A DNA stretch of 64,000 nt from Myxococcales bacterium (GTDB taxonomy: Bacteria > Myxococcota_A > Polyangia > Haliangiales > Haliangiaceae), in NCBI GenBank assembly GCA_028287135.1, contig JAQBQE010000029.1, positions 54,488 through 118,487 on the forward strand. Reading direction: 5' to 3'. Every line of letters begins with the position of its first letter. The stretch's first letter is position 1. A program made the position numbers and the translations under genes. Shown piece after piece: positions 1 to 64,000 of this stretch. A model generated the notes under the pieces. It did not search any database. It was not told the origin of the DNA and saw nothing but the letters and a program-made list of their open reading frames with translations.

Positions 1-32
1 GTCGACAGCTACGGCGGGGCGCGTCGAGGTCC

Positions 33-1061
33 ATGGGCAATCTGGTAGGCTTCCACATCGTGACCAGGGCGCGCCTTCGCGATTTCATCGGCGGTCTTGC
101 AGCACTCCTGATCGCGAGCTGCTCGTCCTCGAGTCCTCCGACATCGACGGGGGGGCGCGTGATCGTCGCGCTGACCGTCGACTGGGAAGGCGCTCAGATC
201 TCGGCCGAGAACATGACGGCGGTCACCGAGCTTCGCCGCAGTCTCGGCGACGTACCGCTCACGCATTTCCTCTCGTCCGCGTACTTCACGAAGGAGGCTC
301 CGGACCCCGCACTGATGACCACGATAAAATCGGCCATCCGCAAGGGCGACGAGCTGGCCGTCCATCTCCACGTCTGGAGGTCGCTCGCACAGGCGAGTGG
401 GGTCGACGCGAAGGTCAGTCCGTCGTTCCTGTCTGGCACCGACGAGCTGTTCGAGTTTGACGATGGCGACGACGGGTTTGACACCGATCCCGACGTTTAC
501 ACGGTCGCGCAGCTCCGTTCGTTGCTGCGTACGTCGAGGCGGTTGCTCGAGCAGACCCAGCTCCCTGTCTCTCGTTCGTTCCGGGCGGGCGGTTATCTCG
601 GCACCCCCAAGCTGCTGCAGGCGGTCCGCGACGAGGGCTTCAGCGTGGACTCCTCCGCGATCGATCACCGTCAGCTCGACGAGCTGAAGGGCCAGGTCTT
701 GCCGTCCCGCGTCAGCGGCATCTGGCCCACCGTGGAGGCGACGAGCCAGCCGTGGTTCGTCAAGGCGCACGGGGGGCAGGTGCTCGAGCTGCCGATCGCC
801 GCGGTGACCGATTACGCGAGCGCTGCCGAGATCGTCCAGTTGTTCGACCAGGCGCATGCACGCGTGCAGGCCGAGCCGACCCGGGACGTGTTCGTCGTGC
901 TCGCGTTGCACCTCGAGACCGCCGCAGAGTTCGCGGACCGGCTCGGGGACGCACTCACGAACGTTCGTGGACGTGGCGAGATCGCGGACACCCTGACGTT
1001 CATGACCGTCGAGGATGCAGCGGAGCAGGCGCGGGTGGGCCTGACGCCAGGGCCACCCTGA
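33..1061 (+). CDS. Polysaccharide-deacetylase-like secreted lipoprotein
   Basis: The 342-residue product starts with a basic stretch, a hydrophobic segment and a lipobox-like LIASC near residue 30, so it is probably an exported lipoprotein. The body resembles the NodB/polysaccharide deacetylase (CE4) fold: LTVDWEG early (metal-binding Asp position), HLHVW mid-protein and FRAGGYLGT, which matches the Arg-containing motif of the family. These enzymes remove N- or O-acyl groups from cell-wall or extracellular sugars; the substrate here is unknown. ATG at 33 has GAGG just upstream; GTG at 60 is an alternative that leaves the signal peptide intact. The stop overlaps the next start by one base (TGATG at 1059-1063), so it is translationally coupled to the FG-GAP gene. 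Confidence 0.7.
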   Translation: MGNLVGFHIVTRARLRDFIGGLAALLIASCSSSSPPTSTGGRVIVALTVDWEGAQISAENMTAVTELRRSLGDVPLTHFLSSAYFTKEAPDPALMTTIKSAIRKGDELAVHLHVWRSLAQASGVDAKVSPSFLSGTDELFEFDDGDDGFDTDPDVYTVAQLRSLLRTSRRLLEQTQLPVSRSFRAGGYLGTPKLLQAVRDEGFSVDSSAIDHRQLDELKGQVLPSRVSGIWPTVEATSQPWFVKAHGGQVLELPIAAVTDYASAAEIVQLFDQAHARVQAEPTRDVFVVLALHLETAAEFADRLGDALTNVRGRGEIADTLTFMTVEDAAEQARVGLTPGPP

Positions 1062-2647
1062 TGCTCGGTCGGCGGTGCCGCTGGCTGCTGGCGGCGGCGA
1101 GCCTCGCAGCGTGCAGTGACCCCGCCGAGGCTCCGGGGCCGACGTGCCTCGATCCGCCGCAGGGGCCGCTGATGTCGTGGTTTCGCGACGTCACGCACGA
1201 GAGCGGCGTCGCGTTCGAGTACACGAGCAACGACTTCAAGGGCGGCGGACTGGCGGTCGTCGATCTCGACGGTGACGGTCGCCCCGACCTCGTTGCCGGG
1301 CGCCGGACCGGTGGCCTGTCGCTGTACCGCAACCGCGGTTCGCTCCGGTTCACACGCGTCGCGGCCTCCGGCCTCGATCCGGAGACCGCGGTCCGCGCGA
1401 TCGCGGCGGTCGATCTCGATAACGACGGGGATCGCGATCTCGTGCTCGCAGGCACCGGGCACGCGGATGTGATGGGCAATCAGGGCGACGGCACGTTTCG
1501 CCCGGTCGCACGACTCGAGGGTTCCGGGCTGACCGAGCACGTCCTGCCGGTCGACCTCGATGGCGACGGCCTGCTCGACCTGTACGTCAGCAACGCGGAC
1601 ATCTTCGACGCCGAGGCATCGACCAACCGGGTCTATCTCCAGCGCGGGCCGCTCGACTTCCGGCTCGCGGCGTCGATCGGGCGCGGGCTGTCGTGGAGCA
1701 CGACCGCGTTCGACGTCGATGCCGACGGCGATCAGGATCTCTATGTCGCGAACGACACGCTGCGTGTCGATCACGGAAAGCCGACGATGCCCGGGGCCTC
1801 TTCGCTGCCGCCGGATCTGCTGCTCCGCAACGACGGCGTGGGATCCGACGGCGTCCCCAGGTTCACGGACATCGCCGAGGAGCGTGGCTTTGCGACCCCA
1901 CGCAGCTCGATGGGCGGGCTGCTCGCCGACTTCGATGACGACGGCCGCCTCGACCTCTACGTTCCAGACTTCGGCGCGAACGAGCTGTTCCTCCGCGACC
2001 CCACCGGAGGCTTTGTCGAGCGTGCGACCGAGCTCGGCGTCGCCGCCAGCGCCCGCCGCAATGCCCTGTGTGGGCCTGACCCGACGACCGAGGACTGCCT
2101 CGTGCTGACGTGGAGCGCGGCGCTCAGCGACTTCGATCTCGACGGCCACGACGAGCTCCTGCTCGTCAACGGTGAGACCTCTCCGCTCGATGCTCCACCG
2201 GTGCTGATGTTCACGCGTGGCCCCGAGCTGTCCTATCGCGAGGTCTCACCAGGCATCCCGTGTGCCGACGCGCGCGGCCTCGTCGTCACGGACCTCGACG
2301 GTGACGGCGATCAGGACATCGTGATCGCGTCCAAGGAGGGCCCCCTGATGATCTACGAGAATCGCGGGGTCCCGGTTCCCGGAACCTGGTTGCAGGTCCG
2401 CCTGCGCGGCCGGGCGAGCAACCGCGACGGCGTGGGAGCGGTCGTGAGCGTTCACCTGGCGACCGGGCGCGTGCTGACGAAGGTCGTGGGCGCCGGCGGC
2501 GTGGTCCACACCGCGAGCCCTGCGGAGGCGTGGTTCGGGCTCGGCTCTGACCGCGTGGTGACTATAGAAGTGCACTGGCCATCAGGGCATCGGACGGAGC
2601 TATCCCACCCACAGGAGAGCTCCGTGAAGATGGACGAAGCGCCGTGA
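1061..2647 (+). CDS. FG-GAP/VCBS repeat lipoprotein with C-terminal ASPIC/UnbV domain
   Basis: A 528-residue protein. The open frame extends upstream, but ATG 1061 gives a clean lipoprotein signal (LLAAASLAACSD) and overlaps the previous stop. Repeated calcium-binding-type DxDxDG loops (VDLDGDGRPD, VDLDNDGDRD, VDLDGDGLLD, FDVDADGDQD, ADFDDDGRLD, TDLDGDGDQD) mark a seven-bladed integrin-like FG-GAP/VCBS propeller. The last ~75 residues (from LQVRLRGRASNRDGVGA) match the ASPIC/UnbV module found after such propellers. The role is probably extracellular binding or adhesion; no enzyme motif is visible. Coupling to the deacetylase-like gene suggests both act on or at the outer surface. Confidence 0.85.
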   Translation: MLGRRCRWLLAAASLAACSDPAEAPGPTCLDPPQGPLMSWFRDVTHESGVAFEYTSNDFKGGGLAVVDLDGDGRPDLVAGRRTGGLSLYRNRGSLRFTRVAASGLDPETAVRAIAAVDLDNDGDRDLVLAGTGHADVMGNQGDGTFRPVARLEGSGLTEHVLPVDLDGDGLLDLYVSNADIFDAEASTNRVYLQRGPLDFRLAASIGRGLSWSTTAFDVDADGDQDLYVANDTLRVDHGKPTMPGASSLPPDLLLRNDGVGSDGVPRFTDIAEERGFATPRSSMGGLLADFDDDGRLDLYVPDFGANELFLRDPTGGFVERATELGVAASARRNALCGPDPTTEDCLVLTWSAALSDFDLDGHDELLLVNGETSPLDAPPVLMFTRGPELSYREVSPGIPCADARGLVVTDLDGDGDQDIVIASKEGPLMIYENRGVPVPGTWLQVRLRGRASNRDGVGAVVSVHLATGRVLTKVVGAGGVVHTASPAEAWFGLGSDRVVTIEVHWPSGHRTELSHPQESSVKMDEAP

Positions 2648-2678
2648 GCCTTCGTCCGGGCAGGTTATATTGGGGATC

Positions 2679-3587
2679 ATGGCGACCGATCACAACGAAC
2701 TGGACGACGCGACGGTCGTTGGCGCGGTCGCGGAAGACGTCGGCCTACTCAGCAAGGATCGCGCGTACCTGATCGTCATCGCGGGCACCCTCGTCGGCGA
2801 GATGATCCCGTTGAAGCAGACCACGATCCTCGGACGCGGGGTCGAGGCCGACGTTCGGCTGATCGAGGAGAAGATGTCTCGCCGACATTGCCGCCTCGTG
2901 ATCGACAAGGGCGAGACCTATATCGAGGACCTCGGCTCGAGCAACGGAACGTACGTCAACGGTGCGCGCGTCGCACGCCAGCGGCTGAGCGACGGCGACA
3001 AGATCCAGGTCGGAGAGACGACGATCCTCAAGTTCACCTATCACGACCGTCTGGAGGAGAGCTTCCAGCAGCAGATGTACGACTCGGCGCTGCGTGACGG
3101 GCTGACGAAGATCTTCAACAAGAAGTACTTCCAGGATCGGATCCGGACCGAGTTCGCGTTCGCATCGAGGCATCGGACCTCGCTGTCGCTGATCCTATTC
3201 GACATCGATCACTTCAAGAAGGTCAACGACACGCGTGGCCACCTCGCCGGTGATCGGGCTCTGGCAGCGCTTGCCCAGCACGTCGGGAACCTCGTTCGAA
3301 CCGAGGACGTGTTCGCTCGTTACGGTGGCGAGGAGTTCGCGGTGCTGTGTCGCGGGACCGACGTCCAGAATGCAGCGGTCCTCGCGGAGCGAATCCGATC
3401 GACGACCGAACAACTCGTCATCCAGTTCAACGGCGAGACGGTGCCGATCACGATCAGCGCCGGTGTTGCGATGATCCCGGATCCCCGGATCCGGGACGCG
3501 GATGAATTGATCGTTGCGAGCGACGAAGCGCTCTACGAAGCGAAGCGCAGCGGGCGCAACCGGGTGGTCACCCGCCCGCTGCCGTGA
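2679..3587 (+). CDS. FHA domain diguanylate cyclase (GGDEF), canonical active site
   Basis: A 302-residue cytoplasmic protein; ATG 2679 is preferred to an in-frame TTG at 2670. The N-terminal half is an FHA phosphothreonine-binding domain (LGRGVEADVRL, SRRHCRL, DLGSSNGTYVNG). A short linker leads to a GGDEF domain with FDIDHFKKVNDTRGHLAGD and RYGGEEF, so the metal- and GTP-contacting residues are all present and c-di-GMP synthesis from two GTP is expected. FHA input implies control by a Ser/Thr kinase. A paralogue of the same architecture at 24305-25249 has lost the signature residues. Confidence 0.93.
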   Translation: MATDHNELDDATVVGAVAEDVGLLSKDRAYLIVIAGTLVGEMIPLKQTTILGRGVEADVRLIEEKMSRRHCRLVIDKGETYIEDLGSSNGTYVNGARVARQRLSDGDKIQVGETTILKFTYHDRLEESFQQQMYDSALRDGLTKIFNKKYFQDRIRTEFAFASRHRTSLSLILFDIDHFKKVNDTRGHLAGDRALAALAQHVGNLVRTEDVFARYGGEEFAVLCRGTDVQNAAVLAERIRSTTEQLVIQFNGETVPITISAGVAMIPDPRIRDADELIVASDEALYEAKRSGRNRVVTRPLP

Positions 3588-3638
3588 GCCGACCGTCCTC
3601 GCTGGTGCTACAAGCAGGGCGTGAGTAGAGTCGCGCGG

Positions 3639-5405
3639 ATGTCGATGATGAAACGGTGGCTGCTGGTCGCACTGGCGTGCTCGTCGTGCGGTCGCGAGGA
3701 CAAGCCGGTACCGAAGCCCCAGGCCACCACCACCACGGTCTCGCCCGCGGCGCAGGTCGTCGACGATCGATACGATGCGAGAGCGCTCGGGGCGCTCAGC
3801 TTCGAGCTGTCCGAAGGCACGCCCGCGGCCCGGGCGCATTTCAAGCGCGGCCTGCTCGCTCTCCACTCGTTCTGGTACGACGAGGCCACGCGCGAGTTCC
3901 AGGCAGCGATCGTCGCGGATCCCAGCATGAACATGGCGTACTGGGGCGCGGCGATGAGCCGGTGCAAGCTCCTGTGGGGTGACGACGACGTCGCGGCAGC
4001 CAAGGAGCTGTTGTCCCGGATGCCCGATCCGGATCGGTTGTCTCCGCGCGAGCAGACCTGGGTGGTCGCGACGCTCGAGCTGCTTCGCGCTGGCGACGTG
4101 CGCGCGAGCCGCGCGAAGTTTGCCGCCGCGATGGAAGCGGTGAACGCCGAGTTTCCCGACGACGAGTCCGCCACGTTTCTTGCGCTGGCCGTGCTCTCGG
4201 CGATGCGGCCCGATGATCCGGACGCCATCGCCGTGCGCAAGCGGTCCGCTGCGCTGGCGCTCGGGGTGTTCAAGCGCAACCCCAAGCATCCCGGCGCAGC
4301 GCACTACCTGATCCATGCGTACGACACACCCGAGCTCGCGGCGGAGGCGCTGCCCTTCGCGCGCGCGTACGAGGCGATCGCGCCGGCCGCGTTCCACGCT
4401 CGCCACATGCCGGCCCACATCTTCTCGCGCATGGGGATGTGGAAGGACGCGATCACGAGCTGTCAGTCGGCGTGGGATGCATCGGTCGCGGCCGCCGGGC
4501 GCGAAAAGCTCTCGCGCGATCATCACGACTTTCACAGCCTCAGCTGGATCGTCGAGATGAACTTCGAGCTCGGTCGGCGCAAGGACGCCGATGCCGCGCT
4601 GAAGGTGTTCGAGACCGCGGTGCGTTCCGGCCTCGGTCGCCAGTTCCGGGCCGCGTATGCGAGCCAGGTGGCCTCGTACGTGAAGCGGACCGGTGATGCA
4701 TCCCGGATCGACGACCTGCTGGCTGCGCTCGAGGCGCCCGCGGTCGAGGAGGCTGCTCCAGCGGCTCCCGCAACGGGTAGCGCGGCGCGCAGCGGGCAGC
4801 CCGCGAGCCACTGTGCACCCGCGTCGGCGTCGTCGCCGCTCGCGTTGTTCGAGCACCTCGCGGTGAGCGATGCCCGTGCGCGCGCCGCTTCGATGCAGCG
4901 CGATCTCGCGAAGACGAAGAGCTACATCGCAGAGATGGATGCGGCGAACGAGAAGCTGCATCCGTTCTTCGCGTCGACGCAACCGGCGGACGCGCTCGCG
5001 AAGATGGACGCGGCGAACGCCCGCCGTCGAGAGGCGTTGCTCGCTCGCGCATCCGGCAACGATCGGAGGCTGCTCGAGGTCCTGCGGCAGTCCGTCGCCG
5101 CTGACGCGGGAGCCGGAGCGGCAGGGGAGAGCAATCCGAGCGGCTTCGTGGTGCAGGAGGAGATCGCCGACACGTTGCTGCGACTCGGTCAGGCCAAGGA
5201 GGCCGCGGCCGCGTATGACGCCGTGCTGCAGACGCATCCGGGCCGTGCGAGCGCCGTGCTGGGAGCGGCGCGCGCCGAATCCCGCGCGAAGAACCTGACC
5301 TCGGCACGCGCGCGGTACCAGCAGCTCCTCGAGCTGTGGTCCGCTGCGGACGACGGCATCGACGGCCTGGCCGAGGCTCGCTCCGCGGTCGCCGCGCCGA
5401 ACTGA
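3639..5405 (+). CDS. TPR-repeat lipoprotein (paralogue of the 15.9 kb gene)
   Basis: About 588 residues with a lipoprotein signal (MKRWLLVALACSSCG). ATG 3639 is chosen; GTG 3621 and ATG 3645 or 3648 are possible. The body is helical with tetratricopeptide-like repeats (LLALHSFWYDEATREFQAAI, HYLIHAYDTPE, HMPAHIFSRMGMWKDAI, and a final TPR around residues 500-570). It matches the protein at 15869-17653 in the same order of motifs, so the two are paralogues of a family usually annotated only as a TPR protein. It is probably periplasmic or outer-membrane-anchored and scaffolding; no catalytic motif is seen. It ends 24 bases before the convergent sensor gene, with no clear terminator between. Confidence 0.8.
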   Translation: MSMMKRWLLVALACSSCGREDKPVPKPQATTTTVSPAAQVVDDRYDARALGALSFELSEGTPAARAHFKRGLLALHSFWYDEATREFQAAIVADPSMNMAYWGAAMSRCKLLWGDDDVAAAKELLSRMPDPDRLSPREQTWVVATLELLRAGDVRASRAKFAAAMEAVNAEFPDDESATFLALAVLSAMRPDDPDAIAVRKRSAALALGVFKRNPKHPGAAHYLIHAYDTPELAAEALPFARAYEAIAPAAFHARHMPAHIFSRMGMWKDAITSCQSAWDASVAAAGREKLSRDHHDFHSLSWIVEMNFELGRRKDADAALKVFETAVRSGLGRQFRAAYASQVASYVKRTGDASRIDDLLAALEAPAVEEAAPAAPATGSAARSGQPASHCAPASASSPLALFEHLAVSDARARAASMQRDLAKTKSYIAEMDAANEKLHPFFASTQPADALAKMDAANARRREALLARASGNDRRLLEVLRQSVAADAGAGAAGESNPSGFVVQEEIADTLLRLGQAKEAAAAYDAVLQTHPGRASAVLGAARAESRAKNLTSARARYQQLLELWSAADDGIDGLAEARSAVAAPN

Positions 5406-5429
5406 CCCGGCGCCGCGACGGCGATCGCG

Positions 5430-8400
5430 TTACTGGATGACCGAGACGCCAGCGGCGGTGCCAGCGTCGTCGAGCGTCATCATGTCCGCGGTTCCCCACT
5501 GGAGGAGAACGGCGGTCCAGTCGTCGTCCTGTGCGCCGACCTGCACGCCCTCGACCTTCGTGATCAGCTGCTGGAGCGCGGTCTTGAGATCCTGCTCGCG
5601 CGTCTGCATGTAGAAGTTCGAGACACCACGCGGACCGAGCAGCTGGGTGTTGGCCATCGCGACCTCGGGAATACCGTCCGTGAGGATCAGCACGCGCTCG
5701 CCGGGGCGGAGCTTGCCCTCGAGCCGGCCCATCTCGAAGTGCGGCGATCCGAGCGGCATGCCGGGACACATCAGCACCTTGGTTCGCCCCTTCGGGGCCA
5801 GCGCGAACACCGGCACGCCACCGGCGCTTCGAATCACGTACTCGCCGGTGTTGATGTTGACGTTCACCGCAGTGAGCGTCATGTGGTACTGGCCCTGCGA
5901 CACGCGGAGGACCTCGTCGTTCATCTCCTGCAGGCGAGAGTCGTCGTCGACCTTCGTGCCGAGCGAACGGAAGCAGGCTGCGACCGCGGCGGTCACCATG
6001 GCCGAGCCGGCGCCGTGGCCGGTCACGTCACCCACGAGGATGAAGTAATCGTCGCCCCGGGCCTCCCACCACCACCAGTCACCACTGCACTGGGTGGCCG
6101 ACTTGTAGAACCCTTCGAGGCTCAAGCCGCCATCGCGCACCGACGACTCGGTCGGGAAGAACCCCTTCTGGACGGCGCTGGTCAGCGCCATCTCCTTCTC
6201 GAGCTCGGAGAGCCGATGCTTCTGGGTCATCGCGTCGAGCTGCTTGCGCTGCCGGCGCCAGACCAGACCACCGATCAGGACGAGGATCAGTCCGTAGCTC
6301 GTGTAGGCCCACCACGTGCGCCACGGCGGCGGCTCGACATGGATCGGGAGCTTGATGCCTTCTTCGTTCCACACCCCGTGCGCGTTCGATCCGCGAACCT
6401 CGAGGGTGTAGTTGCCCGGTGGCAAGCTCGAGTAGCTGACGAACCGACGATCGGTCTCGATCCAGTCGTGGAAGCCCGTGAGTCGGTACTTGTAGTGATT
6501 GCGAAGCGGCGACGCGAACGCGAGCGCCGAGAACGACACCGAGAACCAGCGATCCCTGAACGACAGCGACACGGCGTCAGGAATCTGCTTGGTCTCGCCG
6601 CGAATCTCGAACTTCGTCAGCACCACCGGAGGGACATACGAATCGGGCTTGAGGTCGTCGGGCGTGAAGACGTTGAAGCCACCGGGACCACCGACGTAGA
6701 ACCGTCCGCTCGGACCCTGGTGGAAGCCACCCTGACCGAACTCGTCGTTCTGCAAGCCGTCGCCGGCGCGGAAGTTGACCGTCTTCTTGTCGTCGGGATT
6801 GAACCGGGTCAGGCCGTCATTCGTCGTCAGCCACAGCACGCCGGTCTTGTCCTCGAGGATGCCGTACAGCACATCGCTCGCGAGGCCCTCGGCCGTATGA
6901 TAGTTCGTGAACACGCCGGTCGTGCGATCGAGCATGTTGAGACCGCCACCCCAGGTGGCGATCCACAGCCGACCGGCCTTGTCCTCGTGGATGTCGGTGA
7001 TGTGATCGTGGCTCAAGCTGCCGGGCTTGGCTGGATCGTGCATGTAGCGCACGACCTTTCCGGTGTTCTTGTCGAGCGCGTTGAGGCCCGCCGATGTTCC
7101 GACCCAGAGGATGTCGGGCTTCGTCCGGTCCTGGTGCAGCGCAACGACGGCGTCCGAGCTCAGCGTGGCTGCGTTGGCCGCATTCTTCGCGAAGTACTCG
7201 ATGGTCTTCTTGACCGTGTCGAACCGCGCGAGTCCGGCGCCGAAGGTGCCGATCCACAGCGTCTCGTCCTGCCGCAGCAGCGCGAACACGGCATCCGACG
7301 TGAGCGTTCCGCTGTCCGTGTCGTAGGTCTCCACCTCGCCGGTGCTCGGCGTGAAGTGGAGCAGTCCGCGATCCGTGGTCGCGAGCCACAGCGAACCCTT
7401 GTCGCCGGCGACGATCTTCATCGTCCAGGTCGCGCTCAGCTCCTCGTCGAGGTAGCTCTTCACGTTCCCGGTCTTGAGATCGAGCGAGCGAAGGCCGCGT
7501 CCCTGCGTGCCGAGCCACACCTGGTCCTTGTCCTCGAGGAAGGACAGTCCCGGATTGGTCCGGTAGAAGGCGAACTTGCGGCGCATCAGGTAGAGCTTCG
7601 AGGCGCCACCTGCATTGAAGCCGAACCACAACACACCGCCGCGGTCCGCGAACGCCGAGCGGGTCCACGGATGGCTGATGCTGGTCGAGTCGCCGCCGTC
7701 GTGGGCGTACTTCTCGATCGCGCCGTTGCTCCGATCGAACCGGAACACGCCGATGCCTTTGACGCCGAGCCACAAGCCGCCGTCGGCACCTTCGACGATC
7801 GACGTGATCCACTTCGGAGCGTCGATATCGACGAGGTAGCGCTTGAAGGAGTTGGTCTTGGCGTCGAACTGATTCAAGCCGTCGACGGTACCGACCCAGA
7901 CGGTGCCCGCGCTGTCCTGGTAGATCGACGTGATCTCGTCGCGGGACAGCGAGGTCCCCGAGGCCGGATCGTTGGTGTAGCGGGTGAACTTGCCCGACGC
8001 CGGATCGAGGCGATTCAGACCGGCTTCGCGCGTACCGACCCAGACCTTCTTGTCCTTGTCCTCGAGCACGACGGAGACGCCGTCATCGCTGAGCGAGTCG
8101 GCCTGGGTCTCCTGATGAGCAAAGTGGCGGATCTCCCCGCTCTCGATGTTCAGCGAGTCGAGACCTGAATCGGCGGTGCCGATCCAGAGCAGCCCGCTCG
8201 TGCCGAGATGCAGCGAGGCGATGTCATCGCTGGCGATCGCCTTGCCGTCCTCGGCGTTGGCCTTGAGCCGGGTGAACTTGTTGGTCTTCAGGTCGAGGCG
8301 GTTGAGACCGCCGACCGTACCGATCCACAACGCGTTCTTCCCCGCGGCGAGCGAGGTGACCGTGAAGCTCGACAGGGTGTTGTCCTGCTCGCGACCCGGC

Positions 8401-8684
8401 ACGTAGTTGACGAACTCGTAGCCGTCATAGCGGCTGAGTCCTTCCTCGGTGCCGAACCAGATCAGCCCGTTGTCGTCCTGCGCGATGGCGCTGACGGCAC
8501 CCTTGGTCATGCCCTCGATTCGATCGAACCGGACGTACGGGAACAGCGTTCCCTCGGTGGCACGTGGCGCCGCTTTGGCCGGCGGGTCCGCCGGCGGCGT
8601 CACCTGAGCAGCAGCCGATGCTGCCCACCCCAGCCAGAACACGAGTGACGTTACTTGTGGGAACAGTCTGCGTGCTGCGGCCAA
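5430..8684 (-). CDS. Two-component-regulator-propeller / Y_Y_Y sensor with SpoIIE-type PP2C phosphatase output
   Basis: A 1084-residue transmembrane sensor. The frame is open to 9110, but TTG 8684 gives a clean signal peptide (ending AASAAAQV) and has AAGAGG about 8 bases upstream, just after the stop of the upstream HDO gene. Order: signal peptide 1-26; reg_prop repeats about 47-690 (LIWFGTEEGLSRYD, LWIGTVGGLNRLD, VWVGTREAGLNRLD and many more) forming a double propeller; Y_Y_Y domain about 708-766; membrane helix about 790-810; short coiled coil; SpoIIE/PP2C phosphatase about 860-1065 with GDVTGHG, ILTDGIPE and DDDW metal motifs. Such propellers usually feed a histidine kinase; here the output is a serine phosphatase, which typically dephosphorylates an anti-sigma antagonist. 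The ligand is unknown. Confidence 0.9.
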   Translation of the reverse strand: MAAARRLFPQVTSLVFWLGWAASAAAQVTPPADPPAKAAPRATEGTLFPYVRFDRIEGMTKGAVSAIAQDDNGLIWFGTEEGLSRYDGYEFVNYVPGREQDNTLSSFTVTSLAAGKNALWIGTVGGLNRLDLKTNKFTRLKANAEDGKAIASDDIASLHLGTSGLLWIGTADSGLDSLNIESGEIRHFAHQETQADSLSDDGVSVVLEDKDKKVWVGTREAGLNRLDPASGKFTRYTNDPASGTSLSRDEITSIYQDSAGTVWVGTVDGLNQFDAKTNSFKRYLVDIDAPKWITSIVEGADGGLWLGVKGIGVFRFDRSNGAIEKYAHDGGDSTSISHPWTRSAFADRGGVLWFGFNAGGASKLYLMRRKFAFYRTNPGLSFLEDKDQVWLGTQGRGLRSLDLKTGNVKSYLDEELSATWTMKIVAGDKGSLWLATTDRGLLHFTPSTGEVETYDTDSGTLTSDAVFALLRQDETLWIGTFGAGLARFDTVKKTIEYFAKNAANAATLSSDAVVALHQDRTKPDILWVGTSAGLNALDKNTGKVVRYMHDPAKPGSLSHDHITDIHEDKAGRLWIATWGGGLNMLDRTTGVFTNYHTAEGLASDVLYGILEDKTGVLWLTTNDGLTRFNPDDKKTVNFRAGDGLQNDEFGQGGFHQGPSGRFYVGGPGGFNVFTPDDLKPDSYVPPVVLTKFEIRGETKQIPDAVSLSFRDRWFSVSFSALAFASPLRNHYKYRLTGFHDWIETDRRFVSYSSLPPGNYTLEVRGSNAHGVWNEEGIKLPIHVEPPPWRTWWAYTSYGLILVLIGGLVWRRQRKQLDAMTQKHRLSELEKEMALTSAVQKGFFPTESSVRDGGLSLEGFYKSATQCSGDWWWWEARGDDYFILVGDVTGHGAGSAMVTAAVAACFRSLGTKVDDDSRLQEMNDEVLRVSQGQYHMTLTAVNVNINTGEYVIRSAGGVPVFALAPKGRTKVLMCPGMPLGSPHFEMGRLEGKLRPGERVLILTDGIPEVAMANTQLLGPRGVSNFYMQTREQDLKTALQQLITKVEGVQVGAQDDDWTAVLLQWGTADMMTLDDAGTAAGVSVIQ

Positions 8685-8701
8685 ACGGTGCCTCTTTTCA
8701 G

Positions 8702-9748
8702 TTACGACGCGGCTTCGACCGAGCGGCGCAGCTTTGCAAACTCGCCGTCGAAGAAGGTGTGGTACAGGCCCTGGTGGTAGGCGATGCCCGAGTAGACCTG
8801 GGCAGCATCCTCGGGGGTCTCGATCCGGCGACCGAGCTCCTGACGCACCGTGAACGCGTGCTTGTCCTTGTCGTACGGGGCGCCTTCGCCGTGCGAGACG
8901 AGGACCTCCATCTTGTCGTCGCCGATGCCGCGCTCGCGCAGGGCGAGCAGGGCGGCGCGGAGCTCGAGATACGAGTTCCACTCGACGCTGAAGATGCCGG
9001 TGAACGCCCACAACGAGTCGGGGTGGGTCACCGTGCGGAGGTTCCAGTTGAGCATCGCGCGCATCTCGACGTTGTCGACGGGCGCGTGCCAGTCGACGAT
9101 CTCGCCCCACTTCTTGATGTCGTTGGCGGTCTGCTGCGCATGCGCCTTGTCGAGATCACCACCGCCGAGCTCGTCGACGACGAGCACCGCGAGCTTGATG
9201 CAGTCGTGGAACTCCATCGGGAGCTGCACCAGCATGATGCTGCGGTGAACGGTGCGGATCCGGACCATGACGCTGTTCAGGTAGGCCAAGACGGCGGCCT
9301 TCTCCTGCTTCGGGCTCATCTTGGTCTCGGCGAGGTACTTGAACAGCGGGTGGTGCTGCACCGACCGCTTGCGGAACTCTTCCTCGACGAAGATCGCAGC
9401 CTCTTCACCGACCATCGGCTTGGGCAGCGTCAGCTGCGGAACGTTCTGCTCCTCGACGGCCCACACGATGTCGCGGATTCCGGCGGAGACGAGATCTCCG
9501 CGGAAGAACGGCCGGCGGCGGTCACTGACCTTGAGGCCAGATGTGACCTTGAACATGGGCAGCTCGAAGATCCCGTTCTGGATCAATCTCCAGGCGGTCT
9601 TGTCCTTGTCCTTGAACGCCAGCGTGGCGAGCTCGTGAGCCAACGGTGCGCGCTCAGCGAGAGCGCGCGCCTGGTCCACTGGATTGAGCGACGAAGGTGA
9701 AAACACCTTGTCAGCAAGCGCGGTCAACTCCTGCTCGGATCGAGTCAT
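8702..9748 (-). CDS. Heme-oxygenase-like diiron (HDO) family protein, variant metal site (HDO-1)
   Basis: A 348-residue all-helical protein; ATG 9748 is preferred because GGGAGGG lies 8-14 bases upstream, although the frame opens at 9781. It resembles the iron-containing redox enzyme/TENA-PqqC-like fold: VDELGGGDLDKAH (E193, H203), FSVEW (E256) and SHGEGAPYDKDKH (H286, H297). The E256-to-H286 distance of 30 equals that in the two HDO proteins across the divergent promoter, but the usual HxxxDxxH is interrupted by about four residues. HDO enzymes use O2 and a pair of irons (or Fe/Mn) for N-oxygenation, C-C cleavage or desaturation; the substrate here is unknown. It is the first gene of an operon with the propeller/PP2C sensor (17 bases apart). 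Confidence 0.7.
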   Translation of the reverse strand: MTRSEQELTALADKVFSPSSLNPVDQARALAERAPLAHELATLAFKDKDKTAWRLIQNGIFELPMFKVTSGLKVSDRRRPFFRGDLVSAGIRDIVWAVEEQNVPQLTLPKPMVGEEAAIFVEEEFRKRSVQHHPLFKYLAETKMSPKQEKAAVLAYLNSVMVRIRTVHRSIMLVQLPMEFHDCIKLAVLVVDELGGGDLDKAHAQQTANDIKKWGEIVDWHAPVDNVEMRAMLNWNLRTVTHPDSLWAFTGIFSVEWNSYLELRAALLALRERGIGDDKMEVLVSHGEGAPYDKDKHAFTVRQELGRRIETPEDAAQVYSGIAYHQGLYHTFFDGEFAKLRRSVEAAS

Positions 9749-9878
9749 GTACGGTCCCTCCCGTGACGACGAAGCTATCATGGTGTTCGCCCGCCTGTAG
9801 CCGCAGCTCGCGCTTTAGAGTGGAGAACAATCCGCCTACATTTTCTCCAACCCGCATTCACGTTACGATGTCTCGAGG
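9749..9878. promoter_or_regulatory. Divergent promoter region between HDO-1 and HDO-2
   Basis: A 130-base non-coding region separates the two outward-facing HDO transcription units. It contains the ribosome-binding site of HDO-1 (complement of about 9756-9762) and a locally AT-richer patch near 9835-9850 (ACATTTTCTCCAA). I cannot place -35/-10 boxes with confidence. Shared control of both arms is an inference from the geometry. Confidence 0.5.
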
Positions 9879-10862
9879 GTGGACTTGACTCCAATGCAGC
9901 TAGACCTAACCGAGCTCCGTCGCCAACTTTCCGACCCATGGGCTCTCGAGGATCCAGGCGCCGCAGGCATTGCCGGCGTCGCCAAGGACCTCGAGGCGCT
10001 TGCCCACCGTGCCTACATCGACGGCGACGAAGCCGCGAAACGGCAGGCGGAGGAGATCCTCTACTTCATCAACATCGACAGCTGCTTCGCGCCGCCGCTG
10101 CACTCCGTGGCCTCGGTGGCGTGGACCACGCTGATGCGCGTCAAGCTCGCGGCGATGCGCAGGGCGTTCGGCGGCTGCGAGCCGATCGAGGTCCCCGAGA
10201 TGACCCGCCGGCTCAAGGCGGCGGTCGCGCAATGGGGTGCCTACAACCACCCCCTGATGCAGACGCTGAAGACGCGCTCCGACGACATCGGCGCCTACCG
10301 GATCTGGGCGAAGAACTGGTTCGGCAGCTGCCTTGGCTTCTCGTCGCAGCTCGCCGCGCTCGTCCAGCGCACCCATGGCGAGGCCAAGAAGTGCGTGCTC
10401 GAGAACCTGACCGACGAGTTCGACGACAAGGTGACGCACGACGTCCTGCGCATCCGGTTCTACGAGAGCCTCGACCTCAAGTTCTCCGCCGCCGACGCGC
10501 TGAACGATCCGGATCGTGTGGTCGAGGCGACCGAGCTCCTCAACGCGCGCACCGGCCTGACGTTCTTGCGCGACCCGCTGTGGGCGCTCGGCTGCTTCTA
10601 CGGCGTCGAGGCGAACTGGCCGACCGAGTGCCGGATGCACGTCGAGATCAACAAGAGCCGCGGGCTCGATGATCACACGCTCGAGTACTGGACCGGTCAC
10701 GCCTTCGCGGACGACCACCACTCGGCAGAATGGCTCGAGGTCCTCGAGAACCTGTGCCGCACTCCCCGCGACTGTGCGGCGGCCGTCGACGGGGCCGTCA
10801 TCCAGTTGCGCCTACGCTGGCAGATGTACGACGCGATCGCCCGACGCATTGCGGCCCACTGA
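9879..10862 (+). CDS. Heme-oxygenase-like diiron (HDO) family protein with N-terminal extension (HDO-2)
   Basis: A 327-residue protein; GTG 9879 is taken as start, ATG 9894 is possible. The C-terminal ~230 residues carry an HDO ligand set: LTDEFDDKVTH (E180, H187), GVEANWP (E244) and HAFADDHH (H274, D278, H281 = HxxxDxxH). The spacing H-57-E-30-H-4-D-3-H is identical to that of HDO-3 next door, which supports homology beyond general fold. About 95 extra residues precede the core relative to HDO-3. The expected chemistry is O2-dependent oxidation by a dinuclear metal centre; the substrate is unknown. It lies 14 bases upstream of HDO-3, in one operon. Confidence 0.75.
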   Translation: MDLTPMQLDLTELRRQLSDPWALEDPGAAGIAGVAKDLEALAHRAYIDGDEAAKRQAEEILYFINIDSCFAPPLHSVASVAWTTLMRVKLAAMRRAFGGCEPIEVPEMTRRLKAAVAQWGAYNHPLMQTLKTRSDDIGAYRIWAKNWFGSCLGFSSQLAALVQRTHGEAKKCVLENLTDEFDDKVTHDVLRIRFYESLDLKFSAADALNDPDRVVEATELLNARTGLTFLRDPLWALGCFYGVEANWPTECRMHVEINKSRGLDDHTLEYWTGHAFADDHHSAEWLEVLENLCRTPRDCAAAVDGAVIQLRLRWQMYDAIARRIAAH

Positions 10863-10876
10863 CGAAGGAAGCTCCC

Positions 10877-11662
10877 ATGTCTGACACCCAACAATTCCTG
10901 AAGGACCTCAACGAGGAGGTGCGGAACCACCCCGCGGTGAACCACCACTTCCTCGAGACCGTGAGCACGCGCCCGTTCTCGAAAAAGGCGTGGCTCGGCG
11001 GGTTCGCGCAACAGCTCTATCCGCACGTGCACTTCTTCATTCCGTACATGGAGGAGATGCTGCTCAACACGTTCGACATGAATGCCAAGCTGATCGTCGC
11101 GAAGATTCTTCTCGACGAGTACGGCGAGGACGCGGCCGGCGCGAGCCATCCGGAGCTGTTCCGCCGCTTCGTCCGTGGCTGCGGTGGCGCGGAGGCGGAT
11201 GCCTCCCTGCTCACCACGCCACTCGACCAGGCGACGGTCGACCTGGTGCAGACGCACATGCGGCTGTGCCGCGACGAGCACTTCCTCGTCGGCATCGGCG
11301 CGATCGGCCAGGCGCACGAGTTCGCCATCGCATACCTGTTCCCGCCGATCCTGAAGGGCATGAAGCTCTCGGGCTTCACGAGCACCGAGACCGAGTTCTT
11401 CTCGCTGCACGTCGATCACGACGTGGAGCACTCGAAGATGCTCGAGGACACGATGATCAAGATGGCGATCAGCGACGAGGATCGGGCGATGATCCGGAAG
11501 GGTGCGCTCGCATCCCTGCAGGCTCGCGCTGACCTCTGGGCATCGATGGAGCGCCGGATGATCGGGATCGAGAACGGCGATGTGCCGCCGACCAGCAAGC
11601 AGACGCTGCTCGACATGACCAAACAGTTCAAGAACGTCCCCGACGCGTTCTGGCCGTCCTGA
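10877..11662 (+). CDS. Heme-oxygenase-like diiron (HDO) family protein, canonical ligand set (HDO-3)
   Basis: A 261-residue protein with a good ribosome-binding site (AAGGAAG) before ATG 10877. It is all-helical, of typical size for iron-containing redox enzymes of the HDO superfamily (relatives: CADD, UndA, the SznF central domain, PqqC/TENA fold). Likely metal ligands are E81 and H91 in DEYGEDAAGASHPELF, E148 in GQAHEFA, and H178/D182/H185 in HVDHDVEH. All six are present, so an active Fe2 or Fe/Mn site is expected. The N-terminal HPAVNHHF also fits the family. The product or substrate cannot be read from the sequence. It is followed by a strong hairpin at 11725-11751. Confidence 0.85.
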   Translation: MSDTQQFLKDLNEEVRNHPAVNHHFLETVSTRPFSKKAWLGGFAQQLYPHVHFFIPYMEEMLLNTFDMNAKLIVAKILLDEYGEDAAGASHPELFRRFVRGCGGAEADASLLTTPLDQATVDLVQTHMRLCRDEHFLVGIGAIGQAHEFAIAYLFPPILKGMKLSGFTSTETEFFSLHVDHDVEHSKMLEDTMIKMAISDEDRAMIRKGALASLQARADLWASMERRMIGIENGDVPPTSKQTLLDMTKQFKNVPDAFWPS

Positions 11663-11724
11663 CCTGACCGGCGGGTAGGCGGCCGCCCGTGGCTGCCCGC
11701 CGAAACGCTGCCGACCGAAACGCG

Positions 11725-11751
11725 AAAAGCGCCCTCCGAAGAGGCGCTTTT
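11725..11751. terminator. Bidirectional intrinsic terminator
   Basis: A perfect 9-bp stem (AAAAGCGCC/GGCGCTTTT) with a 9-base loop and A/T-rich outer ends. It sits between the convergent ends of HDO-3 and the lipoprotein gene, so it can terminate both. Confidence 0.85.
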
Positions 11752-11780
11752 GCTGCGTTCAGTGCGTCGAGGTCAGCAGC

Positions 11781-12761
11781 TCAGGGAGCGGCGGTCCACG
11801 GCGAGACGTAGCACCAGATCGAGATGAAATCGATCCGCTTGCGGTCGTGCGTGACGCCGTCCGTCAGCTCGCGGACCTGGTGCGAGAGGTGCGCGCGGGC
11901 CAGGAGGCCGGCGCCGCCGAGCGAGCGAGCGTGATTGACCATGTCGGCCGGGATCGTGATCGATCCATCGAGGCTGTCCTCGATGCAATCGACGACCGGG
12001 CCCATGCCCGGAACGATCAGCGCGGCGACCATGTTGAGCGCCGAGCCCGGCGGCTTGTTGGTGTTCGGGCCGGGGGTGTACGTGATGACGAGCGGTGTAT
12101 CCGCCTGCAGCTGAATCGGGGCGAGGCCCGGGGTGCCGAGCGTCCACGCGGACGGCATGTAGTGCGCGTCCTTGTGGACCTGCGCCGGCCACGCGTCCGA
12201 GCCGGTGAAGATCGCGTCGTACTGCGTGTCCCAGTTGCCGAAGTACGTCAAGCCCGCCGTCGAGCCGACGAAGAACTTCCACGTGCCGTCATGCGGGCGC
12301 GCCATGCCGTCGCGGTTCATGCCGCCGGTGGCCACGTTCGAGCCAGCCGGCATGTTCAGCTGCATGCCGCCACCGCTGTAGATGACCTGACCGACGTCGA
12401 GGTACTCGTGCGTCGTTCCCATGCCGAGCGGGAAGCGATCGTCCATGTCCATCTTGGTGCAGCCCGGGATCAACGGGAACTCGTAGCGCTTCGGGGTCTT
12501 CGACTTCCAGAAGAACGCCGTCGCGCGTGCCTGCTTGCGCGACACGGTCGGGTTCATCGGATCGTAGAACTCCTGGTACTCGATGCGGCTCTCGCCGCCC
12601 TCATCCCAGCTGAAGTCGGCGACGGGCGCCGCGTCGACAGGGGGAGAAGAATCGACCGGCCTGCCGTCGATCGGCGTGTTGGCATCGGGGGTGGCCTTGT
12701 CGTCGCCACAGGCGGCGAGCAGAGCGGGAACCAGAGCAAGCCAGGTGCTGAACAATCTCAT
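11781..12761 (-). CDS. Secreted lipoprotein of unknown function
   Basis: A 326-residue protein starting at ATG 12761 with a clear lipoprotein signal (LALVPALLAACGDD), followed by a low-complexity Pro/Asp linker to about residue 60. The folded part has many aromatic and Gly residues and two Cys, suggesting a beta-rich extracellular domain; HEYLDVG and MQLNMPAGSNVATGG may form a cupin-like or lyase-like sheet, but I recognise no family. The frame opens further upstream, yet that part is Pro/Trp-rich and not plausible. No catalytic motif is visible. Confidence 0.75.
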   Translation of the reverse strand: MRLFSTWLALVPALLAACGDDKATPDANTPIDGRPVDSSPPVDAAPVADFSWDEGGESRIEYQEFYDPMNPTVSRKQARATAFFWKSKTPKRYEFPLIPGCTKMDMDDRFPLGMGTTHEYLDVGQVIYSGGGMQLNMPAGSNVATGGMNRDGMARPHDGTWKFFVGSTAGLTYFGNWDTQYDAIFTGSDAWPAQVHKDAHYMPSAWTLGTPGLAPIQLQADTPLVITYTPGPNTNKPPGSALNMVAALIVPGMGPVVDCIEDSLDGSITIPADMVNHARSLGGAGLLARAHLSHQVRELTDGVTHDRKRIDFISIWCYVSPWTAAP

Positions 12762-12945
12762 TGAAGCCTCATCGCGGGTTGAGTTAAGGGAAGGCCCCCA
12801 CGGCCCCCAGGGGATAGCCCCCAGGGGACAGTACATCGGATGGTTCCGGCCACGCAAGCAAGCGGCAATGCGAGCGCGTCAGGTCGAGGGTTCGATCACA
12901 CGTGTGCTCGATGGTGCGTGTTATCGTCGGTGCGAGGGTGACGAC

Positions 12946-13398
12946 ATGTCGTATCGCGTCCGTCCGATTCGCTATCTGCGCCAGTGGCAACACCAGGACT
13001 GGCGACTCAAGGTTTACGGGATATCCGCAGCGGGAGACCGACCTTCCGATCCGATGATCGCAGCGGGCGAGCGACTCGCGATCGCGACGTTGCCGTCGGG
13101 CGCGACCGCCGACGGACGGCACGGCGTCGGGCTCCTCGGGATCCACGAGGGCGTGCACGCGTGCTTCGTGTTCGTCAGCTGGTGGGCCAAGATCTACGAG
13201 CTCAACCACTTCTTGTTTCGCGGGCCCAAGGGCAACCCAGACGAGCTCGCGCCCGTGCAAGCGGGTCTCGTCGGGTGCACGTGGGATCTCCGGGTCGTCG
13301 CGTTCGAGCGCGACGCCTGGATCAGCTCGATGAGCGGCCCTAGCGATGGACCGAATCTCGAGCAGTACCTGGCGGCGACGTTCAACGCGGATGTGTAG
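12946..13398 (+). CDS. Conserved-looking hypothetical protein
   Basis: A 150-residue cytoplasmic protein starting at ATG 12946. The first residues (YRVRPIRYLRQWQHQDWRLK) and the later GIHEGVHACFVFVSWWAKIY, HHFLF-like NHFLFRG and CTWDLRVVAFERDAW segments look like an alpha/beta fold with conserved Trp/His. I do not recognise it. It lies 26 bases upstream of the CoA-transferase in the same direction, so it may assist or accompany that enzyme. Codon use is like the neighbours. Confidence 0.7.
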   Translation: MSYRVRPIRYLRQWQHQDWRLKVYGISAAGDRPSDPMIAAGERLAIATLPSGATADGRHGVGLLGIHEGVHACFVFVSWWAKIYELNHFLFRGPKGNPDELAPVQAGLVGCTWDLRVVAFERDAWISSMSGPSDGPNLEQYLAATFNADV

Positions 13399-13424
13399 CG
13401 GTCCCCGCCTGCAAGGAGATCTTC

Positions 13425-14609
13425 GTGGCAGCACTTGATGGAATCGTCGTCCTCGATCTCACGCACGTCGTGGCGGGGCCGTTTTGCACGATGATGATGG
13501 GCGACCAGGGCGCGAACGTGATCAAGGTCGAGCGGCCGGGGAAGGGTGATCACATCCGGGCATGGCCACCTTCTTGGAACGGCACCGCGTCGGCGTTCCT
13601 GGCGCTCAACCGCAACAAGCGGAGCATCGCGATCGACTTCCAGCAGCCGCGCGGAGCGGACGTGGTGCGAGCGCTCGCCGCGAAGGCCGATGTCGTCGTC
13701 GAGAGCTTTCGTCCCGGTTCACTCGCCAAGCATGGCCTTGCGTACGAGCAGATCCGGGAGCTCAACCCTCGCGTCATCTACTGCAGCATCTCCGGCTACG
13801 GCCAGACCGGACCGCTGGCGGAGCTCGGTGGGTACGATCTGATCGCGCAAGCGTTCGGCGGGTTGATGAGCACGACGGGCCAGCCCGAAGGGCCGTCCGT
13901 GCGCGCGGGCTACTCGGTGGTCGACACGTTCGCCGGGATGTCCGCGTACGGCGCCGTGATGACCGCGCTGCTGCAGCGCGAGAGGACCGGCCAGGGTCAG
14001 TACGTGGAGACCTCGCTGCTCGACGCCGTCGTCGCGCAGATGAGCTATCACGCCACCGGCTACCTCGCGACGGGCAAGATCCCCGGCCGGCTCGGCACGG
14101 CGAGCCCGAGTCTCGTCCCGTATCAGCAGTTCCAGAGCGCGGATGCCGACTTCATCATGGGCTGTAACAACGACGTGTCGTGGCGGCGGCTGTGCACCGC
14201 GCTCGCGCGACCGGATCTCGCCACCGACCCACGATTCACCACGAATGCGGATCGGCTCCGTAACAAGGAGCTGCTGATCGGGATGCTCTCGGAGATCTTC
14301 CGCACGCAGAGTGCGACGCACTGGGTGACGCTGTTCAACGCGCACCAGGTGCCGAGCAGCCGGATCAACACGGTCGCCGACGTCGTCCACGACGAGCAGG
14401 TCGCTGCACGCGATCTGCTCCCCGCGATCCCGCATCCCGCGATCCCCGATCTGCGAGCTCCGGCTACACCGTTCAAGCTCGTCGGCGCATCCGCCGCCCC
14501 GATCAAGCCTCCGCCGGGACTCGGCGAGCACTCCGGGGCGATCCTCGAGGAGCTCGGCTTTTCGATCGAGGACGTCGAGGCACTGCGCAGTGCCGGTGTG
14601 GTTGGTTGA
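13425..14609 (+). CDS. Type III CoA-transferase (CaiB/BaiF family)
   Basis: A 394-residue protein, normal length for the family. GTG 13425 has AAGGAGAT upstream. The N-terminus (GIVVLDLTHVVAGPF...MMGDQGANVIKVERP) is the family signature, with an Asp near residue 169 (SLLDAVV) where the catalytic Asp of formyl-CoA transferase lies. The reaction is transfer of CoA between carboxylic acids; the donor and acceptor cannot be told from sequence (relatives act on carnitine, oxalate, bile acids, aromatic acids or methyl-branched acids). Neighbouring lipoproteins give no pathway clue; the hypothetical gene upstream may be in its operon. Confidence 0.92.
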   Translation: MAALDGIVVLDLTHVVAGPFCTMMMGDQGANVIKVERPGKGDHIRAWPPSWNGTASAFLALNRNKRSIAIDFQQPRGADVVRALAAKADVVVESFRPGSLAKHGLAYEQIRELNPRVIYCSISGYGQTGPLAELGGYDLIAQAFGGLMSTTGQPEGPSVRAGYSVVDTFAGMSAYGAVMTALLQRERTGQGQYVETSLLDAVVAQMSYHATGYLATGKIPGRLGTASPSLVPYQQFQSADADFIMGCNNDVSWRRLCTALARPDLATDPRFTTNADRLRNKELLIGMLSEIFRTQSATHWVTLFNAHQVPSSRINTVADVVHDEQVAARDLLPAIPHPAIPDLRAPATPFKLVGASAAPIKPPPGLGEHSGAILEELGFSIEDVEALRSAGVVG

Positions 14610-14683
14610 GACCCACACCCACCGACCCTGTGAGATCCGCACCCCCTTGCTCGACCCGCTGGATCCGTTACGCTCGTGGGCTG

Positions 14684-15301
14684 ATGAGGACTGAAAGCGC
14701 CGTGCGCTCGATCGGAGTGCTTGCCGTCGCGGTGATCCTGACGACCGGGTGCAGCGGGGACGATGGGAACGAGGCGATCGATGCGCAGAGCGAGGACGCC
14801 GCGCCGGACGCGCCGAAGGGCCCGTGCTGGCCCGTCGAGGGCACGACGCCCGGCGGATCGCTCGAGCTCGGGACCGGCGAGTTCGGCTTCGAGCCGATGC
14901 CGGATCCGCTGCAGGTGGTCTATGGCTCGCAGGGTGGATTCCACATGGTGGTCAACACCCGCGTCACCGGGATGCTCGCCGGCAATCCCAGCGACGTGAG
15001 TGACCCGAGCAATCCGCGGACCCGGTTTCGCGCGTTCTTCGTCGATACCGGCGTCTCCGTCAACGGTGCGGTGTGTCCGATCCGGCTCGCCTACAAGCCC
15101 TCGGCGGGATCGACGCACGAGCTCCTGGTCTCGTCGGCGATCCTGTTCGAGATCGGCTATCCGGAACACCTGATCTTCGGCCGCGAGATCCGGATCGAGG
15201 CCGAGGTCATCGACGCGGCCGGTACCTATGCGAGGGACGAGAAGACGATCCGGTGCGCTGCGCCCGACGGCTGGCAGACGATGGTCGACGCCGGCACCTG
15301 A
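14684..15301 (+). CDS. Lipoprotein, first copy of a tandem duplication
   Basis: A 205-residue lipoprotein beginning at ATG 14684 (signal ending VILTTGCSGDD). After an Asp/Ala-rich linker comes a ~150-residue domain starting TTPGGSLELGTGEFGFEPMP. The following gene repeats this domain almost identically. The domain has two or three Cys and a likely Ig-like beta-sandwich (FRAFFVDTG, CPIRLAYKP, IRIEAEVIDAAG), of unknown function. It overlaps the next gene by one base (TGATG at 15299-15303), so the pair is co-translated. Confidence 0.8.
   Translation: MRTESAVRSIGVLAVAVILTTGCSGDDGNEAIDAQSEDAAPDAPKGPCWPVEGTTPGGSLELGTGEFGFEPMPDPLQVVYGSQGGFHMVVNTRVTGMLAGNPSDVSDPSNPRTRFRAFFVDTGVSVNGAVCPIRLAYKPSAGSTHELLVSSAILFEIGYPEHLIFGREIRIEAEVIDAAGTYARDEKTIRCAAPDGWQTMVDAGT
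14843..15295 (+). repeat. Tandem gene duplication, unit 1 of 2
   Basis: A 453-base coding block that recurs without any gap at 15406-15858. The differences are scattered and mostly at third codon positions; the signal-peptide and linker parts outside the block are unrelated. This points to a recent duplication or ongoing gene conversion of the mature domain. Confidence 0.85.
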
Positions 15302-15864
15302 TGCACCTCGCCCGCCGGCTCCTCGCCCTGACCGTCGTCGTTGCGGGCTGTAGTGACCAGCCGGGGGCGCCTGACGCGCGCCCTCCGTGCTGGATTCCCG
15401 AGGCCACGACGCCCGGTGGATCGCTCGAGCTCGGCACCGGCGAGTTCGGCTTCGAACCGATGCCGGATCCGCTGCGCGTGGTCTACGGATCCCAGGGTGG
15501 TTTCCACATGGTGGTCAACACGCGCGTCACCGGGATGCTCGCTGGCAATCCCAGCGACGTGAATGATCCGGGCAATCCGCGAACGCGGTTTCGCGCGTTC
15601 TTCGTCGACACCGGCGTCAACGTCAACGGCGCGGAATGTCCGATCCGGCTCGCCTACAAGCCGTCGGCGGGATCGACCCAGGAGCTCCTGGTCTCGTCGG
15701 CGATCCTGTTCGAGATCGGCTATCCCGAACACCTGATCTTCGGCCGCGAGATCCGCATCGAGGCCGAGATCATCGACGCGGCCGGGACCTACGCGAGGGA
15801 CGAGAAGACGATCCGGTGCGCCGCGCCCGAGGGCTGGCAGTCGATGGTCGACGCCGGCGTCTGA
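15301..15864 (+). CDS. Lipoprotein, second copy of a tandem duplication
   Basis: A 187-residue lipoprotein from ATG 15301, with its own signal (LALTVVVAGCSDQ) and a shorter linker than the upstream copy. The mature domain differs from the upstream one at only about ten residues over some 150. Two proteins with the same mature domain but different anchors and linker lengths may form a hetero-oligomer or differ in expression. It ends 4 bases before the convergent TPR gene. Confidence 0.8.
   Translation: MHLARRLLALTVVVAGCSDQPGAPDARPPCWIPEATTPGGSLELGTGEFGFEPMPDPLRVVYGSQGGFHMVVNTRVTGMLAGNPSDVNDPGNPRTRFRAFFVDTGVNVNGAECPIRLAYKPSAGSTQELLVSSAILFEIGYPEHLIFGREIRIEAEIIDAAGTYARDEKTIRCAAPEGWQSMVDAGV
15406..15858 (+). 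repeat. Tandem gene duplication, unit 2 of 2
   Basis: Second 453-base copy, same length as unit 1 and collinear with it. Confidence 0.85.
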
Positions 15865-15868
15865 CGCG

Positions 15869-17653
15869 CTACTTCTTGGCGACGAACGCGCGGGCCGCGG
15901 CGATCTCGGGGCGCGTGCTGTCGCCCGCTGCGGTCTGCTCGACGGCCTGCTCGTAGTACTTGCGAGCGACGTCCGCCTTGCCGGCCTTCTGGGCAGCGAG
16001 GCCCGCACCGAGCAGGCTGTTGAGTCGGCGCGGTGACGTCTTGAGTGCCGTCTCGTACGCGACGATCGCTTCGGCCGGCTTGTCGAGCTGCAGCAGCAGA
16101 TCGCCGAGCTGCTCGTAGATCAGGTTGATCGGGCCCGGGCTGACCGGGTTCTTGCCGAGCTCCTCTTCCATCTGCGCCGCCTTGCGGAGCGCTGCGATCG
16201 CGTCGGCGCTCTTGCCCTTCGCCTGGGTCAGCCACGCGGTGACGGCCTGGTGCTGCAGCGCGAGGTGCTGCTTGAAGTACGCGAACTTGGGATCGTTGGT
16301 CAGGTCGCGCAGCTCGGTCAGGCGGGCAAGCGACTTCTCGGCACCCGCGATGTCTCCGCTGCGAGCGCGGCCAAGACCACGCGCGTACTCGATGTGAGCC
16401 TCCGCGAACGGGAACTTGGTCCAGAACGACGCGGTCGGAACCGTCAGTGCCGCCGCCTCGGCCCACGCATGGCGCTCGACGGCGAACCGGGCCGGCACCG
16501 CACCGACCGCGTAGGATGCGACGAAGTCGATCTCCGGGACCGTCTTCTTCACCGACATCACGTGCTCCACGACCGCCTTGGCCTTGGCCTCCTGTCCGGT
16601 CTGCAGATACGCGTAGACGAGGTAGTCGAGTGCGTGCAGCTCCTCGAACGACATCCCGTCGAGCTTCATCTCGGTGACGTACTTCTTCCCCGCGTCTGCC
16701 GAGGCCAGGTTGCCGTTGATCGAGTCCTGCCACATGCCGAGTCGAACGAAGATGTGCGACGGCATGTGCAGCGCGTGCGGCACCCACGGCGCGATGTCGG
16801 CGTACGCCTTCGCGACCTCGAGCCCGCGCTCCGCGAGCGGCGGGAAGTCGTAGGCGTGGATCATGTAGTGCGCGACGCCCGGGTGATCGCGGTGAGTGGC
16901 CCACTGCTTCTCGAGGATCTCGGCCGCCTTGCGCGGGTTCGTCAGCGTCGGATCGACAGGCTTCGCCGAGCCGAGGAGTGCGAGCGCATAGAACGATGCA
17001 GCCTCCGTGTCCTCGGGGTTCGCCGCGAACACCTTCTCCATCGCCATCGTGTAGGTGGTCGCGCGCGTGAGGTGATCGCCACCGCCCGTGGGGCCGTGGC
17101 AGCTCATCCCGCCGGCGGATCCTGCGGCCGATCCGGCGCCCGGCTTCGGCGCCGGCATGTCGGTGTAGAACGTCGCCAGCGCATCGATGAACGTCGTCTC
17201 GTGCGGCGACTTCTTGGGCGCGGCCTTCGCCTTCTCGATCGCGGCGCGGCCGCTCGCGAGCTCCTCGGGCGTCGGCGGGGCCCACAGCGGGTGGTAGTAG
17301 GTCATCGCCACGCCCCAGTGCGCGATGCTGCAGTCGGGATCCTTGGTCGTCAGCTCCGTGAACAGGCGGCGCGATTCGCCATAGAAGAACGAGTGCAGCA
17401 GGGCCATCGCGCGATCGAACTGCGCCTGCTGTCCGTCGCAGGAGATCTTGAAGTCGACGCGACCGACCTTCCGGAGGTCGCCGACGGCAGGACCGTCGGT
17501 GGCGGTCGTGGACTTCGCGGGCGTGGCGACCGCGGGCGTGACGTCGGTTGTGGGCGCGACGGGAGTTCCCGGCTCTGACGCCTTCTTGCACGCGGCCCCC
17601 GTCAACGCGGACCCGAGAGTGAGCAGGAGAACGGCGCGTTCCAGCTTGGGCAT
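15869..17653 (-). CDS. TPR-repeat lipoprotein (paralogue of the 3.6 kb gene)
   Basis: A 594-residue lipoprotein from ATG 17653 (signal LTLGSALTGAACKK). It has helical TPR-like repeats with the same landmark motifs as the protein at 3639-5405: LLHSFFYGESRRLF, SIAHWGVAM, HPGVAHYMIHAYDFP, HMPSHIFVRLGMWQDSI and a C-terminal TPR with AYETALKTSPRRL. A CxGPTGGGD-like Cys-Gly patch (SCHGPTGGG) near residue 190 is absent from the paralogue and resembles an internal loop. No enzyme motif is seen; a periplasmic scaffold or binding role is likely. Confidence 0.82.
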   Translation of the reverse strand: MPKLERAVLLLTLGSALTGAACKKASEPGTPVAPTTDVTPAVATPAKSTTATDGPAVGDLRKVGRVDFKISCDGQQAQFDRAMALLHSFFYGESRRLFTELTTKDPDCSIAHWGVAMTYYHPLWAPPTPEELASGRAAIEKAKAAPKKSPHETTFIDALATFYTDMPAPKPGAGSAAGSAGGMSCHGPTGGGDHLTRATTYTMAMEKVFAANPEDTEAASFYALALLGSAKPVDPTLTNPRKAAEILEKQWATHRDHPGVAHYMIHAYDFPPLAERGLEVAKAYADIAPWVPHALHMPSHIFVRLGMWQDSINGNLASADAGKKYVTEMKLDGMSFEELHALDYLVYAYLQTGQEAKAKAVVEHVMSVKKTVPEIDFVASYAVGAVPARFAVERHAWAEAAALTVPTASFWTKFPFAEAHIEYARGLGRARSGDIAGAEKSLARLTELRDLTNDPKFAYFKQHLALQHQAVTAWLTQAKGKSADAIAALRKAAQMEEELGKNPVSPGPINLIYEQLGDLLLQLDKPAEAIVAYETALKTSPRRLNSLLGAGLAAQKAGKADVARKYYEQAVEQTAAGDSTRPEIAAARAFVAKK

Positions 17654-17944
17654 CCGGCCGACTATAAATCCGCCGATCCCGCGCCGGCAACTGCGGTGCT
17701 GCTCAACCACGCGCCAGGCCTGGCCAGATCGCGGCGACTGATCACGGTTATCAGTCAAACAGAGCAGAAACGCGAACAACGATGCAGACGGCCGGGAAGG
17801 GGAGCGGAAGCCACGGAATTTGGATCAGTGCTCGGTCGGGTGGCAGATATATATCGTGAGTGATTGAGCCATGTTGCGAGGCTAAGTGGAGTGGCTTCTC
17901 ACGTGCACATAGGTTCGTCACCCCCCGCCAAGGAGTCTGGATAC

Positions 17945-19282
17945 ATGAAGCAACGAATCGGTCTCGGTAATTATGCAGTCAGCGGCGTACTTCTGTCACT
18001 CGTGGCCTGCGCGGCCACGGGACCCGAGACCACCACGACCGAGGAGGAGGCCACCACCTCGTCCGCCCGCCGCCATCACGACGTCATCAGTGACGCCGTC
18101 GTCCGCGAGTGGACCCAGATCGCCGTCAACACGATCGGCGCCCAGCCGCCGTTCCCGTCGACGCGCTTCATGGCGACCGTCGAGCTCGCGATGTTCGAGG
18201 CCGTCAACACGATCACCGGCAAGTACGAGGCGTACCTCGGTACGGTCAGTGCTGCCCCCGGCGCGTCGCCGCAGGCTGCCGCGGCTGCCGCCGCGCACGC
18301 CGTCCTGAAGGGCTTCTTCCCGGCCGCTACCGCCACCCTCGACGCGAAGCTCGCCGCCACGCTCGCGACGCTTCCGGACGACGGCAAGGCCGATGGTGTT
18401 GCCGCCGGCCAGGCCGCCGGAGCCGCGATGCTCGCCAACCGCACCGGCGACGGCTCGGCGCCCCCCGCGTTCTACAACCCGCCGACCCCCGGCGCACCCG
18501 GCGAATGGCAGCGCACCGCGAGCTGCGGTGCACCCGGTGGTGCGTTCGCGCACTGGCAGAACGTCAAGCCGTTCGGCATCCAGAGCTCGTCGCAGTTCCG
18601 CGCCGACGCGCCTCCGGCGCTCGGCAGCAAGAAGTACGCGAACGACTTCGAGGAGGTCGTGGAGCTCGGCAATGGTGCGTTCGGCACCAACCCCAATCGC
18701 TCGACCGATCGCGAGGATGTCGTGAAGGTGTACGGCGCGCAGCCGCCGCACCAGGGCTGGAACCAGATCGCCCTCCAGATCATCGCCACCCGCAACGACG
18801 ACATCAGCGACACCGTCCGCACGCTCGCGCTGATGAACCTGTCGCTCAGCGACTCCCACATCAGCGTCTTCGAGTCGAAGTACTTCTACAAGGCGTGGCG
18901 CCCGATCACCGCCGTGGCAGGCGCTGACACCGACGGCAACAACAACACCGACGTCAGCGCGTTCACGTCGCCCATCCCGGCGCCGTGCTTCCCGAGCTAC
19001 CCGTCGGCGCACGGCGTCGGCGCTGGCGCGGCGAGCCGCGTCCTCGAGAAGGCGTACGGCAAGCGCCACGACTTCACGGTGACCACGCCGTCGCTGCCGC
19101 TCATCACCCTCCACTACGACTCGATCGCCGACGTCGTGTCGGACGTGTCCGACGCTCGCGTCTACGGTGGCATCCACTTCCGCTTCGACCAGGATGGAGC
19201 CGAGAAGCAGGGCAAGAAGATCGCGAACTACAACCTCGACCACGTCCTGCAAAAGCAGGATGACGAGCGCTGCGACGACTAG
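17945..19282 (+). CDS. Vanadium-dependent haloperoxidase / PAP2-like lipoprotein
   Basis: A 445-residue protein; ATG 17945 has AAGGAG upstream. The signal ends LLSLVACAATG (lipobox-like). The C-terminal half carries the phosphate/vanadate pocket of the VHPO/PAP2 family: YKAWRPITAV (Lys and Arg), PSYPSAHG (usually PSGH) and DARVYGGIHFRFDQD (Arg and His). Family members oxidise halide with peroxide or hydrolyse phosphate monoesters; Ala in PSAH and lack of experimental context leave both open. An N-terminal helical domain about 45-180 (NTIGAQPPFPSTR, AMFEAVNTI) is typical of bacterial VHPO-like proteins. It is followed by a terminator hairpin. Confidence 0.85.
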   Translation: MKQRIGLGNYAVSGVLLSLVACAATGPETTTTEEEATTSSARRHHDVISDAVVREWTQIAVNTIGAQPPFPSTRFMATVELAMFEAVNTITGKYEAYLGTVSAAPGASPQAAAAAAAHAVLKGFFPAATATLDAKLAATLATLPDDGKADGVAAGQAAGAAMLANRTGDGSAPPAFYNPPTPGAPGEWQRTASCGAPGGAFAHWQNVKPFGIQSSSQFRADAPPALGSKKYANDFEEVVELGNGAFGTNPNRSTDREDVVKVYGAQPPHQGWNQIALQIIATRNDDISDTVRTLALMNLSLSDSHISVFESKYFYKAWRPITAVAGADTDGNNNTDVSAFTSPIPAPCFPSYPSAHGVGAGAASRVLEKAYGKRHDFTVTTPSLPLITLHYDSIADVVSDVSDARVYGGIHFRFDQDGAEKQGKKIANYNLDHVLQKQDDERCDD

Positions 19283-19306
19283 TCGACACGCAGATACCTG
19301 ACGGGG

Positions 19307-19337
19307 AAACCGCCGCGCCGAAAGGCTCGGCGGTTTT
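19307..19337 (+). terminator. Intrinsic terminator after the haloperoxidase-like gene
   Basis: A perfect 9-bp stem (AAACCGCCG/CGGCGGTTT) with a 12-base loop, followed by TTTTG. It starts about 25 bases after the stop codon. Confidence 0.85.
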
Positions 19338-19450
19338 GTCGTTGTCGCGTTCTCGAATTGATAACAAACGATCGCGAGACACACGCGAACGGTCCGGACG
19401 CGAGCCCTGTTCTGTTGCGCAATCCGGTGGGGTGGTGTGACATACCGAGC

Positions 19451-19999
19451 ATGATCGCGATCAAGAACGCTGCTTCATTCACGTCCGCGCTCGCACTCGC
19501 TCTGCTGACGAGCTGCGCGGGACCTGCGGGCCCTGCCGGCCCTGCGGGCCCCGCCGGGCCTCCAGGACCACCCGCGGTTCCCGGGGCGCCTGCGCAGGAA
19601 GCCTGGAAGAAGGAGTTCTTGAACCCTGCGGGCATCCCGACTGCGCCCGCCTACACGGCGGTGATCAAGGCGGGACAGATGGTCTTCGTGGCCGCGCAGG
19701 TGGGGGCCGTCAAGAATGGAAAGGTTGTCTCCGTGGGAAACCCGGAGCAGCAGGTCCGCGAGATCTGGCAGCACCTGGACATCGCGCTGGCGGCCGCGGG
19801 CGGAACCCGCAACGACATCGTCGCGACCTGGTCGTACATCACCAAGCCGGAGTACAGCCAGTACGTGACCAAGGTCCGCGTCGAGCTGTTCCCGAACCAG
19901 CCCCCGACGACCTCGAAGCCGCTGGTCGTAACCGCCGTGCACCCGAATCCCGACTACCTCGTCTCGATCAGCTGTATCGCCGTGATCCCGCCGAAGTGA
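19451..19999 (+). CDS. RidA-family lipoprotein with collagen-like stalk
   Basis: A 182-residue protein from ATG 19451. The signal ends LALALLTSCAG, giving a lipid anchor. It is followed by a run of Gly-Pro-Ala/Gly-Pro-Pro triplets (about residues 22-45), i.e. a short collagen-like segment. The remaining ~130 residues match the YjgF/YER057c/RidA fold (GQMVFVAAQVG, QVREIWQHLDIALAAAGG, KVRVELFPN, VSISCIAV). Cytosolic RidA deaminates reactive enamines and carries a conserved Arg (here in the TKVRVELF strand region); an exported, stalk-anchored version is unusual. The collagen run could promote trimers, matching the trimeric state of RidA. Confidence 0.85.
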   Translation: MIAIKNAASFTSALALALLTSCAGPAGPAGPAGPAGPPGPPAVPGAPAQEAWKKEFLNPAGIPTAPAYTAVIKAGQMVFVAAQVGAVKNGKVVSVGNPEQQVREIWQHLDIALAAAGGTRNDIVATWSYITKPEYSQYVTKVRVELFPNQPPTTSKPLVVTAVHPNPDYLVSISCIAVIPPK

Positions 20000-20052
20000 G
20001 CTGGGACGCGGGGGGGGCTCCGCCACGGTGCGGTTGATGTTATCGTAGCGTC

Positions 20053-21105
20053 GTGAGGCCGATCGTTTGGATGTCTGAGCCGCTGTCGCGCTCGCTCCGC
20101 GACAGGCTCTCCGGAGAGTCGCTCGTCGTGAGCTCCACGCAGGAGTTCATCGACGCGCCGCGCGATGCGAGGACCGTGTCGTTCCTCGACGGCTCGACGC
20201 TCGCAGCACTCGACGAGCTCGCACTCGCGTACGGCAAGGAGGTGGTCCCGCCGCCGAACTGGCGACGCCTCGTCGCGGCCGTGTCGCTCGGCCCGGTGAT
20301 CCTGATCTCCTCGGATCCGATCCGGGCCACGATCAACGGGCTCCAGCCCCACCCATGGCTATCACACATCCTGAGCGCGACCATGCTCGAGCACCGCATG
20401 GCCGCCGAGCACATCGGTCACGTCATGCAGGCAGCGACCACCACGGACACGCCGAGGCTCATGGACTGGCTCGGCACCGAGGTCGCGGCCCGCCGGATCC
20501 GGATCGCCCACGCGAGCAAGCGTATCGAGCGGCTCGAGCGGATGAGCGAGTTCTTCACCTCGCAGGGCGTCAGCGAGCGTACGGTTCACCAGATCCGCGA
20601 CGTCGCCGAGGAGCTCCTGACCAACGTGTTCTACAACGCGCCCGTCGCAGCCGGCGCGGTCAAGGATCCGATCCCGCGATCCCAGGACGTCTCGCTCCCC
20701 GCGGACAGCGCGTGCGATCTGATCTACGGGACCCGCGAAGACCTCGCGTTCGTGCGGGTCCGCGACCCGTTTGGCTCGCTGTCGAGGTCGCGGCTCGTCG
20801 AGGTGCTCGCCCGCTGCGCGCGCACGGAGAAGGTCGAGGTCGACAGCTCGATGGGCGGCTCGGGCCTCGGCCTGTGGCGCGTCGTCAACGCCGCCTCGCT
20901 GCTCTCGATCCTGGTGGTCAACAACCACCACACCGAGGTGCTCGTCGGGATCATCGACCGCCCCGCTGCGGGCCAGCGTCCGTTCGCGTTTCACATGTTC
21001 GTGAAGGACGGCGCGAAGCGCAGGTCCTGGACGTCCGCGAACCAGGACACCGGCGTCTCCGAGCCGACGTTCAACACGTCGGTCGCGATCGTGCTCAAGG
21101 ACTAG
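20053..21105 (+). CDS. HATPase_c-domain protein (histidine-kinase-like or anti-sigma-like ATPase)
   Basis: A 350-residue cytoplasmic protein from GTG 20053. The C-terminal half is a GHKL ATPase: VAEELLTNVFYNA (N box) and MGGSGLGLWRV (G2 box). No H-box with a phospho-accepting His is obvious; the region before it (about 100-165) is helical. The first ~100 residues look like an alpha/beta pseudo-receiver (VILISSDPIRATING). It may be an anti-sigma-type serine kinase, and so could be a partner of a SpoIIE-type phosphatase such as the one at 5430-8684; this is inference only. It shares the CTAG stop palindrome with the convergent comB. Confidence 0.75.
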   Translation: MRPIVWMSEPLSRSLRDRLSGESLVVSSTQEFIDAPRDARTVSFLDGSTLAALDELALAYGKEVVPPPNWRRLVAAVSLGPVILISSDPIRATINGLQPHPWLSHILSATMLEHRMAAEHIGHVMQAATTTDTPRLMDWLGTEVAARRIRIAHASKRIERLERMSEFFTSQGVSERTVHQIRDVAEELLTNVFYNAPVAAGAVKDPIPRSQDVSLPADSACDLIYGTREDLAFVRVRDPFGSLSRSRLVEVLARCARTEKVEVDSSMGGSGLGLWRVVNAASLLSILVVNNHHTEVLVGIIDRPAAGQRPFAFHMFVKDGAKRRSWTSANQDTGVSEPTFNTSVAIVLKD

Positions 21106-21806
21106 GCGCGCGCGGCATCGACGACGCGGAACCACCGCGCGTCGGCTCGTCCCACGACGCGCGGCACGATCGGCACCGCGTCGAGGTCGAAGCAGAGGTC
21201 GATGTCGGCGCCGAGGTTCGGCTCGTTCGCGCGACGCTCCATGATCCGCGCATCGAGCCGACACGCAGCGATCGCTGCGGCGGTGTCGATGGGCGCAGCC
21301 GGGTCGGGAGCCAGCATCGCGACGATCACGTCGGCGCATGCGTCGTCCTCGGCGTTGCGCCGCACGCGCTTCACGTTGCCTGCCGGCATCAGCGCGACCG
21401 AGGCTACGCCTCTGCGGTGGACGTGGTCGAGGATCGCGGCCACGTTGATGAAGCCGGCGAGCAGGACCTCGTCGGCGATCTGTGCGGCGAGGCTGATCGC
21501 GAGCGTGCCGTTGGTCGTCACCAGCACGGGCATCCGCCCATCGAGCTCGACATCGCGCGCCTGGATCGGCGAGTTGTCGAACCGCGGGATGTCGGACTCC
21601 ACGCCGGCCAGCTCGCTGAACAGCGCGTAGCCGGCGGCACGCTCGGGCAGCTCACCCAGGTCGGCGGGCGTGGTCACCACGCACAGCTCACCGAGCCGGC
21701 GGCACAGCACGGTGGCGGTGCTGGTCGCGCGCAGGACATCGATGACGATGCAGATGTCGACGCGCTCACCCGGCGGATCTCCGGGGCGGACGATCGAGAC
21801 GCGCAC
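21102..21806 (-). CDS. comB: 2-phosphosulfolactate phosphatase (ComB family)
   Basis: A 234-residue protein starting at GTG 21806, one base after the comA stop. It carries the family signature CIVIDVLRATST and the later TTNGTLAI and ADVIVA segments typical of ComB phosphatases. The reaction is hydrolysis of (R)-2-phospho-3-sulfolactate to (R)-3-sulfolactate in a Mg2+-dependent step; known from methanogen coenzyme M synthesis and from bacteria that make sulfolactate. With the synthase next door this makes (R)-sulfolactate from phosphoenolpyruvate and sulfite. No comC, comD or comE is visible here, so the pathway endpoint is open. Confidence 0.88.
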   Translation of the reverse strand: MRVSIVRPGDPPGERVDICIVIDVLRATSTATVLCRRLGELCVVTTPADLGELPERAAGYALFSELAGVESDIPRFDNSPIQARDVELDGRMPVLVTTNGTLAISLAAQIADEVLLAGFINVAAILDHVHRRGVASVALMPAGNVKRVRRNAEDDACADVIVAMLAPDPAAPIDTAAAIAACRLDARIMERRANEPNLGADIDLCFDLDAVPIVPRVVGRADARWFRVVDAARA

Positions 21807-21807
21807 G

Positions 21808-22569
21808 CTAGCTACCGCGACGGGCGGGCCACGTCAGCAGCGTGTGCTCCTTGAGGCCGCGCCGGAACGACTCGAGCGTCAGCACGTCGGTGGTCTTGAT
21901 GTTGGCGAGGTTCACGTTCGGCCCGAGCTTCTTCAAGAAGAACAGCTGCTGGGGGCGCTCGAGCGCTTCCCAGATCAGGCGGTCGTGGCCACCGGCGAGC
22001 TCGAGTAGCTCGTCGACGAAGCCTTCCCGGACCGGCTGACCGACGGGCCCGACCTGGCGTCCCTCGACGACGATCTTCTTGGCACCGGCGCCGAACTCCT
22101 GCTTCAGGACCTCGCCCCAGTCCTTCACGTGGAGCGCGATCTTGCCGCCGATCTCCGACCACACCTCGGTGACCGCGCCGAACCGCTCGATCCACTTCAG
22201 CTTGTCCGCGGTCGGGATATCGATCGAGCCGTCCGAGACCTCGATGTGGATCTTGGTCGCGCGAACGAGCGCGAACAGCTCCTCGAGCTTGCCGTGGAGG
22301 AACGAGTACTCGAACAGCGTCCCGCCGAGCATCGGGCTGATCCCGGCGTTGCGATAGATCTCGAGCTTGGCATCGAGGTTCGCCGTGATCAGGGAGCTGC
22401 CCCAGGCGATCTTGACGAAGTCGCAGTGGGCGGCGGCGGTATCGGCGAGATCCGCGGCACCGCGCGGGCCAAGACCGGTATCGAGCGCGATCGTCAGGCC
22501 GTGATCACGGGGCTTGACCGTGCGGTCGCTGACGTCGAGTACAGCGCGAAAGAGCGGTTCCTGGTTCAT
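21808..22569 (-). CDS. comA: Phosphosulfolactate synthase (ComA family)
   Basis: A 253-residue protein of usual family length from ATG 22569. Signatures are KPRDHGLTIALDTGLG, CDFVKIAWGSS, LGGTLFEYSFLHGK, IEVSDGSIDI and WSEIGGK, all of the ComA TIM-barrel. The reaction adds sulfite to phosphoenolpyruvate giving (R)-2-phospho-3-sulfolactate. It is three bases downstream of ggt and one base upstream of comB, which places all three in one tight operon. ComA in bacteria is sporadic and often marks sulfolactate or sulfonate specialised pathways. Confidence 0.92.
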   Translation of the reverse strand: MNQEPLFRAVLDVSDRTVKPRDHGLTIALDTGLGPRGAADLADTAAAHCDFVKIAWGSSLITANLDAKLEIYRNAGISPMLGGTLFEYSFLHGKLEELFALVRATKIHIEVSDGSIDIPTADKLKWIERFGAVTEVWSEIGGKIALHVKDWGEVLKQEFGAGAKKIVVEGRQVGPVGQPVREGFVDELLELAGGHDRLIWEALERPQQLFFLKKLGPNVNLANIKTTDVLTLESFRRGLKEHTLLTWPARRGS

Positions 22570-22572
22570 GGA

Positions 22573-24192
22573 TCAAAACCTCGAGTCAAGGAGGGCCATC
22601 AGCGTCTTGGCATTCACATCGTACTGCGCCGCCGCGAGGATTCCGAGCCGCGGGAACTGCACCACGTCGAAACCCAGGCGCTCGAGCGCTTCCTGGTGGC
22701 TCGCGTCCAGCGAGTCCTCGACATCGAGCTGCGTCGGCCGGTACTGATGGTGGACGCGTGGGAGCGCGGCGGCCTGCGAGAGCGCGAGACCGTTGCCGTA
22801 CATGCCCAGGATCGTCTGGGCGACCGCCGTCGGGATGCGCGGGCCACCGGAGCCGCCGATCACGAGCTCGACCACATCGCCGTTCGAGACGATCGTCGGG
22901 GCCATCGAGCCGAGCGGCCGCAGGCCCGGGGCCAGCGTGTTGTACTTGCCCTCGAACAGCTGGTACCAGTTCGGCACGTCGGGGAGGATCCCGAAGTCAT
23001 CGATCGTGTTGTTGAGCAGCGAGCCGGTTCCCTCGGCGACCAGCTTCGACCCGAACAGCGTGTTGAGGCTGTACGTGTTCGAGACCGCCATGCCGGAGCT
23101 GTCGATCGCGCACATGTGTGTCGTGTTCTGCGGCGGGAACGGCTCGCGGACGGGGCGCTCTCCGACGAGGCCAAGCTCGCGCTCGAACCGCTCGATCGAT
23201 CCCGCGTCGAACTTCATCTGCGTCAGCTCCTCGCAGCGAGCGAGCATGGCAGCGGGCACGACCTTGGGATCGCCCGCGAACTCGGCGCGTAGCGCGTACG
23301 CGATCCGGAACGCGCGGGCGAGGAGCTCGTAGCGCGCGGTCGAACGGACGGGGAGGGCAGCACAGCCCGCGGCCTCGAGCAGCGCGAGGCTGAGGATCAC
23401 GATGAAGCCGCCACCCGAGGGCAGCGGCGTCGTCATGATGTCGTGACCGAAGATCCGGCGGTGGTACGGCTTGCGCCAGATCGCCTCGTACGTGAGCAGG
23501 TCGCCGTGATCCATCACGCCGCCGTACTTCTGCACCGTCCTGATGATCGCATCGGCGATCGGACCCTGACGGAACGCGTCGGGACCGTTCTCGCCGAGGA
23601 GGCGCAGGGTCTTGCCGAGATCAGGGTTGCAGAACAGATCGCCGGGGCGCCACATCCCCTCGGGGGGCAGCATCGCCTGCGCGGTCTCCGGGAAGGACGC
23701 GAGGTCCTTATGATAGAGGGAGAGATACCGGGCCTGGCGATTCGTGATCCACGTGCCGTGCTCCGCGAGATCGATCGCCGGACGCACGAGCCGATCCCAG
23801 CTCCAGGTCCCGAACCGGCGTACGGCCTCGGCGAGACCGGCGACGGTGCCGGGCACCGCGACCGCAAGACCGCCCCGCACGGAGCGATCGTTGGCGGTGG
23901 CGAACAGGACCGGATCCGCGAGGCGCGGCGCGGACTCGCGATAGTCGAGGAGGTGGCCTTCGCCCCCCGGCGGCTTGATCAGCATGAAGCCGCCGCCGGC
24001 GAGGTTGCCGGCCTGCGGGTAGGTGGCTGCGAGGGCGAGCGCCGTGGCGACCATCGCATCGACCGCGTTGCCGCCGTCGAGCAGGACGCGGGTTCCGACC
24101 GCGGACGCGATCGGGCAATACGAGACGACGCACCCCTCCGCCTTCGGGATGAGGTTCCGGAACGGACTGCGCTCGAGTCCTAACCTCGGCAC
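22573..24192 (-). CDS. Gamma-glutamyltransferase-family Ntn hydrolase, apparently cytoplasmic
   Basis: A 539-residue protein of normal GGT length from GTG 24192. No signal peptide is visible, unlike most periplasmic GGTs. Landmarks are GGNAVDAMVATALAL, LDYRESAP (gamma-glutamyl-binding Arg), the processing Thr in NTTHMCAID (about residue 357), NTYSLN, and RPLGSMAPTIV/GGSGGPRI (oxyanion and Gly loops). The first Ser of the usual SSM pair is Gly here. GGTs cleave or transfer the gamma-glutamyl group of glutathione-like compounds. Operon position with comA/comB suggests a role in a sulfonate or thiol pathway, possibly using a gamma-glutamyl intermediate; this is inference. Confidence 0.88.
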   Translation of the reverse strand: MPRLGLERSPFRNLIPKAEGCVVSYCPIASAVGTRVLLDGGNAVDAMVATALALAATYPQAGNLAGGGFMLIKPPGGEGHLLDYRESAPRLADPVLFATANDRSVRGGLAVAVPGTVAGLAEAVRRFGTWSWDRLVRPAIDLAEHGTWITNRQARYLSLYHKDLASFPETAQAMLPPEGMWRPGDLFCNPDLGKTLRLLGENGPDAFRQGPIADAIIRTVQKYGGVMDHGDLLTYEAIWRKPYHRRIFGHDIMTTPLPSGGGFIVILSLALLEAAGCAALPVRSTARYELLARAFRIAYALRAEFAGDPKVVPAAMLARCEELTQMKFDAGSIERFERELGLVGERPVREPFPPQNTTHMCAIDSSGMAVSNTYSLNTLFGSKLVAEGTGSLLNNTIDDFGILPDVPNWYQLFEGKYNTLAPGLRPLGSMAPTIVSNGDVVELVIGGSGGPRIPTAVAQTILGMYGNGLALSQAAALPRVHHQYRPTQLDVEDSLDASHQEALERLGFDVVQFPRLGILAAAQYDVNAKTLMALLDSRF

Positions 24193-24304
24193 ACCTGCTC
24201 CGGGGTCACGGACAACGCATCACCTGGTCGCGCTGGATCAACAACACCGGCAGCATACAAGGCCGGCCACCGGGCAACAATTGTGAGCACCCCACTTCGA
24301 GAGG

Positions 24305-25249
24305 TCAGACCTTGATCCGGTCCTTGGGCTCGCGCAGGAGATCTTGCGTGCACAGGACGACCCGGTCGCCGCCCTGACTCCGTGCACGATGGAGCGCGGT
24401 CCCGGCGGCCGTCATCAGGTCATTCGCCGATTCGATCCGCAGCTCACTGACCGAGCCGACGGCGAGCGACAGCGTGATCCGCTCCGGTCCGGTGGCGCCG
24501 GGGACCGTCAGGCCCGCGGTCGAGGAGCGCAGGCGTTCGGCGAGCATGAACGTGTCGCCCGGGCTCGCGGAGCGGGCCATCATCGCGAACGATCCCGCGG
24601 CCAGACGAGCCACGATGTCTTCCTTGTGGATCTTCTCGACGATGTGGTTCGCGAGGGAGGTCGTGAGCTGATCTCCAAACGGCTGGCCCTGCGACGCGCA
24701 GATGTCGGCGAATCGATCGATGTGGATCAGCAGGAGCGACAGCGGGCTGCGGTGCTCGAGGGCATACGCGACCTCGACCTGGAGCCGATCGACGAAGTAG
24801 CGCCGGCTGTACATCCCGGTCAGCGTGTCGCGGACGGACTCGTGTGCATCGGGGCTGGGAGTCTCACCAGCGTCCGCGGTCTCCTCGTACGTGAAGCGGA
24901 GGACCGTGGTCGTCCCGATCTGCAGCCGATCCCCTTCCTCGAGCGGAGCCATCCCGCTGACGACCTTCTCGCCATTGCGATAGGTCCCGTTGCGGCTGTT
25001 CATGTCGTCGACGACGACGCCCCCGGGCGTATGCCGCAGCCGACAGTGGAAGCGCGACACGCCCTCGTCCTCGAGCACCAGATCCGCGCCTGCAGCGCGA
25101 CCGATCACCATGTCCGGAGAGCTGACCGGGTGGATCTGGCCGACCTTGGCTCCACGTACGACGACCACATACGCGCGGCCCTGCCGGGGCTCCTCGAGAT
25201 CGATGGTCCCCGGCAACGCGGCGACGGTGTCATCCCAATCGTCGTTCAC
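24305..25249 (-). CDS. FHA protein with degenerate GGDEF domain
   Basis: A 314-residue protein from GTG 25249. Residues about 25-105 form an FHA domain (IGRAAGADLVL, SRFHCRL, DMNSRNGTYRNG). The C-terminal ~170 residues align with GGDEF cyclases but lack the key residues: IHIDRF replaces LDIDHF at the first metal Asp, DICASQGQ replaces the IND..GH motif, and LAAGSF replaces GGEEF. It is therefore probably not a cyclase; it may sense nucleotide or act as a regulator. The intact paralogue lies at 2679-3587. It is 112 bases upstream of ggt on the same strand and may belong to its transcript. Confidence 0.85.
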   Translation of the reverse strand: MNDDWDDTVAALPGTIDLEEPRQGRAYVVVVRGAKVGQIHPVSSPDMVIGRAAGADLVLEDEGVSRFHCRLRHTPGGVVVDDMNSRNGTYRNGEKVVSGMAPLEEGDRLQIGTTTVLRFTYEETADAGETPSPDAHESVRDTLTGMYSRRYFVDRLQVEVAYALEHRSPLSLLLIHIDRFADICASQGQPFGDQLTTSLANHIVEKIHKEDIVARLAAGSFAMMARSASPGDTFMLAERLRSSTAGLTVPGATGPERITLSLAVGSVSELRIESANDLMTAAGTALHRARSQGGDRVVLCTQDLLREPKDRIKV

Positions 25250-25312
25250 GGCAGCTCTATTATCTCGGATTTACGAACCAGGGCCACTTCCGCGGACCTG
25301 ACCCGCTCCTCA

Positions 25313-25705
25313 TCACGCACAGGAGATCGTGACGACGTGCGTGTGGCCCTCACCATCCGACGACGTGACCATGATGGTCCCACCCGCCTTCAGCATCGTG
25401 AAGTCCGCGGCCGAGATCGTGACGGAGTGCGTGTGACCGGCGGCCCCCATGATGTCGTAGATCTTCTCGACGCCCGCGGTGACCTCGGCGCTGGTCACGA
25501 CCATCGCGTGCATGCCGTGGGTGTGATTGGTGGCGATCATCGTCGTCGCATTGCTCGACGTGCAGCCGGCCGGCGCGTCAGGACCGACCGCAGCATCGAT
25601 CGCGGGTGCACCGTCGTCGCCACACGCACTCGCGAACACGCCAGCAGCCACGAATGCCGAGACGCGGAGAACCTTGGCGACGTTGGTGCGGATGATATTG
25701 GACAT
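25313..25705 (-). CDS. Small His-rich secreted lipoprotein
   Basis: A 130-residue protein from ATG 25705 with signal and lipobox (VFASACGDD). The mature part contains TNHTHGMHAM and two near-repeats, AGHTHSVTISAADF and EGHTHVVTISC. The three His-Thr-His clusters could bind a metal such as Cu or Zn. A Cys at residue ~48 and another near the end may form a disulfide. I recognise no named family. It is divergent from the barrel gene at 25810. Confidence 0.78.
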   Translation of the reverse strand: MSNIIRTNVAKVLRVSAFVAAGVFASACGDDGAPAIDAAVGPDAPAGCTSSNATTMIATNHTHGMHAMVVTSAEVTAGVEKIYDIMGAAGHTHSVTISAADFTMLKAGGTIMVTSSDGEGHTHVVTISCA

Positions 25706-25809
25706 CGGGTCGTGGTGAGAATAACACGGTTCGCAACGCCGCTTCGAGAGGCAGTCTTCTTGCTCGGCTCCCGACGCCTGAGTACGATGCCCGCTCGGGG
25801 GTCGAGCAC

Positions 25810-26742
25810 ATGTTCGTAGTACGTCATTGTCGGTCAGCGGGCCTCGCTGTGGTCGCTGCAGTCTTTCTCATGGGCCTGTCCTCGGTCGCCCACGCGCAGG
25901 GTGCCTGGGTTGGCGAGCCCAAGACCCTGTCCGTGGACCTGTCCTACCAGTACGTCCCGTCGAGCGCGGTCGTCGTGTCGCCCGACATCGAGGTTGCCGA
26001 TAGACCTACCCGCAACCACGTCTTCACGCTGGGCGCCAAGTACGTCCCGATCGAGAAGCTCGCCATCGAGGGTGCGCTGCCCCTGGCCATGCTGAAGTAC
26101 GCCGGCACCACCGCCCACATGCCGCCCGGTGCGTGGGACGACGGCAACTATCACACGACGCTGACCGATCTGCGGGTCGGAGCGCGCTACCAGCTGCTCG
26201 AGGAGGCGGTCGCGCTGTCCCCTCACCTGGCGGTCTCGATTCCGCTCATGGACTACGAGGTGATCGGCTTCGCGACCGGCGGCCGCCATCTCAAGCAGCT
26301 CCACATCGGGGCAAGCATCGGACGGACCCTCGATCCGTGGGTGCCCAACATGTATCTCATGGGTAGCTACGAGCTCTCGCTCGCCGAGCACTACGACGCC
26401 ACCCCCGTGACGGAGGACATCGGCCAGGCCCGGAGCGATCTCGAGGCGCAGATCGGCTACCTGTTCCTCGACGGCGCGCTGAGCTTCAACCTGGCCGGCA
26501 GCTGGCGGATCCAGCATGGTGGCATCGGCTTCGAGGACTTCTCGACGCCGGGTTTCAGCCAGGATCTGATCCTCAATCACGACCCGCTGCTCGACGAGGA
26601 ATTCGTGTTTCTCGGCGGTGGTGCGTCGTATTCGGTCACCGAGACGGTCGCGGTCTCGGCCGTCGTGCGGTTCTTCGTGCGTGGGCACAACACGCGCGAT
26701 CAGAACCTGTTCGGCTTGAACGTGAGCTGGGACGTCTTCTGA
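25810..26742 (+). CDS. Outer-membrane beta-barrel protein, function unknown
   Basis: A 310-residue protein from ATG 25810 with a cleavable signal (SSVAHAQGA). The mature sequence alternates hydrophobic and polar residues in strands (LSVDLSYQYV, HVFTLGAKYV, LRVGARYQLL, LAVSIPL, LHIGASIGRT) and ends in ...VSWDVF, an aromatic C-terminus as used by the BAM complex. It resembles the phenol-degradation/MetA-type transporter barrels in general style only. The next gene, malQ, follows after 27 bases and may be co-transcribed. Confidence 0.78.
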   Translation: MFVVRHCRSAGLAVVAAVFLMGLSSVAHAQGAWVGEPKTLSVDLSYQYVPSSAVVVSPDIEVADRPTRNHVFTLGAKYVPIEKLAIEGALPLAMLKYAGTTAHMPPGAWDDGNYHTTLTDLRVGARYQLLEEAVALSPHLAVSIPLMDYEVIGFATGGRHLKQLHIGASIGRTLDPWVPNMYLMGSYELSLAEHYDATPVTEDIGQARSDLEAQIGYLFLDGALSFNLAGSWRIQHGGIGFEDFSTPGFSQDLILNHDPLLDEEFVFLGGGASYSVTETVAVSAVVRFFVRGHNTRDQNLFGLNVSWDVF

Positions 26743-26769
26743 GTCCCGGCCCGATCGCCTGGTGATGGT

Positions 26770-28869
26770 GTGAGTGCACTCCGCGAGCTGGCGACGATCG
26801 CCGGGATCGACGTCGAGTATGCGGCCTGGAACGGCAAGCCGACGGCTGCCAGTGACGAGTCCGTGCTCGCGGCCCTGCGCGCGATGGCGCCGGATCTCGG
26901 GATCAAGATCGACCGCAGCGAGGATGCGCGCGGCGCGATCGCGGTGCTCGAGCGCGAGCGCTGGAACCAGATCGTGCCCCCGGTCGTGGTCGGATGGGAC
27001 GGCTCGATCGTCGTGCCGTTCGGCGTGCCGGCCGAGGACGATCTCGACTGGGAGGTCGAGGTCACGACCGAGAGCGGGCGTCTCGTGCGCGCGCACGGCC
27101 GGTTGTTCGATCTGCCGGGGGACTCGCATGCGTGGCCCGGTGGCGTCGTCCACTGCCAGCGCCGCGCAACGATCTACCTCGACGGCGAGAACGGTTATCA
27201 CAGCGTGCGCTGGAAGACCTCGGGGGCGCAGGGGGAGGCGTTCGCGATCTCCGCACCGATGACGGCGTGGGGCGGGCCGGGGCAGGGTGCCCGTCGGTGG
27301 GGCGTGTTCGCGCCGGTCTATGGTCTGGCGTCGGCCGAGACCGGCCAGGCCGGTGACCTCGGCACGCTGCGCCGCCTGTTCGATGCGGTCGAGCGCCGCG
27401 GCGGACGCTACGTCGCGACCTTGCCGATCCTCGCGCAGTTCCTCGACGAGCCGTGCATGTTCAGCCCGTACTCGCCGGCGAGCCGGCTGTACTGGAACGA
27501 GCTCTATCTCGACCTCGCACCCCTCGCCGCCGCGGCAGGCATCGAGCCGCCAGTGGCGCCGCCGATCGTGCCGGGTACCCGGATCGACTACCGCACGCAG
27601 TATCACTGGCGCCGCCACGCCCTCGACCCGATCGCGGAGCGGCTGCTCGCGGATCCGGCACACTCATCGGCGATCGACGCGTGGGCGCACACGAACGGCG
27701 CCTACGATTACGCAGCGTTCCGCGCGATCGGCGAGCAGCGCCGCGCGGGATGGGCGTCCTGGCCAGCGCCGTGGCGCGACGGGACACCGTTCGTCGAGAC
27801 GCGGGCGGATGCGATCGCGCTCGGCGCGGATGGCGCGCGACTGTCGACGCATGTCGTCGGTCAGTGGGCGATGCAGCAGCAGCTCGAGAAGCTGGCTGCG
27901 GGCAAGGTCGGGCTCTATCTCGATCTGCCGGTCGGCGTGAACTGCGATGCCTACGAGGTCTGGCGTCACCGCCACCTGTTCCTCATCGATCTCGCGGCCG
28001 GCGCTCCCCCGGATCCGCTGTTCCTCGGTGGGCAGAACTGGGGTCTCCCGCCGCTCTCGCCGATCGCGCTCCGTCGTGATCGCTATCGCTACTTCATCCG
28101 CTGCGTGCAGCACCACATGAAGGTCGCGAGCATGCTGCGGATCGATCACGTGATGGGACTGTTCCGCCTGTACTGCGTCCCGGGTGGCCGGCCCGCCACC
28201 GACGGCGTGTACCTGCGCTACGACTACGAGGAGCTGTTCGCGATCCTCGCGCTCGAATCGCACCGCAATCACTGCGCGATCGTCGGCGAGGATCTCGGCA
28301 CCGTGCCGCCTCAGGTCCGCCCCGCGATGACCCGTCACGGGATGTTCCGGCTCCACGTCGGGCAGTGGTTCTTCCCGTCGAGGCCGGGGGCGAAGCCCGA
28401 GCCGGCGCCCGCCGAATCGGTGGCCAGCCTCAATACCCACGACACCCCGACGTTCGCGGGCTGGTGGCGGGGCGCCGACATCGATGATCGCCGTGACCTC
28501 GAGCTGATCAACGATCAGCAAGAAGGCCAGGAGCGCCTCGAACGCGATCAGCAGCGCGCAGCACTGCTCGCGCACGTCCACACCGACCCCAGCGGGATCA
28601 CGATCGGTGACCCGCTGACCGACGTCGAACGCGCGATGGTCGGTGCGACCACGGACCTCGCGGTCGGTCCGGCCGAGGTCGTGCTGGTCGCGCTCGACGA
28701 TCTCGTGCTGGAGCCGTTCCCGCACAACGTCCCGGGGACCGTCGACCAGCGCCCGAACTGGCAGCGTCGCGTCGACCGGTGGTCGGAGTCGCTCGACGAG
28801 GATCGTGCGTCGCCACCGGCGGCCGCCACGATCACGGCCGTGGTCGCTGCTCGCACATCGCGCTCGTGA
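26770..28869 (+). CDS. malQ: 4-alpha-glucanotransferase (amylomaltase)
   Basis: A 699-residue GH77 enzyme from GTG 26770. The N-terminal ~150 residues form a beta-rich extension like that of E. coli MalQ. Catalytic landmarks are LRIDHVMGLFRLY (nucleophile Asp), CAIVGEDLGTVP (acid/base Glu) and SLNTHDTPTFAGWW (transition-state Asp). Further family signatures are SPYSPASRLYWNELYLD and NWGLPP. It transfers alpha-1,4-glucan segments between maltooligosaccharides in glycogen or maltodextrin metabolism in the cytoplasm. Confidence 0.95.
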   Translation: MSALRELATIAGIDVEYAAWNGKPTAASDESVLAALRAMAPDLGIKIDRSEDARGAIAVLERERWNQIVPPVVVGWDGSIVVPFGVPAEDDLDWEVEVTTESGRLVRAHGRLFDLPGDSHAWPGGVVHCQRRATIYLDGENGYHSVRWKTSGAQGEAFAISAPMTAWGGPGQGARRWGVFAPVYGLASAETGQAGDLGTLRRLFDAVERRGGRYVATLPILAQFLDEPCMFSPYSPASRLYWNELYLDLAPLAAAAGIEPPVAPPIVPGTRIDYRTQYHWRRHALDPIAERLLADPAHSSAIDAWAHTNGAYDYAAFRAIGEQRRAGWASWPAPWRDGTPFVETRADAIALGADGARLSTHVVGQWAMQQQLEKLAAGKVGLYLDLPVGVNCDAYEVWRHRHLFLIDLAAGAPPDPLFLGGQNWGLPPLSPIALRRDRYRYFIRCVQHHMKVASMLRIDHVMGLFRLYCVPGGRPATDGVYLRYDYEELFAILALESHRNHCAIVGEDLGTVPPQVRPAMTRHGMFRLHVGQWFFPSRPGAKPEPAPAESVASLNTHDTPTFAGWWRGADIDDRRDLELINDQQEGQERLERDQQRAALLAHVHTDPSGITIGDPLTDVERAMVGATTDLAVGPAEVVLVALDDLVLEPFPHNVPGTVDQRPNWQRRVDRWSESLDEDRASPPAAATITAVVAARTSRS

Positions 28870-28948
28870 GCACATCCATCCGGGTCACACCCGAGGTTCT
28901 CGGATCGGAAGTACCAGGATCCATTCAGCTCCGTGCGCTGGCACGTCC

Positions 28949-28970
28949 CCTGCTCGTTAATCGGAGCAGG
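28949..28970 (+). promoter_or_regulatory. Hairpin overlapping the ribosome-binding site of the 50-residue membrane protein
   Basis: A perfect 7-bp inverted repeat, CCTGCTC (28949-28955) and GAGCAGG (28964-28970), with an 8-base loop. The right arm includes the first three bases of the Shine-Dalgarno AGGAGG (28968-28973). In the mRNA this could mask ribosome binding. Confidence 0.45.
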
Positions 28971-28978
28971 AGGCCTTC

Positions 28979-29131
28979 ATGGCGGACAACAGCAACAGCA
29001 GCATCGTGGCGATCTTCGCGATCGTCCTCATGGTCCTGATCGGCGGCTTCGTCGCCTACAAGATGGGCGTGTTCGGGGGCGGCGACGGCGATGGCCACGG
29101 CAAGCTGATCGACGTCGACGTCAAGAAGTAG
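28979..29131 (+). CDS. 50-residue single-span membrane protein
   Basis: A short gene with a near-perfect AGGAGG 5-10 bases before ATG 28979. The product has a polar N-terminus (MADNSNSS), one hydrophobic helix of about 18 residues (IVAIFAIVLMVLIGGFVA), a Gly/Asp-rich turn and a short charged tail ending DVDVKK. No family is recognised; similar small proteins are common before larger envelope genes. The downstream GTG 29164 gene follows after 32 bases. Confidence 0.75.
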   Translation: MADNSNSSIVAIFAIVLMVLIGGFVAYKMGVFGGGDGDGHGKLIDVDVKK

Positions 29132-29163
29132 CTCGGTCGGCGCATCCGGGTCACAACTGACGC

Positions 29164-29514
29164 GTGAGACGTCGCGCGGTCAGCTGCGTGCTCGGTGCGA
29201 GCCTGCTCGTCGGGACGACCCTCGCGGTCGCCGACGAGGAGCGGACGGCCGTGACGGTCGCGGTCGGACAGACCGTCGAGCTCGAGGTCGGCTACGCGAT
29301 GGGCCACCTGTGTGACAGCGACAGCGTGGTTCGCGCGGAGATGCGGAACAAAAACGCGGACACCAACGTGTTCGCGATCACCGGGCTCGCGGCAGGCACC
29401 ACGCTGTGCCGCGCCGGGACCGTCACGGTCGAGAATCGTCCGACCGTGCTGTTCGAGATCACGGTCGTGGCGCCGGTGCGGTCACCCGCGACCGCACCGA
29501 AACGTCGGCGGTGA
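29164..29514 (+). CDS. Exported protein resembling the N-terminal domain of pilus/secretin assembly proteins
   Basis: A 116-residue protein from GTG 29164 with signal peptide (LLVGTTLAVADE). The mature 80 residues resemble the T2SS/T3SS pilus N-terminal domain seen at the start of CpaC-like secretins (VAVGQTVELEVGYAMG, VFAITGLAAGTTLCRAGT), which usually ends with a secretin core absent here. Two Cys residues could form a disulfide. It overlaps the downstream pseudouridine synthase by one base (TGATG at 29512-29516). Confidence 0.7.
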   Translation: MRRRAVSCVLGASLLVGTTLAVADEERTAVTVAVGQTVELEVGYAMGHLCDSDSVVRAEMRNKNADTNVFAITGLAAGTTLCRAGTVTVENRPTVLFEITVVAPVRSPATAPKRRR

Positions 29515-30092
29515 TGCCGACGCTCGCGTTCCACAAGCCCTACGGCGTGCTGTCCCGCTTCACGCCCGACGGCAGCAAGTGGCGAACCCTCGCCGACTTC
29601 GCGTTGCCGAAGGACGTCTGGCCGATCGGACGACTCGACGCCGATAGCGAGGGACTCTTGATCCTGTCCTCGGACAAGTCGCTGGTCGATGCGTTGCTGT
29701 CGCCGCGCCGCGCCCACGCAAAGACCTACTGGGCCAACGTCGAGCGGATCCCGTCCGCCGAGGCCCTCGCGAAGCTCGAGGCCGGCGTGGTGCTCGACGG
29801 CACGCTCACGCGACCCGCGCGCGCGCGGTTGATCGATGCGCCGGCGCTGGCGCCCCGCGACCCACCGATCCGGTTCCGCAAGAACGTGCCCGACTGCTGG
29901 CTCGAGCTCCGGATCGTCGAGGGCCGCAACCGGCAGGTTCGCCGGATGACCGCGGCGGCAGGCCATCCGACGTTGCGCCTCGTGCGCGCCGCGATCGGAG
30001 CGTTCGAGCTCCGCGACCTCCCGGCGGGCGAAGCGGTGGCGCTCCGAGCTCCCGAGATCTCCCGCCTCCTCGGATCACCCGCCGACGTCTGA
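29514..30092 (+). CDS. RNA pseudouridine synthase, RluE/RsuA type
   Basis: A 192-residue enzyme from ATG 29514. GRLDADSEGLLILSSD is the catalytic motif, with the nucleophilic Asp in LDADSEG. The later LRIVEGRNRQVRRM and GHPTLRLVRAAIG are typical of the RsuA/RluE branch, and there is no N-terminal S4 domain, which fits RluE. The reaction isomerises a uridine of 23S rRNA (family knowledge; the exact site is not readable here). Start is coupled to the preceding gene. Confidence 0.9.
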   Translation: MPTLAFHKPYGVLSRFTPDGSKWRTLADFALPKDVWPIGRLDADSEGLLILSSDKSLVDALLSPRRAHAKTYWANVERIPSAEALAKLEAGVVLDGTLTRPARARLIDAPALAPRDPPIRFRKNVPDCWLELRIVEGRNRQVRRMTAAAGHPTLRLVRAAIGAFELRDLPAGEAVALRAPEISRLLGSPADV

Positions 30093-30284
30093 TCCGCGTG
30101 GCGGGGACGGGGCGCGGCGCGTTCGGGCGCTACTGCGCCGGCGTGATCGTGCGGACGCTCGCGTGGCACCCATCGATCGACGCGCTCGTGGCGCGCCTCG
30201 CCAGCGTGCCCGCCATGCTCGTGGCGACCAGCGCCCGGCGCACCGCACGCGCGAGCCTTCTGCCGCTTGCCCGCGGACGCCTGA

Positions 30285-30404
30285 CCCAACCGGGTGCTCC
30301 GCACGTACCAGGTGTCTGCGCCGCTGATCTTCGACAGCGGCTGGGACGAGCTGCGCGCGGATGCACGCGGGTTCTCCGAGGCGGCCGCCTCGATGGGCAA
30401 CTAG
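30285..30404 (+). pseudogene. Possible remnant of a protein-coding gene (C-terminal fragment)
   Basis: After an in-frame TGA at 30282 a 40-codon frame ends at 30404 and reads naturally (TYQVSAPLIFDSGWDELRAD then RGFSEAAASMGN), unlike the neighbouring frames. It has no start with a ribosome-binding site; GTG 30294 is the only candidate. The preceding 190 bases (30093-30282) contain no convincing gene. I read it as a degraded gene end or a very small ORF, with low confidence. Confidence 0.3.
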
Positions 30405-30414
30405 CCGCCGCTCG

Positions 30415-32244
<1,830 letters not shown>

Positions 32245-32371
32245 CTAGAACGCCGCCTTCGGTGCAAGAGGTGACAGGCGGAGTGAACTTCGCGACATAC
32301 GGGCGGCGGTTCATAACAGGATGCGGGAGCGCCGGCAATGGCGGGCTCGCTGTGGTAGGTGCGAGGGGGAC

Positions 32372-33829
32372 ATGGGTCGATCGGCTGCCAGGGCCCTCGT
32401 GCTCGCGTGCCTCCTGGGAGCCGCGCCCGCGGGCTGCGGACAGAAGAGCTCGCAGCCTGCCCCTGAGCGCAAGGACGCAGGGCTGGACCGCACGGGGCCC
32501 GTCCGCACGGCGCCGATCGAGCTTCAGGCGGTCCCGCTCGGCCTCTCGGAGGTGGCAGGGTTCGCCTGGCGCAAGCGAGCGGGCCAGCCGCCGTTCCGGA
32601 TCGCGCGCAAGGCGGAGTCCCGCGAGGACTGGGTGGCGGCGGTCGCCGCGTGCAGGGAGGCGCTGGCCGCCGATCCCGGGCACCTCGAGGCGTCCTGGCT
32701 GCTCGCTGCGGCCCTCGGCAAGCTTGGGAAGGTCGACGAGGTCCTCGAGCCGCTCCGGCTCGCGGTCGCGGGTGACTTCGGCAAGTGGGGGCTCGCCTCC
32801 CTCGAGCTGCCGGCCCTCCAGGGATTCCTGGCGACCCCGATCGGGGAAGCGTGGCGCCGGCGCGTCGAGCAGGACCGCTCGACGTTCCTGCTCGAGCTCG
32901 GCCGGTCGACGATCGTCAACGCGGACGGGGATCTGTTCGCCTTCGACCTCGAGAGCGCGCGCTGGCTGCGCGTCACGCGGACCTCGGGGGCGGTGATCAG
33001 TGGTCTCGCGATCCCGGGGGCACGCAAGATCGCCTACGTCGCCAGGCAGGCGGTCAAAGGCAAGCGCATCCTGGCCGTCGGCGTGGTCGACCTCGGGCGG
33101 GGGCGCACGACGCGCGCGGTCGACCTCGGGACGGCCGGGCCACTGACGATCGCGTTCAGTCAGACCAAGCCGGAGGGCTTCTGGATCGGCGCCGGTGGAC
33201 CGAAGCTGCAGTGGCGCGCTCTCGAGGATGATCACAAGCTCGTGCCAGTCCCTGCGAAGACCGCGCGGCCGAGCGGACCGCGCCTCGAGATTGCGAGCAC
33301 CTCGTCCCGGCTGCAGGCGCTGCCCGTGCCGACGGTGACGGCCGACTGGGACGATCACGGGCTCGCGAGCGCGATCCGCATCGGCTCGTCCAATCGCGTG
33401 GTCTCCGCACCGAGTCCGGGCCTGATCGATGGCAACACCGCGGCGTGGTCACCGGGCAAGTCGCACCTCGCGTTCGTCGCGCAGCTCGACGAGACCTGCC
33501 TACCGGGCGCGGTCAGCTCGGCCGCGTACATCGCCGATGCGGCGACCGGCAAGCTGCAGGAGATCGAGCGAGCCACCGGTGGCCTCGCGATCGAGTGGCT
33601 GACCGATCGGAAGCTCGTGGTCGCCGGGGATCGCGGCGTCACGATCATCGATCTCGATGGCGCCGAGCCTCGTACCCTGGTCGGTGCCACCAACCTGGTC
33701 GTCCCGCGCAAGCGTCCGAGATGCTCCGAGGAGCCCGTCGAGGAACCGCCGCTCGGTGAGGAGCTCGATATCAACGAAGCCACGGTGGGCGTGGAACCCA
33801 CTGACGCTGGAGTGGTCGAACCACCGTAG
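32372..33829 (+). CDS. Lipoprotein with TPR and beta-propeller-like region
   Basis: A 485-residue protein; ATG 32372 follows GAGGGGG and gives a lipoprotein signal (LLGAAPAGCGQ). Residues about 65-130 form one or two TPR-like hairpins (WVAAVAACREALAADP, LEASWLLAAALGKLGK). The rest has repeated WD40/TolB-like strands (FDLESARWLRVT, GLAIPGARKIAYVARQ, SPGKSHLAFVAQ, GGLAIEWLTDRKLVVAGD), likely a propeller. The last 30 residues are Glu/Pro-rich. Function is unknown; it may be an envelope scaffold. Confidence 0.78.
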   Translation: MGRSAARALVLACLLGAAPAGCGQKSSQPAPERKDAGLDRTGPVRTAPIELQAVPLGLSEVAGFAWRKRAGQPPFRIARKAESREDWVAAVAACREALAADPGHLEASWLLAAALGKLGKVDEVLEPLRLAVAGDFGKWGLASLELPALQGFLATPIGEAWRRRVEQDRSTFLLELGRSTIVNADGDLFAFDLESARWLRVTRTSGAVISGLAIPGARKIAYVARQAVKGKRILAVGVVDLGRGRTTRAVDLGTAGPLTIAFSQTKPEGFWIGAGGPKLQWRALEDDHKLVPVPAKTARPSGPRLEIASTSSRLQALPVPTVTADWDDHGLASAIRIGSSNRVVSAPSPGLIDGNTAAWSPGKSHLAFVAQLDETCLPGAVSSAAYIADAATGKLQEIERATGGLAIEWLTDRKLVVAGDRGVTIIDLDGAEPRTLVGATNLVVPRKRPRCSEEPVEEPPLGEELDINEATVGVEPTDAGVVEPP

Positions 33830-33901
33830 ACCTGTCAGTTCTTCGACACCGAAACCGCGTAGGTGGGCGCAACCGCTACGGAGTCCAACGTGGCATAAAG
33901 G

Positions 33902-34372
33902 GTGCTCAATCCTTTGCTCGTGAAGAATCCCCGCAGACTGCTGACCGCCGGTTTTGGCGGTGTCGTTGCGACGCTGTTCGACGTCTCCTTGCTTGCTCTC
34001 ATGATCAAGCACGGCATCGCGATCAGCGTGGCGGCGTTCTTTGCAGCAGCGGCGGGGGCGGTGATGAACTTTGTGTTGAACAAGTACATCGCCTTTCGGG
34101 ATCACACCCCGATCACCTTTCAGCAGCTGAGTCGCTTCGGTGCCGTTGCCGTGGCGACCGCCATGCTGATGGCGCTCTCGATGCACGTCGTGGTGGTCAA
34201 GATCGGCGTGCACTTCCTGCCCGCCAAGGCGGTCTGCGCAGCGATCGTGTTCGTCATCTGGACGTATCCCGCTCAGCGTCGGCTCGTGTTCGGTCGGTCG
34301 TACGTGCGGACTCCGGCGCAGTGGTCGGACGTCGACGACGTCGGGCACGACGCCGGCGCTTCCGCCGCGTAA
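33902..34372 (+). CDS. GtrA-family polytopic membrane protein
   Basis: A 156-residue protein from GTG 33902. Four hydrophobic helices with motifs RRLLTAGFGGVVATLFDVSL, GAVMNFVLNKYIAF and VFVIWTYPAQRRLVF match the GtrA family, thought to flip polyprenyl-phosphate-linked sugars. It precedes the glycosyltransferase at 34498, so the pair may modify a cell-surface polymer. Confidence 0.88.
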   Translation: MLNPLLVKNPRRLLTAGFGGVVATLFDVSLLALMIKHGIAISVAAFFAAAAGAVMNFVLNKYIAFRDHTPITFQQLSRFGAVAVATAMLMALSMHVVVVKIGVHFLPAKAVCAAIVFVIWTYPAQRRLVFGRSYVRTPAQWSDVDDVGHDAGASAA

Positions 34373-34497
34373 CGCAGACCTTCAGCGCCGCACATGCGGT
34401 GCACCCTCGCGCGAGCTCTCGCGCGTGTTCCTCGCGTGCCTGGTCGCTTGCCTGGTGGTTCAGCGTGCTGGCGCCCTCCAGCTCGAAAGGCTCTGTC

Positions 34498-35259
34498 ATG
34501 TCGAATGTCCCGTGTGTTGATCTCAGCGTCGTCGTCCCCGCCTACAACGAGGCCCAGCGCCTCCCGCCGACCCTCGAGCGGCTCCACGCGTTCCTGTCGT
34601 CGCAGCCGCTGCGTTACGAGATCATCGTCGTCGACGACGGTTCGAAGGACGAGACCTGCGCGGTGGTCGAGCAGGCGATGACGCGGATCTCGCATCTCCG
34701 CCTGGTGCGGCAGATGCCGAACGCGGGCAAGGGTGCCGCGGTCCGGCGCGGGATGCTCGCGGCGACCGGTCAGATCCGGGTGATGTGCGACGCCGACTGC
34801 TCGATGCCGCCGGAACAGCTGCCGCGCCTGCTCGCCCCGATCATCGCGTGCAGGGCCGAGATCGCGATCGGCTCGCGGTACGCCGACGGCGCGAAGACCG
34901 ACGTCAAGCAGCCGGCGTATCGCGTCCTGTGGAGCCGGCTCTGCAACAAGGTGATCCAGCGCTCGCTGGTGCCGGGCATCCGCGATACGCAGTGCGGGTT
35001 CAAGGCGTTCACCGCGGAGGCCGCTCGCGACTTGTTCAAGCGTGCGACGATCAACGGCTGGGCGTTCGACCTCGAGATCCTCGCACTCGCCCTCCGCCGC
35101 GGCTTCGTCGTGGAAGAAGTCGGTGTCGAGTGGAAGGACGACAACCGCTCGCGGATCAATCCGCTCTCGGACATGTGGAAGGTGATCCGCGAGGCGCTCA
35201 CGATCCGCAAGAACCTCAAGAAGGGTCTCTACAACACGGCGCTTCCGAGCGCTGCCTAG
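34498..35259 (+). CDS. GT2 glycosyltransferase (polyprenyl/dolichyl-phosphate glycosyltransferase type)
   Basis: A 253-residue cytoplasmic GT2 enzyme from ATG 34498. LSVVVPAYNEAQRLPPTL and IIVVDDGSKDET bind the sugar nucleotide, CDADCS is the DxD-like metal motif, and GIRDTQCGFKAFT plus WAFDLEIL match ALG5/dolichyl-phosphate beta-glucosyltransferases. It transfers a hexose to a lipid phosphate carrier. Together with the GtrA protein upstream it may supply glucosyl-lipid for surface polysaccharide. Confidence 0.9.
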   Translation: MSNVPCVDLSVVVPAYNEAQRLPPTLERLHAFLSSQPLRYEIIVVDDGSKDETCAVVEQAMTRISHLRLVRQMPNAGKGAAVRRGMLAATGQIRVMCDADCSMPPEQLPRLLAPIIACRAEIAIGSRYADGAKTDVKQPAYRVLWSRLCNKVIQRSLVPGIRDTQCGFKAFTAEAARDLFKRATINGWAFDLEILALALRRGFVVEEVGVEWKDDNRSRINPLSDMWKVIREALTIRKNLKKGLYNTALPSAA

Positions 35260-35286
35260 CCGTGGTATCGATCGGTCGCTCGTTCG

Positions 35287-35640
<354 letters not shown>

Positions 35641-35667
35641 TCTTCGCCGAACGAGCCTTTTTTTCTT
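35641..35667 (+). terminator. Poly-U tract after rnpB
   Basis: A run of seven T (35658-35664) and a second TTT follow rnpB. A strong stem is not obvious, so this is only a possible terminator. Confidence 0.35.
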
Positions 35668-36066
35668 TCAGTTGTGCGTGAGCAGACCGACCACGTGGCG
35701 CGTGAGCTCTGCGGACGCATACGGCTTCTCGATCAACGACGCCCCGCGCGCGATCTGCGCCTCGCTGTCGCTGGTGTAGCCGGTCGCGACGAGCACCGGC
35801 ACGTCGGTGATCTCGCGCAGCCGGGTGAAGCACTCGGGCCCGCTCATCACGGGCATCCCCATGTCGAGGATCACGAGGCCGATCGATGCGGCGTGCACGC
35901 CGAACACGGTCAGCGCCTCGGCGCCGTTGCAGGCCTCGAGCACGGTGAATCCCTTGCGCTCGAGGATCCGCTTGGTGCCTGCCCGCACCATCGGTTCGTC
36001 ATCGACGACGAGCACGGTCGCCCGCACCGGACGCGGCTCGCTGGTCGACGGTGGAGCTGCGAGCAA
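35668..36066 (-). CDS. Single-domain response regulator (receiver)
   Basis: A 132-residue protein from TTG 36066 (a GTG downstream is also possible). It is a lone receiver: VLVVDDEP acid pair, ILDMGMPVMSG phospho-acceptor Asp, LVATGY Thr position, IEKPY Lys. No output domain is present, so it acts as a phospho-relay or protein-interaction switch. No histidine kinase is adjacent; the partner is unknown. It is divergent from the HD-like gene. Confidence 0.85.
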   Translation of the reverse strand: MLAAPPSTSEPRPVRATVLVVDDEPMVRAGTKRILERKGFTVLEACNGAEALTVFGVHAASIGLVILDMGMPVMSGPECFTRLREITDVPVLVATGYTSDSEAQIARGASLIEKPYASAELTRHVVGLLTHN

Positions 36067-36140
36067 GCGACGCGAGGTGGTGAAACGTCGCCTGTGGAGG
36101 CGGAACGCTTCGCGTGCGTGTTACCGTGATCGATGGGGCC

Positions 36141-37481
36141 ATGGAGCAGCGTTCACCGGTGCACGAGATCGTGAACGCGCTGTGGAAGGCGCTGCACGAC
36201 CTCGAGTCGACGGCGGAGACCCACGACATCGAGCGCTGGGGCTTCTCGATCCACGCCGCGCTGTCCGCGGCGGGTCGCGAGTTCCACAACCACGACCACG
36301 TGGTCGACCTGCTCCACGATGGAGACCCGCTCGAGGTGATCGCGGCGCTTTATCACGACGCGGTCTACATCCAGGTCGACCAGGGACCGCCGCGCTCGAT
36401 GCGGAACGAGATCGCTGGTGTGCTCCAGCAGGGAGCCGATGGCTGGCGCATCCTGCCCGAGGCCGCGGCTCCGGTGTCCGCCGATGTACTCGGCGTGTTC
36501 GGTCGCCAGGTCGGCGAGATCGTGACGCCGACGACCGGGCTCAACGAGTTCGCGTCGGCACTGGTGTCCGCGCTGCAGTTGCAGGACGCACTCGATCGCG
36601 AGCAACGGATCGCCGTGGCCGCGTGCATCGAGCTGACCATTCCGTTCCGCACGGATCCGGTGAATGCGCTCGCCAGCCGGCTCCAGGCACTCGGGATCCC
36701 TGCGTCGCGTCACGAGGACATGGTGCGGCGCGCGGTGCGGGTCGGAAATCGCGACGTCGAGAACTTCTCGAACAACGACGCAGCACAGTTCCTCGACAAC
36801 ACGTGGAAGCTGCTGCCCGAGAGCAATCCCGAGCTCCACGCGCCGATGGTCTACACGGTCCGCGACTATCGCAAGGCACTGCTCAAGATGGAGGGCTTCC
36901 TGGCGTGGTTGCCGGCGGAGCGCGTGTTCCATCGCTGGGGCGATGAGCCGCGGGCCGAGGTGCACGCGCGCCGCGTCGCTCGCACGACCGGCAATCTGAA
37001 GCTCGCCGTGCGCTACCTGCGCGCGAAGCTCTACTCGATCAGCCTGGTCGAGGCGATCGCGGAGACCACCGGCGGCGACGTCCCGCTCGATTACTTCATG
37101 GGCGGGCTCAAGTCGACGCAGCTCGCGCGCCCGACCGCAGGTCCGGTGAAGCGAATCGAGCAGTTCCTCCCGCAGCTCGCGCACGCACCGGATCTCGATG
37201 CGTCGCTGCACCGTCTGCTCGCCGAGGGGCGAGCGTCGGAGTCGAGCTTCGATACCGGACCGTCTCCCCTCGGTGCGTTCCTCCACGCGACGGTGGGCGA
37301 GAGCGCCGTCATGAAGGGCGTCGAGCACGCGAAGAAGTGGTGGGCCGGCGGGATGGACGCCGCGGACTTCCTCGCAGCTCAGCCAGCGCGGCCGGTCGCG
37401 GCGATCGCGCGGGCTGCCGGAAACATCATCGATACGCGGCGCGATCGGTTGTTCGCGCTCGCCGAACGCCTCGAGCGTTAG
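36141..37481 (+). CDS. HD-like predicted metal-dependent protein, function unknown
   Basis: A 446-residue protein; ATG 36141 is chosen, GTG 36114 is also in frame. The N-terminal domain has EFHNHDHVVDLL and AALYHDAVY, the His/Asp pattern of the HD-like metal-dependent hydrolases (His...HD...HD). The C-terminal half (FHRWGDEPRAEVHAR, YLRAKLYSISLVEAIAETTGG) is helical and I cannot assign it. A phosphohydrolase role is plausible. Its stop overlaps the zinc-ribbon gene's stop (37478-37481). Confidence 0.65.
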   Translation: MEQRSPVHEIVNALWKALHDLESTAETHDIERWGFSIHAALSAAGREFHNHDHVVDLLHDGDPLEVIAALYHDAVYIQVDQGPPRSMRNEIAGVLQQGADGWRILPEAAAPVSADVLGVFGRQVGEIVTPTTGLNEFASALVSALQLQDALDREQRIAVAACIELTIPFRTDPVNALASRLQALGIPASRHEDMVRRAVRVGNRDVENFSNNDAAQFLDNTWKLLPESNPELHAPMVYTVRDYRKALLKMEGFLAWLPAERVFHRWGDEPRAEVHARRVARTTGNLKLAVRYLRAKLYSISLVEAIAETTGGDVPLDYFMGGLKSTQLARPTAGPVKRIEQFLPQLAHAPDLDASLHRLLAEGRASESSFDTGPSPLGAFLHATVGESAVMKGVEHAKKWWAGGMDAADFLAAQPARPVAAIARAAGNIIDTRRDRLFALAERLER

Positions 37482-38239
37482 GCCTTCGATTCTTCAGCAG
37501 CCGGGGCTGCAGCCGCGGCGGGTGCGGCGGGCTCGAGCAGCTCCTTGCGATACACGAGGCGGCCGCAGCGCGGGCAGGTCTCGATGCTCTCCATCCGGGC
37601 AAGGATGTTGTTGAGCTGAGGCGGCAGCGCCATGTGGCAGCCCTGGCAGACGCCTTTGACGACGGGGGCGACCGCGTAGCCGCGCTTCGCCGCGAGCGTG
37701 TCGTAGATCTTGAGCCACTGCTTGTCGACCTGGGCGCGCGCCGCATCGCGCGTCGTGATCGCCTCGGCCAGTGCAGCGCGGATCGCGCCGAGCTGTTCGG
37801 ACTGGGCATCCTCGCTGGAGGTCAGCTCGGTGCGAACGCCCTCTACGTCCTTGTCGCGGCTCTGGAGCTGGACGGTCGAGGTCGCCGAGACCTCGCTGAC
37901 CTTCTTGAGCTCGGCCTCGCGGTCGGTGATCGACTTGCGCTTGTTCTCGACCTCGCGGCTCGCGGCTCCGAACTCCTTGCTGTTCTTGGAGGCCTGGAGC
38001 TTGGCCTGCGCGGCCTTGAGCAACTCGCGCTCGCGGTCGATCAGCTCCTGCTGCGTCTTCCGCCAGGCGTCGGTCTCGGCGAGCTTCGCGCGCTCGGCGT
38101 CGAGCATGGTCTGGAGCTTCGCGAGATCCCGGCGGAGTGGGTCGAGCTTGGCCGGGAGCTGTGTCGCCGCGGTCTCGAGCTCGCGGACTTTTACGTCCGA
38201 CTGCTGGAGCTGGAGAAGGAAGACAAGCTGATCGCGCAA
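37478..38239 (-). CDS. Coiled-coil protein with C-terminal C4 zinc ribbon (DUF164 family)
   Basis: A 253-residue protein from TTG 38239, with AAAGG upstream. The first ~180 residues are a long heptad-rich helix hairpin. The C-terminal CQGC...CPRC pair makes a zinc ribbon, as in the C4-type zinc ribbon family related to CT398/FlgZ-like proteins. A tail of Ala/Pro follows. Family members are proposed to have chaperone or scaffold roles; the function is not known here. Confidence 0.85.
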   Translation of the reverse strand: MRDQLVFLLQLQQSDVKVRELETAATQLPAKLDPLRRDLAKLQTMLDAERAKLAETDAWRKTQQELIDRERELLKAAQAKLQASKNSKEFGAASREVENKRKSITDREAELKKVSEVSATSTVQLQSRDKDVEGVRTELTSSEDAQSEQLGAIRAALAEAITTRDAARAQVDKQWLKIYDTLAAKRGYAVAPVVKGVCQGCHMALPPQLNNILARMESIETCPRCGRLVYRKELLEPAAPAAAAAPAAEESKA

Positions 38240-38308
38240 GGTGAAGCCTTTCGTAGGAGTCGTCGTTTGCCCCCGTGAGCGGAGCGAGCGGAGTTTAGAT
38301 TATCAGTG

Positions 38309-38382
38309 TGGGCCCACCTGGATTTGAACCAGGGACCCACCGGTTATGAGCCGGCCGCTCTAACCGTCTGAGCTATGGGCCC
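38309..38382 (-). tRNA. tRNA with CAU anticodon (elongator Met or lysidine Ile2)
   Basis: The minus strand folds as a tRNA: acceptor GGGCCCA/TGGGCCC, D-arm AGCTCAG...GAGC, anticodon stem-loop with CTCATAA, and T-loop GGTTCAAATCC. CCA is not encoded. Anticodon CAU fits elongator tRNA-Met or the lysidine-modified tRNA-Ile2; C4-G69 and C5-G68 pairs are compatible with Ile2, so identity stays open. Confidence 0.95.
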
Positions 38383-38519
38383 GCGACCGAGGGTGCCAAC
38401 TGCTGTGGAACACCGCACGGACAGCGAGGCGCACACTACCAGGTTGCCAGGAAACGACAACAGCCGGCGCCAAGTTGCCCGGTGCCTCCGGACCGCCGGG
38501 GGCTATACTCAGATTCGAT

Positions 38520-39218
38520 ATGAGCCTTGGCAACGTCGCACGGGTGGTTGCAGTGCTGGCTGCATGTGTCGCAGCGGCTGGTTCGGCAACCTCGGACTCC
38601 AACAAGAATGCAGGTGGTCCACCGCCGCAGGTCGCGGCGAACCAGCCGCCGCCACCGCAGCAGATGGAGCCCGCCGCGGCCATCGGCCTGTGGCGCTCGA
38701 CGTTCGGTGCGGTGCGCATCGAGGCCGACAACAGCAAGGGCGGCCTGCAGTCGGGCGCGGTCCAGGGCGTCTGGGTCTACCAGCGTCAAGGTCAGGAGGT
38801 GATCGGCTACTTCTCCGGCAACCTCCGCGGCAACGTCCTGCAGTTCCGCTGGCAGGAGCCGAACAATCCACCGCTCACCGGCGAGGGCTACCTCGTGTTC
38901 GATCCGCAGGGTCGTCAGTACTCGGGCCGGTGGTGGAGCGATCGCCGTGATCGCGTCGGCGACTGGAACGGATGGCGCAACGCACCGACGCAGACCACGT
39001 ACGGCGCGCAGCAACCGTACGGCGGGCAGGGCTACGCAGATCCCGGTGCGCGTCAGCCGTCGCCGTACGAGCAGCCGCGTCCACCGTCGCCGTACGGTCA
39101 GCCGCAGCAGCCGCAGCCGTACGGTCAACCGCAGCAGCCGCCGTCGCCGTATGGCCAGCCATCGCCGTATCCGCAGCAGCCATCGCAGCCGCCTCCGCCG
39201 CCGCGCGGCTATTACTGA
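38520..39218 (+). CDS. Exported protein with Pro/Gln/Tyr-rich tail
   Basis: A 232-residue protein from ATG 38520. A signal-like N-terminus (VVAVLAACVAAAGS) precedes a Pro/Gln linker. Residues 55-155 form a compact domain rich in Trp (GLWRSTFG, GVWVYQRQGQEVIGYFSG, YSGRWWSDRRDRVGDWNG) that looks like a lipocalin- or beta-sandwich fold. The last ~70 residues are SPYGQP-type repeats of low complexity. No family is recognised; it is probably in the periplasm or outer surface. Confidence 0.75.
   Translation: MSLGNVARVVAVLAACVAAAGSATSDSNKNAGGPPPQVAANQPPPPQQMEPAAAIGLWRSTFGAVRIEADNSKGGLQSGAVQGVWVYQRQGQEVIGYFSGNLRGNVLQFRWQEPNNPPLTGEGYLVFDPQGRQYSGRWWSDRRDRVGDWNGWRNAPTQTTYGAQQPYGGQGYADPGARQPSPYEQPRPPSPYGQPQQPQPYGQPQQPPSPYGQPSPYPQQPSQPPPPPRGYY
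39050..39210 (+). repeat. Coding low-complexity SPYGQP repeats
   Basis: Repeats of Ser-Pro-Tyr-Gly-Gln-Pro and Gln-Gln-Pro units within the C-terminus of the preceding gene. They are imperfect and in frame. Confidence 0.75.
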
Positions 39219-39349
39219 GGCTCGGAGCCCGGAGATCGGAGCCGCCAAGACTCCAAGACGCCAACCAGAAGGTGATCTTCTTTCGGTTCGCGACCGTGGT
39301 CTGCTCTGGCACTCGTGCGCTGCTGATCGCGCGCTGCTCTGTGCGACGA

Positions 39350-40234
39350 TCAGCGCGGGCGCGCCGACAGCTTCGCGAGGTCGAGCTCGCCGTCGTAGAC
39401 GTGGACCGCGGGGCCGTACATCTTCACGTTCGACAGCTCGGGCATCACGCGGATCTTCAGCGCGCCACCGGGCAGGTTGACCTTGACCGCGGGACCTTCC
39501 TCGCAGCGACCGGTGAGGATCGCAGCGACCACCGTTGCGCACGCGCCGGTCCCACACGCGAGTGTCAGGCCCGCGCCGCGTTCCCACACGACGAGATCGA
39601 TCTCGAGCGGGCTCTTCACGAACGCGAACTCGGCATTCGTGCGCTGCGGGAAGTAGGCGTGACGCTCGATCGCGGGACCCACGGTCTCCGCGAGGTGACG
39701 GGCTTCCTCGGCGGAGCTCACGAACGTGATCGCGTGCGGGTTGCCCATCGAGACGCACGTGATCGTGCGCGTCGGCTGACCCGGGACATCGATCGGCTGA
39801 TCGATGCAGCGCTCGCCGAGCGGACCGACCATCGGGATCTCGCTGCGGAGCAGGCGAGGGGCGCCCATCGAGACCGTGACGTGACCATCGTCGCCGACCT
39901 CGCACACCAGGCGCCCGGCACCGGTGTCGATCGCCATCTGGTCCTTGGCGATGCCACCGCGATCGCGGAGCTCCTTGACCACGCAGCGCAGACCGTTGCC
40001 GCACATCTCGGCTTCGCTGCCATCGCTGTTGAGCACGCGCATTCGTGCGTCGTCCCCGGCGACGAGCGAGGGCAGCACCGCGAGGACACCATCGGCGCCG
40101 ACCCCGAACTGACGATCGCACAGTGCGATCACGGTCGAGGGATCCTGGACCTTCGCGGCGTCGGCGGCCGAGACCGAGCGCAGGTCGACGACGAGGAAGT
40201 CGTTACCGAGACCGTGATACTTGGCGAAGCGCAT
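39350..40234 (-). CDS. dapF: Diaminopimelate epimerase
   Basis: A 294-residue enzyme of usual length from ATG 40234. It has MRFAKYHGLGNDFLVVD at the start and two catalytic Cys motifs, EMCGNGLRCV and ACGTGACATV. It interconverts LL- and meso-diaminopimelate for lysine and peptidoglycan synthesis. It lies 123 bases after secG and may end the glycolysis-secG transcription unit or have its own promoter. Confidence 0.95.
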   Translation of the reverse strand: MRFAKYHGLGNDFLVVDLRSVSAADAAKVQDPSTVIALCDRQFGVGADGVLAVLPSLVAGDDARMRVLNSDGSEAEMCGNGLRCVVKELRDRGGIAKDQMAIDTGAGRLVCEVGDDGHVTVSMGAPRLLRSEIPMVGPLGERCIDQPIDVPGQPTRTITCVSMGNPHAITFVSSAEEARHLAETVGPAIERHAYFPQRTNAEFAFVKSPLEIDLVVWERGAGLTLACGTGACATVVAAILTGRCEEGPAVKVNLPGGALKIRVMPELSNVKMYGPAVHVYDGELDLAKLSARPR

Positions 40235-40357
40235 GACCCGACCCTACCACTCGATCTGCGTACGATCCGTGGTGCGGTAGCTCGCGGGCGGGAGGCCAGC
40301 GTGAGCCGTCGATCGACGGGAGCACTACGTGGGCGCCCGCTCGCGTCGCCTACTCGA

Positions 40358-41110
40358 TCACTTCGGTGCGTTGGGCGAGGAGCTGTTCGGAGCGGGCGGC
40401 GTGGCGGCCGGCGGCTGCTCGGCGGGCTTCGTCGTGTCGGCCGGCTTGGTCTCCGTCGCGGGAGGCGTCAGCGGGCGATCTTCCTTGGTCGTCGAGTCGG
40501 CGCCGGGCTTGCTGACCGGCGGGATCCGCGAGTCGGCCGGGCGCTTCGCATCGGCGGGAGCCGGCGACATGCCGGCCGGCGTCGCCGGGTTTGCCGAAGC
40601 TGGAGATCGACCGTCCGTGGCGCCCGCGGGCACCGGCGTCTCGGCCGGGGTGACCGCAGAGCCCGACTGTCCGCCACCCGGGTTGCCGGGCAGATCGCCC
40701 GCGGAACCGGTGGTGGTGCCCGGAACCTCGGGCGTCATCATCATCGACGGACCCGCAGACCCTGCAGAGCCGTCCGACGATCCCGATCCAGCGCCCTCGA
40801 GGGCCTTGGCCTTCGCAGACTCCTTGTCGGCCGCGAGCTTCGCCTGCGACTCGCCGAACTTCTCGAGTGCATCGGCCGAGTTGTGGCTCGCGATGAACGC
40901 GAGGACCATCGACGTGATCATGAAGATCGTCGCGGCGCCCGCGGTGAGCTTGCGCAGGAACGTCGACGCGCCGGAGCCGCCGAACACCGTGGCAGCGTTG
41001 CCACCACCGAAGGCTGCACCCATGCCGCCGCTCTTGCCGCTCTGCAGGAGCACCGTGAGCATGAGGAACAAGCACACGATGACGTGCAAAACGGTGATCA
41101 GCGTCGACAT
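40358..41110 (-). CDS. secG: Protein translocase subunit SecG with long C-terminal extension
   Basis: A 250-residue protein. The first ~80 residues are a SecG: helix (LITVLHVIVCLFLMLTVLLQ), GKSGGMGAAFGGG loop, and second helix (ATIFMITSMVLAFIASH). Usual SecG is 75-120 residues; here about 165 residues of Pro/Ala/Ser/Thr-rich low complexity follow, probably in the periplasm or cytoplasm depending on topology. It is 42 bases after tpiA. Confidence 0.92.
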   Translation of the reverse strand: MSTLITVLHVIVCLFLMLTVLLQSGKSGGMGAAFGGGNAATVFGGSGASTFLRKLTAGAATIFMITSMVLAFIASHNSADALEKFGESQAKLAADKESAKAKALEGAGSGSSDGSAGSAGPSMMMTPEVPGTTTGSAGDLPGNPGGGQSGSAVTPAETPVPAGATDGRSPASANPATPAGMSPAPADAKRPADSRIPPVSKPGADSTTKEDRPLTPPATETKPADTTKPAEQPPAATPPAPNSSSPNAPK

Positions 41111-41152
41111 ACGGACCTAGCTTCTAGCCCAACGGCTGATGCGGTGCAAGCG

Positions 41153-41917
<765 letters not shown>

Positions 41918-41952
41918 CGCCGGATGTCGTAACACGCGCACGTTCCCGCGTG

Positions 41953-44790
41953 TCAGTCCGTGGTCCAGCTCAGGCGGAACTCACACCGCGCACCGCCGGT
42001 CATCACGCACGCGGTGTGCGTCGCTCCGACCGCGCTGGCACCGGTGAGCTCGACGATCCGCTCGAGCTCCGACGCGATCAGAGCGCAGACCTCGGTCGAT
42101 CCGGAATACCCGTCGAGCGCGATGTCCGCACTCCCGTGATCGACAGAGACCTCGACCGGGCTCCACGAGTGATAGCGATCCCAGAACGACGGGAGTGCAG
42201 CGAGCACGGTCTCGGCCGACAGCGTGGTCGGATCGGCGCCGAACAGGTGCGTGAACGTCGCGCTCATCGTGCCGCGACCGACCTTGCGCGGCACGAGCTG
42301 GCTCGGGACCTTGGTGCGAGCGAGCTCGAGCGCGACGACGAGCTCGGCCAGCTCGACCCAGGCGAGCGGAGCGAGCGTCGGTGCGAGGACGTTCGCGAGC
42401 GACGGGTTGTCGTTGATGAGCTTTGCGATCCCGGACTCGCCGAGGTGATGCTGGAGGAGCTTCGAGAGGACGCGGAGGTGTGCGGCGCGGACGAGGCCCG
42501 TGATCGGGTGCTGTCCCGAGACCGGTCGGGTCCGCGGGGCATCCGGCACCGCGATGCCCGCCGTTGGAGCGAACAGCGCCTGCGCCGCGCTGACCGGATC
42601 GGAGATCTCCTCGACCCGGACCGGCGCGGGCAGCTCGTCGGCGGGCAGCCGCTCGAGGGCACGGCCCAGCGCGATCGCGAACGTCGACGCGGACGCCCAG
42701 CGCTTCCGCGCATTTGGCGACAGCGCCTTGGCGATCACCGCGTCGACGGCCTCTGACAGGGTCGAGCGCAGCTGCGACGGAGGAACCAGCGGATCGTTGA
42801 GCTGGCGCTGCACGACCTGCGGCGCCGGTCCGGAACCGAACGGCGGGCGTCCCGTCAGCATGCAGTACACGGTGGCCGCGAGCCCGTAGACATCCGTCGT
42901 CGGACCATCCGAGGCCTCGAGGAACGATTCGGGCGCGGCGAAGCCCGGCGTTCCCGCTGCATCGCGCGCATCGCCCGCGCGAACGGCGACGCCCACGTCG
43001 ACGAGCACCGCGCGATCACGCTCGCGATCGAGCAGGATGTTCGCCGGCTTGACGTCGCGGTGGATCAGGCCGAGGTGGTGCATCGCATCGAGCGCATCCC
43101 CGATCTCCATCGTGATCTGCGCGACCGCGGCGGTCGGGAACCACTCCTTGCGCTCGAGCGTCTGGCGGACGACCTCGGAGAGCGGCTGCCCTTCGACGAG
43201 CTCCATCACGAAGTAGACGTTCTGCGCGTACTCGCCGAGCGAGTAGACCTGGACGAGGTTCGGGTGGTGCAGCGATGCGAGGATGCCGGCCTCGGCGCGG
43301 AACCTCGACACCAGATCGCGATCGGACGCGAGGTCGGAGCGCAGCACCTTGATCGCGACCGCCCGGCCGAGGCCAAGATCCTCGCCCCGATAAACGACAC
43401 CCATCGCACCGCGCGACAGCTCGTGCGTGACGCGGTACGTGCCGCCGACGATCGTCCCGGCCGAGAGCGTTCCGCTGTCCGCTCCTGGATCGGTGTCGGT
43501 CGTGCGCTCGTCGGGGGCGATGATCCGGACGTCGCTCGGTGGCGAGGTCCGCAGCGCCGCGTAGCAGCGGGCGAGGGCGGACTCACCACTGCGCTCACCG
43601 CCGGCGACCTCGGTCGCGACCGCGCGCACGGTGATCGAGACCTCGGTGGTCTCGTCGACCTTGATCGGCTCGTTCTCGAGCTTGTAGAGGATCTTGCGGA
43701 CGACGAGCGTCGCCTGATCGTCGTTGGCGCCGACCAGCAACACCGCGAGCTCGTCGCCGCCGAGCCGCCCGATCGGATCGTTGCCCCGCACGTTGGCGCG
43801 GATCTTCGCGGTGACCTGCGCGAGCACCTCGTCGCCGGCCTTGTGGCTGTGCTGGAGGTTGATCCGGCGCATCCCGACGACGTCGAAGATCACGAGCGTC
43901 AGCTTCTCGCTGCGACGCGACGCGGATGCGATCTCGTGAGCGATCGTCTGCTCGAACGCACCACGCGTCATCGCCCCGGTCAGCGCGTCGTGCAGGCTGG
44001 TCGCCATCAGGCGCTCGCCCTCGGCAACGATCCGGCGATGGCTCGACAGCCACGACAGCTCGCGGGTCAGGCGCGCAGCGATCGCCTTGAGGTCGGTGCG
44101 CTCGGCGGCCGAGAACCGCCGACCCGAATCGGCAACGATCGCCACGAGGCCGGCGACCTCGGTCGGCCCGGAGCGCAGCGCATCGGCGATCACCGAGCGC
44201 GGGTTCGCACCGCCGATGATCACCGTGCCCGATGCGGCGGCTGCGATCCGTGCCGCGTTCGCCATCTGCGTGCGGTAGACGTCACTTGGATACGTGCGCG
44301 CGGAGGTCGGCAGCATCTGGCTGCCGTCGCGCCACCACACGATGCAGTCGTTCGCGGTGAAGCCCTCGGCGACGGCAAGCAGGGTCTCGGTCGCGCTGCC
44401 GGTCAGATCAACGAGCGACGTCGCGATCAGGCCGCGGGCGCGCGCGAGGTCGAAGTCCGGTGAGATCGGATCGGTGTGGGCGACCGCGGCGACCGCCTCG
44501 ACCGACAGCGGCATCAGCAGCACGCCCGAGGCACCTGCCTGCGCGGCAGCGCCGGCGACGCGCGCGGGATTGCTGCCATCGCCGATGATCCAGCGCGGCG
44601 GACCATCGACCGGGGACGGGCCGAGATCGGCGGCGACGAGCGGTGCGATCAGGACCGCAGCGCACCCGGTCGCGTCGGGATCGTTCACCGTGATCGATTG
44701 CAGCGCGACGTTCGCCCGGTCGGCGAGCGGCGTCAGCTCCGCCAGCAGTCGACCCGATGGGTCGAAGACTGCAAGCCGCTTCCCTGCCAT
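41953..44790 (-). CDS. GGDEF domain fused to Ser/Thr protein kinase (GAF/REC-like input, C-terminal myxobacterial-type domain)
   Basis: A 945-residue protein. Residues 1-110 look like a receiver-like alpha/beta fold; about 130-240 GAF-like; 250-425 GGDEF domain with FDVVGMRRINLQ, HKAGD and LGGDEL (344-348), so the main metal, nucleotide and catalytic residues are kept. Residues 448-715 are a Hanks-type kinase: GAMGVVYRG P-loop, K481 in VAIKV, HRDVKPAN (577-584), VDVG in place of DFG, GTPGFAAPE. The C-terminal ~200 residues resemble DUF2378 myxobacterial paralogues (tentative). It sits between pgk and tpiA on the same strand, so signalling is co-located with glycolysis genes. Confidence 0.88.
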   Translation of the reverse strand: MAGKRLAVFDPSGRLLAELTPLADRANVALQSITVNDPDATGCAAVLIAPLVAADLGPSPVDGPPRWIIGDGSNPARVAGAAAQAGASGVLLMPLSVEAVAAVAHTDPISPDFDLARARGLIATSLVDLTGSATETLLAVAEGFTANDCIVWWRDGSQMLPTSARTYPSDVYRTQMANAARIAAAASGTVIIGGANPRSVIADALRSGPTEVAGLVAIVADSGRRFSAAERTDLKAIAARLTRELSWLSSHRRIVAEGERLMATSLHDALTGAMTRGAFEQTIAHEIASASRRSEKLTLVIFDVVGMRRINLQHSHKAGDEVLAQVTAKIRANVRGNDPIGRLGGDELAVLLVGANDDQATLVVRKILYKLENEPIKVDETTEVSITVRAVATEVAGGERSGESALARCYAALRTSPPSDVRIIAPDERTTDTDPGADSGTLSAGTIVGGTYRVTHELSRGAMGVVYRGEDLGLGRAVAIKVLRSDLASDRDLVSRFRAEAGILASLHHPNLVQVYSLGEYAQNVYFVMELVEGQPLSEVVRQTLERKEWFPTAAVAQITMEIGDALDAMHHLGLIHRDVKPANILLDRERDRAVLVDVGVAVRAGDARDAAGTPGFAAPESFLEASDGPTTDVYGLAATVYCMLTGRPPFGSGPAPQVVQRQLNDPLVPPSQLRSTLSEAVDAVIAKALSPNARKRWASASTFAIALGRALERLPADELPAPVRVEEISDPVSAAQALFAPTAGIAVPDAPRTRPVSGQHPITGLVRAAHLRVLSKLLQHHLGESGIAKLINDNPSLANVLAPTLAPLAWVELAELVVALELARTKVPSQLVPRKVGRGTMSATFTHLFGADPTTLSAETVLAALPSFWDRYHSWSPVEVSVDHGSADIALDGYSGSTEVCALIASELERIVELTGASAVGATHTACVMTGGARCEFRLSWTTD

Positions 44791-44822
44791 CGCGCCATCT
44801 TACGACGGCGCAGGAGCCGCGG

Positions 44823-46025
44823 CTATGGGCGCAGCGCTGCGATGCCGGGCAAGTCGACGCCTTGCACGAACTCGAGCGAGGCACCACCACCGGTCGACAC
44901 GTGGGAGACCTTGTCGGCGAGCCCTGCCTGCGCGATCGCCGAGGCAGAGTCACCACCGCCGACCACGGTCAACGCCAGCTTGTTGTCGGCCAGCGCCCGT
45001 GCGATCGCGTTCGTGCCAGCTGCGAACTTCGGTTTCTCGAACACGCCCATCGGGCCGTTCCAGAAGATCGTGCGCGCAGCAGCGAGGACCTTGCGGAAGT
45101 TCTCGATCGTCGCCGGTCCGATATCGAGCGCCATCGCATCGGCCGGGATCGCATCGGTCGCGACGACCTTGCTGCCCTCGGCATCGTCGATGCTCGAGGC
45201 GACCACGACATCGACCGGCAGGTAGACCGTCACCTGCTTCTCGCTCGCCTTGCGCATGAAGTTCCGCGCGTTCGGCAGCCGGTCCTTCTCGACCTTGCTC
45301 TTGCCGACGTTCTTGCCCTGGGCCTCGAGGAACGTGTTGGCCATCGCGCCGCCGATCACGATCGCGTTGACCCGGTCGAGCAGGGCGTCGAGTACCTCGA
45401 TCTTGTCGGAGACCTTCGAGCCGCCGAGCACGGCGACGTACGGGCGATCGACGTCGCCGAGCAGGCGCGACAGGAAATCGATCTCCTTGGCCATCACGAA
45501 GCCCGCACCCTTCTCGGGGACGAACTTCACCATGCCTGCCGTCGAGGCGTGCGCGCGGTGCGCCGTGCCGAACGCGTCGTTGACATAGATGTCAGCGTAC
45601 GACGCGAGCTGCCGCGCAAAGGTCTCGTCGTTCGCTTCCTCACCAGGATGGAAGCGAAGGTTCTCGAGCATCGCGATCTGACCGTCACGCAGGTCGCTGA
45701 CGACCTTGCGCGCGCCGTCACCGACCGGCTCGTCCGCGAGCGTGACGTCGAGCTGCAGGAGCTCTGCGAGCCGCGCCGCGACCGGCTCGAGCGAGAATTC
45801 GGGCTTGACCTGACCGTCGGGACGGCCGAGGTGCGAGCCGATCACGATCCGCGCGCCGCGGTCGATCAGGTGGCGGAGCGTCGGCAGGGTTGCCTGGATC
45901 CGCGCATCGTCGCTGATCTTCTTGGTCGCCTTGTCGATCGGCACGTTGTAGTCGACGCGCACGAAGACACGCTTGCCCTCGACCGGCAGCTCCTCGACAT
46001 GCTTGATGCCGTTCGGCAGTGCCAT
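44823..46025 (-). CDS. pgk: Phosphoglycerate kinase
   Basis: A 400-residue enzyme of normal length from ATG 46025. It shows RVDYNVPID, GSHLGRPDGQ, ENLRFHPGEE and GGGDSASAI motifs. It transfers phosphate from 1,3-bisphosphoglycerate to ADP. It starts 3 bases after the gap stop, so gap and pgk form an operon. Confidence 0.97.
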   Translation of the reverse strand: MALPNGIKHVEELPVEGKRVFVRVDYNVPIDKATKKISDDARIQATLPTLRHLIDRGARIVIGSHLGRPDGQVKPEFSLEPVAARLAELLQLDVTLADEPVGDGARKVVSDLRDGQIAMLENLRFHPGEEANDETFARQLASYADIYVNDAFGTAHRAHASTAGMVKFVPEKGAGFVMAKEIDFLSRLLGDVDRPYVAVLGGSKVSDKIEVLDALLDRVNAIVIGGAMANTFLEAQGKNVGKSKVEKDRLPNARNFMRKASEKQVTVYLPVDVVVASSIDDAEGSKVVATDAIPADAMALDIGPATIENFRKVLAAARTIFWNGPMGVFEKPKFAAGTNAIARALADNKLALTVVGGGDSASAIAQAGLADKVSHVSTGGGASLEFVQGVDLPGIAALRP

Positions 46026-46028
46026 GGC

Positions 46029-47036
<1,008 letters not shown>

Positions 47037-47158
47037 ATGCCGGGGACCCTAGATCGATTCCACGGGCCCTGCCAGGGACAGACTGCGTGTTCCTGGAAGG
47101 GTCCGTCCCATCACGCAGGCTTCCCCTCGACGGACTCCGCCCGTATCGTGAAGTCTCC

Positions 47159-48277
47159 GTGAGTGATCTCCGTCGTCGAGACGCCTTGAAGTGGATCGTC
47201 GCAGGCAGCGCAGGCCTGGTCGGTTGCGCGAGCGAGCGAGGGCGCTCGTCCGCGAGCTCTCCGGTCCTCGCCGTCGCCAAGCTCCCGACGGGACCGACGC
47301 CGTGGCCGACGCCCGACCCGTTCCTGTTCTGTGTTCACCACGACGACGCCTACCCGTTCGGCAACGATCGACTCGGTCCGGCCGCGGAGCTGTCGGGACG
47401 CGAGCTCGGGATGGACTTCGCCGGTCGCGACGGCTGGCGCATGTATCACGGGCGCGATGTTCCGGGATTTCCGGCACACCCGCACCGCGGCTTCGAGACC
47501 GTCACCGTCGTCCGACGTGGCCTGCTCGATCACTCGGACTCGCTCGGCGCGGCCGCGCGCTACGGCGGCGGTGACGTCCAGTGGCTGACCGCCGGTGCGG
47601 GGATCCAGCACGCCGAGATGTTTCCGCTGCTCGATCGGGGAGCGGCAAATCCGGTCGAGCTGTTCCAGATCTGGCTCAACCTACCAGCCGTCGACAAGAT
47701 GGCGCCTCCGCACTTCGCGATGCTGTGGAATCACGCGATCCCACGCCACGTCGCGCGTGATGATGGGGGCCGGACCACGGAGATCACGGTCGTCGCGGGA
47801 GCCCTCGACGGGAAGCGTGCGGCACCACCACCGCCGAGCTCGTGGGCGGCACGCGCGTCGTCCGATGTCGCGATCTGGACGATCAAGATGGCGCCGGGCG
47901 CACGCTGGAATCTGCCGCGCGCGACCCCGGGTGCGCAACGCTGGCTCTATTACTTCACCGGCAACCGGCTCGCGATCGCGGGTCAACGGATCGAGGTCGG
48001 TCACGTCGTCGAGCTCCGCAGCGACGCGGTCGCCCGGATCGATAACGGCGATCTGCCGTCCGAGCTGTTGATGCTCCAGGGCCAGCCGATCGGCGAGCCG
48101 GTGGTCAAGCACGGGCCATTCGTGATGACCACGAAGACGGAGATCCAGCAGGCGATCCGCGATTATCAGGTCACGCGGTTCGGGGGCTGGTCATGGCCGA
48201 GCGATGAACCGGTACATCCGCGCGAGGCGGGACGGTTCGCGCGGCACGCGGACGGATCGATCGACCGGCCGGCGTAG
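47159..48277 (+). CDS. Pirin-family protein with Tat-like lipoprotein signal
   Basis: A 372-residue protein from GTG 47159, which places a twin-arginine signal (DLRRRDALKWIVAGSAGLVG then C) at the N-terminus. Upstream in-frame codons are possible but weaken the signal. The body is a bicupin pirin: FPAHPHRGFETVT (H107, H109) and GIQHAEMF (H151, E153) give the canonical metal site. Pirins are usually cytoplasmic or nuclear quercetinase-like proteins; this one is predicted to be exported after folding. It may act on a phenolic or as a redox sensor in the periplasm. Confidence 0.85.
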   Translation: MSDLRRRDALKWIVAGSAGLVGCASERGRSSASSPVLAVAKLPTGPTPWPTPDPFLFCVHHDDAYPFGNDRLGPAAELSGRELGMDFAGRDGWRMYHGRDVPGFPAHPHRGFETVTVVRRGLLDHSDSLGAAARYGGGDVQWLTAGAGIQHAEMFPLLDRGAANPVELFQIWLNLPAVDKMAPPHFAMLWNHAIPRHVARDDGGRTTEITVVAGALDGKRAAPPPPSSWAARASSDVAIWTIKMAPGARWNLPRATPGAQRWLYYFTGNRLAIAGQRIEVGHVVELRSDAVARIDNGDLPSELLMLQGQPIGEPVVKHGPFVMTTKTEIQQAIRDYQVTRFGGWSWPSDEPVHPREAGRFARHADGSIDRPA

Positions 48278-48300
48278 GTGCCCGGAGGCACCCGCCAGGG

Positions 48301-48489
48301 CTACGCGACCTGCTGGGACGCGAGCTGCTGCTTGTCGTTGGTACGAGCGATCTTGGTGGTCACTTCGCTGATGAGCTCGGTGGCCAGTGCAACGATCTGC
48401 TTCTCGTCGAAGCCCTGCGCCTCGAGGTCACGGTAGATCGACTTTGCGAGGATCTTCACCGCGCGGGTCTTGGCTTCACGATCAGTCAT
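48301..48489 (-). CDS. Small helical protein, function unknown
   Basis: A 62-residue acidic/basic helical protein from ATG 48489 (an upstream ATG at 48516 is also possible). The sequence (REAKTRAVKILAKSIYRDL then EAQGFDEKQIVALATELISE) is amphipathic and conserved-looking. No family is recognised. Confidence 0.65.
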   Translation of the reverse strand: MTDREAKTRAVKILAKSIYRDLEAQGFDEKQIVALATELISEVTTKIARTNDKQQLASQQVA

Positions 48490-48695
48490 GGGACGGACCG
48501 AGTCATCAGCACTACCCATGCCACGCGCACATGTGCCGATCTGCCACGCCAAGTCGGCGAAATCCCGAGCCCAAACGTCCGCGTATGAACCACGGTGGAT
48601 CGAAGTTCACCCACTCAGGTGTGTAGCCGGTCGCCGGGTGCGAAGCAGGCTACGCACACGGTCGGACCAATCGACTCGATCCGAGGTCGGGAGCA

Positions 48696-50225
48696 TCAGT
48701 GCCGTTCGAGGCCGAAGAAGCCGCGGATCTTGCCAACGAGGTCCTGCTTCGCGGTCTCCATCCGGTTGCGACGCACCTCGTCACGTTCGTCGCGCGCGGC
48801 GGTCAACGCGGTGCGCCGTGCGATCAGGGTCTCGGCGATCTGCTCCGCCATCGCCGGCGTCTCGCGAAGGATCCGCTCGAACGCGGGCTTGTCGATCCGG
48901 TAGGTGATGAGGTCGCTCGTCGCGAGGACGGTGGCGGTTCGCGCCTCGCCGGTCATCAAGGACATCTCGCCGAAGAACTGGCCGTCGGTGAGCGTCGCCA
49001 GGTCGCGCTGCTCGGCGCCCGTTCCAATCCGTACCGTCGCGGTACCGCGGACGAGCATGTACAGCCCCTCGTCCTTGTCGCCTTCCCGGGTCACCGCCTC
49101 GCCAGCAGCAAACGGCATGTAGACGAGCTGGCTCGCGAGCTCCTCGCGCTGCGACGCGGGCAACCCGGAGAACAGGTCCACCGAGGACAGCGCCTTCATG
49201 CGCGACCCCATCTCGTCCTCGGCCTTGCGCTGCGCGCGCTCCGGTGTCTCGTGGGTCAGGAACACCGAGCTTGCGGGGATCGAGAGCGGGATCCCGGCCC
49301 GACGCAGCGCGAACCAGATGCGCACGCGCACATCACTGTCGGTCCCGTCGTCGACATTCAGATCGGTCAGCCAGTAGCGAACCGCGTAGACGCCGAAGCT
49401 GTCGCGGACGCCGAAGAACAGCACGTTCGGCGCCGGCATCGCCGCGACGCGCGGGATTGGATTCTTGAGCGCGGCGGTCACCGACGTCAGGACCTCGGTC
49501 GGCGCCGTCCGGAAGTCGACGAAGAACTCGACGTGTCGACGCAGCAACGTCGGTTCGCCGAGTCGACGACCGAGGATCGTGACCTGACTCTTGACCAGGT
49601 TGCCGTTCGGGATGATCACGGTCTCCCAGTTGCGGGTCTCGATCGCGGTGTAGCGCCAGCGGATCTCGACGACGCGCCCGATCGGTTGACCCGGGCCGAG
49701 CGTGATCCAGTCGCCGACGGAGACGGACTTGTCCATCTGCACCGACAGCCCACCCATGATGTTGCCGAGCGTGTCCTGCAGCGAGAACCCGATCACGGCA
49801 GTCAGCACCGCGCTCGTGGTGATCAAGCCGGCCACCGCGAACCCGGCACGCTTGCCGACGATGATGAACACCACGAGCACGGCGACCCCGGTGAGCAGGT
49901 CGATCATGATCCGCGGCAGCGTGAAGCCGAGCCGCGGGAGCCCGACGCGGAACACGGCGGTCATTCCGAGCGAGACGATCGCGAGCAACTCGAAGGCGAG
50001 GGCGATTAGCTCCGCGACGTGCGGGTCGTAGTCGTACGTGGTCTGCGCCGCGGCGACGACCACCGCGATCAGGTGACCGACGATCAGTGTGCTCGCGGCA
50101 CGCAGGTGATAGTGCTCGACGCGGGTCTCGCGCCGGACCAGCGCGACCGTGACGAGGTACGCGAGGACGACGAACAGCGTGCGTGCCGCCCACAGCTGCT
50201 CGACGAGGGCGCTCGGAAATCCCAC
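48696..50225 (-). CDS. MscS-type mechanosensitive channel with cyclic-nucleotide-binding domain
   Basis: A 509-residue protein from GTG 50225. The first ~150 residues carry about five membrane helices, followed by the MscS core (GFSLQDTLGNIMGGL, VSVGDWITLG, WETVIIPNGNLVKSQV) and its beta/alpha domain. Residues about 355-475 are a cNMP-binding domain (FAAGEAVTREGDKDEGLYML, GQFFGEMSLMTGEARTATV). This is the bCNG arrangement, known to gate on cyclic nucleotides rather than tension in studied cases. A basic helical tail ends the protein. Confidence 0.92.
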   Translation of the reverse strand: MGFPSALVEQLWAARTLFVVLAYLVTVALVRRETRVEHYHLRAASTLIVGHLIAVVVAAAQTTYDYDPHVAELIALAFELLAIVSLGMTAVFRVGLPRLGFTLPRIMIDLLTGVAVLVVFIIVGKRAGFAVAGLITTSAVLTAVIGFSLQDTLGNIMGGLSVQMDKSVSVGDWITLGPGQPIGRVVEIRWRYTAIETRNWETVIIPNGNLVKSQVTILGRRLGEPTLLRRHVEFFVDFRTAPTEVLTSVTAALKNPIPRVAAMPAPNVLFFGVRDSFGVYAVRYWLTDLNVDDGTDSDVRVRIWFALRRAGIPLSIPASSVFLTHETPERAQRKAEDEMGSRMKALSSVDLFSGLPASQREELASQLVYMPFAAGEAVTREGDKDEGLYMLVRGTATVRIGTGAEQRDLATLTDGQFFGEMSLMTGEARTATVLATSDLITYRIDKPAFERILRETPAMAEQIAETLIARRTALTAARDERDEVRRNRMETAKQDLVGKIRGFFGLERH

Positions 50226-50278
50226 GCGCCGATACTAGCTCAGCCGGCTCAGCGCGTCGGCACCCAGCGGCTCCAGCG

Positions 50279-51226
50279 TCACTTGCGCTTCGTCGGCACC
50301 GCTGCGAGCGCCTTGGCGCCGGCGTCGGTCCCGAGGAACGTCCACAGCAGTGCGGTGACCGCGAGATCATGAGCGCGGCAGGTCGCGCGCGACGTCACCC
50401 GTGCGAACGGAATACCCGGCTTGTCGGCGGCGGCGTGCCACGCGAGCTCGCCCTTGTCGTTCTCGCTGATCGTCAGCTTGTCGGCCGTGAACGCGGCGCG
50501 CGTCGCATCGTCATCGCGCTTGATCTCGAGGACGTGCTTGCCGGGCTCGGCGGCCGTGACCGTGACCTTGTTCGGATCGAACGCACCCTTCGCGCTGAAC
50601 ACCGGGCGTGGATCGTCGCGGAGCTTCGCCGCGATCCGCTCGCCGGTGGCACCCCGCGCATCCCACGCGCGGAGGTCCGCGGCGCCCTGGACGTAGAGCT
50701 TGGTCGCGCCATCGAGCGTCTCGATCCCGACCTTGTGCTGGATCAGCGGCGCGGCGATCACCAGCGCGCCGAACCACGCGAGGCGCTCGTCCGTGTCGGC
50801 ACCCGTGACCGTGCCGAGCGGCGTCTTCGTGCCGCCGCGCGCGTGCACGACCTCGCCGCCCGGGCCAACGGTGATCTCCCAGTCGAGGCGGGGCAGGGTG
50901 AACGTCCCGCCCTTGCGCTGGACGATGTTCCACGGCTGCTTTGTTCCGGCGCCGAGCTCGATCTCGGTCGCCGTGATCGTGCCAGTCAGCCCGCACGGGC
51001 CCTCGAGCTTGGTGCCGTCGCCGCTCGCGAGCAGGAGCTCGCCGTTGGTGTCGGTCCAGCGCAGCTTGGGCACGTCGCCGGTCGGGGCCGGCGTCGGGAC
51101 CGGGGTTGCCGGCGTGGCCTTGGTGGTGTCGGCGGTCCGGGTGCCCGACGCGGCACCCTCCTTCGACGTCTTGGACTTGCACGCGGTGAGCAATGCGAGA
51201 CACGCGACGAGCGCGATCCGGATCAT
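50279..51226 (-). CDS. Lipoprotein of unknown function
   Basis: A 315-residue protein from ATG 51226 with lipoprotein signal (LVACLALLTACKSK) and a Thr/Pro/Ala linker to about residue 50. The mature region is beta-rich (LRWTDTNGELLLASGDG, LPRLDWEITVGPGGEVVHA, GGTKTPLGTV). I recognise no family. It is divergent from the L,D-transpeptidase gene at 51415 with 188 bases between them. Confidence 0.72.
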   Translation of the reverse strand: MIRIALVACLALLTACKSKTSKEGAASGTRTADTTKATPATPVPTPAPTGDVPKLRWTDTNGELLLASGDGTKLEGPCGLTGTITATEIELGAGTKQPWNIVQRKGGTFTLPRLDWEITVGPGGEVVHARGGTKTPLGTVTGADTDERLAWFGALVIAAPLIQHKVGIETLDGATKLYVQGAADLRAWDARGATGERIAAKLRDDPRPVFSAKGAFDPNKVTVTAAEPGKHVLEIKRDDDATRAAFTADKLTISENDKGELAWHAAADKPGIPFARVTSRATCRAHDLAVTALLWTFLGTDAGAKALAAVPTKRK

Positions 51227-51414
51227 GCGGCGAGCATCGCACGACCTGCCACGGGTCCGTCGACACCGGCGTCGCCGAGCGAGCTGGCTACTCCGGTCGC
51301 GACGAGGTGCCAGCCTCGCACTGGCCACCCGAGTTGCCACTCGAACTATCGCGACCTTGCACGCGTGTGCGCGAACCGCACAAGGGATCGTCGTTTGCAC
51401 GAGGACGCGTCGCC

Positions 51415-52731
51415 GTGCAGCACCTCCGCTATCTCGCAGTTCTCCTCGCATTCACTTCATGTGCAGACGACGGGGCGATGCCCGACGAGACCGATCTCCC
51501 CGGTGGCGATCTGCCGCTCGGCGACGTCTCCGCCGAGGACATGAAGGCCGACGGTCAGTGGGGCTCTGCACTCGACTGCAAGCCGCTGCCGATGGTGCCC
51601 GCGCTCGCGAACCCGAAGATCACGCTGTCGATCGACGGCCTGACCCTGCACCTCACCGACGCCGCGAGCGGCTATGACCGGGTGTTCCCGGTCGGCCCCG
51701 GCCAGATCGAGACCGACCCGACCAGCGGCGAGTTCCGTGAGTCGCTGTCGTATTTCCCGATCGCGAGCACCGGCCGCAGCGACTTCCAGATCACACCGTC
51801 GACGATCCAGCCGTGCAAGACGTGGTGGACCGATCCGGCGACCGGCATCAAGACGCCGGTGTTCGCGGGCCTGCCGTTCCTCAGCTTCTACGGCAATTAC
51901 GCGATCCACGGGCCGGTCGACAACTATCGCGCGCCCAACGGTGGCTCGCTCCGCCGCGGTTACGTCTCGCACGGCTGCTTCCGCATGGAGGCCGCCGACA
52001 TCCTCGAGGTCTATGCGCGGATCAAGGGCGTCGCCAAGGTCCCGGTGCACCTCCAGCGTGAGCCCGAGAAGAAGCCCGAAGGCACCAAGCTCGATCTTGC
52101 CACCAAGTGGATCGGTGCTGCCTGCACGCAGAGCGCGGACTGCAACTTCCCGAACGGCTTCTGCGCGACCAACAAGCTGACCCAGCGCGGCTACTGCAGC
52201 GCGCGCTGCACCGCGTACTGCGCCGACAAGCCGGGCTACCCGTCGACGTTCTGCATCGCGGATCCGAATGCAGCGGGCCAGGGCATGTGCGTCGCCAAGG
52301 CGACCCCGACGAACTTCGAGTGCCGCCCGTACGATCACCTCGGTGTCGCGACGCTCGCGCGCTTCAACCAGCCGACCGTGACCGCCAACGTCTGCGTGCC
52401 GAAGTCGCCGGGCTGGGTCGGCGATCACTGCTTCGCGAGCTCGGACTGCTCGTCGGGGACGACCTGCAAGGGGGCAACGGCGCTGACCGCCGGCGTCTGC
52501 ACGATGTCGTGCGATCGCTACTGCGCCGATCAGCCGGGCTACGCCGACACGTTCTGCGCGGCCGTCCCCCAGCTCGGCACCGGCGGCAGCTGCCTGCGCC
52601 AGTGCACGCCGAGCTCGAACGCAGCGGAGTGCCCGAGCGACATGGCGTGCGTGACCACCGCGCGCAACGGCGATCCGGCGACCAAGAAGTCGGTGTGCCG
52701 CCCGACGACCGGCACCGTCGTCACTCAGTAG
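51415..52731 (+). CDS. L,D-transpeptidase (YkuD) lipoprotein with two Cys-rich modules
   Basis: A 438-residue protein from GTG 51415 with a lipoprotein signal (LAVLLAFTSCADD). The YkuD catalytic motif is IHGPVDNYR (around residue 164) followed by SHGCFRME, with the nucleophile Cys at residue 188; it forms 3-3 crosslinks or attaches lipoproteins to peptidoglycan. Residues about 230-425 hold two similar Cys-rich modules (ACTQSADCNFPNGFC... and CFASSDCSSGTTCKG...), each followed by a CxxYCADxPGYxxTFC unit. These look like disulfide-rich binding domains. The Cys modules are absent from standard YkuD enzymes. Confidence 0.88.
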   Translation: MQHLRYLAVLLAFTSCADDGAMPDETDLPGGDLPLGDVSAEDMKADGQWGSALDCKPLPMVPALANPKITLSIDGLTLHLTDAASGYDRVFPVGPGQIETDPTSGEFRESLSYFPIASTGRSDFQITPSTIQPCKTWWTDPATGIKTPVFAGLPFLSFYGNYAIHGPVDNYRAPNGGSLRRGYVSHGCFRMEAADILEVYARIKGVAKVPVHLQREPEKKPEGTKLDLATKWIGAACTQSADCNFPNGFCATNKLTQRGYCSARCTAYCADKPGYPSTFCIADPNAAGQGMCVAKATPTNFECRPYDHLGVATLARFNQPTVTANVCVPKSPGWVGDHCFASSDCSSGTTCKGATALTAGVCTMSCDRYCADQPGYADTFCAAVPQLGTGGSCLRQCTPSSNAAECPSDMACVTTARNGDPATKKSVCRPTTGTVVTQ

Positions 52732-52734
52732 CCT

Positions 52735-52882
52735 CGCTCCGCGAGAGCGGCGAGCTACGTCGCGCTGCACGGAGCCGACGCGGACCACCGAAGCGTGCGG
52801 TGTGCTGACGCCGAACGGCTGGACCGCCGAGCCATGCACGACCGCACACCCGTTCCTGATCCGCTCGCCCGCGCTGCCCTGA
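52735..52882 (+). pseudogene. Possible frameshifted remnant after the L,D-transpeptidase
   Basis: In a different frame from the preceding gene, the codons up to TGA at 52880-52882 read as a Cys-containing peptide (CTEPTRTTEACGVLTPNGWT then AEPCTTAHPF) resembling the Cys-rich style of the L,D-transpeptidase tail. There is no clear start. It may be a decayed gene fragment or a lost extension of the upstream gene. Confidence 0.3.
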
Positions 52883-52888
52883 GTCCGC

Positions 52889-54499
52889 TCAGCGCAGGAG
52901 CGCAGGCGTCATCACGCTGCTGCGGCACTGCCAGTTGAAGCTGCGCACGCGACCGACCTCACCGCGGCTCTTGAGGCCCGCGACGAGCTGGTCCGCGGCC
53001 GTGCGGAGCGCCGCATCGGTCTTGCCGGTCGACGCCCAGGCGAGCGCGACGACGTACGCGGACTCGCCCCAGTGCTCGTCGAAGTCATCGGCGACATCAC
53101 CGGCGGCGCCGACGCCCATCCAGTACAGCGGGCGTCCCGTCGAGTCGCGGCCATCGCGGGCGATGATCTTGCCCAGGCGGCCGAGCGACGCGCGGACCTC
53201 GGTGGCACGCGCTCCGCCGACACGACGCGCGTGGGCGTCGAGTGCGTCCGCGAGGATCGCGCTCATCCAAGGGCTGCAGCCAGCGTTGCCGTAGCTCTCG
53301 CCGTGCGCGCCCGCGGTGTGCGCGAAGCAGCGTGCGGAGGTGTCGGTGCTCTGCCCGTAGCGCTGCGCGACCTGCGTCGCGAGATACGCCGTGACGGCCG
53401 TGTCTGCGCGCGCGCCGATCGCTGCAGCCTTGTCATCGGTGACGCGTGCGGCCCACTCGTGGGCGAGTAGCGCGAACCCGGCATGACGCTCGGTCCAGAA
53501 CTGATCCGCGCCGTTGTAGCTCGGGTTGAACATCCCGGCGACGCGCGCGGAGATGGCCTCGGCTGCCTCGCGGAACCGGTCGTCGCCGGTCAGCAGGTAG
53601 TGGAGCGCCATGCCCTGGCTGTAGTGGTACTTGAGGTCGGTCTGCGCGGTCGGCACGGCGATGTTCGTCGTCATGCCGTTCGAGATCGTCATGCCGGCGC
53701 GATACAGCGATGCCTCGCGATACGCGGACTCGAGCGGCGAGAGATCGCCGGTGATCGCGTAGCCGCGATACATCGAGGTTGCGCGGTCGAACAGCCAGAC
53801 CTCGCGGTCGGCCGAGCCGGCGAGGAACGCGCTGGTGTTCCACTGCGAGTAATTGCAGATCGAGGCCCACGCATCGAGCGGGGTGCCTGCGACCTCGGCC
53901 TGCGGGATCACCGGGCCGAACACGGTGCTCGCGGCGAGCAGGCTCGCGGGCAGCCGGACCCACACCTTGGGACGGATCGCATTGCCCGAGCCGGTGGTCG
54001 TGGTCTCGACCGCGGCCATCGTGAGACCGGTGGCGCCAGCGACGCCGACATCGACGGTCAGCGTGGGGTTGGTGGTGACGTCGACATCGACCTGGACCTG
54101 AACGCTCATCAGGCTGCCGTCGCCATACGTGGCGAGCGCTCGGCGAGCAGCGGGAAGGTCGGTCGTGCCGGCGGTGATCTTGATCTGGGCGGGGTCGGTG
54201 ATCGCGCCCGCTGCGAACGGGATCGCGAAGTTCACGCGCTGGACGCCGGTGACGCCGTTCGGGACGAGGGTGGCCGTGAACGATGCCGGGGCCGGGGGCG
54301 TGGTGCCGTCGCCGTCGCCCGTGCCGTCGCCATCGCCTTCACCGGGCCCACCGTCGGGCACGGGCTCGCCCATGTATGGATCGCCTGGATCGGCGGGGTT
54401 CTCACTGTTTTCCGTTGTGGTGCAGGCGCACGCACCTGCCGCGAACGCGGTGGCGAACAGGAGGGTGGTGGCTCGATCGAAGAAGTGTGAGTCGCTCAT
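52889..54499 (-). CDS. Large secreted lipoprotein with all-alpha C-terminal domain
   Basis: A 536-residue protein from ATG 54499. The signal (TAFAAGACACTTTE) has a lipobox; a Gly/Asp/Pro-rich linker to about residue 70 follows. Residues 75-190 are beta-rich (VQRVNFAIPFAAG, VQVQVDVDVTTNPTLTVDV). The C-terminal ~300 residues form helix pairs (YSQGMALHYLLTGDDRF, GFALLAHEWAARV, WMSAILADALDAHARR) as in an (alpha/alpha)6 barrel of sugar-active enzymes, but catalytic residues cannot be assigned. The function is unknown. Confidence 0.75.
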   Translation of the reverse strand: MSDSHFFDRATTLLFATAFAAGACACTTTENSENPADPGDPYMGEPVPDGGPGEGDGDGTGDGDGTTPPAPASFTATLVPNGVTGVQRVNFAIPFAAGAITDPAQIKITAGTTDLPAARRALATYGDGSLMSVQVQVDVDVTTNPTLTVDVGVAGATGLTMAAVETTTTGSGNAIRPKVWVRLPASLLAASTVFGPVIPQAEVAGTPLDAWASICNYSQWNTSAFLAGSADREVWLFDRATSMYRGYAITGDLSPLESAYREASLYRAGMTISNGMTTNIAVPTAQTDLKYHYSQGMALHYLLTGDDRFREAAEAISARVAGMFNPSYNGADQFWTERHAGFALLAHEWAARVTDDKAAAIGARADTAVTAYLATQVAQRYGQSTDTSARCFAHTAGAHGESYGNAGCSPWMSAILADALDAHARRVGGARATEVRASLGRLGKIIARDGRDSTGRPLYWMGVGAAGDVADDFDEHWGESAYVVALAWASTGKTDAALRTAADQLVAGLKSRGEVGRVRSFNWQCRSSVMTPALLR

Positions 54500-54807
54500 C
54501 GCCGAACAAGCTGAAGCGGTTCGCGCCCAAAATCTTCATGGTCGCGCGTGGTTGTTTGCCTACAAGAAAACTCAGGAGCTGCGACGAGGATCAGTGCCGT
54601 CGTCTGTTGTCAGCGATCGAACGAACCCGATCGTGGGTGATCACGTTTCTCGACGAGCGAATGCGCACAGTGATCGTCGAGCGGGGACGCGCTCCGAGGA
54701 ATTCCGATCACCGAAAGAAGAATGCCACCCCGGTTTCCGACGACGACTCAGATCCGGCCGGCTGCAACACCTACATGATCGAGCGCTGCTCACGCGCCGA
54801 AACGAAC
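54500..54807. other. Non-coding region upstream of the 52.9 kb lipoprotein
   Basis: About 310 bases with slightly lower GC than the surroundings and no convincing gene on either strand. It probably holds the promoter and leader of the lipoprotein gene. No clear motif is seen. Confidence 0.5.
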
Positions 54808-54835
54808 AACGGCCGCGATGTGAATCGCGGCCGTT
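54808..54835 (-). terminator. Intrinsic terminator of the rpoD operon
   Basis: A perfect 11-bp stem (AACGGCCGCGA/TCGCGGCCGTT) with a 6-base loop, 27 bases downstream of the rpoD stop on its strand, followed by a GTTCGTTT tract. Confidence 0.85.
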
Positions 54836-54862
54836 GATCACACAGCTCTCGCTGCGTTCTGA

Positions 54863-57163
<2,301 letters not shown>

Positions 57164-57165
57164 GT

Positions 57166-59136
57166 TCAGTCGACCTGCTTTCCTGGTGACGACGTCGTCT
57201 CGTCCGAAGCCAATGATTCTTTGATCTGCGCGACCAGCTCGTGATCGCCCTTGCGCTCGGCCACAGCGAGCTGCGCCAGCTTGCGCGCGAGCTCTCGATT
57301 GTTGGAGCGGCCCGCGTCGGCAAGGCTCTTCTTCAGCTCGTTGCGTCCGACCTCGGTCTTGCGAACCTCGAGGTTGCGCGTCATCGCCACCAGCGAGGCG
57401 CGTGGGTCCTTGGCCTCGGCGTACTTGCCGGACAGGACCTGTTCAGCGATGGCGGATGGGAGGTGCACAGCGACGAGCTCATGGAAGGACTGTCCCGCCC
57501 TGGCCGCGGAATACATGGCTTGAAGGCGAGTATCCGTCAAGAGCCAAAAAGCCTTGTCTGCCTCGGCGGTTGCGATCAGAGACGGGTGGTCTGCGAGCAG
57601 CATGATCACTTCGAGTTCGTCTGTTATGGGCGCAGGGCCAGAAGGCGGCGTTCCAGCCCCGGATGCGGGCCCCTCGGGTTCGGAGCGCTCACCCGGTGCG
57701 TGGGGGTGTTGCCCGGCCGAATTTTGTCCGTGGACGGCGTTCGGCTGCCCGCCGGTCGATCCCCCGGGGCGGCCGTTCGCAGGTCCGGCGCTGCCTGCTC
57801 GCGCCACCGCACTGCGCACGACGGCCATGTCCACACCCAGCGCAGTCGCCAACGTGTGGAGCAATAGATCACGTTTCACCTGGTTCGCAACTTTCGCGAG
57901 GAGGCGCCCCGCGTCCTCGAGCGCACGTGCGCGAGCGTCGGCGTTCCCGCGTGCCTTCGCCCACACCTCGAACGCGAAGAACTCGATGCCGCCCATCGCG
58001 CGATCGACGGATTCGCGCAGCACCTCGGCGCCGCCGCCGGCGACGAGACTGTCGGGATCGACGCCATCGGCGAGCATCCCGGCGCCGCCGGACTTGCCAT
58101 GCCCGGGCCTCCGCGCGACGAGCACCTCGACGTCGGCCTCGACACACATCTGGAGCGCGTGCATCGTCGCCTTGTAGCCCGCGCGATCACCGTCGTAGAG
58201 CAGGACGATCTTCTCGGTAAGTCTCTTCAGCACGCTGACCTGTTCGATGGTCAAGGCCGTTCCGAGCGGTGCGATGACCTCCGCGAACCCGGCCTGGTGC
58301 AGCGTGATCACGTCGAAGTTACCTTCGACCAGAACCGCGCGTTTTTGAGCCTGCATGGCCTCGCGGGCCTGGGCGAGCCCGAACAGCAGCTTGCTCTTCT
58401 TGTAGACCACGCTCTCGGGGCTGTTGATGTACTTCGGCGGCTCGCTGCCATCCTCGGCGGGCTTGGGAACGCCGACGATCCTCGACGAGAATCCGACGAT
58501 CTCGCCGCCGGGGACGATCACCGGGCAGACCAGCCGGTCGCGGTTGCGGTCGTAGTAGCCGCCGGACCGAGGGCGATGTGCGACGAGGCCGACCCGCACC
58601 GCGAGCTCCATGTCGACGTTCTTGGCCTTCAGGTGGTCGGCGAGCACCGACCACTCCGCGGGTGCATAGCCGAGCTGGAACTTCTCGGCGACCTCGGCAG
58701 CGACGCCGCGCTTCGCGAGGTACGCCCGCCCGGGCTCGCCGCGCGGGTCGAGCAGCATGTCGCGATAGAACGCGGTCGCGATCCGGTTGATGTCGAGCAT
58801 CGCGACGCGCTCGCCACGTGCGCGCCGGACCTCGGGCGGCTCCTCGATCCGCGGCACGACGATGCCGAACCGATTCGCGAGCCCCTCGGCCGCCTCGACG
58901 AAGCTCTTGCCCTCGAGCTCCATGATGAACGTGAACACGTCACCGTGCTTGGCGCAGCCAAAGCAGTGGAAGAAGCCCTTGTCGGCGGAGACGTTGAACG
59001 ACGGCGTCTTCTCCCCGTGGAACGGGCACAACCCCTTCCAGTTGCGGCCCGCCTTGCGGAGCTGCACGTGCTGTCCGATCACGGCGACGATGTCTGCCGC
59101 GTCACGGATCTGGGTGATGACGTCGTCCGGAATCAT
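57166..59136 (-). CDS. dnaG: DNA primase
   Basis: A 656-residue enzyme from ATG 59136, a normal length for this class. It has an N-terminal zinc finger ([13 protein letters not shown]...FHCFGC), the RNA-polymerase domain with TOPRIM ([17 protein letters not shown] and [12 protein letters not shown]), and a C-terminal helicase-binding region after a Pro/Gly-rich linker. It makes RNA primers at the fork. It is co-directional with rpoD (2 bases) and 77 bases after the small membrane protein gene. Confidence 0.97.
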
Positions 59137-59213
59137 CGTCTCGATCGCCCCCTACGGCGCCTTCCCCCCACGCAGCCGCGAACCATGACCGATCCCTCCC
59201 CGAAACGCGAGGT

Positions 59214-59456
59214 TCAGTGCGTCGCCGGTGTCGTCGATGTAGGTGCGGATGTCGGGATGACGGTCCGCGGCCGGCTGCCGTCGACGAGCACGTAGATCAC
59301 GAGGCCGAGCGTCAGGGCGATCCACAGGCCGAGGATGGTCTGGATCGCGCGGGTCGTACCCTCGGCGACCTTCGGGCCGTGGTCCTCGTGACCCAGATCA
59401 TGCCGGTGCTTCTTCCGCTGCGTACCGGCGATCTCGGAGGAGGGGACGGCGCTCAT
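59214..59456 (-). CDS. Small single-span membrane protein
   Basis: An 80-residue protein from ATG 59456. The N-terminal ~35 residues are polar with His and charged residues; one membrane helix (AIQTILGLWIALTLGLVIYV) follows, then a Thr/Pro/Ser-rich periplasmic tail. No family is recognised. It lies between the MshEN protein and dnaG on the same strand. Confidence 0.7.
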   Translation of the reverse strand: MSAVPSSEIAGTQRKKHRHDLGHEDHGPKVAEGTTRAIQTILGLWIALTLGLVIYVLVDGSRPRTVIPTSAPTSTTPATH

Positions 59457-59502
59457 CGGCCGGATGATTGCCGCAGCTTCGCGCCCGCGTCAATCAGCGG
59501 TG

Positions 59503-60924
59503 TCAGCGGCTGGCGTCGCGCATCAGCCGGGCGAACGCGGCACCGGCTGCGGCCGCGATCGACTCGGCCGTGGTCGACGCGGAATCGGCTTCGGTCACCA
59601 TCGCGATCACGCACATGACCTCGCCGCCGATCGAGATCGGCACCGCGATCAGCTCGCCGGTGCTGTGCCCGAGCGAGGCCATCAGCAGCTGGTCGATCGG
59701 TCCGAGATCGCTCGACGGTGCACGCGCCGTCTGGTTGCGGTTCGCGACGCGCGGCACGAGGCCCGGCTGATCGAGCGGCACCGCGAGCTCGGGGTGCGGG
59801 GCGCCCGAGCGGCAGAACCCTTTCCAGCTCGTCGCGATCTGACCGCGGAGGACGAGCAACGTCGCCGCGTGGCACGACGGCGCGAACCGGAACAGCGCGT
59901 CCATGCTGAGCTCTGCGACGCGATCGCGGTCGGTCGCGCGGCGGATCGCGCGCGTGGCTTCGCCGACCGTCTTGCCCGTCGTCGTTGGCTCGTGGACGCC
60001 GCTCGGTGGCGTGACCGCGACGCGGCGGATCGAGATCCTCGCTAGCGCGGCCTCGGGGCTCCGCGTGTCGCCGATCGTGCGGACGTACGTGCGACGCTCG
60101 CGACCCGACGAGTTGTCCTCCTCGACGGCGCGCGGCACAGCCGCGTCGATCGCGACATCGGCGGGGAGATCGTCGAGGTCGGCGAGCGGCCTCGCCGCGT
60201 GCATCACCTGCGACGGTCGCTCGGGCTCGGGCTCGGGCTCGAGGGCGATGGCGAGCTCGGCCTCGAGCTCTGCCTCGGGCACCGGCTCCGGCTCGACGGA
60301 AGGGGCGGGCGCCGGGGTGGCGGCCTGGACCGGCACGGTCAGCTCGTCCTCGCTGATCGTCCGCGGCATTCCCGACGGCTCGAGCAGGATCTCGGGCTCC
60401 GAGTCCTGCGGGACCGGTACGACCTCGAACTGCGGGAACGCGGTGATCCGTTCCCCCGGCGCGCGCATGAACCGCGCGGGGCGAGCGATCCCGTAGACGC
60501 GCTCGAGCTGGTAGCGAATGCGGAGCTCGGCGGCCATCGAGATGATCAGCTGATCCACCTCGACGGCGAGGTCGTCCGCGATCCTGCCGACCGCCTTCTT
60601 CGTCAGCGGCGAGCTCGCGGCGACCACGATGTCGCGTCGAGGGCCGGTGCGGACCAGCGGGACGCAGCAGAACATCTCCGCCAGGTCGGCCGACAGCAGG
60701 AGCTGCAGCTCGCGGTCGACCTTCTCGAAGTGACGCGCGAGCGCCGCGGGCATGTTGTGCTGCCGCCCGAGGAAGGTCGACAGCACGTCGAGATCGATCA
60801 GCCCGAGCTCGACGAGGTTGGTGCCGAGCCGTGCGCCCCACATGACCTGGGCGCGAAGTGCCCGATCGAGCTGCTCGGAAGTGAGCAGACCGGCATCCAC
60901 CAGCAGCTCGCCGAGCCTGGCCAT
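59503..60924 (-). CDS. MshEN/GspE-N domain protein with C-terminal GAF-like domain
   Basis: A 473-residue protein from ATG 60924. The first ~140 residues match the type II/IV secretion ATPase N-terminal domain (LGELLVDAGLLTSEQLDRAL, GARLGTNLVELGLIDLDVL), a module known in some cases to bind c-di-GMP. A Pro/Glu-rich linker of about 150 residues follows. The last ~130 residues look GAF-like (HAATLLVLRGQIATSWKGF, ELIAVPISIGGEVMCVIAMV). There is no ATPase domain, so it is a regulator rather than a motor. It heads the cluster that ends in dnaG-rpoD. Confidence 0.82.
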   Translation of the reverse strand: MARLGELLVDAGLLTSEQLDRALRAQVMWGARLGTNLVELGLIDLDVLSTFLGRQHNMPAALARHFEKVDRELQLLLSADLAEMFCCVPLVRTGPRRDIVVAASSPLTKKAVGRIADDLAVEVDQLIISMAAELRIRYQLERVYGIARPARFMRAPGERITAFPQFEVVPVPQDSEPEILLEPSGMPRTISEDELTVPVQAATPAPAPSVEPEPVPEAELEAELAIALEPEPEPERPSQVMHAARPLADLDDLPADVAIDAAVPRAVEEDNSSGRERRTYVRTIGDTRSPEAALARISIRRVAVTPPSGVHEPTTTGKTVGEATRAIRRATDRDRVAELSMDALFRFAPSCHAATLLVLRGQIATSWKGFCRSGAPHPELAVPLDQPGLVPRVANRNQTARAPSSDLGPIDQLLMASLGHSTGELIAVPISIGGEVMCVIAMVTEADSASTTAESIAAAAGAAFARLMRDASR

Positions 60925-60956
60925 GTCGCGCGTCAGTCTAACAACAGAGCGAGTGA

Positions 60957-62021
60957 TTAAGCGACCGTGACGTCCTTCGACAGGTAGACATCCTGGATCG
61001 CGTTGAGGAGGTCCACGCCCTCCTTGAACGGGCGCTGGAACGCCTTGCGACCCGCGATGAGGCCCATGCCGCCCGCGCGCTTGTTGACGACGGCGGTCAT
61101 GACGGCGTCCTTGAGGTCGCTTTCACCCGTCGAGGCGCCGCCGCTGTTGATCAGCCCGACGCGGCCCATGTAGCAGTTCGCCACCTGGTAGCGCGTGAGG
61201 TCGATCGGATTGTCGCTCGTGAGGTCGGTATAGACCTTCTTGTGGGTCTTGCCGAGGCCCTTGAGCGCGGGGTCGTTGTAGCCACCGTTCAGCTCGGGCA
61301 GCTTCTGCTTGATGATGTCGGCCTGGATCGTCACGCCGAGGTGGTTCGCCTGGCCGGTGAGATCGGCCGACAGGCTCTGGTCACCGAGCGACGTCTTGAA
61401 CGCGCTGTTGCGGACGTAGCACCAGAGGACGGTGAACATGCCGAGCTCGTGCGCCTGCGCGAACGCCTCGGAGATCTCGGTGATCTGGCGCCGCGACTCG
61501 GCCGAGCCCCAGTAGATCGTCGCGCCGATGCCGGCCGCGCCCATGTTCCAGCACGTCTTCACGTTGCCGAACAGCGTCTGGTCGTAGGTGTTCGGGAACG
61601 ACAGCAGCTCGTTGTGGTTGATCTTCACGATGTACGGGATCTTGTGCGCGTACTTCCGCGCCGTGATCCCGAGGACACCGTAGGTCGAGGCGACCGCACT
61701 GCAGCCACCCTCGATCGCGAGCTTGATGATGTTGTCGGGGTCGAACATGTCGGGGTTCGGCGCGAACGACGCGCCGGCCGAGTGCTCGATGCCCTGGTCG
61801 ACCGGGAGGATCGAGATGTAGCCCGTGTTCGCGAGCCGGCCGTGATCCATCATCTGCTGCATCGAGTTGATCACGCGCTGGCTGCGATCCGATCCACGCG
61901 CATAGATCTCGTCGACGTATGCCGGGGACGGCAACGTCAGCTTGCTCGCGGGAATCGTCTTGCACTGGTGATCGAGCAGCGTTGCCTGCTCACCGAGGAT
62001 TTCGCGGATGTTCCGGGCCAT
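60957..62021 (-). CDS. fbaB: Class I fructose-bisphosphate aldolase (DhnA/FbaB type)
   Basis: A 354-residue enzyme; ATG 62021 is preferred because the family begins close to [14 protein letters not shown], although ATG 62039 is possible. It matches E. coli FbaB throughout: [44 protein letters not shown] (Schiff-base Lys), [30 protein letters not shown] and [15 protein letters not shown]. It cleaves fructose 1,6-bisphosphate or runs in gluconeogenesis. It is one of five central-carbon genes in the window. Confidence 0.96.
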
Positions 62022-62149
62022 GACGGTCGTTGTACCCATCCAGGGCGCGAACGCGCAAGCCGTCACACCGTGCGTAGCGGTACGTGGGAAATGGTTGATC
62101 CCGCTGCGGAAGGTCGTTAAAACGCTGCATCTTTCGCCGGGAGACCCTC

Positions 62150-63082
62150 ATGCGCCTGTCCTCGACTTTCACGCTCGCCTCACAACTTCTCGTGCTCTCC
62201 GTCGCCGCGTGCGGTGGTAGCGCGGACATGCCTCAGCCGGTCGATGCCGCGGTCAAGGACATCGGCTTCACCAGGCCGACCGCCTCGCTCAAGGCGAACC
62301 AGGAGATGAGCGAGAACAACTGGGTCGAGCTCGGCGCCGCGGATCTCAGCTGCCTCGGCACGCCGAGCGCCGACGTGGCGACCGCGAACGCGATCGTGGT
62401 CAACACCAAGGTCGAGGACTTCCAGAGTGGCAGCCCGGTCGATAACGCGACGGTGATTGCGTTCGCGAACCAGGACTCCGGCTCGCCGTTCGGCGCAGCG
62501 GTGGTCTCGGACCAGAACGCGGACGTCTCGCTCATGATCCCGGCCGGCATCAAGCGGTTCGGCTACAAGATGACCCACCCGAACGCGCTCGACACGCTGC
62601 TGCTCAACCAGACGCTCCCCAGCGCGACGATGACCCCGCAGACCGTCAGCAAGATCCAGAGCGTCTCGACCGCAACCGGCGCGACCCTGGCGGGGCTGAT
62701 CGGCGTCTCGCGGACGCCCGGCACGGGCGTGCTCGCCGGCGCCGTCCGCGACTGCCAGAACCGCGAGATCTCGAACTTCATCGCCACGGTCTCGAGCACG
62801 CCGGACGTCGTCACCCACATCGAGGGCGTCGACACCTACTACTTCTCCGCCAGCGTCGGCCTGCCGGTCCGCCACTCGCAGCAGCGGTTCGCGTCCAAGG
62901 ACGGCCTGTTCATGGCGATCGAGATGAGCCCGACGACGACCGCGTACGTCCAGGTCTGGGGCTACAAGACCGACGCGGACGTCACCGCGGATAACCTGAC
63001 CCTGATCGCGCAGCTGAAGACGCAGGTGATCGCCGAGACCGTGATCACCGGCTCGTACGACCCGTTGCGCACCGGCCTCTGA
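62150..63082 (+). CDS. Lipoprotein of unknown function
   Basis: A 310-residue protein from ATG 62150 with lipobox (LVLSVAACGGS). The mature part contains beta-rich stretches (VVNTKVEDFQSGSPVDNATV, DVSLMIPAGIKRFGYKM) that resemble a carboxypeptidase-regulatory-like sandwich. Two Cys (LSCLG and RDCQN) may pair. No known family is identified. Confidence 0.72.
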   Translation: MRLSSTFTLASQLLVLSVAACGGSADMPQPVDAAVKDIGFTRPTASLKANQEMSENNWVELGAADLSCLGTPSADVATANAIVVNTKVEDFQSGSPVDNATVIAFANQDSGSPFGAAVVSDQNADVSLMIPAGIKRFGYKMTHPNALDTLLLNQTLPSATMTPQTVSKIQSVSTATGATLAGLIGVSRTPGTGVLAGAVRDCQNREISNFIATVSSTPDVVTHIEGVDTYYFSASVGLPVRHSQQRFASKDGLFMAIEMSPTTTAYVQVWGYKTDADVTADNLTLIAQLKTQVIAETVITGSYDPLRTGL

Positions 63083-63119
63083 TCGACGCGATCGCCGGTG
63101 ATCGGGTACCGTTGACGCA

Positions 63120-63872
63120 GTGACGACGGCGCCTGGACCTCGCAGCGATCCGCGCACGAGCGCGCGCGACGCGCTGATCGCATGGGCGGTCGTCGCCGTG
63201 CTCGTCACGTTCCTGGTCCGGATCAACCTCACGTTGCCGTTGATCGGGCACCTCGGGTCGGCGCTGGTCGCCGTCCTGTTCCTCTACGTCCCGGTCTATG
63301 TCGCGTGGCGGCGCAAGGAAGACCTCGTGGACTACGGCTTCCATGCGTCGCCGCTCGCGCAGGGGCTGATCACCGCGGGCGCGGCGATCGCGGTGATCTT
63401 TCCGCTGTTCGCGCTCGGCTACTTCGCGTTCTACGAGATCGCGTGCAACTCCTCGGTGCTGTCCGCGCTCGTGCCGCACAAGATGTGCAGTCACTACGGC
63501 GGGCTCGCCGGCCTTCACGCACCGGAGCTGACGGCCAAGCTCGCGGAGTTCTGCGCGGTCCAGCTCGTCGTCGTCGCGCTCCCCGAGGAGCTGTTCTTCC
63601 GTGGCTTCTTGCTCGGCCTGCTCGAGCGTCGGTTCCCGCCGAAGCGGCGGATCCTCGGCGGCGGGGTCGGGCTCGCGCTCGTCCTGTCGGCGCTCGCGTT
63701 CGCGTTGATTCACCTCCCCAAGGACGGCGACCCGCGTGCGCTCGCGACGTTCTTCCCCGGGCTGCTGTTCGGCTGGATGCGGTCCTCGACGGGCTCGATC
63801 CTGGCGTCGACGTTGACGCACGCGGGCTCGAATATCCTGATCCGGTTTCTCGACCTGATGGTCCTGCGCTGA
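63120..63872 (+). CDS. CPBP-family intramembrane metalloprotease
   Basis: A 250-residue polytopic membrane protein from GTG 63120. Motif 1 is [17 protein letters not shown] (EExxxR), motif 2 is ALIHLPK (His) and motif 3 is LTHAGSNI (His), the glutamate/His set of the CAAX-protease/bacteriocin-processing family. Some members in Myxococcota process MYXO-CTERM anchors (myxosortases); the sequence alone does not decide. About six to seven helices precede and enclose the active site. Confidence 0.88.
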
Positions 63873-64000
63873 CGCGCTAGGCGCAATGCTGGTCAGTTAG
63901 CGGGTTCCGTCGTCGTGCACGTGCACGTGTCACGTGCTCGTCCACGTCCACGGACTCGGTCGCAACCGGGCTGAAGCACGGCCGATACGTCCGGCATGCT
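63873..64000. other. Window-edge non-coding stretch with CACGTG repeats
   Basis: A 128-base stretch. It contains three CACGTG palindromes (63918-63923, 63924-63929, 63931-63936). A minus-strand coding end crossing the edge is possible but cannot be supported. Confidence 0.4.

Follow-up and report, generated by a model that had tools for sequence, protein, structure and literature searches.

The window, which is the whole 64,000-nucleotide stretch analysed here, contains three adjoining genes, A, B and C, that encode proteins of the heme-oxygenase-like diiron (HDO) family. A is transcribed away from B, and B is followed by C after 14 bp. The sequence-only reading had placed three such genes here, and its coordinates were confirmed, giving proteins of 348, 327 and 261 residues respectively. 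The source genome, that of an uncultured myxobacterium (4.84 Mb, 59.5% complete), is referred to below as G000 and is one of the 16 genomes of the genus that were compared. The features of the locus are as follows.

5430 to 8684, minus strand: gene S, a sensor protein with Reg_prop, Y_Y_Y and SpoIIE (PP2C) domains (Pfam), regarded as lying outside the unit
8702 to 9748, minus strand: gene A, an FlcD-like HDO protein of 348 residues, with an N-terminal helical domain and an HDO domain
8858 to 8893, minus strand: residues H286–H297 of A, where H-G-x-G-x-P-Y-D-x-D-x-H replaces the usual H-x3-D-x2-H of core helix 3 (column counts, alignment and model)
9749 to 9893, no strand: the divergent intergenic region between A and B (sequence)
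9879 to 10862, plus strand: gene B, an HrmI-like HDO protein of 327 residues when started at GTG 9879
10877 to 11662, plus strand: gene C, a single-domain CADD/BesC-like HDO protein of 261 residues (PF14518, profile matches)
11725 to 11751, plus strand: a perfect 9-bp inverted repeat 3′ of C, with runs of A and T at its ends

Judging by the starts of its homologues, B probably begins at ATG 9894 (322 residues) rather than at GTG 9879. The gap between A and B is presumed to hold both promoters; a simple scan found no sigma-70-type site in it, and its conservation is patchy among three genomes. The inverted repeat is likely to be a two-way terminator that ends the B–C unit. It does not appear in the output of a simple terminator scan, and the segment 11715–11765 folds with −20.4 kcal/mol (z −2.63). 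A, B and C are under purifying selection: comparison of G000 with two relatives gave NG86 dN/dS values of 0.12–0.31 for the three genes, and of 0.23–0.28 for S.

All three proteins exceed the PF14518 gathering cut-off of 28.9 bits (A 41.9, B 67.5, C 84.6), which bears out the HDO family membership first proposed from the letters of the DNA. There are six PF14518 matches in the genome; half of them fall within about 3 kb at this locus, and the other three are elsewhere. The predicted models of A and B match HDO structures, with the seven-helix heme-oxygenase-like fold, so that the structural comparison proposed in the sequence-only reading came out as expected for these two proteins.

Ligand residues were followed through homologue lists of 95 sequences for B, 73 for C and 75 for A (the last among the best 7996 candidates scored). 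The alignments contain 36 rows for B, 34 for A and 33 for C, query included; these were chosen by hand for spread, leaving out fragments and near-copies, and “invariant” below means invariant over those rows only. The six-residue motif E-H-E-H-(D/E)-H is invariant in B (E180, H187, E244, H274, D278 and H281; 36/36 rows) and in C (E81, H91, E148, H178, D182 and H185; 33/33 rows), and we infer that each of these two proteins binds a pair of metal ions and uses O2. The alignment of C shows a further invariant glutamate, E59 (33/33 rows), 22 residues before E81, which may or may not correspond to the extra Glu that an auxiliary helix contributes in HDOs of the SznF type (3H/4C).

The spacings were as first described: B has H187-57-E244-30-H274-4-D278-3-H281 and C has the identical H91-57-E148-30-H178-4-D182-3-H185, while A shares the 30-residue distance (E256-30-H286). 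A is without the H-x3-D-x2-H with which the motif ends in B and C. The 30-residue spacing might be taken as a special link among the three proteins, but 10 of 16 other HDO loci from this genome and its relatives also fit it (nine by 30 alone), and it is therefore a family trait. Of the other six loci, four have a spacing of 32 but not 30, one matches at 35 or 38 only, and the last does not match; the motif pattern used for these counts is loose, with chance matches in two non-HDO frames.

Profile–profile comparison gave E-values of 7.9e-11 for B–C, 3.7e-5 for A–B and 0.029 for A–C. These values indicate that A, B and C are three different subfamilies rather than recent copies, and a recent tandem duplication is not favoured. 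The predicted full-length fold of B matches HrmI (19% identity), a lysine N-oxygenase from the hormaomycin pathway, although no peptide-synthetase gene was found beside the trio. By sequence, BesC, CADD and FlcD outscore HrmI in one or both of two profile searches with B (E-values: HrmI 0.017 and 8.6e-4; BesC 8.7e-8 and 1.4e-7). C matches the profiles of CT610 (5.5e-14) and of the 4-chloro-allylglycine synthase BesC (3.7e-13), but reaches only 42.5 bits against the BesC family NF042919, whose cut-off is 500.

Protein A differs from the other two in its predicted metal site. In its predicted model A is closest in fold to FlcD, whose single iron is bound by E181, H191 and H274; together with E244 these residues are spaced by 10, 53 and 30 (PMC11363339). 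A keeps the triad and E244 as E193, H203, H286 and E256, invariant in 34/34 rows and at the same 10-53-30 spacing. In FlcD the last two ligands are replaced by V278 and R281, and there is a loop in helix 3 before substrate binding (PMC11363339). Placed by a fixed offset from E256, these two positions correspond to A290 and D293 in A. Only one of the six FlcD substrate contacts (R121, Q147, R150, Y220, R224 and H251; PMC11363339) is retained, R150 as R163 (34/34 rows). Because the triad is kept, but with D293 in place of R281 and five of the six contacts lost, we describe A as FlcD-like and not as FlcD.

The dimetal E-H-E-H-(D/E)-H motif is not found in A. At position +4 after H286 the 34 rows have D (21), A (6), E (3), H (2), S (1) and G (1), and at +7 all 34 have D and not H. 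H286, G287, Y292, D293, D295 and H297 are each present in 34/34 rows. In the predicted model, core helix 3 is broken at residues 288–296, between helices 281–287 and 297–308. A survey strongly predicted the FlcD motif in one of 150 groups, with about 9% lacking a strong prediction (PMC11363339).

The genome-neighbourhood comparison supports conservation of the trio. A, B and C are each matched at at least 73% identity in G000, G007 and G008 and have no match of that level in the other 13 genomes of the genus. In four of those 13, C has lower-scoring matches (E 2.0e-8 to 9.1e-4, 23–28% identity), which are taken as other HDOs. Missing contigs are another possible cause of the patchy presence, although the 13 genomes are 73–97% complete. 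The layout of A against B–C is the same in G000 and G007. In G008, two contig ends each carry part of B, and the adjacency of A, B and C there is inferred across the break. All examples of the trio with its surrounding genes come from these three genomes, within a single genus. Searching more widely for B turned up no additional carriers: the 35 genomes of the order yielded the same three, and a sample of 377 genomes of the phylum yielded two, G000 and G008, with five candidates scored per genome listed. A search of genome contigs with A gave only two loci, on contigs equal in length to those of G007 and G008; B had no match on plasmids, and no match to A on viral contigs was confirmed.

Since three HDO genes adjoin one another and are found together in two relatives, successive oxygen-using steps are likely. 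Our favoured reading, held with a little better than even confidence, is that A, B and C carry out successive O2- and iron-using steps of one short pathway acting on an amino-acid-derived substrate. The individual reactions that we name here are each less probable than that reading itself. B would likely N-oxygenate an amine, as HrmI does; C would likely cut or desaturate a C–C bond, as its relative BesC does; and A would likely process an N-oxygenated intermediate, much as FlcD removes the carbon of an oxime, but with a substrate different from that of FlcD because only one of the six FlcD contacts is kept. The working model would be the relay from FlcE to FlcD extended by a third HDO. HDOs that share a ligand set have diverged functionally (PMC13108848), and a similar fold therefore does not settle which reaction is catalysed. 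Within about 10 kb, the neighbours found to be common to the three loci are limited to an FG-GAP-repeat gene (1061–2647) and a TPR gene (3639–5405), and substrate and electrons would therefore be supplied from elsewhere. The sequence-only reading had found no other enzyme here. This is true of the trio itself, but a CoA-transferase-III gene (13425–14609) lies 1.8 kb beyond C; the stretches of G007 and G008 that were compared have no counterpart of it.

A bolder and more tentative proposal, which we think possible but would not expect to hold, is that of an all-HDO pathway in which the three proteins pass one small substrate between them and A founds a new class of metal site. In such a site core helix 3 would be opened into a loop, with the invariant Y-D-x-D-x-H supplying ligands of the second metal or replacing it. 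Protein A would in any event test how far the HDO metal site tolerates change.

The altered site makes A the likeliest non-catalytic partner if the trio is an assembly rather than a relay, with one or two of its members scaffolding or regulating the others. Such an assembly would fit the missing last two ligands and broken helix of A, and the presence or absence of A, B and C together. We nevertheless consider it unlikely, since A retains all four ligand-position residues in 34/34 rows together with the invariant D293, D295 and H297, which a dead scaffold need not do; FlcD demonstrates that a site of this kind can work with one iron (PMC11363339); and the mean column identity of A (73%) is higher than that of the other two alignments (62% and 54%; rows chosen by hand).

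The neighbouring gene S bears on the suggestion that the trio is coupled to a PP2C-output sensor, in which case S would either respond to what the trio makes or regulate the trio. S adjoins A and is co-directional with it in G000 and G007; in G007 the genes run hyp, lp, C, B, A, S. Its orthologues (71% identity in G007, 75% in G008) occur in both of the other trio genomes, including the one in which they are unlinked, and relatives of only 40–45% identity occur in four further genomes. In G008, however, hyp, lp and S are consecutive on one contig with no trio between them; the trio lies outside that contig, flanked by homologues of the window genes 20071 and 2670, with A abutting a GGDEF gene. 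G001 and G015 have a distant relative of S and the TPR gene on one contig, again with no trio. The arrangement in G008 shows that S and the trio are separable, even though every genome with the trio also has S. The TPR gene, too, has a patchy distribution (present in 6 of the 16 genomes), so that the joint presence of S and the trio may reflect the region or the relatedness of the genomes. Coupling to the sensor is not supported by these arrangements, and a sensory oxidation module seems decidedly improbable.

It might also be that three unrelated HDOs of separate pathways have come together by chance in a small number of relatives. HDO genes are fairly common here, as the three PF14518 genes elsewhere in this genome illustrate, and the trio is not clustered beyond chance on a genus tree. 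This tree was made from TypA for 15 of the 16 genomes; RecA was unusable because the incomplete source genome lacks a complete copy. On the TypA tree the trio label requires two changes, 0 of 200 bootstrap trees need only one, and as few changes suffice for 72 of 500 label shuffles. Only 2 of the 12 inner branches are well supported, and those alone are compatible with one origin. With this branch support and the outcome of the shuffling, separate gains or losses of the trio are suggested rather than shown. Chance assembly is nonetheless hard to reconcile with the all-or-none presence across 16 genomes, with the shared layout in G000 and G007, and with metagenome data: for 13 of the 19 metagenome contigs of at least 8 kb that carry A, contigs of equal size recur in the lists for B or C, and for six in both. 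Equal size is a proxy for a shared contig, and some short coincidences (e.g., 1473) cannot hold both genes. We regard a chance grouping as having poor prospects.

A further candidate context is the phosphosulfolactate route, with the trio acting on a product of ComA and ComB. Of the 16 genomes, the three with the trio are the only ones that have ComA, and in G008 homologues of the window's ComB, ComA and gamma-glutamyltranspeptidase genes follow C after one gene with no Pfam match. Against this, ComB and ComA in the window are more than 9 kb from C. The G007 ComA is only 45–46% identical, on another contig and beside peptide-synthetase genes, and may thus be unrelated. The trio contig of G007 covers just 1.7 kb past C. 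We found no report in the open-licence literature of ComA together with heme oxygenase-like proteins, and consider a sulfonate pathway very unlikely.

The best profile matches of C are CADD (1rcw, 8va9), likewise a single-domain HDO, and another 4-aminobenzoate synthase, 9pj4. A role for C in self-sacrificing p-aminobenzoate synthesis of the CADD or NePabS type, assisted by A and B as accessory oxidases, nevertheless has a negligible chance of being correct. Both sacrificial positions contradict it: in an alignment read by eye, Tyr27 and Lys152 of CADD (PMC11965152) correspond to Leu26 (33/33 rows) and Ile158 of C. The match to the CADD subfamily TIGR04305 is partial, at 65.3 bits against a cut-off of 200. 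The first ligand pair also differs, being E-x9-H in C and E-x6-H in CT610. The first interpretation is thus partly borne out: HDO family membership, the fold (predicted for A and B) and conservation of the trio are supported, a specialised oxidation module remains a proposal, and sensor coupling and, for C, CADD-type self-modification are not supported.

We return to the successive-steps reading and to the systems that it most resembles. The sequence-only reading could match the arrangement to no described system, and we too found no description of such an HDO trio among the titles and abstract openings retrieved from the open-licence literature. Known HDOs include much unusual chemistry, and about a dozen members, among more than 10,000 sequences, have a validated function (PMC13108848). 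A compact three-gene set made up only of HDOs would be an easy target for reconstitution and could reveal a new multi-step O2 pathway. Biosynthesis of mangotoxin by MboA–MboB is likewise centred on an HDO, but there one HDO works with a dedicated reductase and other enzymes (PMC13185094), whereas no reductase was recognised beside the trio among the scanned subset of window genes between 159 and 26742; the G007 flank was scanned to about 11.4 kb. In the biosynthesis of fluopsin C in Pseudomonas aeruginosa, as in our model, HDOs work one after another on a substrate derived from an amino acid: FlcE carries out oxidative decarboxylation and N-hydroxylation to an oxime, and FlcD then excises the oxime carbon (PMC11363339). 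Fluopsin C also needs FlcB, whereas here it is the HDOs alone that stay adjacent in all three loci.

The distribution of ComA within the genus is identical to that of the trio of HDO-family (PF14518) genes A, B and C, as both are found in the same 3 of 16 genomes. In the window, ComA lies in a row of genes:

21102-24192, consecutive genes with Pfam matches to ComB (PF04029), ComA (PF02679) and gamma-glutamyltranspeptidase (PF01019)

The ComA copy in G007, another trio-carrying genome, is divergent and adjoins peptide-synthetase genes.

Two small genes that resemble each other lie in tandem at 14717-15864:

14717-15301, first of the pair, lipoprotein-like by eye
15301-15864, second of the pair, lipoprotein-like by eye

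Their relatives adjoin C in G007, and adjoin the SpoIIE (PP2C) sensor gene S in G008, the third trio-carrying genome. The trio region also has a TPR gene on each side (3621-5405 and 15869-17779), each of which matches homologues of the other, and is similarly flanked by FHA-GGDEF genes (2670-3587 and 24305-25249). A homologue of the former FHA-GGDEF gene directly adjoins A in G008.

Two cysteines of B, neither at a ligand position, are invariant in all 36 aligned rows:

10329-10331, codon of C151
10593-10595, codon of C239

Among 73 homologues of C, two (P0184 and P0239) have a precomputed match to PF11251 in addition to PF14518.

The genome of the window (G000) contains three more PF14518 genes outside the trio:

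G000:C3:35309-35833, PF14518 gene (L001)
G000:C55:60997-61509, PF14518 gene (L003)
G000:C46:115596-116138, PF14518 gene (L005)

Two of these three have both H-x3-D-x2-H, the end of the usual HDO ligand motif, and the spacing of 30 from E to H (third to fourth ligand).
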